From: Schoenoplectus triqueter
Taxonomy: Eukaryota > Streptophyta > Magnoliopsida > Poales > Cyperaceae
Reading direction: 5' to 3'
Length of the DNA: 64,000 bases
Assembly (NCBI GenBank): GCA_964058805.1
Contig: CAXKVV010000022.1
Span: forward strand, 558,001 to 622,000
Shown here: piece after piece, positions 1-64,000 of the stretch
How the letters are laid out: each line of letters opens with the position of its first letter
How positions within the stretch are numbered: position 1 is the stretch's first letter
Made by a program: the position numbers and the translations under genes
Notes under the pieces: model-generated
What the model was told of the DNA's origin: nothing
The model's database searches: none
The model's input: the letters and a program-made list of their open reading frames with translations, nothing else

Positions 1-264
1 GGCAGAGAAGAGAGAGGCGCCTTGGGTGCATTCAAATGGGTATATATAGCATGTTGAAGATGCTAGAAGGTTCTATGGACGATGAGAAATGAGAAGGTGG
101 TGGAACCAAGTCAACAGTCAAAGATTGGAGCTTTGGATTCTCTGAGTGGGGCCCACAACATAACAGAAGCAATAACAGAAAGCAAAGACCATGTCTATAG
201 GCCAGGGCAAGTTAATTGATGGTGTTTAGAGGGTGTATGGCTATAATCCTTTGGTGCACCACTC

Positions 265-330
265 CAATTGCCTATATAACCCGATTAATAGCCCACACAA
301 CAACACACAATACAACAGACCAGAGAGAGA
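265..330 (+). promoter_or_regulatory. TATA-like core promoter in repeat copy A
   Basis: CCTATATAACC lies at about 271, followed about 30 bases later by a CA-rich initiator-like stretch (CACACAACAACACACAATAC). The same pair of features occurs in copy B (CCCTATATAAACC at about 50744 followed by CAATACACACAC). Conservation of both suggests a real transcription start for the repeat. Transcription itself is inferred. Confidence 0.35.
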
Positions 331-2921
331 TATAGAGTGATAGATTAGAGAGCTATAGGATAGAAAAGGCAATTGGAAGAGAAGAATTGGTTGTGAGAAA
401 GAAAGAAAGGCCAAGAAACCGATTGATCTCAGTTCAACTTGAGAACTCGGTTGTTATATCTTCAATCATTCATTAGAAGGTGAGTTCTAAGCTTAATCTC
501 AATTGGATTTGAAGTTCCAGTGTTGAATTTTCAGTATAATTGATATAACTGTGTTTGAATTGTAGAGTAACAGTATAATCGCAGCTGAATTTTCGATTTT
601 TCTCTTTTAATCTTGCAAATTCACATTCTCCTTTTCAGTTCTTGCTTTGAATCTCCTTTCTTGTTTTGTTTCTTGATTGAATTTCAAATGGAAACTAGTA
701 ATTGAGTTGTAAAATCGATTGATCTCGGTTAAAACCTGAGAACTCGATAACAGTGAAGTCTTTGTATTGATTTTCTTGTTTAAATGTCGGATTAACCTCA
801 GTTCATGTTGGCATTATGTATATCAGGGACTATACTATCATCTAAGGTCGATTGATCTCAGCTCTAGCTTGAGAACTCGACGGAATTGAAATTTTTTTTT
901 TTGTGTCGTCGCACTGTACCGACTAAACTGAGCTTCCAATTGAGATTAGAGGGAGATTGCACGCATAATTAAGTATATTCTGTTTATAATTGTTGTCACG
1001 AAGCTTGTCAAATGAACAATTGGTATTATAAATGAGTTAATAGCAAGAATTTTGAGTGAAGTGTAATCGGTACCAAACGGTATCATCACACACTTGGTTC
1101 AGCAAAGTAGTGAGTTGATCTGGATATTGCTAATTGTGTCCATGCATGTTAGCATATGTAAACGATGAGAATCAAGCAATCAATTGTCAGGAACATCAAT
1201 TAATTTCACTGAATTTGCAAGATTGCTATTCGGTACCGAGCGGTATCAACCTATTCCAAATGGCACTGGTATGTAGTACTATCCACCGCATTGATTGTCA
1301 ATCAGACACCGTAGAAGGTTTTATCGTGATAGAACGATGCTAAAGGAGTCACCCGATCGACAAGAGGTGGTCTCAATCGCCGGCGTCATCGGTAGCGCGA
1401 ATATTAAAGGTTCTACCAATCGGAATACCAATGGAATGCATTAGCACAAATATTGACGCGCAGGCACGAGTATTGAAGCACATGCACGAATCGCGGAACA
1501 GATCGAATGTTTGAAGTGAAGCGTCATTTTAAATAAAAATCTAGAATGAATCTAGGCCTTATATCTCATGTAGCTTAATCTCAAAGCAAATCTGACGGCC
1601 CAAATAAGAACAGAGTTGAATAAAAGATAAGCTCCAATCTTGGTGCAGATCTGGCGGCCCAGATTAAGCCCAGTAATTAAATAATAACAGAATATTAATA
1701 GTATAAAGTAAATAAATCATTTGAAAATGCTCTTGAACTCCAAATTAACTCAAATTTATTTCTAAAATTTTCTTATTTTACATACTATTTTTCTATACAA
1801 TAATATTTCAGTTTTAAAAATATAACCATAGTAAAACAATTTAAAAGCAAAAGACATTACCTATATTGATATGTTTGACCTAATTTTGACTTGTCATTTT
1901 AAATACTATAAAAATTCCAAAAATACAAATAAAAATCATAAATAATAACTAGATATATTTTAGTGATTTTTCAAGTGATTTTCCATGAAATAATAATGAT
2001 GATAGTAATATGCTATACTAAATGATGAGATTAGCTATATTCTTTGATAAATAAAAAAAATAATAATAATAATAGATATTATATTGATATTTTCTATAAA
2101 AAGAATAATAAAAATAAATAGCACAAAATATACCAAAAAATATACTACTATGGTAATAAATAGTAAAATACATTTTCTTTTATAATAAAGAATGATAATA
2201 CAGTTTTATAATATGAATTGTATTTCTTTTGTTATTTCTACACAAATATACAATAAAAATACTTTTGATGAATAAAATGTAATAAAAATAATAGTTGTAA
2301 TAAAAACATAATGAATTTCATCTCTTATGACTATTTTCAACTAATAATAAAAATCTTATACTTTTCTATAGATAATAAATAGAAATAATAAAAATAGACA
2401 TAATGAATAGTATAATAAATAGGATAGAATATTAGTAATGATTTCTTTTTAGCTATTATAGATACTAAAAATAAATAAAAAAAATAAATAATAAAAAAAA
2501 GTAAATAATAATAATAATAAAAATAATAATAATAGTAAAATAGTATAGCTAACCATCTTTTAATTTTGTAAATGATTCTCATATAATGAATAATGTTTCA
2601 ACATAATAGAATATAATAATAAAATTCTATTACTTTGGCTATTATAAACATTTTAAAAAGACAAATAAAAAAATCATAGCCATTTTATTTTCTATTATTT
2701 TTGTAAGTGATTTTCTACAGAATAAATAGAGTTTAAAAAAAATAAATAAAAAAATAAAATTTTACTACTTTAGCTATTATAAAAATCCCAAAAATATAAA
2801 TGAAACTCTAATTAATAGCTACCCCTTTTCCTATTATTTTTGTAAATAATTTTCTACAATAGATAAATAGAGTTTAAGAAATAAAAATAATAATAATAAA
2901 AATAATAATAGTAATAAGAAC

Positions 2922-2922
<1 letters not shown>

Positions 2923-2968
<46 letters not shown>
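2923..2968. repeat. (AAT)n microsatellite
   Basis: About 15 consecutive AAT/TAA units inside an AT-rich block (1.9-3.0 kb) that is otherwise a string of AATAAT and AAAAT runs. The tyrosine-rich ORFs on the other strand are products of this simple sequence, not genes. Confidence 0.9.
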
Positions 2969-2973
<5 letters not shown>

Positions 2974-3104
2974 GCATCTTCATAATAAAAAATAATAATG
3001 AAAGATATTATATAATAGACTTTGTGCATTTTAGAATAAATATGCTCACATAAGGAGTGTAGAGCCACATATGAATATTTGCACACACGATATAACATTT
3101 AGAA

Positions 3105-3661
3105 TGATTAGTCAAGACGAGAACATCTTGACGTGAGAAGATTAAGGCTTTAATAGCAATACAAGAAGATATGTCGAGACAAGAACATCTTGACGCTTAA
3201 TGAAGAATAACAAGATACATTGAGACAAGAACATCTTGACGTGAGATGAATAAGGCTTTGATAGCAACATGAAGGAACATGTCGAGACAAGAACATCTTG
3301 ACACTTGATGAAGAATAACCAGAGCTACGATACTAACATGAAGATATATGTCGACTCTGAAGAAGAAGAACATTACGATGTCCTAGATAGGTGACATCTT
3401 AATGACTCGCTGCCATGAGCAAGTAACTCATGATTGAATACGCTCACACAAGGGGTGTAGGGCAATATAGTAATTTTGCACAAGTAATGCAACACGTAGA
3501 ATGATTAGTTGAGACAAGAACATCTCGACGCTCGCTGAAGAATGACCAAAGCTACGACATCAGCATGGAGAGATATGTCGACTTTGAAGAAGAAGAACAT
3601 TACGATGTCCGAGCGAAGTGACATCTTAATGTCTCGGTGTCATGAACAAGTAATTCATGAC
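3105..3661 (+). repeat. Hairpin block 1: tandem stem-loops with 6-8 bp stems
   Basis: Five near-identical units carry a 7-bp stem with an 8-base loop, for example GTCAAGA (3111-3117) with TCTTGAC (3126-3132), and GTTGAGA (3508-3514) with TCTCGAC (3523-3529). Two other stem-loop types alternate with them: GATGTC/GACATC (3377-3398 and 3604-3625) and CATGAG/CTCATG (3414-3432), which reappears as GTCATGAA/TTCATGAC (3639-3661) with the same CAAGTAA loop. Copy B has the matching hairpin at 52712-52733. Confidence 0.75.
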
Positions 3662-3681
3662 CATTTGAGCTGGCAAGACTG

Positions 3682-4266
3682 AACTCGTCCGTCGATGAGT
3701 TTGTCTCCTGACTCATTTCCCGAGACTGTGAGATTGAATCGGTCTGTTGGTAGATTCATCCACAAAACAGTGAATGTGAACCGTTCTGTAGGTAGGTTCC
3801 TTCACTAACACATGCCTCAATGTTGAACTGGCCCAGCGCTTCAGGTTTGACATTGTGTGCAATTGTGTTTCCTAGGTTTATGAATCGGCTTAGTGCTACG
3901 AATTCATGATCTAGAAGATCGGTGAGAAGAAACACGTGGGCTATATCCACCCTTCTCCTGATTCACCAACCTCAAGATCAACCGGCTCAGCGCTTCGAGT
4001 TGTATTTTGTGTGATTGGTTGTTGACTAGTTAAGATTGAACCGGTCTGTTTGTAGGTTTATCTTCTAGATCAACGGAGGTCGAGTCGGTCTGTATGTAGA
4101 CTCACCTCAAGCCCCTATGAAGAGATTAACCTGGTCTGTTGGTAAGGTTACATCTCGAGGTGGCATGGACTGAACCGATCTGTTTGTAGGTTCGTCCCCC
4201 ATAGGACAAAACCAATCTGTTTGTAGGTTTGTCTTCCATAGATTGAACCGATCTGTTTGTAGGTTC
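3682..4266 (+). repeat. Hairpin block 2: nine stem-loops around a GATCTGTTTGTA-like core
   Basis: Nine units have the form N5-(GATCTGTTTGTA)-N5', where the five flanking bases pair: AACTC/GAGTT (3682-3701), TGAATC/GATTCA (3735-3758), GAACC/GGTTC (3778-3799), AACC/GGTT (4039-4058), GAGTC/GACTC (4082-4103), TAACC/GGTTA (4127-4150), GAACC/GGTTC (4172-4193), AAACC/GGTTT (4208-4230) and GAACC/GGTTC (4245-4266). Hairpins of a second type, with a GGCTCAGCGCTTC-like loop, sit between them (3824-3848, 3880-3907, 3979-4002). Confidence 0.8.
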
Positions 4267-4324
4267 ATCTTCCGTAGACCCTTTTTATAAACCTAGACGA
4301 CCACTTGACCATCTTTTAACTATA

Positions 4325-4420
4325 CTATTTGCTTCTCTCTTTCAAAGATCCAGAGGTGCCTCGAGGTTCGTAGCCCAGGGTAATTAACGGTGGGGGCTTG
4401 CGCCCATCGGAATCTACAAG
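4325..4420 (+). repeat. Conserved terminal module of the hairpin-rich repeat, first copy
   Basis: A strongly conserved block containing CAGAGGTG.CTCGAG, AGCCCAGGGTAATTAACGG and a GGG-CTTGC-CCC type palindrome (GGGGGCTTGCGCCCATC). The same block recurs at 6234-6320 and 54368-54462. In copies A and B it is followed by about 160 bases of GC-rich sequence ending GTCGCACA. It marks the right part of the repeat; its role is unknown. Confidence 0.7.
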
Positions 4421-4616
4421 AACTCACAATCACTAAAAACCCCCTGAATTTGCATCCAAATATCTCTAAACGGCAGAATCGGCCGACACCCAGCAGATGC
4501 ACGCTCGGGAGGGATCTCCGTGTCCTTCTTCCGCAGAACCCACCGCCCGGCGGCGGTGCGGCGGCGCGCGAAAAAGGGTCGCACAATAACATATTAAAAT
4601 AATATGACAGTGATAA

Positions 4617-5197
4617 TAATCATGATTACATGATTATCATGTTCATGGGATGATGACTCATGATCATATAGAGATGATGATTATGTGACAAGGGTGATCA
4701 TGTAGTGATGGTAATCATGTAGAAATGATGACCATTCAGAGATGATGATCATGCAGAGGTGATGATCACATGATGATATCATGATCATCTAGAGATGGTA
4801 ATCATGTAGAGATGATAAACGCATGATGATAATGATGATCATGTAGAGATGATGATTATTCAGAGATGACGATCACATGATGATAATCATGATCATCCTC
4901 AGATGATGACTATGTAAAGATGATGATCATTTAGAGATAATGATCACATGATGATAATCATGATCATCCTAAGATGATGATCATGTAGAGATGATGATCA
5001 TTCAGATATGATGATCACATGATGATGGTCATGATCATGCTGAGATGATTATAATGCAGAGATAATGATCATTCAGATATGATGATCACATGATGATAAC
5101 CATGATCATATAGGGATGATGATCATGCAGAAATGACGATCATATGGTGATGACAATCACATAATGATCTTGAGGATGATGAAGATCACATGATGAC
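4617..5197. repeat. ATGATGATCATG minisatellite
   Basis: About 580 bases built from GATGATCATG, AGAGATGATGATCAT and CACATGATGATAATCATGATCATC, in irregular units of roughly 25-50 bases. Almost every unit contains self-complementary ATGATCAT. It lies directly after the GC-rich end of copy A and before the 180-bp array. No coding frame resembles a protein. Confidence 0.8.
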
Positions 5198-5340
5198 GAA
5201 AAGTTCCACGTAGAGAAGATAAAAGAAGAAGAGAAGCAAGATGGATTATGATCACACGACCATCAAGATGTTAGCCACATCATAAAACCTATATTTTTTG
5301 CCTCGAGTGTGCCAAATTCACGAGTTCATACTTCAGTATA

Positions 5341-6105
5341 CCTGCCTCAATGTTAAAACGGCCAAGTGCTTTGAATTTAATTTTGTGTGTGATAATCTTA
5401 GATTCATGAATTGGCTCAGTACTTCAGATTCATAATCTAGAAGATTAGCAAGATATACATGCGAGTTAAGTTCGTTGCTCTTCTAATTTACCAAATCACA
5501 ATACCAGCTGGCATATTATTTCAAGCTTGGTTTTATGTGATTGGATGTGTAATGTCGCCCTATATCAAAAAGACACACTTACATTTATGAATTTGCCCAT
5601 TACTTCAGATTCATAATCTAGAATATCAGTAAGACGTGCATGAAAGTTAAGTTCGCTAGTCTTCTGATTTACCAACCTCAAGGCTAGCTGGCATAGCGCT
5701 TTAGGCTTAGCTTTGCGTGATTGGATAGGTAATGTCACCCTATATCAAAAAAACACACCTAAGTTTTTGAATTGGCCCAGTGCTTTGGATTCATAATCTA
5801 GAAGATCAGTTAGATGTGCATGCAAATTAAGTTCGCTAGTCTACTGATTTACCAACCTCAATACCAGCTGGCATATTGCTTCAAACTTGGTTTTATGTGA
5901 TTGGATGGGTAATGTCGCCCTGTCTCAAAAGGACACACCTAGGTTTATGAATCGGCTCAGTGTCTTGTATTCATAATCTCGAAAATCGGTGAGATGTGCA
6001 AGTGAGTTAAGTTCGTTAATCCATTGATACACAAATTCTAAGATAGACTAGCACAATTAATCTAATCTTGTACAATTGGTTGGATGTCAGCTACCCTATA
6101 AAAGC
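5341..6105 (+). repeat. 180-bp tandem array, about four units
   Basis: The landmark CATAATCTAG/CATAATCTCG recurs at 5431, 5612, 5792 and 5972, giving periods of 181, 180 and 180 bases. Each unit also carries a GGCTCAGTGCTT-like hairpin loop between ATGAAT and ATTCAT arms, a GTTAAGTTCG.TAGTC block and GTGATTGGATGGGTAATGTCGCCC. Copies A (3870-4030) and B (53395-53560) have this unit only once, so the array is a local amplification. Confidence 0.8.
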
Positions 6106-6233
6106 CCACGCTACAGATTTTGGACTGTTGAACTCATAAGTTCTTAACCCGACCCATCATTTCATTCATCACATCATACCCCATATCCCAATACTTCACG
6201 CCTAATTGACCACTTATATCTACTTAGCTATTG

Positions 6234-6330
6234 TATTTGCTTCTCCTTTTATGATCCAGAGGTGTCTCGAGATTAATAGCCCAGGGTAATTAACGGTGGG
6301 AGTTTGCGCCCATCAGAATATATAAAGTTG
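6234..6330 (+). repeat. Conserved terminal module, second copy
   Basis: Repeats the block seen at 4325-4420 (CAGAGGTGTCTCGAG, AGCCCAGGGTAATTAACGG, GTTTGCGCCCATC). It follows the 180-bp array. Together 5.26-6.33 kb looks like the right half of a further, partial copy of the same repeat family lying head-to-tail after copy A. Confidence 0.65.
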
Positions 6331-6349
6331 ACATCGAGTCGAGACATAT

Positions 6350-7105
6350 TTGGACGAGTCTACCAAGCCGTGAGCTAAATTTTCATCCCAAGAGGTGCTT
6401 AGCACAATGACACTTCCAATATTCCTCAAAGTATGTACTAAGTGTGCAATTTTTTTTACTAAAATTTTAGTAATATATATAAATTGACACTTCTATTAAA
6501 AATATATGTTAATTATTGAGTTATTAATTGTACGTTGATTATTAAGCTATTGTTTTGATATGCTCTAAGTTGAATAGATAAAATATTATAATTTGTTTAT
6601 CGTTAGTTTATATTTTTTTATGGTTATATTAATTATTGTAATTTTTCTTGTACTCTCTATCAAATTCACTAATCTTTTCACTTAAAAAATATTTATATTC
6701 AAAATATTGTATTTGATATATTTAATTTACTCTTTATTTTTAAAAATTAAGCTGAATTATTATTAGATTGTTCAAGATATAATTATATGTTCGAACTAAA
6801 CTTTTCTTAAAAATCCTGCAAATCATCAATATCTTTTGACTGCCGATACACTTGCCAACTAATTATGTATTTTATAATATTTTTTAAAATTATTATTTAT
6901 TTTATTTGTAAATCATAAAGTTAGTGACATGCAATCATATTGATTAAAATTTTAAATTTAATGCAATTGAAATTAATAATTAGTATACATCAAGAAATTA
7001 TGTAACGAAGCTTGATTTTTGTTGCATTTCATTGCACCACTCCAAATTTTATGTAACATGAAAATTATAAATTAATGATTGTAATTAGAAAAAATAGAAC
7101 TAAAA
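6350..7105. other. AT-rich spacer, nothing recognised
   Basis: No ORF, RNA gene or repeat structure that I can support. Mostly A/T runs. Confidence 0.6.
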
Positions 7106-7108
7106 AAG

Positions 7109-7492
7109 TATTGATAATAGAGTTAGGTTATGGGTTACGGCATAGCACGGATGACCCGTGTGCTATAAATTATTTTTAAATTTCAAATGATTGATCTGAC
7201 TGCTTGAAATAATTTTCATATGAAAATCTAGTTATAGAACAAAATTTAGATTTTTTTAGTATTTTTGCTGATAGTTAGAAAATCACTTGATTAAACTATT
7301 ATGAGTCAAAAGGAGTGATTTTTCAATTATCAAAAGAAACAAAAAAAATAAAAAAAAATGATCCACAAATATATTTTCATATGAAAATTAATTCAAATGG
7401 TCGATCGACCGTTTGAACTTTGTAAATAGACAAACGATCTGTAACACACAAACTATCCGTGCTACGTGTAGCATTATAACTCTCGATAATAT
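7109..7492. mobile_element. Foldback (MITE-like) element
   Basis: Two imperfect inverted arms surround a short centre: TTGATAATAGAGTTA and GCATAGCACGGAT on the left mirror ATCCGTGC and TAACTCTCGATAATATTATC on the right, and ATTTTCATATGAAAAT occurs in both arms. The layout is that of the element at 44236-44600 (arms containing a GATC-rich end, centre containing GTGATTTTT...). No clear target duplication was found. Confidence 0.5.
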
Positions 7493-7875
7493 TATCATTA
7501 TTGTTAATAGTAAATATCCAATTTAAAATTTCTAGTTATATTTTTTATATTATTTGCTATAATTAAAGATTATGATCTTAAAGCCCTACTATCCTCGGAA
7601 TTTGTGCTCCCCCCCTTTCCGACAAAAAGAAAATCCTTTTTTTTTTTGCTATTCAAATTTTTTATTATAGGTGTGGATAAGATCCTCGAACTGTATGATC
7701 ATACAAATATGAAATTATTTGATAGTAAAATACTCAATTATTATACCTGGAAGAACAACTGGCTCCAGTGTCCAGAGTACATAGTTTCTTCTTTACACGT
7801 AAGCCGTCACTCGTTTGCTTCCAAATTTGATTTGATTGCCTTGACGCGTCACTTCTCTGATTTTACAAATCTTCG

Positions 7876-7902
7876 CCCCCCACACCCCCCCCCCCCCCCC
7901 CC
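7876..7902. repeat. Poly-C tract
   Basis: CCCCCCACACCC followed by an uninterrupted run of C, 27 bases in all. Such a run is also a spot where the assembly could be wrong. Confidence 0.85.
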
Positions 7903-8090
7903 AAGTCATGAAATTCCTTTCCCATGGTATACGTCATTACCGAGAGAAGTCGTTGATCTATTTTTTTTCGTCTTCTTCTTCAATTTACTCCAATGAAAAA
8001 GTTCTAATTATAGTAATACTTCAATATTCAAAAGCATACTTCAAATCAATAGTAACAAACACTATTAACTATCAACTAATATATTGTCTA

Positions 8091-8224
8091 TACTTTATAA
8101 ACACTATTAATTATCAACTAGTAGAGAACCAGTTTTTATTTTAGTGGCAAAGGCATATACTTTATAAACACTATTAGTTATTAACTAGTAGAGAACCAGT
8201 TTTTATTTTAGTGGCAAAGATAAT
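8091..8224. repeat. 67-bp direct tandem duplication
   Basis: TACTTTATAAACACTATTA...TTTTAGTGGCAAAG occurs twice with a period of 67 bases (8091 and 8158), with only a few differences, so the duplication is fairly recent. Confidence 0.8.
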
Positions 8225-8912
8225 GCTCTCCGTGTAAAGGTTGCAGATTCGAAACTTAAATGAGAATCCTATATGAATAATAAAAGATGAGCAACTCAGA
8301 CTCACATTTTTACTAAAAAAAAACTATCAACTAGTTTGTTGTCAAAACTGTCAACTAATATATTGTCCATGCTTTGCCACGGGTGATTTCTATATTATAA
8401 TCTTTCTAATTAAAATCTAAAAATATCATTCTATTCCAATACAAATATGATAACAAACAAAGTAAGAAACTAATACAGTTAATTAATTACTTTTATGCAG
8501 TAATCATAGTTTTGATGAAATTATATAATTAAATTTTAAATTTGATAAATTCTTCAACATAATGTCCTTTAGAAAAAAATATATCATCAATTATATAACG
8601 TTTAATGTAGCAGATGTATTATAGATTTAACAAAGAATTTTAATATTTTCGTTACAATCTATTAATGTAGCAGATGTATATATATATTTCTAAGTCTCTT
8701 TTCTTTTATGTTATTATTACTTGATAAAAAATAATGCTTTTAGAGTTTAGAGTACCAAGTTTAATTCAAATCCTAAGAATTATTCTTGAGTTTGGAGGTA
8801 AAAGTAAAGTAATATTCTTCTTATAGGAAGTTATAAATTCGAAATTCAAATAAAAGGTTTTTTATGAATACTTGAAGTTGAGGAACTTAGATCCGTCTTT
8901 TATCTCAAGGAA
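8205..8912 (+). mobile_element. Two possible SINE-like relics
   Basis: About 8205-8310 and 8801-8912 share an order of motifs: a GGCAAAG or GGTAAAAG box, then about 35 bases later an AGATTCGAAACT or AAATTCGAAATT box, then ATGAATA and AACTCAGA or AACTTAGA. The second box resembles a pol III B box. Similarity between the two is weak and no tail or target duplication is clear. Confidence 0.25.
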
Positions 8913-9124
8913 AGAAAATTAATTAGCCCTCTCTTATATTTTTCTAGTTAACGTCTTCTTCTGTTTCACAAAATTCAGCACATATTTGTCTCCAAAAGAT
9001 GCTCCTTAATTTTTTCAATTGCAAGTACGTATGTTCCTTAGATTCATTGATTAATTAAAACCTAACAAGAGGACAGTTCCGCATAATTTCTTCAATCCAT
9101 CAGTCTAGAAAACAGCATTGGAAG

Positions 9125-10066
9125 TAGGGGTGTCAATGATAGCATTTTAGTCATTTATCCACGTACCGTATTTTATAAGATGTATATGGATAAAAAAATT
9201 ATTAATTTATTTGATATGGATAAAGGTAAGAATTTTATTTCGTTAAGTAAATAGATAAGGATATGAGTAAAAGTCATTTTGTATCCGTTTGCCCTATAAG
9301 GTAAATTATTAAGCAAATAATTTATATTATTATTCATATAATTATTTCGTGTAATATTTTTTATTTTGATAAATAAAATAAAAAAATAGGGAATTGATAA
9401 TAACACTCCGAAATTGTGTGCTAATGACTAGTAGTTTCAAACTCTGTCCGGGCCATTAGCGCACAACTTTGGGGTATTCTTACCAATTTCCTATTCTTTA
9501 TTTATAAAAAAAAATTGTATGTTAATTGTCCTGATTTCTATGAGTTAATTACTATGAATTATAATTATTATCTTTTTTAAGTTTAACCATCTTATAAATT
9601 ATAATGTTTGAATAATATTTAGTATAGTACTTCTTAAAATGATTGAATGAGATAATATTAGATTTTATTTTAGACAATATGTTATTTTTTCTTTTAATAT
9701 ATTTTTTTCTAGTTAAAAAATTTGACAAGAGATATTTATTTTTTTAATTTATATATTTGAAATGACTCAAGTTAGAATTAATTGCATAGTTATATTTTTA
9801 TTTCATACTAGTAAAATAGAGATATATTTGTATGAACAGAAGGAATTCATATATTTTTTTATAAATGATAATAAACTAAGTAATACATTAGTATTATTTG
9901 TTAGCATCCGTTATCGTTTCGTTAACCGTTTATTTTAATGGATAAGAATAGAGTTTGAATAAGTTTAATTTTAATAAGTAAAAGTAAAATATGGATATAA
10001 ATAATTTAAAATAAATATAATAATCAAAATATTCCCACCCAATCCCTACCGTACCCTGACACCCTA
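9125..10066. mobile_element. Non-autonomous hAT-type element
   Basis: The left end TAGGGGTGTCA matches the reverse complement of the right end (TAGGGTGTCA). Flanking 8-mers ATTGGAAG (9117-9124) and ATTGAGAG (10067-10074) look like a decayed 8-bp target duplication, the size typical of hAT elements. The interior is AT-rich and codes for nothing recognisable. Confidence 0.6.
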
Positions 10067-10652
10067 ATTGAGAGATTTGGAGCTGCGCGTCACACAGAGG
10101 GGACGAATCATACTGTCCAAATTTCGTACTGCTAATGAAAAGCCTTCTTGTTGCCCCTTCCCACATATGGGTATACATTTTGTCAATTCGACAAAGACTT
10201 CTCTCTTCTTCTATTTTTTTTTTTTGGGAAATCACTAAATTTTGATTTTTATTATAAATTGGTCATTCTAATTTGATTTGTCCCTCTATAATTACTAAAT
10301 TTTCAATTTATTCTAATCAAGTCAATTTATAAATTGATATTGTTTTATATTTAAATAATATCACTTATTATTTTTTAAAATATTTTGCAGCCAACAATTT
10401 TTAATTTTCTCTCCCTTATTACCCTTCCTCCAATTATCTCAATTATTTAATGCCTATAAAAGAAATTTGATATTATTCATTAATAATTTATCTTTTAAGG
10501 GGGTCGAAGTCATGAAGATATTTTAAAATTAAGATCCCAACATATCAAATACTCAATTAATTTATAATTTTTATAGTGTTTGCTAAATGAACTATAATAT
10601 TATATTTGGTGAAAGATAAAATTGAAATAAAAAGAAATTTTAGTGGACAAAT

Positions 10653-11048
10653 TAGGGTGTCAATTATCGACCCGACCCAACCCGAACCCGACCCGACCCG
10701 ACATGACCTGAAAATAAATGGGTCGGGTATGGATTTAATTTTTTTGACCCGAATTGGATCGGGTCGGATTCGGGTCAAACCGACCCGACCCGATTAATTA
10801 TGATTTTTGAAGTAATTTTATGATTTAGTACTAATTAAAGCTTAAATCTACAATAATTATATACTAATTAAGATTAATTATAAATTAATCAATATTTAAT
10901 TACTTAAAATTATATAAAAATAATTAATAAATTTAATCAGGTATGGGTTAAGATTTTTTTATCCGAATTTAATCGAGTTGAGTTCAGGTGGATCAAAAAT
11001 AATAATAAAATAATATGATCCGACCCGAACCGATCCATTGACACACTA
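10653..11048. mobile_element. hAT-type MITE with perfect 8-bp target duplication
   Basis: Starts TAGGGTGTCAATTATCGACC and ends with the inverted form CATTGACACACTA. It is flanked by identical 8-mers GGACAAAT at 10645-10652 and 11049-11056. The ends are packed with ACCCG/CGGGT repeats that pair with each other. A relative lies at 46703-47050. The overlapping ORFs are chance reading of the CCCGA repeats. Confidence 0.85.
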
Positions 11049-11315
11049 GGACAAATAAAATTTGAATGACAAATTTATGACAAAGAACAAAGTTAAGTGC
11101 TTTCCAAAGAAATTTACCATTTAACAAAGATGTAATATTAAAAAATTTGAAATTAAATAGTTGCACAAATTTTTAATAGAGTTTTGAACACGTGATATTC
11201 CACAAAAAGATACTAACTGAAATGTTATACTATATTTATTAAAATATTAACTCGAGTTTTGGACATTTAATATCACCCCCACAAAAAAAAATAACCCTTC
11301 TCACTCAGATTAGGA

Positions 11316-11712
11316 TTCAAATGCCTCATTTTTTTGTGCCTCAAATACCTTAATTTTTTGAATTTCTAATAGCTCAAAAATTTAAAACTAAAATATTAAA
11401 ATAAAATCGTTAGATTTGATCTATACTAATTTTTCTTCTTACACATAAAATAATATTTATTTTTCACTTTTATTTTATGTAAATCAATAAGTTATAAAAT
11501 CAATGTCTAGAAATTAATCATATTAGTGTATTTTTTTATAATCTCTTGATGCCACATAAAATAATATTCAAACGTCATAATTTTTAATCTATAAAGAAAT
11601 AAAATGACCTAGATTAAATCTAACGGTTTTATTTTGATATTTCAATTTTAAATTTTAATTTATTAAATATTTAAAAAGTTGAAGAAGCAAAAAAAAAATT
11701 GAGGCATTTGAA
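11316..11712. mobile_element. Foldback (MITE-like) element
   Basis: TTCAAATGCCTCA then a T-run at the left end mirrors an A-run then TGAGGCATTTGAA at the right end. Further inside, TTAAAATTTGAA-like arms and AAACCGTTAGATTT / AAATCTAACGGTTT-type segments also face each other. About 400 bp; no clear target duplication. Confidence 0.6.
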
Positions 11713-11729
11713 ATGACTCTCGACTTGTG

Positions 11730-13360
11730 AAGTTGCATATTCAATATTTTCTTTTGGAAAAATAAATTTGGCAATTGATTGCTCTATTTGAATACCTGTA
11801 TTTGAGGGTCTATGCGTATGATTATGATTCAGGGGACAACTTATAATATGAAGGCAACTTTCATTTAAAAAAGCTTTCTTTCAAGTTTTTATTTATGAGA
11901 AATTAAAAGCGTACTAATAATTGAGTAATCATTATTGTCTATATATCACAGTTTTCTTAGGCATGCGTTTCATGTTATCACGTAGGACTACTCTGATTTT
12001 GAATGATGTCTATGCGTGATTTGAGATTTTTAACTCTCTACTAAACGACAACTTGCCATCATTATTTAACAGCATGTTTCAAATTAGTTATCAAATTTGA
12101 TTAATTATAGATGCTTCTTTTTACAAGCTTCTACAAGAACGTGATTAATCATAAATTTTAGGATCAACATATCCGGAATTACCCCAATAACTGTCTAAAA
12201 AACCCATAATCCAAGAATACTGAAAAAATTAATCCAAGTATACAACAAATATATATCTTATTTAAAATCTTAATTATTGTGTCCAAACGTGATTTGAGAG
12301 TCCACATTCTAATTAAGTGTCACTTGTAAATTAATTTACTTGCATTAAATCGTCACTATTAACTATGGATGTTGGTGTTAATCAGTTGAATTACAGTAAT
12401 TAATTCTCATTCTGGATGGATTTATCATGTCCCGGAGCAGCCCTTACATATGCAAAAATATTAATGCACGGTTCTTCACTTCTTCTCCAAAAATGTTCTA
12501 GAATATTTTCTATTACAAGTCACTGATGGACGAATTGTGCCAATTTGAAATATCCACAATTTCACAGACTTTCTTTAGGTGCCAAGTGAATTTCATGCGC
12601 CAGTGTGGCGATAGAAATTGTTCTGAAGAACATCTAACAAAGCATTGGATTCACCAATTCCACCATCAGTTATGGGACCCAGGTGCGCTTTTGTACAAAA
12701 GAAATATTAAACTTAATTATTTTCTTGGGCCCAAAACATATATTTCCATGAATTGATGAAGAATGAAGAATCACTGGCCACACGAGCAAAAGGATCTAAT
12801 CCTTTTGTACGTGGATCTGACTCAGCAACGAGTCATTTAAACATTACAAAAATTTTGGAAAAAAATCATAGAAGAAAAGTGCCATTTTATTATACGGAGT
12901 GTTGGTGTCCTAGGTTTATTTCTTGAACCACTAATATGTCCCGATCTAACAAACTTTTCGTGCTGGTTTAATTAATGTATGACATTGGTCGAGAAATTTT
13001 CGTACCAACAGAGACACTAAATTGCTAATAGTTTTTGAGGATCAGTAACACTCGTTTTATGAGGATTGCCATTTGCTGACACTTGCTGAATAAAAAATGT
13101 TGTATGCAAATTAATTCTGATTTGAGACCTGCAAGAAAATAAAAAATAAACAAGGGATATAGAAGCAAATTGTCATCAATATAAAAAATAGGGACAACTA
13201 GAAAATGCTTGCTTGCGTCCATACATGACACGTGGAGCATGAAATGGATATACTTTAGAAAGAACTTGGAACCTTCTGCAAATTAACAAGATGATGTACA
13301 CATATTAAATACTATTTTAATTATTCTTCCTAAATAATCTATTTTCAAATAAATTAAATC
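11730..13360. other. AT-rich intergenic, nothing recognised
   Basis: Contains short open frames (for example 12526-12756, plus strand) but none resembles a known protein and none has supporting splice or motif evidence. Confidence 0.55.
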
Positions 13361-13365
13361 TAAAT

Positions 13366-13786
13366 AATCTATTTTTAAAAGAGAAGGGATCAAATTATCA
13401 TTATTATTGGTGCCCATAGTGCTTATTTATTTATTTATTTATGTATAAATTTCAAAATATAAACCGTTAGATGTATTTTATATAATCTCAATTATATGTA
13501 TATAAAAAATCATAAAATTTTAACTTCATTTGAATAGCCATCAAGTAACGTGTCTAAATTGTAAAATTTGGTCCGTTGATTTTATTAACGCTTGATGCCT
13601 ATATAAATAATATTGAAATGATATAATTTTTTGTATACATATATAAGATTACATTTACAAAATATTTTTTCAATTAGTTTTATTATTTTAAAAAAATAAA
13701 TAATAATTATTTAATATTTAATTTTAATGACACCGATGTGGCATCAAAATGATGATAATTAAATCCTTCTCTTTTTAAAATAGATT
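13366..13786. mobile_element. MITE with about 24-bp terminal inverted repeats
   Basis: AATCTATTTTTAAAAGAGAA at the left end pairs with TTCTCTTTTTAAAATAGATT at the right end with one-base slippage, and the match runs on into GATCAAATTATCAT / ATGATAATTAAATC. Interior is AT-rich and non-coding. The flanks show no unambiguous target duplication. Confidence 0.65.
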
Positions 13787-13789
13787 GAT

Positions 13790-15745
13790 GTAATGTAGAT
13801 CAGTTTGTCAATTTCTGCACAATTTATGAAAATAAATAAGAATTGATATTTAAAGGAAGCATATCACCGAATAATTTTGCCTGCGGCCTTTCCTTGCAAA
13901 ATAGTTCACTAGTATAATGATAGGTCCCAATTAAACATGTTGGCTCGAAGTTTTAATTTGGACAAACGCATCTCATCGCCTCTCTGGTACGAACTATGCA
14001 TTCAATGATAATTCTCCCATAACAGCTAATTTAATTACTATCCATTTTTCAAATTCAAATATGAAATTTGTATAATATTGTTGATATATTTATTATCATT
14101 AATTTTTTTATTAATTATAATACTTTTCAGTTATAAATATCATCTTAATTTCATAAAAAGTACTTGTACTTCATAATATTTGCTGCTTTTCATATGTAAT
14201 AAATAATTTTATTAATTTTAACTATTTATATGACTGTATTTTTTTTCTGAAAATATAATAAGCATACAATACAGCAATAGAATATAAAATAGCAAACGTC
14301 TTATATATTGTAACTGTTTAATTAAATCTTGATAACCACTTGCAAATTAATGCACTGAAGATGATATCATTTAATCATTAATGGATTTTCTATTGGTATC
14401 ATTTAAAAGCCCACAAATTTATCAATGCGATATAAAAAAAACATTGCTTTCATAGAAAGCCGATAAATTTAAGAACTTCGACAATGCATTGAATAACCAT
14501 AAATTTAGCAAATTCGATATGAAAACATTGTTTATCCAATGTAAACAAGAATACAATTATGGATAGGAATAAGAGGTAAATATAAAATAATTAATCAAGA
14601 GGGTCAACCATGAAAGAAAAAAATGTAGAATTGATTTAGAATATTCGTTCGTGGAATGTTTTAGCTAGAAAATATGACATATGACATAAATTTCTGAAAA
14701 ATGATGAAATCAACTAATCCCATTTAATGACCATAGACCTACTTGTGGACATCCAAAAATGCTTTGAGATCCGAGTCAATTGCCTCAACTTCATACCATA
14801 TCGATTGAGGTTGTATGATTGTATCGGACTGGATAGGATATGTCAGCGACAACCCAGTGATATTATATATATTTCCTGTCCCAGCAATTAATTCATTTCC
14901 GTATGTGCCATAAAAATTAAGACAACAAAACTATGATAGTGAATTTCGATTGTAGGATTTATTTAAACAGATATAATTAAATTTAAAAGATAATTATTAC
15001 TAAGTGAATCTATAAGTCATAGACACAAAAAACTATGACTGTCATTGAAAAAATATGGCACCTAATGTATTTTCAGTAAACGAGATCCCTGATATTTGGT
15101 CTGGGCCCTTTGGCGATGGGCATCTTTCTACTTATTAATGGATAATATTGAATATGAAAGGCGTGGCCTTTTTAGATTACATGTCCTCTCCTCCCATAAT
15201 TTCGTATAAGATCTGCTCATTGTTTAAGTTTCTTTTGGGTAACTAATTAAAAAGGGCGATAGCGTTTAGCCAGGTTGATACTGTGATTTTTTGTTTCAGT
15301 AGCCTAATTGCATAATAATAATCTGCCCCCATCTTATGATTTGTCTGAGGCTTTTTGTCCAGTACTAATATGGTACCAGTGACATTATAAAATCTGTAGC
15401 CCGGAACTTGTATCATACTGAACTAATCATTAAAAAAAATATATACTAGATTCTTCTCTCGTACTATATCACAGTATATACATGCTTTATAAATCTTCTA
15501 CATATATAGAGAGTACTTCAACTAGAAAAATCTGACCAAATATACAAGGAAAACATATATAATACATGTTGGTTACTTCATTAATTGTACATGGTCATTA
15601 AAGCTAGCATGCTGTTAATTTACCAAGGAGTCATAAATATATGACATATCTATATCACTTCACTCATTACTCTCCTAACTGTATTCCTACGGAGAAAGGT
15701 AGACTGAAATTTATGTAGGAGCAATTTGGATATTTCACAAAACTT
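13790..15745. other. AT-rich intergenic downstream of the RING gene remnant
   Basis: No gene recognised on either strand. The segment next to 15750 would be the 3' untranslated or downstream region of the minus-strand RING gene. Confidence 0.5.
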
Positions 15746-15749
15746 TTCA

Positions 15750-15788
15750 CTAGGAACCAAAAACCTCTTCATTGCATACTGGGCATGC
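15750..15788 (-). pseudogene. Last RING exon (CPVC ... stop) with damaged acceptor
   Basis: In the frame that continues WLQLNK the exon would read ACPVCNEEVFGS then TAG, the usual end of this family. The two bases just before the expected first codon (15790-15789, minus strand) are GG, where AG is needed; the local sequence GTGAGACGG|GCATGC suggests CAG changed to CGG. The nearest AG, four bases upstream, would shift the frame and remove the last two cysteines. Confidence 0.65.
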
Positions 15789-15891
15789 CCGTCTCACATA
15801 ACAAGTACCTAACTTGATAAATAAATAATGAAAAGAAACCTAATTAGAAGTGATCCGGAGAGAAATTATGAGAAGAAACTAAGGCACGTAC

Positions 15892-16000
15892 TTTGTTGAG
15901 CTGTAGCCATTGGGTAATACAATCAGCATGGTAGCGATGTTGACATGGCAATGCAATCAGCCTTTGTCCATTCTTGTAATATGTTTTGCATACAGCACAT
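15892..16000 (-). pseudogene. Exon with first six metal ligands of the RING-H2 finger
   Basis: With two bases carried from the previous exon (donor CCCGA|GTAAGT at 16804), the 37 codons read ECAVCKTYY... and ...LPCQHRYHADCITQWLQLNK. Ligands visible are C-x2-C, then C-x-H-x2-H-x2-C, the RING-H2 order (zinc-binding, E2-binding). The acceptor is TATGCAG at 16001 and the donor AAA|GTACGT at 15892. The last pair of ligands (CPVC) lies in the next exon. Confidence 0.8.
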
Positions 16001-17675
16001 CTGCATACAACAGAAATATTTAAGGATCAAATTTTCACGAATCTATCATATATAAATAAATGTTCATACTATCTCGCGATAATAATTTGCTTGGATCGAC
16101 TTGTCTCTCAGCAGAGTACATTTCTGATAATTACCTTGTAACAGTGACAACCATAAACAATTGGAATTAGCGGTTACAAGGCTTTCGATTTTGTAGGTGA
16201 AAGCATTTTCTTATATGGTGGCTGAAACAAAAGCATAAAAAGCGTGAATCACTTGGGGCGTAGATATAAGAGCTTGTGATCTAGTGGATCAGGAGTTTCA
16301 TTGATTAATGGAGTTCCATTATTTATTAATCAATAATCCTGATATTTACTAATCAACCTTCTTCCTCTATTCACACCAAAGTATATCATGATCATCCGAT
16401 ACACAAATTTGAACAGTTTAAAATTATTACAATCCATAGCAAAATCTCCCTAGTTATAATTGTACAAATCATTTCTGATACAGATGGATTAATGCTGACC
16501 CCATGAAAATTATATATAGAAGTGTTTACTCCATCTCACATTAGGAAATAAGAGCCTTATGTTCATATGTTACCATATAGCTTTGCGTAGTATGTACGTG
16601 TTGACTTTTATTCCTAAAAAAGAATAATTAGTTCCACACTTCCACCTATAAAATCAACATGTAATATGCAAGAGCTAATACACCTATAGAACTTGTTCTA
16701 TTAATTATAGCACTCAAATATCAAACTAGCAAAAAAAAGTCAAAATGATAACAAAAAACATCAGTTTATGTATTGTAAGTACAAGGAAAAACCAGAAACT
16801 TACTCGGGTACTTTTCTAGAGAAGAAACCAGTTCTGTATTTAGAGGTTGGTAAATAGGAAATGAGCTCATCAGACGATCCTTTATTTCTGTACCTATTTG
16901 TTCCCCTATTGATTGTAATTCCTAAAAATAAAGAAAGGACAGAAAGCTTAAAATTATAATTAGACAGCGCAATATATTTATACAAAAATTCTTTCATGAA
17001 ATTGAACCAGCCACCTCATATGTCATGTTGTTTGGATTGATATTATCCTTCAGTAGGATATACATGCAGAAAGCTTTACATAAGCTCAGTACATGAAAAA
17101 GTAAATTTGAACAACAGAAAGTACATATGAACTGGCTGGTACTGGCATACTGTAATTTTATAATCATACCTAAGTTTATTGATGTAGTGATGTATTTATG
17201 AATTTTCATATGTTACGGATTAGAGGCTCATTTTTGTGAAGATTTTTATCAGTCACAGTTAGGACTGACCAGCATGTGTCACCTAGTTATGAGGAATTGG
17301 AGAAACTTCTAGTTTTATGTAATCCATAATGAAATCAAATTAAAAAATAGCACTAAACATATACTCTTTGGATATATGTAATATTTCATACCTCTCGTGA
17401 AATATTTTTCAGAGTTTAATCCAACATCTGACAAGGCCAAGGGCTCCTCTACCGCTACTGGCACAGATACTGGATTTGGTTCATAAAATTGTGATGGTGA
17501 TTTCATGGAGATTATGTTTAAAACTATAGAAAAAGAAATTAATTAGTATTCTGTAATTAATAGTTTTCTATTTTATTTTATTTTTATTGTAATTCTATTA
17601 TGATTATTATATAAAGAAAAATCTCTCAATTTGAGGTTCACCATAATTCTATTTAAATTATCTCTCTTCTTTACA

Positions 17676-17690
17676 TGGTATTAGAGCCAC
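17676..17690 (+). other. Copia primer-binding site
   Basis: TGGTATTAGAGCCAC directly after a ...TTTACA LTR end. It fits the initiator-methionine tRNA type used by many plant copia elements, with one base change from the common TGGTATCAGAGCC. Confidence 0.75.
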
Positions 17691-19085
17691 TGACGGCTCG
17701 CTCATCTCGGGCCTCCGACAATTCCCTTGTCTAACGCGCCGCTTCCATAGTGTCCAATGCTACAGTATCATGTTGTTACAGTATCCATTGCTACAGTACC
17801 ATGCTGCTATAGTACTCATTTTTTTGTTTGTTGTTGTTATAAAAAAAAGAATAGAAAATAATATATTGAGAGTATATCATATCTTTGTGTTCGTTTTGAA
17901 TTTTGTTGTCTGACAAATGGTGAAGGCTGTGATTGTGTGTGCGCGCACAGTTTGTGTGTGAGACTACTTTAATTACATTGTGTTCGACACTAAGGCTATT
18001 TAAGTATGGCAATGGAAACACTTATGACTAGTCAGGATTTGAAAAAGATTATGGAGAGGATGATCAAAATATTTTAGGCCAGATTGGAAGAGAACTCATC
18101 CAGTAAAACAATATTTGCATCTGTCACAAGTGATGCAAAAGATAGAGTTGTTGCCTAATGACATCAAGCTTGAGTGAATGAGAAACTATTTGAGTTAGTC
18201 TTGAATGATACTATTAAACCTTCGGGTCAAAAGACTTGAGAAGTATGTGTGTGACTGGTGAATATACTATACCTAAGAATAATGAGGGGAATGAAGAATG
18301 TGGAGCGATACCAATTTGCTGGTATTGGTTGTTGACGTCTATCTCTCCTAGTATAGCTGGGTTAGTAGAGTCAATTAGTAGTGTTGCACAAGTCTAAAAA
18401 GTATTGACAAATATGTACTCTTGAGTTGAGAGTGTGATGATAATGATGAAGGTAGAAGAGAAGATTGATGCCACCACAAAAGGAGAGAAGTCGGTGCATC
18501 AATATACAGCTGAGTTATGAGCTTGTGGACAGATTTGGATCACTATGATCCGTTGTGTTTGTAGAATCCCACTGATGTTCTCTTAGGAAGACAGTATCTT
18601 GAGCGTCAACTGGTAGCCCGGTTTCATTTACCTTCTCTTCCATCTCTGAATGAGGTCATTACGTCGATGGAGCAAGAGGAGATCAGATAGAAAGTTATGA
18701 CGGGCGAGGCTGCACTAGTGATACGCTCGGCCTTGGTGATCCCGACTATATCTACTAGAGAAGACAAAAAATGTTATGATTGTGAAAAAAATGACATCTC
18801 AGCTATAATTGCCTCCAACCATGCAACACTGGAGGAAGACAAGGAGGTAGAGGACAGAGGGGTGGATGTGGTGGCCGAAGACACAAAGAAAGTGGTGGAC
18901 GATGAGTTGCTCATCTAGCAGTAACAGAGAATTCTTACAATACCACTTAGGCAAATGCAACTGAAATAACAGAGCTAGAGGAACTAAGAATGTTCAAATT
19001 GCAAGCTAAGAACTCTAAAGGAAGTTAAGACACTCCAAATCTGGATGACACCACCGCCTACCTTGGTAACTTTACTGGTTATGCT

Positions 19086-20265
19086 TATTAGTTTTATGTC
19101 CTAGGAGCCAATCAAATATTAATGGCTTTATATTTTATTCATGCATTGGATGATTTTATCATTTTGTTCCTTGAGTATTTTATTATAAAAAGACCATTTG
19201 GGTTGATGACTTGGAATTGCAGAACTCTATTAAATAAATTAATAAATAATAAATACTCTAAATGTCCCTAATCAAGATAATTAGCAGGAACACTAATTAT
19301 CGGAGAAGATTAGTATGTGGATTGAAAGATGATCAGGTTCTGCAGATCATATGATAAAGTGTTATCAATTTAATCACATAAATAGCTAATAGCGATTAGT
19401 TTATTGGACATGACCCAAATGAAACAATAAATGGATTGTGTTTGTGTCATCATTTTGTTTCATTAGTATTTTGAATTCTATGTATGAGATGGTTCATCTT
19501 TTTCACATAAAGATTGATCATAGTGAGTATTTTCTAACGCTGACCGTAACAGGCAGTCATAAGGATCATGCTTCTTTGTTCATGAATTATGTAGGAATAA
19601 AGTTGTTCATCAAGAATACTATGTCCCTCATAATGAGTGATGATATTTTTGGGCCCCTTGATGAAGTATGATTGTAAGCATGCAATATATATAATTAAGT
19701 GATTAATTATATACAATCAACTTTGGATCAAGAAATGAATAAATCGCAAGGATGACACATTCCTACCTTGGATTATTCTTGATATCATGTGACATAAGAA
19801 TTAACACAACAAGAAATATATTTTCTTGTATAGGATCGTAATATTATAATGTAGATATTATCTGTGTCAATTGGGTAGTCGTAATGTGTTGCTAGATACC
19901 GCTTACGACTTGTAGAATTAAAATGAGTTTTATTTTTACCGCCAACATAACATAGATCCTCCCGGGTCACACCATATAGGCTCTTAACTAACGTGACAGA
20001 ATTCAGTCATAGAGATGACAACCTTAATCACTAATATGTGTAACATATTATAATATGAGAAATTAATTATTTGGGCCATAATAATTAATTGGATTAATTG
20101 GGTCACAAATAATATATTGTTTGGGCCATAATAATTAATAGGACTAATTTGGCTACAAAACAATATGGCCCATTGAAGGGGGCTGTCATGAGAAGAGAGA
20201 GAAAGACAAAAATTATTTGATTGCCATGAAATTTATACCATATGCATAACCTAAAAATCCTAACA
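19086..20265 (+). mobile_element. Solo LTR nested in the copia element
   Basis: The copia gag/protease region is interrupted by 1,180 bases flanked by identical 5-mers ATGCT (19081-19085 and 20266-20270). The insert starts TATTAG and ends CTAACA, an LTR-type inverted end (one change from TGTTAG). If the insert and one ATGCT are left out, the copia frame reads straight on through GYA then HVNKS. The insert has no coding sequence, as expected of a solo LTR left by recombination between two LTRs. Confidence 0.7.
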
Positions 20266-22872
20266 ATGCTCATGTCAACAAAAGTATTCAGACACTCACA
20301 TCCACTAAATCTCATGTTGATTGGATTATAGACTCAGGTGCATCTAAGCATGTCATAGGAATATTTAGTGAGTTTGTAGAATATCACTCAAGCAGGCATT
20401 TGTATCCTGAAATTATGCAGACTACTTATGGGACACCTCAACCCATCAGTGGTACTAGTTTGGTTAGGTGCAGTCCATCTATCACACCATCATCAGTATT
20501 GTATGTTTCTTCATTTTCAGTCAATCTACTCTCTGTTAGTTATCTTATTGATCAATTAAATTGTACTGTTTTTTTGACAAAAATGTGTCTTTCAAGAAAG
20601 AAAAATATGGAGGAAGATTGGGACTGAAGTCAGATGTGATGGTATATGGTATGTGGACAGAGAGGTTGTTATGCTTGTTGCTACTATGAATGAAGGATAT
20701 GAAGAAGTAATGTTGTAACATTTTAGATTATGACATTTATTATTTGACAGTTTTAGTAAGCTTAAACATGAATTAATAAATAAAGTACATAGACAGAAAC
20801 TATTTTGTGATGCTTGTGAACTTGGTAATTAAACACGCTCTACTTATAAAATGAGTGGTTTATGAAGTATTGAACCCATTTACACCTGTTCATTCTGATG
20901 TGTGGATTCAGATAGTTTGTTATTTTCATTGATTGTCACTCTCGCAATACATGGATATACTTGATGAAATAAAAGTCCGAAATGTATAAGTATTTTTAAG
21001 ATTTCTTAGCATATGCTAAGACTCAGTTTGGAGTACACGTGAAGGTTCTTCGGACGGATAATAGGATAGAGTACATCAACAAGGAATTTGCGGCTCTCAC
21101 CTCAAGTCAAGAAATTTGCATCAGACTACATGTCTAGACACCCCAGCTTAGAATGGTGTGGCGGAATGTAAGAACAAACATCTACTGGAGGTGACACGTT
21201 CCTTGATGCTAACGATGAACGTACCTAAGTTTTTATGGAGTGAAGCGGTTATGATAGCCGCTTACTTAATCAATAGGATACCATCAAGGTTTTTGGGAAT
21301 GAAAACACAATGTTAGATTATGTTGGGATTTTGTTGTACCATCTAGGGTGTTTGGATGTACATATTTTATAAGAGATCACAGACTAAAGGTGGGTAAGTT
21401 GGATCCACGAACAGTCAAGTGCATCTTTGTAGGTTATTCATCACGTCAGAAGGGGTATAAGTGTTGGTGTTGTACTGAACGGAGATTATTTGTTAGTATG
21501 GATTTGACTTTTTGAGAATCCGAGCTATTTAATGGAAAAAGCTTGGAGTTGAATTCGGTGTTTGAGAATGACTCTACTAGTGCGAGTAAAGAGGAGGAAA
21601 ATGTGAATGGAGTTGTGATTGATATAAATTTTTATCTTATTCAGGTATCCGATGATGATGATGGTGTTTCGAAGATTGAAAGTCGGAGGGAGCTAAAGGG
21701 GATTGGATGTCAGGATGATCAACAGACCGAGCTGAGTGAGTGAGGGTATATGAGCGAAGACGCAAACAACAATAGCATGAGCAACCAACCTCTTCATGCC
21801 CGTTAATCATCACTACTGCGAATGACCTAATTAACTCCTCCCTAGATCCCTTTTCGACATCTTCCTCACAAGAAATATGTAATATTTCTGATTCTCATGA
21901 CTTATAACTCGAAGAACTACTAAAGTCAATGAAGATAAAACTCCAAATAGGCTTGGTTGGAAAATGGATATCTCAAATTTTATATCATATGCTTCATTCC
22001 ACCTGCATTAAGTTTCTTCTTGTATTATTGCATTCAGTGCCTGTACCTAATAGTTGGCAGGCAGTGAAACAAGATTCTAGGTGGTTATGTGTCATGCAAG
22101 AGGAGCTCCCAACTTTGAAGAAGAACGACTCATGGGAGTTGATAAACCTACCAGCTGGGAAACATATTGTTCGGTGCAAATGAGCATATACTGTCAAGCA
22201 GACTCTAGATGGCAAAGTGAAAAGGTACAAGACGAGACTGATGATAAAAGAATATAATCAGACTTATAATATCGACTATGACGGGACATTTACTCCAGTA
22301 GCGAAGATGGGTACTATGAGAATGTTGGTGTCATGTGCTGCCAACTTCAACTGGCCATTACATCATTTAGATGTCAAAAATATCTTATTGCATGGAGATC
22401 TCAAGAACGAGATATACATAAAGGTCCCATCAGGATTTATCACACCACAGTCAGATAGAAAAGTGTGCAAATTAAAAAAAGTCATTCTATGGATTGAAAG
22501 AGTCTTTGAAAGCATAGTTTAATAGATTCAAAATGATTATTTGTCTCTTAATACATAGACCTCTATCTGTACCATGAAATTCATTGTCAGGAGTACCAAT
22601 AAGTATGTTTTCAAATGCTTGGAGCTGTCTGGCGAAATGTTCGTCCGATGCTAAATGTACCTCATGAATCTTTTCTTGTGAAGAAGTGACGACAGCTACT
22701 TCACTGCTCTCCTGTCCAACTTCCTCCAAAACACCCAACATATGTAATTGTTCTTCGAATCGAAAAAAGGGACTGTCACTTCTATCTATATATGATGCTT
22801 TATTAAAAAGAATAAAGCTGTTTCAATAGAATTACATAACTAAATAAGAAGAATAGAAAACTATAGAGAATA

Positions 22873-23303
22873 TGTTAAAAGAGAAGGGATGAATAAAATA
22901 AGTTTTCTTACTATTAGACACTCTTGTATTTTTCTTGCTTATAAAACAACAGAATATAACTCTTTATATAGACTAAACATCTAAGAAGACTCTAGAAATT
23001 CGTAATAAAAACATATAATAAAAACAGAATTCTAAACAACACCCTTTCAGCTGACCTCTGTCCACTAAAATCACCATAACTTTCTGTAGGTAACTCCAAA
23101 CGACTTGAAATTTAAACCATTGGAAACTAGACTTCAATAGCTTTCCATTCATAGGTCATACACTACATTCCACGTCCATTTTCCTCTTCAAATACTGTCA
23201 TTAATCAGCCTTAAAATTCTGCCAAAGTATTGAAGCCAAAGAGTCTCCCTTTATTTTCTAATTTATTTAACTTTAATACTAAAATTAAGTTTATCTTTTA
23301 ACA
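22873..23303 (-). repeat. 3' LTR of the short LTR element
   Basis: Left copy on the map, 3' copy in the element's own direction, next to the polypurine tract at 23304-23318. It holds about 31 bases (around 23155-23185) that the other LTR lacks. Confidence 0.85.
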
Positions 23304-24123
23304 CCCCCTCTTAAACTTAATTTTTTTTCATCCTTCATGCCAATCATCATTGAAGTTCTTCATAACTCGCAGCGAATGGCGACGTCACTCATTGACGGCT
23401 TCTTCTCGATTCATTGATCTAGGAAATTTAAAAAATCAATCGTGATTTCATCTCATATGCCATCCAATTTGCCTGACTCTTCAGGTCATGTATATGTGAG
23501 ATTCACATCCACACTGCGGCTCCACACCGCATTTTTTCATGTGGCTCCACACCATATCTTCTCATGGTCTTCACACACTTCTAGCAAAACATCTCATAAT
23601 GTTGCTAGTTCTCTTATCCTGGCACTCATTGCACAGGCTATCATGAGTCATTGCTCATGTCGGCTTCACTCACCGATTCTTCGAAGACCACTGGTAAAAA
23701 CTTCACCATATTTTTGTAACATTTGCTGCTTGATACATAGCTCTCATGATTGATAAATTTTCTTTTTTTTCTTACAATATCTCTATAACTATCTTCACGA
23801 AAAAAAAAACACTGTTTTCTTTTTTTTTCTCTTCTTTTTTTTTAACAAAAATCAATACATGATTTTTTTTTCATTATCCCAACACTTTTTCTTTTCTCAT
23901 AAAAAAATAAGAGGATTTTTTCACTCATTTTTTAATGCTCCTAACAACACAGAAAAATTCATATACTAAAATAAACTCAGAAAACACTCTTAACACTTAA
24001 CTTTCTTTAAAATAAAAATCGAGACTCACCATATTTTTTTTCTTCAACATCTCTTTTTTTTCTTCTTTTTCTTCGTCATGGTAGATCTCTCTTGATCGAC
24101 TGAACCTGGCTTTGATATCACTT

Positions 24124-24523
24124 TGTTAAAAGAGAAGGGATGAATAAAATAAGTTTTCTTACTATTAGACACTCTTGTATCTTTTTTGCTTACAAAACAA
24201 CAGAATACAACTCTTTATATAGACTAAACATCTAAAAAGACTCTAGAAATTCGTAATAAAAACATATAATAAAAGCAGAATTCTAAACAACACACTTTCA
24301 GCTGACCTCTGTCCACTAAAATCATCATAACTTTCTGTAGGTAACTCCAAACGACTTGAAATTTAAACCATTGAAAACTAGACTTCAATAGCTTTCCATT
24401 TTCCCCTTCAAATACTGTCATTAATCAGCCTTAAAATTCTGCCAAAGTGCTGAAGCCAAAGAGTCTCCCTTTATTTTCTAATTTATTTAACTTTAATACT
24501 AAAATTAAGTTTATCTTTTAACA
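24124..24523 (-). repeat. 5' LTR of the short LTR element
   Basis: Right copy on the map, 5' copy in the element's own direction, next to the tRNA-type primer-binding site at 24103-24121. Confidence 0.85.
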
Positions 24524-24529
24524 GAATGA

Positions 24530-26160
24530 ACATATGCATATTGTGCGCAGGCTCAAGTGTTCTCTGTGGATTAAGTTTCGTGTGTGTGTGTGTGTGAGTG
24601 AGTGTTATAAGGAGCAAAAGGCAAAATGTGAGTGTGGTTAAAAGAGGAAAAATATACATATCCAGCAGATAGTGATGGGTACAAGGCAACTGCCATATTC
24701 TGTTTCGACTGCAGGTGCATTTGCGTTGATTACTGGTTCTACACTTCTCCATTCCAAATTTCACATGGGATTTTGATAGTTTTGGTCTATTTTTACATCC
24801 TGTTGAAGTGATTTATCAGTAGAACACTGAGTTGAACTTAAAAAGGATTAGTTAATTATGTGCAAAACTTGAGCCCTAGTTAATTAACATGATACATTTT
24901 TCGGATCGAAAGCATATTAATGCATCTCTGGGCATCGATATTTCAATAATATCTAGTTAAACGAAATGCGTGGTCTATAAGACCACCGAAATTCTCTCTT
25001 TTTTTTTGAATAGGATAATCCCCTCTTTAATTTTTTAAGTATATAACTTGAATAATATATTACTATTTACTAAGTATACTAATTGACGAACTAAGAATAA
25101 CTCGTCTGCTTTAAGCTTTCCCTTGAATAATATATTACCAAGATGCTAAAGTTTCCCCCCTTTTTTCCCAATCGGACGGTCAAGATTGTGAAGCACACCT
25201 CGGATTTATAATGAAAAAAGTAGAAACTGGAGAGGAAATAAAACAAATCTTCTTAATAGGATGGTGGTGCAAGAAATGGGCCCAGCAAATTACTCTTGTG
25301 GATTTGGGTCAACATTTAGTAATACAAATTGAAGAAGGTACTGGAACTTTATGCACCTTTCATTCATTTCGGAGACAAATCTACGGTTTGCTAGTAAGAA
25401 AGTAATGCTTAATTGCTTATGGATTCGTGTCGTAGTTATCACCGTGGACTGTATCAGCCTGCTTTTTATTTCTGTTTTATTTTTATACGTAGTGAGAGAG
25501 AGGCATAGTAGAGTAGCACTCGCAGGCGTTTGTATAAGAGATTTTTTTCTTTGTTGTAATTAACCTTTACGTTGACAGCCACTGTCAACTTTTCAAAAAA
25601 AAAAAGAAGAGAAAGTAATGCTTATTGGACAATTTGGTGGAATAAAATTTGAACTCTCACGGTAATGAAATGATCTCTTATCTACTCTGGTAATCTTATC
25701 TTGAAGGCATTCGACTATTTATTCACAAACGCAGCGTGTATCAACATATCTGACTTCCTATTAACACCTCCTAGATAATACATATAAACTTCTCAAACGT
25801 CTCGAAGATCATTCTTTTGAATAATGAAGTCCCACTTTTATTCTAAGAGCCACACTCGCCCATCACGAGTAAGACACGTGCAAGTTATAATTATTAGCAT
25901 TAAATGATGAAAATTATTATTCAAATTTATTTTATATTAAGTTCTCAATTCTCAAAATTATTCTGGTGAATTATCTAATTTGAATTTAAAAATATCTAAT
26001 TTTATTGCTTTGAGTTTTCAAAGATATCAAACTCTATTGATCACTGAGTTCCTTAATTCATATAATAATCATTCTCAAAATTTGATGAAGAGATCAAAAG
26101 AAACATATATAATTAATGCTGAAAATCTGAATGATTTTTGTATTTTATTCAAAAAATCTG
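24530..26160. other. Intergenic, no supported gene
   Basis: Contains a (GT)n run at about 24580-24597 and short open frames (25211-25405 plus, 24483-24764 minus) with no recognisable motif. If the RING gene had a 5' exon it could lie here, upstream on the minus strand, but I could not identify one. Confidence 0.45.
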
Positions 26161-26162
26161 AA

Positions 26163-28275
26163 TTTTTTTTTTTGAGAAAAAGATGAGGTCAAGCCCTCAA
26201 ATTTTATTAATTATGATCACGACCTGTGATCTAAGTTACATATGAAAATAATGAAAATAAAGACCAGAAAATAACATGAAAGAACAAGTAAGAACTGTCA
26301 CTAGATTGTGTATTCCTTTTTATGTACTGGTAAGGTTCTGACAATACTGCTATGAGTTCTTCTTCATCACTGATTTCCGAACCAGGATCTTAATTCCTTG
26401 AGTATCTCTCTTGCCACCTCCGGTATCTGTTGCTCTTCTTCTTGGAAAATTCATCTGCATCTCTCTTTCCATATTGTGAAGATTGTTGTGATTTCCATCT
26501 GTTTCCAGTAAATGTTACCACCTCCTTGGATGATACTGGTTGTTGAGGCTAGGGAAGTATAAGCTGGGCAGTTTTCTTGTATAGGGGGAGCTGTACTGGC
26601 TATGTAGTTACGCAATTGGCTTGAAAAAGTGCATTCATTGAATATGTGTTGAACTGACTCCAGATTAGCTCGACAGAGATAACACATGTTGGTTATAACC
26701 CACCCTCTTTTGACCAGGTTATCTATTGTCAATATCTTATTCCTCATTGTCAGCCAGACAAAAATTTGAACTCTTGGCGGAGCTTTTATTTCCCATATTC
26801 GAGAGTAGCACTCTTGTACATGGGGGGTATCTGTGATGAAGCTATACGCTGACTTAACAGTGAAGCACCCTGTTGTGTTTCTTGTCCATACCACCTCATC
26901 TGTAGCTCGTTGCACTTGTATGGTACCAAGCAGCTGATGCAGGTGATGCAACTCTTGTCTTGCTTGCGCTGTCAAATTTCCTTGTATCAGGAGATGCCAC
27001 TGTCCTTGTTGGAGGCATTGTGAAACTGAGACATCCTTGTATCTTATCTGATCGTAGAGTTGGGGGAATTGAAATTTCAATGGATCTTGGAGCCAAACAT
27101 CGTGCCAGAATTGTAAACTGGCTCCTTGTCCAATCTGAAACCGGACAGAGGCATGAAAGATTGGCTCAAGTAATGCTATACTCTTCCAGAATGGTGATGT
27201 GTTTGCCATTTCCCATGGTCTTATGTGAGGCCCCGGTGTCGGTGTGGCCTCCTTCCACCAATCTTGCTTATCACTTATCCATTGCCACATCCATTTTAGC
27301 ATCAGCGAATTATTCATTTGCTCCGAATCCTTTACTCCTAATCCTCCCAATGCTTTGCTTCGTGTCACAATTTTCCAACTTACTAAACATATTGCTTTGT
27401 TGCTATCTTGCATTGTTTTGTGTCCTTGCCATAGAAAGTGTCGTCTTATTTGATCTAATCTTCTTATTACTCATTTTGGTAGCATAAAAGCTGACATGTA
27501 ATAAACCGACTGCGCTGTCAAAACAGAGTTGAGTAAAGTTAGTCGACCTCCAATTAATAGTTGTTCCGCCTTCCATCCCGACGACCTCTTTTCCTCCTGT
27601 TCTATCAAAGGCAAATATGACAACCTCTTTAATTTTTTGTCTGACAATGGTAGGCCCAAGTAGGTAATGGGAAAAAGTGTCATCTTGCAATGCATGACAT
27701 GGCCAAAGTTTGGGCTTGTCCTGCATGATCTGTTGTAACTAACAATTCTGATTTTTCAAGATTAATCTTTAGCCCGGACACTCTTTGGAAAATTGTCAAA
27801 ATCATTCTAAATATCTTAATTTGTTGTTGGCATGGCTGTAGAAATATTAAGGCATCATCAGCGTAGAGTAGGCATGTTCTACAATCTTGGAATGGTTCCC
27901 TAAGCAATTGCAACTGCGTCATTCGGTTTATCCATCTTGCTAAGAAGTCAATGGCAATGTCAAAAAGATACGGTGATAGGGGATCTCCTTGAAGAACTCC
28001 TCGCTTGAGCTCGATATCTCGTCCAGCCACTGAGTTGAGTAGTATCTTGGATGACCCTTGGAGCACTAGTAACTGAATCCAAGATATTAACTGATGTGGA
28101 AAGCCAGAAGCCTTCAGGCAATTTAGCGAAAAAATCCATTGTATAGAATCGAATGCTTTGTGGATGTCGACTTTGAATACCGCTATTTGCTTGTGGTGCT
28201 TTGTCGCTGCTCCAATGACCTCCTGTGCATAGTTGAATCCCTGCAAAATCCGGAACATTTTTGCAGGGATATACA
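26163..28275 (-). mobile_element. 5'-truncated LINE (L1-type) with reverse transcriptase and zf-RVT
   Basis: On the minus strand the first part reads reverse transcriptase: VDIHKAFDSI (catalytic aspartate), RGVLQGDPLSPYLF and LLYADDALIF (YADD box at 27865-27854), followed in another frame by YLGLPLSDKK...GGRLTLLNSVL, and then a long frame (27413-26451) with GGLGVKDSEQ and the LINE zinc-binding end (ILTIDNLVKRGW, CYLCRANLESVQHIF). The 3' end is an 11-base T-run on the plus strand (26163-26173), i.e. a poly(A) tail. No endonuclease domain remains, since similarity stops near 28275. At least one frameshift and one stop separate the blocks, so it cannot move by itself. Confidence 0.9.
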
Positions 28276-28601
28276 TTATATTTCTTTATATATTTATTTG
28301 TCTTATTTGTCTGTATGTGTATGCTTATTATGTATACCTGATTGTATCTTATTTGGATGAATGAAACCATTGCTACATATGCCTATTTATAGGCAAAACT
28401 TTACCGACTTATACATGTCAATTGATTTATTTTATCTTTTGATCACCAATCAATTTATGCTTTGTGATTTTGATATCATCCGAAGAGCCAACGGGAACTT
28501 TTTAATTCAGTTGGCGAATTATGTTTATTTAACTGACTTTGTATGAAACAAAACTCATGGCCATTCAGGTATTCAGCTTTGGATAATTATATATATATAT
28601 A

Positions 28602-28988
28602 TACCGTGAGCTTAAGCTCACAGAGACCTTCCGTGAGGTTAACTTAAAAAGTATATCAAATCGTCTCGAAATTTTAAATTATCATTTTCATTAAATTCTT
28701 TATATGAAAATCTCATGGGATGCAAAAATTTGGAGTGTTTTGAGTTTTTTAAGTCATCGTTTTTAATTTTTAAAAATGATATTCAAATATTAAATATATT
28801 ATTATTTTTTAGAGCTAATTTTCAAAAATTAAAAATCATGACTTAAAAAATTCAAAACACTCTAAATTTTTACATCCCAATAGATTTTTATATAAAGAAT
28901 TTAATGAGAATGATAAATTAAAATTTCGAAATGATTTGATATACTTTTTAAGTTAACTTCACGGAAGGCCTCCGTTAAGCTCACGGTA
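28602..28988. mobile_element. Foldback MITE, family F1 copy 1
   Basis: Almost the whole element is a long inverted repeat: TACCGTGAGCTTAAGCTCAC at the left end against GTTAAGCTCACGGTA at the right end, with arms of about 180 bases and a small AT-rich centre. It sits in a (TA)n run, consistent with TA target preference. A second copy lies at 31416-31776. Confidence 0.75.
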
Positions 28989-28989
28989 T

Positions 28990-31410
28990 CTCTACTCTAT
29001 ATATATATATTTAGTTGTGCTCTCTAAGAACCATGATAATATTAATTGAAATTTTATAAAAATTCAGATAATTACTAAATCATAAAATTACAAATATACT
29101 TTCTTAAACATTAAGGATTTAATTCTCATAACACATATATTACCTAATAATATATTTAATTTGAATATTTTAGTTCAGATTTTAATCAATTGACAATACA
29201 TGATTTAATAAATAATTATATCATATATATGTCTATAAATTATTAAAATTAATTTAATGATTAAATTAAATAATTTCAACAATAAAATCACATGAAAAAC
29301 ATAAAAAAAAATGAGATTAGATATACACATCTCAGATAGGGTGTGTATACCTTAAATGGAGGGAACGAATGCTTATATCAAGAAATACTAATATAAATAT
29401 TTGTATTTAAATATATTAATATTAAAAGAGTGTTCATATCTGACTAGTCGGTCTTCATATTTCATCAGATGGGTGTTTATATTTGTTTCTAGGGCTGTAA
29501 CAATGTGATATAGGTCATGAACAAGCAACAATACTATGCTACACAGGGCAGAGACAATGGAGGCTGGAGGGAAGAGCCCTGGTCCGGCTTCTAATCCCAC
29601 ATAACTTATATGTCGGGGTTATAATTTATCATGTGTTTTTGTTTTGTGAGATATATTAACTCCTTAATTTATTAATTTTAATGCTCTAATTATATAAACC
29701 CACATCTCGGCTTTCTTATACTAAAATCCTGGTTCCGCCATCGTTACAGGTTGTAACATTGAACCTTGAGATCAAATGCGAAATACGCGTGGATATTCAT
29801 ATCCTCTCACGTATGTCTTTACACTTAATTATTGGGATATCCATATCTAATAGAAAATTGGAAATTTATCAAAAATAGAATTTGTCAGAAAGAAAGAGAG
29901 ATACGAGATAGAGTTCAGAATTTGTAAGAGTTCTATTGATGAGGTTCTAGAAATTCTATTAATGACGACAACATATCAAGGATGAGCATTAGTTTTCTTA
30001 CTTGTGAGAGATGAAGAGATGAATGAATTAGGAAGATATAAATACAAGAAAACTATGAGTAATTTAAAGAAAGAAATACAACAGTAATGGAGACAGAAAT
30101 ATGGAGGACCAGTACGTAATGACCCTGACACCATATTAAGGCTCCGATGGTATTTGTGAATTTTCTCATAAAGTAGCAATTTAAATGGATAATGTGTTTC
30201 TTTTATTTTTCTACGTTTGTTCATGATCTTGGTTCGATTATTATTGTGGAATGCATGAGCTACATATTATCTCCCCTTAATATATTGAAATGCTTGAACC
30301 AGTGGTACATACTGGTATAACTTATTATTTGGCAGCACATGCTAATATTTGCATTGCTTATAATCTGCAATTTGGTTTGGGGGCACAAATTGGTTCATGG
30401 CCGATACCAGTGGTCATATGACCTGGTTAATTATTTTCGAATGACAACAATACCCATACATATTGTAACAGCAGAATCTGGACTTCAGAATTTATCTCAA
30501 AATGTTGTCATCAAATGCAACTAATGACAACAATGTGATCAAGATAATTTCCATCTTTCTCAGAACATAACAATTTCCATTTTTCTTGAAACCGAGACTA
30601 CTAGACATCAACTCAAGAGCATTTGACCGAGCTATATTTTCATTGTTCTCAAAATGACAATAACGCCCCTATGACTTGCTTTTATGATTGTTTTAGCCGA
30701 ATTTAGTCATCCAATAATTTCATCATTTCGCCAATTCTGATAATAAGTGAAAAACAAAGCTCTTTCAATATATCAGAAGAAGAATCTGATTATCAGGTTG
30801 CCTGATTATTTGAGATCCATAAGTTGAATTGATGTCATCTTTGTGTTGACATAATCAGTGTTGATTTGTATTGTTTGTTCATTAAATGTATTTATGAATT
30901 CTAGTACCAACGCTTTAAGCTACTGAGCTGCTCCCATATCCTGCTTGAATTTGTTGCTTATACAGCTGTGAATTTCTTGTTACGATCTATTAATTTTGGT
31001 GTCAGTACATTTGAGTAATATGAGTTTCAATGGTAATATCCGCTTAAAATTATAACGCCAACTAGTCCACGGTTTGCACCAAAACCCCATATAGCGAGGA
31101 ACTAAGAAAAGGAAGTTGAGGGCGAAGAAACAAGAAGAAAGAGCAATAGAGCTTCCGATTGAATGATGGAGATTATTTTCGGACAAAGCAGAGAGATTGT
31201 AAAGGCCACATTGCTGCTCGAAGAAGTGCCAAGTCCTGGCGTGTCAATATGTACGGTATGGCCGTATGGATTAGATGATGATATTTTCTTTATCATATTA
31301 TTTTAAAATTATTTTTTACTTATATTCTATTCTTACTAATTAGACTTACTCATACTTTTTTTTATTAAAATAAATATATAATGAAATGACAACCGATGTT
31401 AATAAATAAT
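28990..31410. other. AT-rich intergenic with a possible hAT end
   Basis: No gene recognised. AAAATCCTGGTTCCGCCAT at about 29724-29742 resembles the end of plant hAT-type MITEs (inverted CAGGGGCGGAACCAGG), but I could not place the other end. Confidence 0.45.
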
Positions 31411-31415
31411 ATTAA

Positions 31416-31776
31416 TACCGTGAATTTAACTCAAAAAATATATCAAATCATTTCCAAATTTTAATTTATCATGCTCATTAAATTATTTATATGAAAATCT
31501 TATGGGATGAAAAATTTGAAGTGTTTAAACTTTCTAAGTTATGATTTTTAATTTTTGAAAATGAGCTCTAAAAAATAATAATATATTCAATATTTAAACA
31601 TCATTTTTAAAAATTAAAAATGATGACTTAAAAAGCTCAAAATACTCCAAATTTTTGCATCCCACAGATTTTCATATAAAAAATTTAATGAGCATGATAA
31701 ATTAAAATTTAAAAATGATTTGATGTATTTTTAAGTTAAGTCCATAAAAAATCTCTATGAGCTTAAACTCATGATA
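31416..31776. mobile_element. Foldback MITE, family F1 copy 2
   Basis: Starts TACCGTGAATTTAACTCAAA and ends GCTTAAACTCATGATA. Arms match copy 1 at 28602-28988 along most of the length, for instance TATATCAAATCAT and ATATGAAAATCTTATGGGAT. Confidence 0.7.
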
Positions 31777-31779
31777 TCT

Positions 31780-32480
31780 TTACTCATATTAATATATTAA
31801 TTATTTTTATCATCATTCATTTAATAACATTGACACTTATTCCTTTCATATAAATACATTTTTATTTTATAAACTATAATTAACTAATTTTAACTTTATA
31901 TATTGAAAAAAGAAAAGAGTATGAATTTAAAAGACTCAAAAGTAATTAATATTGATTGAAAAAAGAAGATAAATATTAGATAACATAATCATATTTGAAA
32001 TAATAAAAATTATTTTTTTTACTAATTTATGAATGATATATATTTATATTTATATTTATTTTATCAAATACGATATGATAAAATGATATCATTAACGGCC
32101 CACACAAGTCTCATCAGTTGTATATTTTTTCTTTTAAAAAATATCGCAAGTTCCAGAAAAAGAAAGGTCTGGGCAGCTAAAGTTCTACAGACAATAAAAG
32201 GACAGCGGTAAAAAAAAAGGCAAAATAACATGAGCATTTCATTTCGTTTGATGTATAAATGTATAAATAGAGAATAGTAGCTCCTGCGATCCCTCAGGAT
32301 CGTAGCTGCTACGATTACTCAATTAATGTCTTTTGCAATTTTTACACAAGTCTTATACATGAAATTGGTATCTTTAGTAATTTCTGCTTACAGATTCCAG
32401 ATGTGAGCGATTGTAAACCAATAAAGAAGAAGAAAAATAAAAAATTACATCAGGTTACTATTTTTTCAACCTGTTTTGGA
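31780..32480. other. Downstream region of the ABC transporter gene
   Basis: Follows the stop codon of the minus-strand transporter at 32485, so it should hold its 3' untranslated region. I see no clear poly(A) signal and no other gene. Confidence 0.4.
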
Positions 32481-32484
32481 ATGC

Positions 32485-34459
32485 TTACCGCCTTTGGAAA
32501 TTCAGATGCTTGATGCAAAGACAGAAAATGAAGCCAAAGAGAATAATTGCTACCACATGAAGAGCTATGATTAGATTGAAGTAGTCGCCTTGTAACCCTA
32601 GAAAATCCTCAATAAACTCCTTTACTGGTTTGTCAGGCCCTGGAGGCACTTTTATCAGTTCTGTTCTATCACCTAATTGAGAAAACATGAGGCCATATAC
32701 TGTCCATGCACCAGGATCGGCCCAATATAGCCACCTCCACCAAATTGGTATCATCTGTACAACCAAATATGGTCAGCTTGGTATCCAAAAGAGGGCCCAA
32801 ATTTCAAATAAATTCATATTTATCTCTGTGATTAAACTAAAAGGACTAACAACCTCCCTCAATATTTTGGAATTTCGAGAAACAAGTTTTGCCCCTCATA
32901 GCAAAACTGGATCCATAAAAAAAAAGGAAGTCCAGAAAATACATTATTTGAATACTTCTGGAAAATCTAGCAAAGATATTGATCCACTAATGATTCATTT
33001 TTCTGGAAAGACGTAAGATTTTTTTTTTCATGCTTCATGATAGACAACAAAAATTTGAACTTGCTTTTTTCATAATACAGAAAAAGATGTCTGATGTTTA
33101 CCTTTCTGGAAATGATAAATCCAGAGAAGACACTCCACAGCATGAAAACAAGAAAAGATAGGCCTCCCGCTATTTCTATGTTTGGCGTAAGAGCCACACA
33201 CATCATCCCATAAAGTGTGTAGTACATGAAACTCAGTGTCATGAAAAGTACGAACCAGAGAAATTTCACCAGTGTAAATTGGAAACCAACCATTGGATAT
33301 AATATTAGACAGAACACTAACACCGTGACCATCATGTATGGTACCTCAATTGCCATCTGTTTATATAATTAAATAAACAAAGTATGATTAATCATCCTCA
33401 TTAAGATGTTTCAAAATTGAGATGGATAATACCTTCTTTTCAATATGCCAAACTTATTGGAATATATGATACCTGAGCAATTGCATATGGCATGGAGGAG
33501 TACATGCCAGCTGACCTCTCTCTATAAAAGACAGCTCTCTCCATTGCAACCACTGGCTGCAAGATAGAAGCATTTGCAAACCCCAGAAATAATGCTGATC
33601 CATATGAGATTCCTAGTACATTAAACACATCTTGTTCGCTTGTTCTGTTTCCCACATTTATTAAAACATATTAGTATCTACTATGACATATAATTAAGAT
33701 ATCAGATGCTGGCATAGACTTGGCAGAAAAATTTAGAGAAAATAGGTTGGACTGAGACTCGGTTGCACAACTAAAGGCATATTGATGGTTAAAAAAGTTT
33801 TCTGAGGCCTAGCAACAAGATGTGTCGTTCAATATTTATCATGGGTCTCCATCTGTTTGTTTTAATGAAGTGTGCATAAATGAAGGACAATGATTTAAAT
33901 TAGGATTACTTGAGTGAAGACAAATGTGGTTAGAATTAGGCAAAAATAGCAGAAGAGGGTTAAAATTTGGGATCATCTAGAATTTCAGCTTACATTTTGG
34001 AGCCAATTTGCCAGAATACAGTGCCAAGCAGAAGTGGCATAGCAACGGCATTCACAAAACGGACGACATTATGATCTGGATTCTTCCAATATGTACAATG
34101 TTGTTTCCATAGACATGCAAGTAATTGAGATCTGAAACCCTGCCAATATCCCTTTGGAAAATGGAGATCTTCACTACCTGGTTTCGGTTGGTCCAATTCT
34201 TCAATTAAAGACATGTTGTCCCTGCGAAAATATTATGACACTAGTTGGTATTGAAGAGCTTTTAAGTTGAACTTTCCAAAAGAAAGTTTTATGCGCCATA
34301 AACACAAACAAAGAAATAGTAGTACTTGTAGAAAGAGGAATTTTTAAAAATCTCAGCATAATCGACACTGATCATGTATTCCATTGTTTGCGATGAAATA
34401 GTAAGCATCCAAGCAGCTGGGTTCTGGTCTTCTTTTATTTTTGGGACTCCCGGGATAGA
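32485..34459 (-). CDS. ABC transporter exons 19-23: TMD2 and C-terminus
   Basis: Exon 19 has [12 protein letters not shown], the conserved step after NBD2. Exon 20 carries [13 protein letters not shown] and a helix ending in FWQIGSK. Exon 21 has the PDR landmark [16 protein letters not shown] with PYAIAQ. Exon 22 holds three hydrophobic stretches with [12 protein letters not shown] and FSGFIISR. Exon 23 opens [19 protein letters not shown] and ends in LNFQRR then TAA, the usual PDR end. Confidence 0.92.
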
Positions 34460-37400
34460 CTGCATGTTTCATCTCAGTTTAAAGTTTATACTCAACATAA
34501 GCTGCAACTTCTTATTTAGGAAAACAAATGGAAAAAAAAGGTAATTTGAAAATATTCAAGTCAAACATGTTACCTCAAAGTATTGTATCATGTTGCTTGA
34601 AAATGAGCCCAGAGATCCACTATAGATTAGCTTACCTCCCCTTTTCATTAGTATCAACTGTGTAAAGGTAAAATTATAAATTTAGATTGATTGAAAAATG
34701 ATTTATTACCTCCCCTTTTCATAGCTTCTAGCAAACTTGTAAAACCAAAATAGAAAAAATAAGACATTTTCAAACACTGTACCTCATCAAAAGCTTCAAA
34801 AATCTCAATGCTGGGCTGATGAATTGTACAGACAACAGTTCGACCAGTGTCAACTGTCTTTCTTATCGCTCGCATGACAATGGCTGCAGCACGTGCATCG
34901 AGGCCGGATGTTGGCTCATCCATGAATATAATTGAAGGGCTAGATATTAGTTCAACAGCTATAGTTAGCCTTTTCCTCTGTTCGGCGGAAAGACCATCCT
35001 GTCCAGGCACACCCACCATTGCATTTCTCAGGTTTGTCAGCTCTACTAACCCCATGACTTCTTCTATAATCATCTGTAAGAGAGAGAGAGAGAGAGATGG
35101 TAGTAAAATGATATTCATTGTTGTCAAATATAGTGAAGTTCACTCAACAAAGAACAAATTGTGTCGCTCCTCAAAACTTGCATTTCATATTAGTATGTTT
35201 TTGGCCTAGCTTATGTCCTATGGGGTCAATAAAACACATAAAAAAAAAGGAGAAATCAGTATTAGTGATCATAAGGTGGTTTCCGTTTGCAAATACTCTT
35301 AAAATGAGTATGTCGCAGTAGTCATGTGAGAAATTTTTGTTGTTGTTTCAGGAAAGCTGGAATATTTGGCGTACTTTGGAAGAGAAATAAAAAATATGTA
35401 TTCAAAAAACATATCCCAAGCTAAAAATAACAATTAGGAGTAAGGACTGAAAATTGAATGCACAATAATAGTTCATAAAGGATTTTTATTTAGAATCCAA
35501 AATGGTGATGCATAAAATGTACATAAAAGCAGACTAGATCAGGAAGGTTCTAAGATGCATAATAAGCTGATATGCTATATCACAGCAATATGGTAGCTCT
35601 ATTAAGACAAATAAACATTAAAATATACAAATTAAGAAACAGTTAATTGAACTCAAATTTTATTTGGATGAACAATTATCATATTTTCCTGTTCTGGGTG
35701 TCCAGTAATGCCACAAAAAAAACACAATATCACAAGTCACTTACATATCTTTCATGAGGCTTGATATTTGAAGGAAGCCGGAGCCATGCAGAATACTTCA
35801 AACTCTCATAGACGGTTAAAAATGGGGAATGGATATCTGCTTGCTCACAATAACCTGAAATCCGTGAGAAAGTCTCTTGCTTCTTCTGGAAACCTTCTAT
35901 GCTAATGGTGCCCTCAATATAGCCGCCAGTTTTCCTTCCAGCTAAAACATCCAAGAGTGTAGTTTTACCAGCACCAGTGATTCCCATTAGTGCAGTTAAT
36001 ATACCAGGCTGAAATGCACCACTTACATCTTGCAAGAGTTGAAGTCTTTTCTCAGTCACTCCATATTTTTCCATTTCCTGCAAAACATAAATTTTAAATT
36101 GCAAACATTGGCTGGCACTGGAAAGTGACAACAATTAAAAATCTTTACCTTAGGCATGTCAACAAAATAACTAATATGCTTGAACACAAGGGTTAGGGGT
36201 TGAAATGGGAAAACAACTTGCTGTGGTGGAGCCAACCCATTTTTACACACTGGTTCTGTCTCCTGCATTTCTTTCTTTGGTTTAATGGCTTGTCTCTTGT
36301 AGGGGGCTGCACACAACAAATCATTAAGATTAAGATAGGGAATACAAGTAAACCAAAGATTAAATGATTGAAAGGCACCTATTTTCAGCATTCCACATTA
36401 TCAATCAAATTTTAAATAAACAAAACAAACTCTAAGCATGCCAGAGTAATCAAGTAGATACATAAATATGTACAATGAGAAAATAAGAAAAAAAGATACA
36501 TACGATTGAGAATTTCCAATGCAAAGACACTGAGAATATTGAAAATGAGAGAAAACCCAAACAAGGCAGCAGCAGAAAACCAAAACCAGTGCCATGCCAT
36601 AAACAAGCCTCTAGATTCAAGTACAGCCTTGCCTACTGTATCAGCTTTCATATTTCCATAATGAAATTCCTGCAAAAGCAAAGGATATTTATTTAATTTT
36701 CTTGTAAATAGTTCCTGGTGAAATGTATTGACCAAAAACAACAATTACTGAACCATGATTGGTATAGTTTGCTTAGTGCTTATGCTCCTAGTGATCGTAT
36801 ATCCCTTGGGTGAGTTGGGTCATAATACTGATATATCCTTTTTCAACCAAACATTTTTCATGATGTACCGAGCAAAATATAATTATTGAACCGTCACTAG
36901 TATAATTTGTTCGTGCTTATGCTCCTTGTGATTAAGTATAGCTAATCTGATGATGTATCTGTTGGGTTGTAATACGTCATTATTTTTTCAGCCAGACATC
37001 TTCCATGATTTACCAGGCAAAGTTTCAAAAAAGTTTTACCTCAACAACATCATCCTGCCAATTTAACAAATTACAAATTATAGTGTTCAAAATGAAGTTT
37101 ATCTTACTGTCGACCATCGGCTGTCGAAGAGTTCATTAAGTGCCACAGCATTCAGTGAGTATGTGAATGGAGATGTCCAGTAAGCCCATTGCAACCATGG
37201 TTGCAAGTTGTCTGCGTGAAAAAAAGGCATTAAAAGGATAAAAATGCTTAATAATCCCAAATTGCAAAAATATTTCTCTGTTTTTTACATTAAAAAGTGA
37301 AAATGCTGTGCTCATTGTATAAGAAACTTGAAAAAGAATCTACTGTCAGCTCAATTACTTTGTTTTACAAGTAATTTAGTAATGGGTGAGGATCCATTGA

Positions 37401-40400
37401 CAATATTTCTCAAATAAATTCAAAAATCATCTTAACATTAATAGACATATATCTAACTTGTAGATTTTTATTTCAAATTTCATGCAATCAAGTGTCATTT
37501 CATAATCTATCAATGATTAAATTTACAATGAAATTTAAAATGGTCCAAATTTAATGATCTTTGATGAAATATAAAATGATACTTCAATTGAAAAAATTTG
37601 AAAAACAATCAACATATAACTGCAAAATTTAATCTATAACTTTTTTTTTGTTTTTGTAAGATTTGTTAATATTAGAAAAACCATTGTCAATGACCCACCC
37701 TTCAGTAATTACTAATATTATTCTTCATTACAGTAATAAAATAAATATTATACTCTTGACTTTTCTTTTTATGAAAGTGCAATCAAACTGCATCTTCTGT
37801 AGCTAAATTTGCAATTTAGAGTCCTGTCATATCTTAGAGTTCTCTTTCAAGTATAACAAATACTCGTGGCTCTGAAGATAACTTTTAGTACCTTTTGCAA
37901 TTAAGAAACCTCCAAGTATGACAATTGTAGTAAGAGCAGCTGTGCCGATTACATTGGTCACAACTTGGGTTCTTCCAACTGTGGCAATGAACCGGTATAG
38001 ACTCATTGACATTTGATGCATTGCAAAAAGAATCAAGAAGTGATGAAGAAACCTAATAGAAATAAATGAAAAGAACAAAATATTTATTGCTGGTTATAGG
38101 ATATGTACAGTTTTTATCACTTATCATACATATCGTCCATACTTTTGTCAGTGTGATTGCACCAACTGGAGCAAAAATAATTTACCTGGACGGTGAAGGC
38201 GCAAATCCAATACCATAATAGGTCAAGCCAATCCATATACTTGTCTCAAGAAGTGAAATTGGTATGCTCAAAAGAAATATTGAAGAAAGGACGGCCCAAC
38301 CAGGTAAGTTCAACAACTCCCTCTGCTTGTAGAAGATAGGCAGCCTCTTTATTGTCATGGCTAATTCAGTCATTCCATTAAAATTTATAACCATAATACC
38401 CATAAACAAAGCCCCAAGATATATGTTTCCATCCATCACTGTTTGGTGGTTCATCCTTGTACGTAGGAACAGTGTTGTTATCACAAATGCAATAAAAGAG
38501 ATTTGTATTGTTTTGAAAATATGCAAGGGTGAGTTTCGCTTTAGTAGTAATAGTTCTCTTGAGAGACATGCTCTGAAGATTTCCCATTTTGAGATTGGCC
38601 GAGTTTTCACTGATTTGGTTGAAGCGTCTGTGGTTTCTGTGCTGTTACCTTGCTTTTGGAGACTGTTGTGTATCATTCTACTGTTATTGGTAGATTGGAA
38701 GAATTCAACCAACTTCTTGGTTGAATGATAGTGGTACTCTGTGGGATTCCTGGCCCAATATTGTTCTTGATCCATTTTTGAAGTGACCTATAAGTAGTTA
38801 AGATAGGTTACTCAAGTTCAAGAGAACACTATCCTAAACTCAACATGGACTTCAATTATAGGGAACACAATTGTATCAATTCTGGTTGTAACAATTTTAT
38901 TGCAAGTTGGAGTATATTGAGAGTTTGAGACAAACTGGTAATTGACATTCCCTTGGACAATGTATTGATGCATTTATCTGGTAAAGTACCTCTTGAAGAA
39001 AATCAGCTACATTTTTCCTCTTTGGACATTTAAAACCCATGGATTCAAAAAAATCGATGGCATTTTCGCGAGGACCTTGATATACAATTTGCCCCTCGCA
39101 TAGTAGTATAATATCATCAAACAATTCGAAGGTCTCAGGAGGTGGTTGAAGCAAGGAGATAACCACAGTTCTATCCATTAAATGCGCCATTTGTTGTAAA
39201 AAATTTATTATTTCAAATGTAGTGGAGCTGTCTAGGCCTGTTGAAATGTCGTCCATAAAGAAACACCTTGCTAGACTGACAAGCATTTCACCTACAACTC
39301 GAAGCAAAAAAAAAAGGATAAGAAATAAGGGAATCATATTTTATATGACAATATTATTAATAAATTACCTTTATTTTTAATACAAAAATAAAACTAGTAT
39401 GGTTGTGTGTACCAATTGTAACTCTCTTCCTTTGACCTCCAGAAATTCCTCTTCTCAGTTCATCCCCTACTATAATGTCAGCACAGTCAGTTAATCCAAG
39501 CATCTGCACATGAAAACCTCCTTAGACGTGTTTAAAGGAAAATGTTGATGTATCCAAAAAGTACTATTGCAAAATGAAGTACCTTGATGATATAGTTTGT
39601 CGTTAGGTTGCTTCCATCTCCGCAAGTGGTGGCCTAGAGACCATCAATGTTCAGATTTTAATCAAACAAATAATGTGAAGCAACAGAAATTTGAATGAAT
39701 AAATAATTTTTTGAAAGTTCAACTTTACCTTAACAAAAGTATCAGATTCTAACTCCATTTTGTTGATTGCGGCCTTGTTCCGTCCAATTTTTTCTCCTAA
39801 CATTTCTAGAATTTTGAATATCATGTTATGTTCTTGAAGACGAGAAAAATGATACAAGAAATTGCATAGCACATGGTACTGTACTTTTTCTTTAGGAAAA
39901 TATAACCAAATCAAACATTAACTTGATCATTTTTTTCATCATAGTGAAATCTAAAAAATCGTTAGTTAGCTTAAATTTTGAATTGAACAAGGTGCCTGTA
40001 ATCAGTGACACCACTGTTATACCATTACAAACAGGTACAAGTCCCACAAGACACAAGAGGTGCAGAGAATTGTGGTGAATTTCACTGAAGAGATGAGGGA
40101 CTAGATAGGAAGCATAAGGGTGCAGAATAAAAAGGAATTATAACATCTTAGGATATCAGGTGTCGCCTCTCTGAATAAGGCCTTAGGTCAATTAAAAAAC
40201 AAATTTCGAACAAACAGATAAATTGCCATTTAGTGCAGGTCTAAAATTGGGGTTGAGCATCTATATTTTCCCTTTTCTGATAAACATATTTAGGAGAAGT
40301 AGATTGCCATTTCAACAAGTGTGAAGAATTAAGGCGGGTAAGGATGGTGGTAGGGCTAAAACTGGAGTTTAGCATACCTAACCCTTTCAGATGTCTTGTT

Positions 40401-43400
40401 CTGAACAAGTTACCACCCAAAGGTGCCACGCCAGGTGCAGGACATCATAAAAACAGACTCTGAAGGCTGCATGGAGGACTTGGACAGCAGGGTCATGCTA
40501 GAGAGAGTTATGGTCTTTTGATATTTTGGCCTTTGATGGATAAAATGTAGTCTGGTTTTGTATTGTTATGGATCAAAAACTAGGGTTTGGACTGATTTTT
40601 TGGGTATGCTATATTTTGTCAGTGATATCGTACAGCACTACCATGTCAGCATCATTATGCTTATTTCGTTACTCGCATTGTACGATGTATTGCTTTCCAA
40701 ACCAAGTACAGAACCAGTCAAATATGTACCTAAAAAATATATAAAGAAACAATGAAAGGAAACATACCAAAAGCATTGTTTGTTTCTAACAAATGAGAAG
40801 AGAAATTAAGAGTCTCTCTAACAGTCATCTCAGGATGATGCAAATCAAACTGATCAACATAAGCTTTCATGTATTGAGGAGTTGATGAATTGAGCTCTTC
40901 TCCATTGTACATGATATTTCCTATTGACTAAAAAAGTAATAAAAAAGACAAATGTTCAACTGTCAACTAAGTGCAAAACTTGTTAATTAGGGACAAAAAA
41001 TAAAATAAAAGTAAACTTGCTTGTTGCATACTTTCAGAGTAGAGCAGAGGTTCCCTGACAATGCTCGTAGAAAGGTCGACTTTCCTGACCCTGGAGGTCC
41101 AAGCACAAGTGTCAACCTAATTAAAAGTTGGGTTTCAAATTAATTAGAGAATTGTTTGATTCTTGATAATATATCCTATCTCACATGATATTGTATGCAG
41201 AAAGCGTGAGTTCCCTTTTTGGTAAATGTGATAGGTCAGGTCAATGTGCCTCTTTCTATAAGCCAAGAGAAATATGTTTTGACATAAAAATTTACAGTTA
41301 GAGAACTTACAAAAAATTCTATTGAAAATTACCTTGATGGTCTTATTATTCCGCTTAATTCATTCAAAATTCTGATGGACTCTTTCTTCTTAGCACACAA
41401 ATGTGAGAACTGTACCATCTCCTGGGAACATAATTGCAAAGCATCTTTTGAGATTTGACTTTGATAGCATGAAAACTGAAGTAATGTTTTATAAAATGCA
41501 CCAAAGCAGATAAAATCAATCCATCTAAACATTTCATTAAATTTTAACAAGTATTTCCAGTTAAGCTAACATTTTAACTTTATCAACATTATCCTATGAA
41601 GCCTCTGCTTGTTCAAGGTACATTATCAATTAGTTGTACAGCATTTTTGGTAACTGGTGCCCAAGTTCATATATAGGTTTTATACCTGTTTCTGATTAAA
41701 TATACTATACTATCAAGATGACTTTGATAATCAATACACTTGCAACAATGTCTAGCCTCTTAAATGCCAGTATTTAACGAAGGCTTTTGTTTTTATTTCT
41801 GGTTGAAGGACAAAGGCACTCCCTGTCAATACCTACATCTGCTATAAAGCTCCAAATAATAAGCCATTTCTTTACTATTGCCACCTCTCTTTAGCATTGA
41901 AATAGAAATTTTCTTTTCCTTCTGAATCCACATTTCTCTAAAGCAGACTTCAGAATGGACCCAACCTGGGGCAAGGATATTTGTTTCTCTGTTTCTTTTA
42001 TTTCTTGTTGAGACAAAGCATGCATACCAACTGCCTGATAAAGTGTCTTCCACATAACAAATCTTTTTTTATTTCTCATGTAATACATTCATCACTAGGT
42101 CTACATCCCAGGAGATAGTAAGAGAAAAAATTGTAAGATATTTGCCAACAAATGTCTGAAGAAGTTCATATCACTGAGGGCCTGTTCGGTGGTAACTTTG
42201 TTTTGGGAATGGGAAATTTATGGTTATGGGTTACACATGAGTCAATTTCTGGGTTCCCATTGATGTGACAGACAATTGCGGAAAAAATTCACTCAGAGTG
42301 AATTATTTTCTGTCCAAGATTTTGCACATATTTGATGGGTTGAGTTGGGAAAAGTGACCCAAACCCAAGCATCTACAGTGTTCATCGAAGGGATTACAGA
42401 AAAGTTACTTACAGAATTAAAAATCCCTTCAGTTCCCAGGCATACCCAGGCAGCCAAATAATGCCTGATAGTTCATTATCTGTCAGTTTTCAGCATAAAT
42501 TATTTGTTTCTGGAGGTCACAACTACTAGAACATTAAGAACAGAATATTATTAACATTCACCTCTCCCCTCCACCCCCGCACCTCAAAAACATGATCTCA
42601 CTTCCTTCTCTGATCCAAAACCTAATCAAGCATATAATTGGTCATGCTATATATCTGTATTGGCAAATTTGCAAGTCTCTCTCCCCACCCATCCCCAAAT
42701 AATCGCACATCCAACCCCCTCCACCATCAGGTTCCTATACAAAGATAAGATCATGAGTCAAGCATTTAATCGAACACCTTGTGTGCGCTAAACATGACTC
42801 GCCAGCACATCTACCATAACAATCCGAGGAAAGATACAACAGGCTAATTATGGTTTAAAGAGAAACACTTGCAAAATTCTCTACCCCTGATTCGATCCCT
42901 ACTCAGGGTAGAAAATTCCCACCGCCGGTTTGCTACCGACAACGGAGGTTTAACATACACCAATTGGTACCGTGAGACAGGTCAAGGTTATCACAACTGT
43001 TGTCAAACTTCAGGAGCTGTAATATAGAAGTTCAATCATCCTGCCAACTATCGTCTCTTTCGTTCGCTTCATCTCTCTATCGCTCTCACTCGCACACACG
43101 GTCACCGTCGCACAACGCTTCTGTGGTGCGTTTTAAAGCTTAAAGCCGAATGACATCTTAATTTGTCCTCTCCCTTATGTCATTAATTGGGCCAGACCGG
43201 TCCTGATTGGGTGGGTTATTTATGCCCACTACCTCTAATATAATGAGCTGTTTCTACATATATAAGATATGGTTAATCCCATTAATTAATAAAAAATGGT
43301 GTAATGCGAACAACTGTGAATTTGCATACGCTCATGGTGTTTGCTTGCAATGTAATAACATGTAGGCTCTTTTTTCAAGCTTGATGTTGTTTTCCAATTC

Positions 43401-43752
43401 CTTTCTATTGTCTGGATAATTGCAATTAATTAATCAGTGAGAAGATCATGCCAAGTACCAAGAATTTCAGTTAAAAAACAAGTCTTTTCTGTTACAAACA
43501 TACTTTCTCTTGCAAATGTGTCGTTCACAACAGAAACTTTTTTTTATAGTATCCTAGAGTACCAAATTAAAATATTTGTTCTTTTTGTTTGGTGTCTTAT
43601 TCTACTTTTTTAGCAAAACATTGTTTAGTGATCAATGTAGATATCATAACAACAATTATTTCTATATTCTTCTTATCTGGAGGACATCAATAAAGTGGCA
43701 TAATCATCCGATCAAAATCTGAATAGGCTAAAGCTCACTGGTGAGCTTGAGT

Positions 43753-43812
<60 letters not shown>

Positions 43813-46118
43813 TAATGCTATGGTGCTTCGCGAAGCAAAAAAAATTTTGTGCTTCGCGTCCGTATCTCGAATTTAAAAGTTCAAACGGCCGATCCAAACC
43901 GTTGAGCATCATCTTCATATTGAAATATCCTTGGAGATCAAATTTTATATTTTTTTGAATTTTTTTGATATTTTTTAGATGGGTACAAAATCGCTTGTTT
44001 TGGATGGTGCAGAAATCTTTAGATCAACAAACTTTGTACCCATCTAAAAAATATCAAAAAAATTCAAAAAAATATAAAATTTGATCTCCAAGGATATTTC
44101 AATATGAAGATGATGGTCAACGGTTTAGATCGGCCGTTTGAACTTTTAAATTCGAGATACGGACGCGAAGCACAAAAATTTTTTTGCTTCGCGAAGCACC
44201 ATAGCATTACTCTATATATATAGAGAGAGAGAGAGAGAGGCTATAGTGCTATGTATAGTACGGATCATCTCTGTGGTATGGATCGAATCTTTATTCTCAA
44301 AGTCTAAATGGTTGATCCTAACAGCTCAAAATGATTTTCGTATGAATATCTATATCTAGACCAAATTTTATAAATTTTTTAATTTTTTTAACTATTTTTT
44401 AAATGGTTAGAAAGTCACTTCTTTTGGATGGCTCACAATAATTAAATCAAGTGATTTTTTAACCATCTAAAAAATTTCTAAATACTATAAAATTTGGTCT
44501 ATATCTTGATATTCATATGGAAATCATTTTGAGCAGTTCGAATCGACCATTTAGACATTGAAAATAAAAAATCTATCCATAGCACAGAGATGATCCGAGT
44601 CAGGGGCGGATGTAGGATTTTGGTCAGGGGGGCAATTATCGGATTGTAATATCTTATCGGGTTCAAATTCATTAACTAATCGGGTACTAAATAAAAAATT
44701 AATAATTTAATACATATTCTTACCTAATAAAAAATTTATTAAAATAATAACATTTTATATATTAAAAATAACAATAAAATAAAACTCAAAGTAATAGATA
44801 ATCAAGTTGATCATGAAAGTTTTCGTCTACAGAACTTTATATTTTGATATCTTTGCATAATTATTTTATTATGCACAATATTAAATTTTTTTTCTCAATA
44901 AAATTAATCAGACAATTCAGGGGCAAAAAAATTTCCAAGGAGGAAAATTACCGAAAAGCACTATTTTCAAAATGCAGAGGGGGGCAGCTGCCCCCCTGGC
45001 CCGACGTACATCCGTCCCTAATTTGTGCTATATATATATATACTTAATGTATTTAAATTTTGATTTGTTGCTCAGTAAATTCTTTATATCAATATCTTAT
45101 ATGATAAAAAGCTTTCATTTTTAGAGTTTTAATTATTATTATTGGATTTTTTTAAGATTATTCTGAAATAAATAATAATAATACAATGAATGATTGCATA
45201 TGTAAATAAGTCATTTTTAAAAAATTCAAAATAAATACTTAGAAAATTTTAGAAATAAAAATTTAGTGTATCTCAAGATATTTTTATATAAAAAATTTAT
45301 TGAGCTATATAAATAAAAATTTCAAAATATTAAAGTATATTCAAGCTCATGAAAATTTGAATTGTCCAAAGAAGACTTATGTGGAGGAAATCATTTCTTA
45401 TTGAAATGGATTTAATATGTGTTAAGGGTATTTTCAGAAAAAAATAACTCCTTGTGTGTGGGGGTTACGAGAGTTCCATATCATGAAAGCGTTAGTGAAA
45501 GGAAACAAGTATTAATTACTCGTGTATTTCATGGGACCTTGTCGCTCCACTTCTCTGTATATAGCACAGAGTTAATTATAAAAGGAGTGTATCAAAATCT
45601 TATCACAATCCGATCGAGGATATAGATGCACATGCGTAATAATTAAGCAGTTAACGCATCCAACGTGATTAAGAGTAACAATACATGGAATCTAGTTCTC
45701 TTACCTGAATACCATTAAGAGTAGCATTTATCAAAGTCGGAAGAGGTTGTCCACCAACCTGCGTCTCTGCCTCGACTGTCAAATTCTCAAACCGAACTTC
45801 CACCTCCGTAGCTTCAACACCCATCCTATATCCGTATATATCAAAATTAATTAAATAAATTGGATGACATATATTATATATCATCAACATAAAGCGTTTA
45901 GTATATGACATGTCTAAATACTTATATATTTATACAATTTAAAATATAAACTCAGATGTATATGCTGTCATGAAAATAGTTAACTTGAGAAAAACTATCT
46001 GGATTGTTAGTCTAATTGATTTTGTACTAATTGATCACCTTTTTTTTCTCTCCTTGAGCATCCTAAGGAACTCTTCATTGTCTGCATGAGTAAAAGGTGG
46101 CTCATCTCTCCTCTTCAT
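32485..46118 (-). CDS. Full-size ABCG/PDR-type ABC transporter
   Basis: Coding exons (minus strand, 5' to 3'): 46118-46039, 45825-45705, 41421-41333, 41116-41032, 40927-40768, 39805-39729, 39633-39583, 39503-39413, 39291-38990, 38787-38186, 38052-37892, 37211-37108, 37054-37040 (tentative), 36669-36504, 36306-36149, 36077-35745, 35073-34783, 34657-34574, 34459-34326, 34221-33994, 33644-33473, 33356-33102, 32754-32485. All junctions are GT..AG and in phase. Product 1,342 residues (1,337 without the tentative exon). Order is NBD1-TMD1-NBD2-TMD2, the reverse layout typical of ABCG pumps, which export lipids, hormones, terpenoids or drugs across the plasma membrane using ATP. The ATG at 46118 is the first Met after an in-frame stop (46195-46193), making the N-terminus several tens of residues shorter than usual for the family. 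No substrate can be inferred. No lesion was found, so it is probably functional. Confidence 0.94.
34574..36077 (-). CDS. ABC transporter exons 16-18: NBD2
   Basis: Walker A is GITGAGKTT (residues 786-794), followed by [12 protein letters not shown] and [10 protein letters not shown] (Q-loop). The signature is [15 protein letters not shown] (from 893), Walker B is [12 protein letters not shown] with the catalytic glutamate at 918, and the switch histidine is in TIHQPS. All catalytic residues expected of the active plant PDR NBD2 are present, in contrast to NBD1. Confidence 0.92.
36149..38787 (-). CDS. ABC transporter exons 10-15: TMD1 and linker
   Basis: Exon 10 (residues 353-552) holds the cytosolic segment [20 protein letters not shown] and the first membrane helices, with the PDR landmarks [20 protein letters not shown] and PGWAV. 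Exon 11 continues with [12 protein letters not shown] and a hydrophobic helix; exon 12 has [16 protein letters not shown] and NELFDSRW, both conserved in PDR proteins. Exon 14 has [13 protein letters not shown] and a helix. Exon 15 is the polar linker leading to [12 protein letters not shown] and YFVDMPK before NBD2. Confidence 0.9.
36749..37025. repeat. 138-bp tandem duplication in an ABC transporter intron
   Basis: GAACC..GA/CT.GTATA.TTTG...GTGCTTATGCTCC.. occurs at about 36750 and again at about 36888, and the rest of the two units also lines up (ACATTTTTCATGATGTACC / ACATCTTCCATGATTTACC). The copies are well diverged. Confidence 0.65.
37040..37054 (-). CDS. Possible 15-base micro-exon of the ABC transporter
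   Basis: Between exons ending ...RWST and beginning EFHYGN, both phase 0, lies TTGGCAG|GATGATGTTGTTGAG|GTAAAAC, five in-frame codons (DDVVE) with acceptor and donor consensus. It would lengthen a loop that by length comparison with other PDR proteins does not need it. It may be a true micro-exon, an optional one, or a chance match. Confidence 0.35.
38990..46118 (-). CDS. ABC transporter exons 1-9: N-terminus and NBD1
   Basis: Residues 1-67 include [13 protein letters not shown], the conserved PDR lead-in to NBD1. Walker A is GPPGSGKST (residues 103-111, exon 4), the Q-loop YVDQFDLH is in exon 5, and the signature ISGGQRKR (241-248) is in exon 8. Walker B is [12 protein letters not shown] (from 261, exon 9): the usual catalytic glutamate of MDEISTGLD is aspartate (D266). 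The switch position reads ISLLQP without histidine, which is normal for plant PDR NBD1. Exons 5-6 code a shorter linker than in Arabidopsis-type PDR proteins. Confidence 0.9.
42181..42470. mobile_element. Possible MITE
   Basis: Starts GGGCCTGTTCGGTGGTAACT and ends GGCAGCCAAATAATGCC, whose inverted form GGCATTATTTGGCTGCC resembles the start. Ends of this kind (GGCCTGTTTGGT-like) are common in plant MITEs. The inverted match is short and no target duplication is evident. Confidence 0.4.
43809..44213. mobile_element. Foldback element, family F2 copy 1
   Basis: Nearly perfect long inverted repeat from AGAGTAATGCTATGGTGCTT to its mirror AGCACCATAGCATTACTCT, with arms of about 180 bases and a centre of about 45 bases. 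A 58-base (TA)n run sits at its left edge. Copy 2 lies at 55112-55517 and a diverged relative at 54700-55099. Confidence 0.88.
44236..44600. mobile_element. Foldback element, family F3, right end disrupted
   Basis: Arms run from GGCTATAGTGCTATG and GTACGGATCATCTCTGTG on the left to CATAGCACAGAGATGATCCG on the right. The right tip is cut where the hAT-type MITE at 44601 begins. The 7109-7492 element is a likely relative. Confidence 0.65.
44601..45020. mobile_element. hAT-type MITE, family H2 copy 1
   Basis: Left end CAGGGGCGGATGTAG, right end inverted TAGGGACGGATGTA, with AGGGGGGCA just inside on both sides. Copy 2 lies, in the other direction, at 60838-61236. No coding sequence. Confidence 0.75.
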
Positions 46119-46279
46119 ATTCTCTTTCCCTCTCTCCTCTTCCTCTTCCTCTTTCTGATCTTCCTTACTATTATTTTCTTTTTCTGAGAGTCTTAGCAGC
46201 AGCTGCTGTGTTTTCTCCGTCGCTTTTAGATAGTAATGTTAAGCTCGCATGGAATTGTGGTGCTAGTATGAGAAAATGA

Positions 46280-46296
46280 GACTGATATATAGAATA
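46280..46296 (-). promoter_or_regulatory. TATA-like box upstream of the ABC transporter
   Basis: On the minus strand TTCTATATATCAG lies about 170 bases upstream of the start codon and would place transcription start near 46255. No other regulatory motif stands out. Confidence 0.35.
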
Positions 46297-46702
46297 ACGA
46301 GTTCGAACAGTTGCTGGTTGTAGACGTCAACTTCATTTATTCATTTATTCATTTATTATTTTCTCGCCTCCAAGCTACCATGATGGGTTTATGACAAAAA
46401 TAGAATGTGCAGCGGTCCCTACCAAATTAAATCTCATCAAAAATAAATTAAGGGATGATTTTTCATATGCCTTGAGAACCACTCTTACGTTTTTTATTTA
46501 TATATTCTCAAGAACTTCAATGTATTTTATTAGTCTTTCAACTTTTTTAATTCTTTCTTATTGCCATTTATATAATTTTTAATTTAAGGGCCAAGTGTTA
46601 TATTTAACATTAAATAAATATATTTGAAGGGGCAAAATCTCTCAAAATATAATATTATTTTCGATCTCTCTTAGTACAAATTTTGATTTTACGAGGTATG
46701 TC

Positions 46703-47050
46703 TATGGGTGTCAATTATTGACCCGACGGGTTAATCCGATCTGATCCGATCCGACATGATCTGAAAATAAATGAGTTGGATATGAGTTTAATTTTTTTGA
46801 TCTGAATCAGATCAGGTCGAGTTCAGATCAAATTCGAACCCGATTAATTATATTTTAAAAGTAATTTTATGATTTAGTACTAATTAAAACTTAATAAAAT
46901 ACTAATTATATACTAATTAAGATTAATTATAAATTACTAATATATTAATTGCTTAAAATTATATAACAATAATTAATTATTTTTTACGGATCGGGTCGGG
47001 ACGATTTGTGATCCGATCGGGTCGATCCGTAACCAGGTCGGGTCATTCAC
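46703..47050. mobile_element. hAT-type MITE remnant related to 10653-11048
   Basis: TATGGGTGTCAATTATTGAC begins it, and the interior (ATTAATTATATT, AGTAATTTTATGATTTAGTAC) follows that of the 10.65-kb element closely. The right end (CGGGTCATTCAC) is eroded and its exact limit is uncertain. Confidence 0.65.
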
Positions 47051-47085
47051 AAAAAGGTCTATTTATTCTCAAAGAAAGTATGTTC

Positions 47086-47875
47086 TTAATTTACTTAAAG
47101 AAATCGATAAACTTGAATGCAAATTGGTCAAACACCAACAGAAATAAATGTTAAACTCAATACCAAAAAATGTGAACCATTAAAAGATATAAATCACTTT
47201 CAAAGACTTGTAGGAAAGTTTATTTATTTAACGGTTACTATGTCGGACATATCATTTGCCGTAAGCTAAATTAGATAATTTATGCATGCACCAAGAACCT
47301 CACATCTATATGTTATTAGTAGAATATTAAGATACTTAAAAGGATTCTCCCGGAATGAGAATTTGGATGAGAAAAAATAATACTAATGTTATATATGGCT
47401 ATTCCGATGTAGATTGGGTCGGAAGCTTTGATCGAAAATCAACAATCAATTTCTATACATTTATAGGTGAAAAAATAAGAAGTAAAATATCGTGACACGA
47501 TCAAGAATCGAGACGGAGTATCGAGCTATGACATCCACCGCTAATGAGTTAAGTTGGATAAAATAAGTCTTAACCGACTTGAATTTCAAAATCAAGGAAC
47601 CAATGAAGATATTTTGTGACAACCAATCGGCAAGACACATAGCGACAAATCTCATTTTTCATGAGCGGACGAAGCATATTGAAGTGAATTACCATTATAT
47701 TAGAGAAAAAGAACAATCAAAAGAAATTAACACTTTATTTGTCAAGAGAGAAGATCAATCGGCCGATATCTTTATCAAAGGATTGAGCGTTAAAATGTTT
47801 AAAGATATTTCTCAAAATCTAGGATTATTTGATCTCTATAATTCTAGCTTGATGGTGAGTATTATGAAATAGAGT
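47086..47875 (+). mobile_element. Ty1-copia RT/RNase H fragment
   Basis: Frames on the plus strand carry LQRLVGKFIYLTVTMSDISF and MHAPRTSHL, then GYSDADW-like remains, then a clean stretch (47579-47872) with KIFCDNQSARHIATN, HERTKHIEVNYHYIREK and DQSADIFIKG, the C-terminal RNase H region of copia polyproteins. Many frameshifts occur in the first part. No LTR was identified on either side. Confidence 0.8.
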
Positions 47876-48204
47876 GATTAGGGTGATGTAATTAGCCTAA
47901 AAAATTATTCATCATAGGCTCTTAATGAAGAATAATGCCAACGGGTCTATTTGAGCCAACGATAATATTAATATCAACGTGTTTACCCTTGAAAAGATCT
48001 CAAGGGTAGAGTAGCTGAACAATTAAAAGTAATAATCAATTATTAGTAATAAATCATAAGAAAAAAAGAGAGAAGGGCAAGATAGGGGGTCACCGGTCAG
48101 AAGAAGTCGCTGCAGAACTCCGGAGCAAGTCTTTTTATCACACAAGGAGATCCTGCGTAAGAGGCAAGGGTATAAATACCCCACCATCCCCTGTCCACTC
48201 GAGG

Positions 48205-48260
48205 TGGATGACACTCAAGAGATTCAGGAAAGAGAAAGAGATCTCTTGAGGTGTCATCCA
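48205..48260 (+). repeat. Long hairpin, unit 1
   Basis: TGGATGACACTCAAGAGAT (48205-48223) pairs with ATCTCTTGAGGTGTCATCCA (48241-48260), 19 pairs with a single bulge and a purine-rich loop. A second hairpin of the same plan is at 48448-48501. Confidence 0.85.
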
Positions 48261-48447
48261 TGTGATTATTTTCCTCTAACAAGTAGGACCTACCTGACAG
48301 TCCCACACAAGCAACTCTAACAGCCTGAACCTAGTCTACCCACTAAATCTAATCAAGCTAGAATAAAGATTAAATATTTATCCCATAACGAAATTCTAGA
48401 CAAGAGTCAGAGGTATAAAAACCCTATCATTTTCAATTTATTTGAGG

Positions 48448-48501
48448 TGGATGACCCCCAGGAGATTAAAGAGAGAGAGAGATCTCCTGAGGTGTCATCC
48501 A
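48448..48501 (+). repeat. Long hairpin, unit 2
   Basis: TGGATGACCCCCAGGAGAT (48448-48466) faces ATCTCCTGAGGTGTCATCCA (48482-48501). Pairing is kept at the base and top of the stem, with mismatches in the middle. TATAAA-like sequence precedes both units (about 48170 and 48411), so a segment of about 240 bases is duplicated. Confidence 0.8.
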
Positions 48502-49204
48502 TCTGATTATTCTTCACTGACAGGTGGGTCTCACGCCTTAGTGATAGAAATCAAAGAAAGTCAAGATTAAACCTTATGAACCAACCCTCAGATTAAACCC
48601 TCGGAGCAAATCCTAAGAACTAAAGCAATACAATCCATGTACAATAAGAACTGTGTCAATACCAAGCCAGTATTTTGATACAGCCAACTACAAAAAAAAT
48701 CAATGTGATTTTTCTTTCATGAAGATGGATTGAAAGTTAATTTCACAAGACTGATCAAGTGCCAATGTTGCAAATATTTGATCAAGTCAGGATTTGTATC
48801 AATTGTTGATATATAATTAACTGTTGATCAAATTAAACCCTAATAAAGCATCAATATAAGTCTAATTAGTGTTTAATTAGGATAGTTTCTGCAATAGAAT
48901 TTTATTTCGTAGAGACATTGAACTACAGTTGAAAATTAGGATTAATTCAGAGAGAAAATAGGGTTTTCTTGACAATGAAATTTTTAACACAATGAAGCAG
49001 GGGCAAAATAGAAATTAAAAATTATAAGAGTGATCATCATGAATTTAGGAATTTTTGGTGAAAATTTCAGAATATTTGGACAGGTGGAGCTATTAAAATA
49101 AATTCAGAGAAGATAAAATAGATTAAATGAATTTGTCAAGGATTGAGATTTGATTAATATCTCTCTGGATACAATTTGGGGTCAAAACACACTCTGGATA
49201 CAAT

Positions 49205-49580
49205 TTGGAGACCTGAAGAAGCCTACAGCCCAGCAAGTATGTCACGTGGCAGCCTCTGATTGGGCCAACTCAGCAGCCAAGTGCCACATGTCAGCCCTCT
49301 ATTGGACCACGTCAGCAAGTGGGCCCTACCCTGACATAAGACATCTGACAGGTCCACCTCAGCAACCCATGCCACATGACACTACCACAGTAGCCCATAT
49401 AAACAAGCAGATCCACCCCATCTGACACATGGCGGCACAACATGAAACCACCTCGATCAAGCTGTGCCACATGTCAGCCCCCTATTGGACCACGTCAGCA
49501 CATGTGGGCCCCACACAGCACAAGAACATTTGACATGTGGGTCCCACTTGTGGCACGTGGCAGCCAGCCATTGATCCACC
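49205..49580. repeat. GC-richer block with duplicated CCACATGTCAGCCC.CTATTGG units
   Basis: CCACATGTCAGCCC then CTATTGGACCACGTCAGCA occurs at about 49284 and again at about 49467, with many further CACGTGG, CCACATG and CCACGTCAGC words. These resemble G-box/ACGT-type elements and could be upstream promoter sequence of copy B, which has its TATA-like box at 50744. Function is inferred only. Confidence 0.45.
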
Positions 49581-50739
49581 TCAGGAACCATTAACAGACT
49601 ATTAGCATTAAGGAAATACTACTTAAGCTAACAACTAATCAAATAATGCCAACATAGCTCAATTAACCCTAATTTATGCATTAATTAATTGCTAACTACA
49701 TTTGTGAGCCTATGCTCAGAGAGCTTACAGGTGGGCCATATTTGTCAGGTTTATGAGTCTGTGGTGCACAGAAAAATAGCAAGCTAAGTCTACACAAATA
49801 CACTAGCTAAAATTTAAATAAGGGGTGAAGGAAAGTATGTACCTGGCGCTTGTGAGCCACCCTTTGCGCCCTCATCTTCCTCTGTTTTGGTTCACATGCA
49901 CCGGATACAGCTGCGCTGGTAGACACTCCCTCCTTCTTACATCTTCTTCTCTTCTTCTTCCCAATCGATTTGACTGCTGATGGCGCCATCAATGGAGATC
50001 AAGCAAAACACGCAACTTCAAGTCAATTGCTTCTAGCCTTAGCTTTGTAGTCCAAAAAAGAGAAGGTGTGTGAAGTTAGATTTTGAAATTATGTAGTGAA
50101 GAGAGAGATATGGCCGAGAGAAATACCTTGAGTCAAAACTTTGAACTTGCAAATTGAAGTTTGAAACTTACAATTAATGGTTGAGAGAGCTTGCCAGACC
50201 TAAGGCGATGATGTTAGAGCAAGAGTTGTATGCTGGAGATAGGAGATGCACTAAGTCACCCTTCGGCTTGAGAACTAGCTGATCAAGCACTGTGCTAGAG
50301 CTAACAAATCAACAAAGGAAGTGTGCAGGGAGTTGTCTGACACTAAGGTGATGATGATGAAGTTATGAAGTGTGAGAAACAAGCAAGGAAATGAAGGGAA
50401 AGATCAGTGCTTGGTAATAGGCTTGTAATGGAGAAGAAAGACAAATTCAATCAATTGCTATAAAATTGAACTAAAGGAGTGTACAAGCAGCTTATAAAGG
50501 AGTGAAATAAGAACTGAAAGGGTCTAGAAGGGGCTAGAAGGGCTGAAAAGGTATGAAGGCTGAGTAATGAAAAATCAGTGAATAACTTAAAGTTGTAACT
50601 GTCTCTAGGTAGTTACACACAAGTCAGGCAAGTAAGGGCTTGGTTCAGTGAACCATGAAGCACAAGAGAGCAGCTTGGGTAAGTGATGTAATGCACTAAG
50701 TGCAACTGAATTGGGAGAGTCAAATCTGGTCAAACTGAT

Positions 50740-50800
50740 CAATCCCTATATAAACCCTCAATCAACAACAATACACACACAGAGACACAAGCAGGCAGCA
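50740..50800 (+). promoter_or_regulatory. TATA-like core promoter in repeat copy B
   Basis: CCCTATATAAACCCTC at about 50744 followed by CAATACACACACAGAGACAC. Position and wording match the promoter-like site at 271 in copy A. Confidence 0.35.
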
Positions 50801-52711
50801 ACTAGACAGTGCCTATTACCCCTCTGTAATACTCAAGAACTCTAGAGCAAGTGAGAACCCAATTGGCCGATTGATCTCAACAAGTGTTGAGAACTCAGTA
50901 TACACTCAACCCCCTCCACCATTAACAATCAATTCAAGAGCTTAGAGCTACAGAGAAGAAGCAAAAGTGAGTGTATTCAATGAAAGATAAGAGCTTGAGA
51001 TGTAATTATACTCAGTTTCGATCAATTCAGTGAATTTCAATACTGTTAGTTGCATTCTCATTTTTTTTCTTTCAATTCAGTCGAATTTCTCAATTTTCTT
51101 TATTGAACCTTTTCTCTGAGCTATCGCCTTGCTATCTAGATCCTTTATGTTCTATTTTCTTGCTTCTTTCTTGATCAATTAAGTGATTAAAACATCAAAG
51201 ATGATCTGTCAGTAAAAGTTAATCGAAGACTGCATGATCTCCTAGCTCTAATCACAGTAATTGTCTAATCGAAAGTCACTGACCTCTTAGTCTCTGTGTT
51301 TTCAAGTAATTGCTTCAAGAATTCAACTTTGAATCGAGTAATTGATTGAAATTCTGAAGTTAATCGTTGAAACTCGAAAACCAGTAGTGCAATTATGCTT
51401 GCAAACATCATAATTGGTCAAGCTCTATGCTTTGATCAAAGCACATCACATAGGCGATGAGTTCTGCATCAATAAGATCAAATAAATCTTAGCAATTGAT
51501 TGGAAACACTGAGTATAATACCGAATCGGCAATCGGTACCAATCGTAGTCACTGTCTTATTATAATTCAAGCAAGAACATAGACAATTACAATGATTGAA
51601 TCACTGATTGTATCCATTGAGACCCAGAATCGTGTAAGTGAGCCAAGAATTGTAAGAAATCACAATCGAATCAACTTAATTTAATCAAGGAATGCACTAG
51701 GTACCGAAATGATACGAGTCAATTAATTGAACATGGTAGCGCTGACAATCCACCGACTTGATGCACGATCAGAGAGTATAATCAGGATCTCCATACTAAA
51801 ATGATGCCGGCCATGGTGGCTGATCTCCACTGGAGCACCAAGATCGACCCTCTAGCACGCATCTTGATGCGTAAGAGAAGAGAGATAGAGGGGAGCATCT
51901 GCAGCACGAATCTTGAGTAGCTATACTAATCTTGAAGCAGATCCAAAGGATCTGGGTTGTTAAGCATTTAGGAAATTAAAGCAGGATTCAATCTGGGTCT
52001 TTAATCCATCTAACACAAATCTCAGCTAAATCCAGCGACCCAAGTAAAATAAAAAGTAAAATAAAATATTGTGAATCTTGATACATATCCAACAATCCAA
52101 ATTAATCAATGCATTGATCTCGGCCCAAGTTCAAAGCAGGCCCAGCAGAAGAAAAGAAAAGGAAAATTGATTTCGACCCAATCAATTAAGCCCAACTCAG
52201 CTAAATAACAGAAAATTAAAAATAAAGAGTAAATAAATCATTTGAAGATCTTCCCAAACTCTAAATTGACTCAAATTTATTTCTATTTTTTTTTCATAGT
52301 ATTTTTCTATATAAAAACATCTCAATTTTAAGAATTTTACTATACTGAAATAATTTAAAAGCAAAAGAATATTATTTGTTTTTTTTTCTATTTGACCAAG
52401 TTTTGACTTGCTATTTTGGTTATTATAATAACCCTAAAAATCTAAATAAAATTATAAATAATAGTCAACCTATTTTTTTATTATTTTTATAAGTATTTTT
52501 TTACAAAAATAAAGAGAGTTTAAAATAAGAATAAATTCATCTTTTTAATTGAGATAATAATAAAGGGTATTATTCTATTAATAAAAGTCAATAATAATGC
52601 AATAATTCTTTTGTATTTTAGAGGTGATTAAATAAACTCACACAAGAAGTGTAGAGCAATGGAGTATTTTTGCACAAGTAATGCAACACTCAGAACAATC
52701 AGTCAACAACA

Positions 52712-52733
52712 GTTAGGACAAGAATATCCTAAC
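52712..52733 (+). repeat. Hairpin matching block 1 of copy A
   Basis: GTTAGGA (52712-52718) pairs perfectly with TCCTAAC (52727-52733) around an eight-base loop CAAGAATA. The corresponding copy A hairpin is GTCAAGA/TCTTGAC around CGAGAACA. Confidence 0.8.
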
Positions 52734-53175
52734 ACCTACTAAGAGAACAACTGATACTACAACATCAACATAGTGAGTGTGTTGATTTCAAAGAAGAACA
52801 TGATGATGTCTGAATGAGTGATATTATGGTGTTGAGATTGATGATTCAGTGATCATCAATACACCAGTTGCCTCCCAAGGCTGGTGGTGTACAGATATGA
52901 GACTTAGTTGTTTGTAAGCTCATAATCTGATCATATTAGAAGAGTTGAGCTAAACTACCTGAAAACTCATCCTCTAACAGACCTATCTTAATATTAGACT
53001 AGCTAAGTCCTGAGTCTAATTTTGTGTACAATGTAACACTGAATCTGTGAATCTGCCAAGTGCTTGGAATTCGTGATTTAGAAAATCAAGTAAGACAACT
53101 ATAGGGACTCTGTCCATTGTTTACTCATTTTGTATTTTAAACAACTGTTCATGACTTGACATGCTAGTAAGACTG

Positions 53176-54300
53176 AACTGATCTATTTATAAGTTTGTCT
53201 TCTAGTCCATGAGATCGAACTGACCTGTTTGTAAGTTCATCTCCTAAGTCACAAGATTGAACTAATCTATTTATAAGTTCATCTTCTAAATAGTGAAATC
53301 GAATTGATCTGTTTGTAAGTTCATTCACTAACACACCTGGCTCAATGTTAAACTGACTTAGCGCTTTATGTTTGACTTTATGTGTAGAAGTGTTCTTAGG
53401 TTTATGAATCTGCTCAGTGTTTAAAATTCATGATCTAGAAAATCAGTAAGATGTGCATATGGGTCATATCCACTAATCTTCTGATTCACCAACCTCAAAA
53501 TCAACTGGCTTAGCGCTTCAGGTTGTATTTTATGTGATTGGTCATTGACTAGCTAAGATTGAACTGATCTATTTGTAAGTTCATCTTCTAGATCAATTAA
53601 GATTGAGTTGATCTATTTGTAGACTCATCTTTTATCTCTCCGTAGAGGTTGATCTGATCTGTTTATAAGATCATCTCTCGGAGCTGCTAAGATTGAACTA
53701 ATTTATTTGTAAGTTCATCTTTCTCTACCCTAAAATGAACTGATCTGTTTGTAAGTTCATTTCCTACCAACTTACTTTCACTACCCTATATCAAGTGAAC
53801 TGACATGTTAGTAAGTTCATCTGTATCTTTGTTATCTGAACTCAAGTGAACTGATATGTTAGTAAGTTCATCTATATCTCTGTTATCTGAGCTCAAGTGA
53901 ACTGACCTGTTAGTAAGTTCATTTGTACCCCTGTAATCTGTAACATGTGAAACGATCTATGTGTAAGTTCATCTATATCTCTTTTATCTGTATCCCTGAA
54001 CTGATCTGTATGTAAGTTCATCTTTTACCGCATCTACATCTAAATTGAATTGAACTGCTCTATTTATAAGTTCATTTCTTCTATTTTTGAATCTGAACTA
54101 ATATGTTGTAAGTTCATTTTCATCTATTTCTAAACCCCGAACTGATCTGTTAGTAAGTTCGTCTGTCAACACTCTATGTAAGTTGAATCGATCTATTTGT
54201 AGATTCAATTTACACTGTACCCTAAAGATATAACTGATCCGTTGGTAAGTTCATCTTATGCCATTCCTGCCTCATTGAACTGATCTGATTGTAAGTCCAG
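53176..54300 (+). repeat. Hairpin block 2 of copy B: about 20 stem-loops
   Basis: Units keep the GATCTGTTTGTA-like core while stems differ: GAACT/AGTTC (most), TGATCT/AGATCA (53650-53673), AATGAACT/AGTTCATT (53734-53761), CGAACT/AGTTCG (54138-54161), TTGAATC/GATTCAA (54183-54208) and GAGTT/GACTC with a G-U pair (about 53588-53610). Spacing between units is irregular, roughly 35-60 bases. Confidence 0.8.
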
Positions 54301-54367
54301 GGTGTTTCGTAGTGATTATGATCACTTGAACACTTGACCACTCAACCACTTGACTATCATTTAGCTA

Positions 54368-54462
54368 TAGTATTTGATTTCACTTTTGAGATCTAGAGGT
54401 GTCTCGAGATTAATAGCCTAGGGTAATTAACGGTGGGGGGTTTGCGCCTATCGAAATCTACA
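54368..54462 (+). repeat. Conserved terminal module, copy B
   Basis: Third instance of the block at 4325-4420: TCTAGAGGTGTCTCGAGATT, then GGGTAATTAACGGTGGGG and GTTTGCGCC. It is followed by the GC-rich end of the repeat. Confidence 0.7.
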
Positions 54463-54656
54463 ATGACTCACAATCACTAAAAAAACCCCTAAATATGCAT
54501 CACAATAGGTCTAAGCGGTGAATTCAATCAGCGTTAAATAAATACACACTTAGAAGGGATCTCTGTGTCCTTCTTCCGCATCCCATCGCCCCATAATGGT
54601 GGAGAGCGCGCGAAAAATGGTCGCACACAATGATAATTAATCTTACAGTTACATCC

Positions 54657-54699
<43 letters not shown>

Positions 54700-55099
54700 A
54701 TTAGGCTATGGTGTTTTGCAAAGCACAAAAGTATTGTGTGTTTTGCGCTCTATTTTTAATTTTAAGTTAGAAATGATTGATCCAAACCGTTCAATCTAAT
54801 CTCCATATCAAAATCTATTAGTAAATCAAATTTTATATTTTTTAAAATTTATTTGCTATTTTTTTAATAGGGTGGAAACCATCATTTTTTTATGAATCAG
54901 AATTCTCAGATCAAGTCATTTTCTCCTCATCAGAAAAAATAGTAAAAATAATCTAAAAAATATAAAATTTAGTTTACTAATAAATTGTTATATGAAGATT
55001 AGATTGAACGGTTCGGATCAATTATTTCTGACTTGAAATTAAAAATAGAGCGCAAAATACATAATGCCTCTGTACTTTGCAAAGCACCATAGTCGGACT
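54700..55099. mobile_element. Foldback element related to family F2
   Basis: TTAGGCTATGGTGTTTTGCA on the left mirrors TGCAAAGCACCATAGTCGGA on the right, with long inverted AT-rich arms. Wording is close to family F2 (CTATGGTGCTTCG). It lies between a (TA)n(GA)n run (54657-54698) and a (TA)n run. Confidence 0.7.
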
Positions 55100-55111
55100 A
55101 TATATATATAT

Positions 55112-55513
55112 AGAGTAATGCTATGGTGCTTCGGGAAGTAAAAAATCTTTTGTGCTTCGCGTCCGTATCTCGAATTTAAAAGTTCAAACGGCCGATCCAA
55201 ACCGTTGAACATCATCTTCATATTGAAATATCCTTGGAGTTCAAATTTTATATTTTTTTGAATTTTTTTGATATTTTTTAGATGGGTACAAAGTTTGTTA
55301 ATCTAAAGATTTATGCACCATCCAAAACAAGCGACTTTGTACCCATCTAAAAAATATCAAAAAAATTCAAAAAAAATATAAAATTTGATCTCCAAGGATA
55401 TTTCAATATGAAGATGATGCTCAACGGTTTGGATCGGCCGTTTGAACTTTTAAATTCGAGATACGGACGCGAAGCACAAATTTTTTTTTACTTCGCGAAG
55501 CACCATAACATTA

Positions 55514-55517
<4 letters not shown>
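55112..55517. mobile_element. Foldback element, family F2 copy 2
   Basis: Same arms as 43809-44213 with few differences. The central spacer (about 55290-55335) is the reverse complement of the spacer in copy 1, so the two copies were inserted in opposite orientations. It ends in a (TC)n(TA)n run (55515-55567). Confidence 0.88.
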
Positions 55518-55569
<52 letters not shown>

Positions 55570-55570
<1 letters not shown>

Positions 55571-57700
55571 CTTCTGTAATTTACAGTCTAACACTTTTAG
55601 ATAAATAAAGCAATTAATCATCCCAACTTTTCCACACTATCAAACTGTATACACGTGAAGGTTCTCGTTGAAACCCCAATATAACTGATAGTGATGCATT
55701 AATTTTTGTATCTATTCACATCCAATGATCGAGATATCACTCTGTTTGAAGAAAGAGTTCTGATTTTGTGTCTTATATGATATCCTTGTATCATGCTCAT
55801 ATCCAGTATATAGCACTCTTTTTTTATGCCTTTCGTCAATTTGGTGCCAGCGAGCCACTATTGTTTTCGATGAGTTACTTTTAAATTAGCCCGCTTTGAA
55901 GAAAACATCAACAAACCGAGAATGGACCTGCGAAGGCTGAAGAGTGAGAATGAATAGGAAATCCTTTTGATATCACATGTTTAAAGCAGCGGAACAGTAA
56001 ATGAATTGGTGATGGAGAGACGTATACATATAGTTAGAATATATAATATACTAAATGCATCACCTGATTTTAGTCTAAAACAATTTGAGGGATAAATTAT
56101 ATATAAGAAACGTTTATAAGAGTTGGAACAGAAATAAGATAAATTGAAGTCTTTGAGGGTAAATAGAAAAACAGAGTTTTTGGAGGAAAAATAACGTATG
56201 TTTAACCCTTAAACAAAATAAATCCTTTATGATATACATGTTTTTGAATGGCAGGTCGAGGCCTACAATTTCATTGGTAATAGTTTACAAATATTTACAA
56301 AAGAGTAGAAAGGTAAAACAACAAAATAAAAATATACAATTTATACGAGGGGTGGGACTTCCCTTTGTCCAAAAATCCTTATGATATGTTATTACAAAAA
56401 CCTTTTTTGGAAGAATTGATCTTAAAGATTCATTGATTTACAATTCAGTGAATCCACAAATTCTAACTGACGTTGGGATTCTCAAGAAATCTATACAGTT
56501 AATACGATGTTTATGTTTTTGATCTGATGCTACTAATGGTAAATTTTTGGACAATTTATGAATGCCCTTTTTACATAATTATCATAAGTTCATATATAAC
56601 ATCTAGAGTGTCATTTCTTAATTTTATTTCTTTGCAAGATTTTTTTGGAAAGTACTTAGATTTGGCATCTGTTGTTATTGTTAAAATTTTGTAAAATTAA
56701 TTGTGTTCATGTGACTTGTCGGATTATTTCAATTAGGTAGACCGATGATATTTTTGTGTCCTCAATTAATGCCAGCATGGCATATAACTGAGTTGAGAGA
56801 TTTGCTTCAGTGAGTATTTAATTAAGTCTATAAAATTTAACCAAGGACAAAACTGTACTTTTATATGGATGGCCGGTACTAGAGGGAGCTGATTAAATAA
56901 ATAAACAATAAAATATGTTTAATTATAGGCTTACAAAATTTTCAAATATCAGATTAATTAGTACAATTAGATATTATATATTATGATACTTATATTGCCA
57001 TGTTGCAATTATTAAACACGGACGCTACAAGCACCATCAGATTCATAATTAATTAATTAATTAATATTAATAATAATAATTTTTGCCATACTGGAATCAT
57101 CCACAGCTGCAACTTCTTGCTAGATGCGTCACGAAATCCAATCTAATGGTACCACATACTGTGGGATGGGAAAACAGAAGGTAGTAGGAACAGGGAAATA
57201 CATTCTCTGCCAACGTTGTTTTTACGGGAGCAGGCTATCATATTTTTTTTATATATTTATAATTGTGAAACTCATTTAATAATAATAACTTCTTACGTCT
57301 AATTAATCAAAGTTGTTTAAATAAATTTAAAAGCTGAAACTCGTAGTCATATTTTTCATGGTAGCAAATATGAATCTGTAGAAATATTGCATTTAATGAG
57401 AGGGGAGGGGATCAAAGCCTGGCAGCTAGCATGTGTGGATTTTCAACTAATATTGATAAGGAAAAATATAAAATTCTCCCACCAATTCCTCTATCATGAA
57501 TAAAAAAAATTGGTCTCCTAAAAAACTAAAGCGCGTGGAACCCATAAATAATGTTGGTGGAGAAAATGAGGGGTAATATTGGAGACACTGTATCAGCGTT
57601 CTATCGTTAAAAGACTCAAAGAGATGTATATATTTGAACATAGGAAGTTCCCATAGCATTAGCGATGAACACTCCGCACTCGGGCCTCTCTACTCTCTAT
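55570..57700. other. AT-rich intergenic, nothing recognised
   Basis: No gene, RNA or repeat structure that I can support on either strand. Confidence 0.5.
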
Positions 57701-57709
57701 TGTCATGTT

Positions 57710-58541
57710 TAGGGTATCTAAAATGTTCATAGCTCGTAATTCGTTCATGTTAGACTCGACAAAATCTCGTAAATAACTCGTTCATTAACAGCTCGACCTA
57801 TTGATGAGACGAGATAAACAGCTCATTAACTTACCGAGATAGTTCGAGTTTTACTCAACTCAACTCGTCTAGCTCGCGACCAGCGGAGAAACACCAATCT
57901 CCATCAGCCATGATGTATAATAAAATAGTGATAAATATTTGGGGCTGGATAACCAAAAAACCTTGAGAAGAGGAGGTTGATTGGACATCAAACGGTGCGA
58001 TGCTGGAGTATAGTATTGTTTCATAATAATTTAATATAAATTTATCAATTGGGATAGGATAACCACTAACCAAAAAAAAACATTGAAATAAAAGCCTGAT
58101 GGACATTCCCCCTCTCTCTTCACGAGTCTCCATCAGCAATGGGGTTAGTTTATATAAATTTATTTTGATAGGGTCATCTAGAGGTATAGTCTCTATCAGT
58201 AATTTGAATTGACATCCCCTCTCTCAACGAGTCTCCGTCAATCATCCATCTCTCTGTTATTTGCTCTGCTGCTACTCTATAACCATATGACACTGTGCTG
58301 CTCTCCAATCTCCATTAGCCTCATTTTCGTTCTTCTCTCCTCTAAACTGCCACTAGATCATCGCTGTGATCTCTATATCGACGAGTCAGCTCGAGATAAC
58401 TCGATTAAAATGAGACGAGCTCGAGTTACTGATTTTAGCTCGTGACTGGATGTCAGGACGAGCTGACTCGGCTCGCTAATATTTCGAGACGAGTTTGAGT
58501 TGTATCCAACTCGTTCGTGTTCGTCTCGTTGAACACCCCTA
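57710..58541. mobile_element. hAT-type element with perfect 8-bp target duplication
   Basis: Begins TAGGGTATCTAAAATG and ends ACGTTGAACACCCCTA-like (inverted TAGGGGTGTTCAACG). Identical 8-mers GTCATGTT flank it (57702-57709 and 58542-58549). Ends are rich in CTCG/CGAG words that pair with each other. The short ORFs inside match no transposase. Confidence 0.82.
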
Positions 58542-58549
58542 GTCATGTT

Positions 58550-59733
58550 TAGGTTTTTAATGCATCAGATCTTATAAGATTTGATGTTTAGATTTGATTT
58601 AAACATGGATCTATAAAAAAATTATAAGATTTATATGTGAATCTAATTTCATTTCAAATTGAACGATTTAAATGCGAATTTATGTATATTCACATAGTAG
58701 AAAAAAGATCAGATTCGGGTCATGTTTCAAATTTTATATTTAAATATTTATAATAATACTATTTATATTTAACATTAATAAAGTATGTACAATTTTTTTA
58801 CTAGTTTTAAAATATAAAGTAAATTTAAGTTTAAAAATTATCAACGACGTCATATATATTACTGATATATCCTGTACACAGAAACTGATGAAATTTCATA
58901 TATAGCATGATCACATCAAATGATTTAAATTTTAATAATTTGAAGTGAACTATTATTGTCATATCAGAAGATAATAGCTACTCTATTGGAAGTATTTCTT
59001 GTCTAAACTATACTGGTGTTTCTCTTGCTGCTCATACTTTTCCTCGAAAGTATGAAATTAAATAATTGTAATGTGATGTACACGTTCAATTAACGCATCT
59101 TTAACTTATGTATTCATTTTCAATTTTATTCGATTCTTTTTTCTTTTTCTTTTTTTGAAATGACCTGATTGCCAGAATAATAATCGTTACTAATGATATG
59201 TCCTCTTTGGGTGGCTTCACTTTTTATCCATGCTTATGAAATTTAAGAGCACGGCCCTTATATTTCTGATAAAAATAATAATTATCCATTCTTGAATGCA
59301 TGCTGCATTGAAATAGTAAACTACTATACGCAGCAGTTCATAGTGTTAATAAATCAAGCGTACAAAATTGTTGTCCTTACTCCTTTTTCCTACATATAAC
59401 CAAGTATATCTTATCGTGTATTATATGGATTTTGGTAAAGAATTGAATTATCATTTCTTAATATCTCTTATTAAATGTATCTTAGGTTTCAGTAGAAATT
59501 TACAGAGTTTTGTCGGCAACAAATTAATCAAGGGGCTTCTTGTCTCAATGATAACAACCTTCAACTGCTTTCATTAAAAGGCCCTTTCATCAATTATCAG
59601 GAACTTTCTTAAAAATAAGTTTCTTAATTCCGTTAGTTTAGGAAGTATATGTAGACATGGGGTAAAAAAAAAGTTTTATTATTGTTGCTGTTGACATTAC
59701 TGTTGTTCTGAGATTGAATTATAAAAAAATGTT

Positions 59734-59770
<37 letters not shown>

Positions 59771-60330
59771 AAATGATAATTATAACTTTTATATATCTTA
59801 TGAATATGTTGTGTTTATGGTAATAAATATTATTTTTATTGAAGTATTAAATTATAAATTATTCGATAATCACCCATTTTCATGAAGTACGTAAAAATGG
59901 GGTTATATAATAATAGGGCGCGAATCTACTAATAGTAATTAAGGAAGGTACAATTTATATTTCAGACATGCAAGATTATGGTACTATGTTAGTACCAAAC
60001 TATATATTGGTACTAATACTTTTTATACCATCCGATTTGCATCACGATTCATGTAAAAATAATTTAGATCTTTATTTTGGAGACGAAAGGTGCAATTAAT
60101 GATAAGGCGAAAAAAATTAATAAACGAGGACAATCAACACTTTTTTTTTGTGGAAATAAAGAACAGATCAAATCATACACAAATCGTAGTACAAATCAGA
60201 CAGCTAAAAAAAAATAGAAAAGCGGTCTTATCTGAAAATGCCTTTGGTGTACAACAACAAACGCTTGCCAGGATTGGCAGCTAAGCAATGATCACCACCG
60301 GGTCGATTGGTGTTGATGAAAGCGGTTTTA
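58550..60330. other. AT-rich intergenic with (TA)n run
   Basis: A (TA)n run lies at about 59737-59766. No gene recognised. Confidence 0.5.
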
Positions 60331-60837
60331 TCTTCTATTCCGATATATTTCATGTCAGTTTTCAACTGCCGTTTTGGGTGATTGAGCGTATCAACAAGAT
60401 CAGGAGAGATTTTCTGGTGCATGGAGCAAATCAGAATGGTAAAAAAGTACATCTACCGAAGGAGTTGAGATTATTAGGAGTAATAGATTTGAAGATGAAT
60501 CAGGTTTTGCTGTTAAAGTAGTACTGGTAGTGGGTCAAAAAGGAATTGTGGAAAGAAAGAAGCTTTCAAAACAACTGATTGTTTCTTCCACCTACATAGC
60601 AATCAAAAAACATCACCATTCATCAAGCAATTGAAATCCATCCTTTCATTTTGCCACTATTCAATCCTCAGAATTGCTGGTAATTGAGACACAATATCAT
60701 TCTGTTTTCATGATTGGGCCTTGGGGTACATCGCTGCTGAAATTCACCTGCCTTTACACCTTATGTTTTTGATAAAACTCTGGCAATAGATAAATCTCTG
60801 ACAATAGATAACCTGACTAGAAGAGGGTGGTATCGGT

Positions 60838-61236
60838 CGGACCCAGGTGTATTTAGGGGGGCAGGTGTCCCCCTGGATTTTAAAAAATAATATTTTTCAG
60901 TAATGTTTTCAGTAATTTGTATCTCTCTGGATTATCTGGTTATTTTTATTGAGAAAAAATGTTTAATACCGTGTATAATGAAATGATTATACAAAGATAT
61001 CAAAATATAAAGTTCCTTAGATGAAAACTTTCTTCATCAACTTGATTATCTATTACTTTGAGTTTTATTTTTTATTTTAATATATAAAATATTATTATTT
61101 TAATAATAAAATATTAGTTAAATATATTTTAAATTATTATTTTTTATTTAGTACCCGATTAGTTAATGAAATAAACCCGATAAATCATTACAATCCGATA
61201 ATTACCCTTTCTAATCAAAATTCTGAATCCACCCAT
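60838..61236. mobile_element. hAT-type MITE, family H2 copy 2, inside the LINE relic
   Basis: Reverse-complement relative of 44601-45020: it begins GGACCCAGGTGTATTTAGGG, with GGGGGGCAGGTGTCCCCCTGG just inside, and ends AATTCTGAATCCACCCATG. Interior words (AATCAAGTTGAT, ACCCGATTAGTTAATG) match along the length. Confidence 0.75.
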
Positions 61237-61524
61237 GGTGCATGGTAAAATATGTTTTTTGTGTCGGCAAAAAATGCCGAGACGGTGGATCACTTGTTCG
61301 ATAATTGCAGAACGACTTTGAAGATTTACAAACAGGTGGCATTTCGAATTGCCAATTCAGGTCTCAAAGTACAGCAGGCAATTCTTGATTCAGAGATTGA
61401 TAAAACAGACAAGAGAATCATTGCAATTACAATGTCTATCATTTGAAGGAGAGGTGCAACAGGAAATATAGAGAAACGGTTCAGACTGAAGTTCAGTTAG
61501 CAGAACAAATATACAGAGAATGGA

Positions 61525-62007
61525 CAGATTTTGTTATATATAATAATTATAAAAATCATATTATTAATAATAAGATTTATAAAAGTAAAATTTTAAATCT
61601 ATGAATAGCAGCGCGCCACCGCCACTGTCAGTGGCGCGGAGCAAACGCGTCACTGTCAGTGGCGTTTTAGTGTAAACGCGCCACTGTCAGTGGCGTCTTT
61701 ACTGAAACGCGCCACTGCCAATGGCGTCTTTGTGTAAACGCGCCACTGCCAGTGACGTGTTTACCTAAAATGGATTTTTGATCACTATAAAATACAGGCA
61801 TAATTATCTATATGCGCGGTTTGTATTTGTAGAAGACAAACGCGCCACTGGCAGTGACGCGTTTCAGTAAAGACGCCATTGACATTAGCGCGTTTGCTCC
61901 GCGCCACTGCCAGTGACGCGCTTCCATTCGTTGATTTAAAATTTTGTTTTTATTATTCTTATTATTAATAATATGATTTTTATAATTATTATATTTAAAA
62001 AAATCTG
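61525..62007. mobile_element. Mutator-like MITE with GC-rich palindromic array
   Basis: Terminal inverted repeats of about 90 bases (CAGATTTTGTTATATATAAT against ATATTTAAAAAAATCTG) and identical 9-mers GAGAATGGA on both sides (61516-61524 and 62008-62016). Long inverted ends plus a 9-bp duplication are the marks of Mutator-like elements. Removing it restores the LINE reading YREWKPLHFGS. The centre carries 31-bp GC-rich units. Confidence 0.88.
61612..61922. repeat. 31-bp palindromic units, 5 in the left arm and 3 in the right
   Basis: ACGCGCCACTGTCAGTGGCG followed by a short T-rich linker repeats with exact 31-base steps (units start at 61645, 61676, 61707 and 61738). Each has its own palindrome CACTGTCAGTG or CACTGCCAGTG. 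The right arm holds about three units in inverted orientation, separated by a 65-base AT-rich centre. Confidence 0.88.
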
Positions 62008-62049
62008 GAGAATGGAAACCTCTGCATTTTGGTTCATAAAATTCTGTGT

Positions 62050-63240
62050 TTTTTTTTAATATTTTTCCGTTTTTTCTCTTTCTTCTTTATTACCGGTTTG
62101 TTACGTTGGGTACGGTCTTAAATATCTTAAGGCTGTATTTTCTCTTTCTTTCTCTTAATAAAAAGAAAATAGAGACCATAACATTTATATTTTTATTTCA
62201 TTTTTTTCTGATTTTATAATTTTAATTTATAATCTTCACTCTTTCGATATTAAATCACCCGGTCGGGGTTGGATGACATGTTTCGTACTATTTGTTTATC
62301 AATTCAAGTCTGACAAGCCAAATTTGCCCGTCTTTGTGCTATATAATGTGTTGGACAGATGACTGTTGAACATGCCACCTCATTTTCCTTCATTAATTGT
62401 GTAGGGAAGAGAGCTCGTTATGTCAAATGTATCTAAGCAAATAGTGTTGTTTTCCTCTTGCCTCCAGGGCTCCACATGAGTTCCTAATTAGGCGGGAGAA
62501 AAAGAAAACATAATCAGAGTTGTTCATCGGATTTCGTCCAAAATAATATAATATATTATAAATAATTATATATTTAAAATAAAAATTTTCTGTAAAAAAA
62601 ATTATTAGAAATTTCTGAACATATTTATGTTTTCAAAATGTTAAAATATATTTAATTATAAAAATATTTATATTTAGCATTAATTTTATTATAGTTAAAT
62701 GATATATTTTATTTAAATTCATACTATATTATAAAATTAATTCATTATTTATAAAGATAATGTACAAAATATAATATTTTTTCTTTTGTGAGCAAAGTTG
62801 TACAATGTGTAGTTTTTTAAATAAAAATTTAATAATAGTTGATATTTAATTTATTTATTATGTAACTTTTTTTAGACCTTCCAAAATGCATGGTAAAAAA
62901 ATAGAAAATAGAATCGAGAGAAAAAATAATTTTGACTAAAATTTGAACCCTCAATTTTATGAAATCAATCAATCTCAATCATAAATTGAATACGTATATT
63001 TCAATCATTACACATTATTTGATAACATTAATGAACAAGATTAGTTCATATATTCTTTATAATATAGATATAGATATAAATATGAAATAGAGGGCCAATA
63101 CATTACACGAAAAAATATTTATAAATTTTAATCCTGATATGTAATTTCCGTAAGATTGAAGGGTCAGCCCCCAACCCTCTTAAATCCTCCCTGAGTCATT
63201 TCCCAGACTTTATTTATTCCTTGTGACAGATGATTACAAG
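62050..63240. other. AT-rich intergenic, nothing recognised
   Basis: No gene or clear element seen. Confidence 0.5.
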
Positions 63241-63242
63241 CT

Positions 63243-63786
63243 AAGGGTTCATTTGATAAATTAAAGTATAGTCTTGGAAGAGTGATAGAATAGTGTCATT
63301 TTAGAAAAGTGGTATTCTTAACTATTCAGATGAGTGAAAAGTATTATTTGATGGTTATTAATCAGAATAGTTAAAATATAGATAATTATGATGCTACTAA
63401 TGATGATGATGATGATAAAATAATAATCATAATAGTAAAATAATAATTATATTAATCATAATCATAATATAGTAATATAATAATAATAAATTATAATCAT
63501 AATAATAATCATAATTTAATAATATAATTATATAATCATAAGCATAATAATAGTAATAATAAATAATAATCATAATAGTAATATAATAATAAATCATAAT
63601 CATAATATAATAATATAATATAATCAAATAATAATTGTTATTCTATAATAGCTAAACCAGTATACCACTTTTAGCTTGGTATACCGGATTAGCACTATTT
63701 CGCACTCTTCTACTTAATCTAAAATTCATTTGATAAATTAATTCGTCGGAATAGCAATGTTATTCCATGGAGTACCAAACGGACCT
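63243..63786. mobile_element. Possible hAT-type MITE around an AT microsatellite
   Basis: Left end AAGGGTTCATTTGATAAATT and right end inverted TTAGGTCCGTTTGGTACTCC resemble the GGGTCCGTTTGGTA ends of common plant MITEs. The middle (63415-63640) is (TAATAATCA)-type simple sequence, which gives the tyrosine-rich ORF. No target duplication found. Confidence 0.4.
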
Positions 63787-64000
63787 AAGTGAAGTAAAAA
63801 TGAAGGTAAAGAAAATAAATTTAAATTTAAATCAATAGCTCATAAGTACTGAGCCTTGTTTTAAATTTTGAATTAAAAAATAAAATTAGAAATGGAGGCC
63901 TAATTAGGTGAAGGAGAGACCCAAGTATATTCAGCGAACCAAAGGCCAAGATCAGTGCAAATGCTTCCACTTTTTTGTATTTTTTTACCGAAAAGAAAAA

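What the first reader, a model, noticed from the sequence alone, without database searches (positions are those of the whole stretch)
3682..4266. Chain of stem-loops with constant loop and changing, co-varying stems (copy A)
Nine units share a GATCTGTTTGTA-like core, but the five or six bases on each side differ from unit to unit and still pair: AACTC/GAGTT, TGAATC/GATTCA, GAGTC/GACTC, TAACC/GGTTA, AAACC/GGTTT, GAACC/GGTTC. Random decay of a tandem repeat would break pairing; here both arms change together. This is the signature used to recognise conserved RNA structure. A DNA-level cause, such as cruciform or arm-to-arm conversion, is also possible. I know of no described element with this layout.
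Basis: seen in the sequence. Interest (0 to 1): 0.78.

Follow-up and report, generated by a model that had tools for sequence, protein, structure and literature searches.

The report
Hairpin array in plant retrotransposon LTR
A run of small hairpins whose loops stay the same while both sides of each stem change together lies in the long terminal repeat of a giant plant retrotransposon; it looks like a structure the element keeps on purpose, but what it does is not shown.

Summary
Window 3682-4271 carries eight good hairpin units plus one aberrant one. They lie near the 3' end of the 7,249-bp 3' LTR of a young 58.5-kb Ty3/gypsy element of the Tat clade (LTRs 99.6% identical, target duplication ATAAC). 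The family is abundant: 40 places scored of 799 candidates are 98-100% identical. Each unit is longer than first seen: a 12-nt loop, a 5-bp inner stem, a one-base 5' bulge and an outer stem of about 5 bp. Both arms change together far beyond shuffled and slid controls, between units and between orthologous units of two LTR subfamilies about 25% diverged. With a phylogeny-aware null, 2 of 528 column pairs are significant and both are stem pairs. A second hairpin class with another constant loop and a 3' bulge shows the same, more weakly. Arm-to-arm repair in inserted copies appears rare, and the kept bulges speak against simple arm copying. Whether the constraint acts on RNA or DNA is unresolved: the G-U versus A-C test was weak and inconsistent. 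Best reading: a selected RNA hairpin array near the 3' end of the genomic RNA; a new variant of a known kind (tandem or palindromic motifs in plant LTRs).

The parts
1..4585 (+). 3' part of the 3' LTR (copy A); the LTR is 7,249 bp and begins 2,664 bp before the window (G000:C22:555337-562585)
   Evidence: 99.61% identical to the 5' LTR at C22:504046-511276, TG...CA ends
4586..4590 (+). target site duplication ATAAC
   Evidence: same 5 bp precede the 5' LTR
3730..3762 (+). type-1 hairpin unit 1 (GAATC/GATTC inner stem)
3772..3804 (+). type-1 hairpin unit 2 (GAACC/GGTTC)
4032..4064 (+). type-1 hairpin unit 3 (GAACC/GGTTT, one G-U)
4076..4108 (+). type-1 hairpin unit 4 (GAGTC/GACTC)
4122..4154 (+). 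type-1 hairpin unit 5 (AACCT/AGGTT)
4166..4198 (+). type-1 hairpin unit 6 (GAACC/GGTTC)
4203..4235 (+). type-1 hairpin unit 7 (AAACC/GGTTT)
4239..4271 (+). type-1 hairpin unit 8 (GAACC/GGTTC)
3680..3703 (+). aberrant ninth hairpin (AACTC/GAGTT, other loop)
   Evidence: sequence; overlapping model match only 16.3 bits, E 0.21
3822..3851 (+). type-2 hairpin (loop GCCCAGCGCTT, 3' bulge)
3879..3908 (+). type-2 hairpin
3976..4005 (+). type-2 hairpin
4286..4291 (+). TATAAA just after the array; not a safe promoter call
   Evidence: present at this place in the 2 A copies printed and in none of the 14 other copies whose anchor was found; 3 of 19 copies had no anchor
4345..4585 (+). block conserved between the LTR types, inferred R/U5 (transcript start not known)
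   Evidence: inference
52204..54628 (+). copy B: LTR of a second subfamily (left end not defined); no PBS-like sequence follows its 3' end
53169..54303 (+). type-1 hairpin array of copy B, 20 units
53403..53528 (+). two type-2 hairpins of copy B (53403-53432, 53499-53528); a third at 53046-53075
5331..6325 (+). fragment of a third LTR subfamily: type-2 hairpins in 180-bp repeats, no type-1 units
   Evidence: no type-1 match in 10 of 10 relatives

Best explanation
The array belongs to the LTR of a Tat-clade Ty3/gypsy retrotransposon and lies about 75-615 bases upstream of the conserved 3' block of the LTR, that is, in inferred U3. Shown: units with nearly constant loop positions, a recurrent one-base bulge and stems whose two sides change together, kept through the divergence of LTR subfamilies. 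Inferred: the constraint acts on the folded RNA. U3 is copied into the 3' end of the element's genomic RNA, where the hairpins would hold up many copies of one loop to a protein (multivalent docking), for 3'-end formation, export or packaging of the very long RNA. I cannot tell which of these; 3'-end formation is suggested only by UUUGUA in a third of the loops.
For: Element and LTR ends. aRH between RH and the INT zinc domain in pol of a related element. Covarying arms; 106 cells changed on both sides against 29.7 (sd 4.3) shuffled and 14-25 when slid. Orthologous units of two subfamilies: 7.55 of 54 pairs doubly changed and still Watson-Crick, against 0-1.01 when slid. Phylogeny-aware null: 2 of 528 pairs significant, both stem pairs; 3 of 10 stem pairs in the two-set form. 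Loop positions 3, 5, 7, 11 and 12 differ in only 0-4% between window copy A and 24 B copies, against 25% in the rest of U3. A second class with another loop and bulge behaves alike. The bulge is present in 102 distinct units with perfect inner and outer stems (12 stem combinations), against 9 units (2 combinations) without it.
Against: No strand asymmetry on internal branches (G-U and A-C changes of type 1 both at 0.45 of expectation); type 2 leans the other way. Both strands fold better than shuffles (z -3.6 and -4.5, 20 shuffles each). The array-level all-pairs test found 0 of 73,530 pairs significant. Type 2: 0 of 435 pairs significant in the all-pairs test. The loop as a whole differs 20% and the outer stems 35% between A and B, against 25% for the rest of U3, so only single loop positions stand out. 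No transcript data; U3/R border inferred. Loop position 9 is hypervariable (0.69) and UGUA is present in only 48% of units, which weakens the 3'-end reading.
Confidence: 0.5

Rival explanations
1. Mutational origin: template switching or abnormal strand transfer, during reverse transcription or DNA replication, recopies one arm from the other, so pairing is renewed without selection on structure.
For: Such switching is described for RNA hairpins (PMC8794818, abstract, outline and start of the introduction seen). Tandem arrays in Tat elements were hypothesized to arise by abnormal strand transfer (PMC7004042, passages). Unit number differs between copies (8 in A, 20 in B).
Against: On terminal branches (inferred mostly post-insertion) of 33 copies only 8.0 Watson-Crick to Watson-Crick double changes stand beside 224.5 single changes away from a Watson-Crick pair. 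The bulge is found in 12 stem combinations, which fold-back copying should erase. It does not explain the near-invariant loop positions.
Confidence: 0.2
2. DNA-level regulatory motif: tandem enhancer boxes upstream of the promoter, as in Tnt1 or the palindromic repeated motifs of Sireviruses.
For: Position close upstream of the inferred transcript start. Palindromic repeats upstream of the TATA box are a Sirevirus feature (PMC2829016, one section and passages read). Tnt1 BII boxes bind DNA-binding factors (PMC3316501, two passages). No strand asymmetry on internal branches.
Against: A bound DNA site explains a constant core but not freely changing yet complementary flanks. Sirevirus arms share a constant core; here the arms vary and the loop is constant. 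A 12-nt loop is unfavourable for cruciforms (recalled).
Confidence: 0.2
3. Shared descent only: a few old units with different palindromic arms were multiplied by tandem duplication and have no present function.
For: Many near-identical units; in the phylogeny-aware test 8 of 10 stem pairs are not individually significant; the same compensated change recurs in several units, as concerted evolution would give.
Against: Orthologous units of two subfamilies differ by compensated changes, and type-1 stems change less than context-matched other columns of the alignment (0.45-0.67 of expectation; the baseline may be inflated by misalignment).
Confidence: 0.1

Closest known systems
Sirevirus repeated motifs (RM) in the LTR (PMC2829016)
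   Same: Many short palindromic units in the LTR upstream of the TATA box of a plant LTR retrotransposon
   Different: Ty1/copia; a constant CGG-CCG arm core in 12 of 13 motifs and a short spacer; here Ty3/gypsy, arms vary and covary, 12-nt loop, recurrent bulge
Hypervariable tandem repeats of Tat/Ogre elements (PMC7004042, PMC6317226)
   Same: Tat clade, very long LTRs, tandem repeats in non-coding parts
   Different: The described arrays lie downstream of gag-pol in the 3' UTR and are treated as satellite sources; no constant-loop hairpins mentioned in the passages read
Tnt1 BII boxes (PMC3316501)
   Same: Motif in the LTR promoter region (that the boxes are tandem repeats in U3 is recalled)
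   Different: Known to bind DNA-binding factors; no covarying arms in the two passages read
Plant far-upstream poly(A) element UUUGUA (PMC10082929)
   Same: UUUGUA occurs in the loop of 35% of 436 distinct units; position would fit upstream of a 3' LTR poly(A) site
   Different: UGUA itself is not the conserved part of the loop (position 9 variable)

Membership tests
Ty3/gypsy Tat clade | second RNase H (aRH); between RH and INT in Ogre/Retand | tested here: met
   RVT_1, RT_RNaseH, RVT_3, Integrase_H2C2 in this order in L065, pol of the related C2057 element; pol of the C22 element itself was not fetched; criterion from PMC6317226 (passages)
LTR retrotransposon | two near-identical LTRs with TG...CA ends and a target site duplication | tested here: met
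   7,249 and 7,231 bp, 99.61%, ATAAC both sides
Ogre or Retand subclade | PBS type, extra ORF, TSD length | tested here: inconclusive
   5-bp TSD; PBS-like TGGCACGCCCGGTGGGACC not assigned to a tRNA; extra ORF not sought
Sirevirus repeated motif | CGG-CCG dyad core in a Ty1/copia element | tested here: not met
   related element is Ty3/gypsy; units lack that core
Known RNA family (Rfam 15) | match above gathering score | tested here: not met
   0 matches in the 64,000-base window
Conserved structural RNA | covariation above a phylogenetic null | tested here: met
   type 1: 2 of 528 pairs at E <= 0.05, both structural, one exactly at 0.05 (own script, 60 null sets); but array-level test 0 of 73,530 and type 2 0 of 435
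Conserved structural RNA | G-U tolerated more than A-C on the sense strand | tested here: inconclusive
   for; against; ratio 1.24, 95% interval 1.02-1.61, none on internal branches
Plant far-upstream poly(A) element | UUUGUA/UGUA conserved | tested here: not met
   UGUA in 48% and UUUGUA in 35% of 436 distinct units; position 9 variable
miRNA or siRNA precursor hairpin | long stem processed to small RNA | not testable with these tools
   stems are only about 10 bp, so unlikely; no RNA reads

The most novel reading that the evidence does not exclude
Giant Tat retrotransposons carry in U3 a multivalent RNA device: dozens of hairpins of at least two classes, each with its own constant loop and bulge while stems are free to turn over by compensated changes, read by a host or element protein at the 3' end of the genomic RNA. 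Stem turnover would let the array avoid unit-to-unit recombination or mispairing while keeping the loops.
Probability: 0.35. Interest if true: 0.72.

Novelty: new variant of a known kind. Interest (0 to 1): 0.52.

Why it matters
Cis-acting RNA structures of plant Ty3/gypsy elements are little known (recalled). An array of many natural covarying copies of one hairpin in a single genome is a ready data set for asking which letters of an RNA motif matter, and for separating selection from template switching as the maker of compensated changes.

Tried and rejected
Chance pairing: rejected. Background: core-like 12-mers elsewhere in the window mostly lack pairing arms. Known Rfam family: none in the window. 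A clear RNA signature from wobble asymmetry: seemed present with 24 copies, gone with 33, marginal after context correction; not claimed. UUUGUA poly(A) element as the conserved core: not supported. Extra pairs inside the loop: no joint signal for positions 3-10 (Fisher p 0.51); 2-11 only tabulated. A third hairpin class with loop CAAGTAA: weak (16 perfect 5-bp stems of 62 against mean 4.4, maximum 10; 3 distinct against mean 1.3, maximum 4). A fourth with AAGAACA: not supported in the register tested (0 of 106). Relatives in viral contigs: a gag query gave 3 pattern matches, none confirmed, and the PBS pattern 0; records near this genome may be left out there. The 15 gag homologues found (7,997 candidates scored) are unnamed JGI proteins. 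Distinct perfect outer stems (6) did not exceed the shuffles (mean 5.0, maximum 10). For type 2 the number of pairs with a change on both sides (8) was reached by 115 of 500 shuffles.

Selections: alignment A1 holds 85 of the 149 references that one search listed from 8 sources (none of the 3 from L003). They were picked by position from a list without letters; the window units had been seen, and two that do not fit (3683, 54110) were left out. All 532 distinct units were run. Alignment A2 holds 60 of 68; 8 were dropped after viewing as background or deleted, which favours the structure; one search is the undropped count. Searches left out loci L043, L056, L058, L059, L062 and L064, and the A set left out L029; one search used 8 A copies and 24 B copies.

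Full report
What is there. The stretch 3682-4271 holds eight units with the core GATCTGTTTGTA (loops at 3741, 3783, 4043, 4087, 4133, 4177, 4214, 4250) and one aberrant hairpin at 3680-3703. Three hairpins of another kind (3822-3851, 3879-3908, 3976-4005) lie between units 2 and 3. A second array of 20 units is at 53169-54303. In the window a covariance model of the unit found 31 matches at E <= 1. The 28 with E < 0.01 are all on the + strand in these two arrays (8 and 20), and 27 of them were in its training set.

What carries it. The window lies at G000:C22:558001-622000 in an unnamed 82-Mb assembly. A search with window 4030-4590 scored 40 of 799 candidates; 40 places, the window's own included, are 98-100% identical, and 7 further partial matches were listed. 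The C22 copies at 504046-511276 and 555337-562585 are the two LTRs of one element: 99.61% identical over 7.25 kb, TG...CA, flanked by ATAAC on both outer sides. The 5' LTR, not the 3' LTR, is followed by GGATCTGGCACGCCCGGTGGGACC and then a gag-like start. So the finding sits in a 3' LTR of a 58.5-kb element; nested insertions in its 44-kb interior were not checked. A related element on C2057 (LTR at least 6.07 kb, 99.79%) has an open 604-aa first frame without a Pfam match and a pol with RT, RNase H, a second RNase H (RVT_3) and the integrase zinc domain in that order. By the criteria of Neumann et al. (PMC6317226, passages read) this is the Tat clade, Ogre/Retand type. Subclade was not settled.

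Anatomy of the unit. Folding and unit statistics show a 12-nt loop, five inner pairs, a single 5' base (T in 433 of 582) left out, and an outer stem of about five pairs. Among 582 distinct 40-mers the inner pairs are Watson-Crick in 0.84, 0.81, 0.86, 0.84 and 0.72, against 0.55, 0.53, 0.57, 0.70 and 0.54 expected from column make-up. The third outer pair is 0.63 against 0.35. Outer stems are perfect over four pairs in 147 of 582, against 65.5 (maximum 87) shuffled, though the number of distinct outer stems (6) is within the shuffled range.

Is it more than chance or descent? On 85 units all ten pairs vary on both sides: 106 doubly changed cells against 29.7 (sd 4.3) shuffled and 14-25 slid. 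With a null that keeps the tree (parsimony changes redealt to other columns, R-scape style, own script), 532 distinct units give 2 of 528 column pairs at E <= 0.05 (inner pair 3, and inner pair 1 exactly at 0.05), both structural. In the two-set form 3 of 10 stem pairs pass (4 of 10 in the 375 units with at most 2 loop mismatches). On the 85-unit set it is 1 of 528. An array-level alignment of 32 copies gave 0 of 73,530 pairs; I read this as clade-wide differences swamping it. Comparing orthologous units of subfamily A (8 copies) and B (24 copies), 7.55 of 54 pairs per comparison changed on both sides and stayed Watson-Crick, against 0 to 1.01 in six slid controls. Several of these are the same C-G to T-A change at the first inner pair in different units, so independent events are fewer.

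What is constant. Between window copy A and 24 B copies the loop positions 3, 5, 7, 11 and 12 differ in 0-4% and position 10 in 10%, against 25% for the rest of the U3 stretch; positions 2 and 9 differ in 62% and 69%. As blocks, loops differ 20%, inner stems 24%, outer stems 35% and the R/U5 block 22%. So constraint shows in single loop positions and in pairing, not in overall sequence. It does not centre on UGUA: 48% of 436 distinct units carry UGUA and 35% UUUGUA.

A second class. Units with the loop GCTCAGTGCTT have two inner pairs, one 3' base left out and up to seven outer pairs. In 176 distinct units (background included) 85 have a perfect four-pair outer stem, against 32.5 (maximum 44) shuffled. 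On 60 chosen units 83 doubly changed cells stand against 31.0 (sd 4.4) shuffled and 4-18 slid, while the number of pairs with such a change (8) is not unusual. The phylogeny-aware all-pairs test gave 0 of 435, with two stem pairs ranked first. A third LTR subfamily (window 5331-6325 and ten relatives) has this class in 180-bp repeats; no type-1 unit was found in it.

RNA or DNA? If the sense RNA is selected, one-sided changes to G-U should survive better than those to A-C. With 24 copies internal branches seemed to show this (22 against 8.5). With 33 copies it vanished (23.1 against 19.5) and kept versus broken changes did not differ between internal and terminal branches (p 0.55). With mutation context corrected the overall ratio is 1.24 (95% interval 1.02-1.61), carried by terminal branches of type 1; internal branches of type 1 show 0.45 for both, and type 2 leans the other way. 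I count this as inconclusive. Both strands of 3670-4300 fold better than all 20 shuffles each (z -3.6 and -4.5); a stretch of copy B, + strand, gives z -2.8.

Repair of arms. Template switching can create compensated changes (PMC8794818, abstract, outline and start of the introduction seen). In inserted copies it appears infrequent: on terminal branches, which also hold some time before insertion, 8.0 doubly changed Watson-Crick pairs stand beside 224.5 single changes away from Watson-Crick. The bulge is present in 102 distinct units with perfect inner and outer stems, in 12 stem combinations, against 9 units without it and none with a one-base 3' or two-base 5' bulge. Copying one arm from the other would remove the bulge. 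A role of reverse transcription in making units cannot be excluded.

How it most likely works. In LTR elements U3 is transcribed only as the 3' end of the genomic RNA (general knowledge). If the conserved block from about 4345 is R/U5 (inferred; a TATAAA at 4286 was seen in the 2 A copies printed and at that place in none of the 14 others assessed), the array lies about 75-615 bases before it, at the 3' end of the RNA. Many copies of one loop on compact stems suggest docking of several molecules of one RNA-binding protein. Candidate uses are 3'-end formation in the 3' LTR only, export of a very long unspliced RNA, or packaging. None is shown.

Comparison. Sirevirus elements carry up to 32 palindromic motifs each, 3 to 14 of them in the 3' LTR, mostly in its upper half before the TATA box, with a CGG-CCG arm core in 12 of 13 motifs (PMC2829016, passages and one section read): same place, opposite design. 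Tat/Ogre elements are known for hypervariable tandem repeats after gag-pol and for very long LTRs (PMC7004042, PMC6317226, passages). My literature searches (open-licence PMC only, listings and the passages named) showed no described constant-loop, covarying hairpin array in an LTR; subscription papers were not searchable.

Noticed in passing
61620-61763: Another tandem array of a short perfect hairpin (31-bp period, CGCCACTG.CAGTGGCG), not similar to the LTR units.
   Followed up: no
43759-44570 and 54657-55557: Inverted-repeat (foldback) elements related to each other, about 82% identical; the second lies directly beside copy B.
   Followed up: no
4611-5197: Tandem array rich in ATGATCATG-type palindromes (periods 17, 54 and 71) directly beside the insertion site of the element.
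   Followed up: no
G000:C22:504046-562585: Element of 58.5 kb with 7.2-kb LTRs and a 44-kb interior, unusually large; nested insertions likely but not checked.
   Followed up: partly
3115-3670: Further hairpins upstream in the LTR: CAAGTAA loops with stems TTGCA, ATGAG and ATGAA, and GATGTC/GACATC; only weak statistics.
   Followed up: partly
26451-28276: Open frames with RVT_1 and zf-RVT matches on the - strand, probably a non-LTR retrotransposon.
   Followed up: no
34654-38775: Open frames like an ABC transporter on the - strand: ABC2_membrane, and an ABC_tran match just under its cut-off.
   Followed up: no
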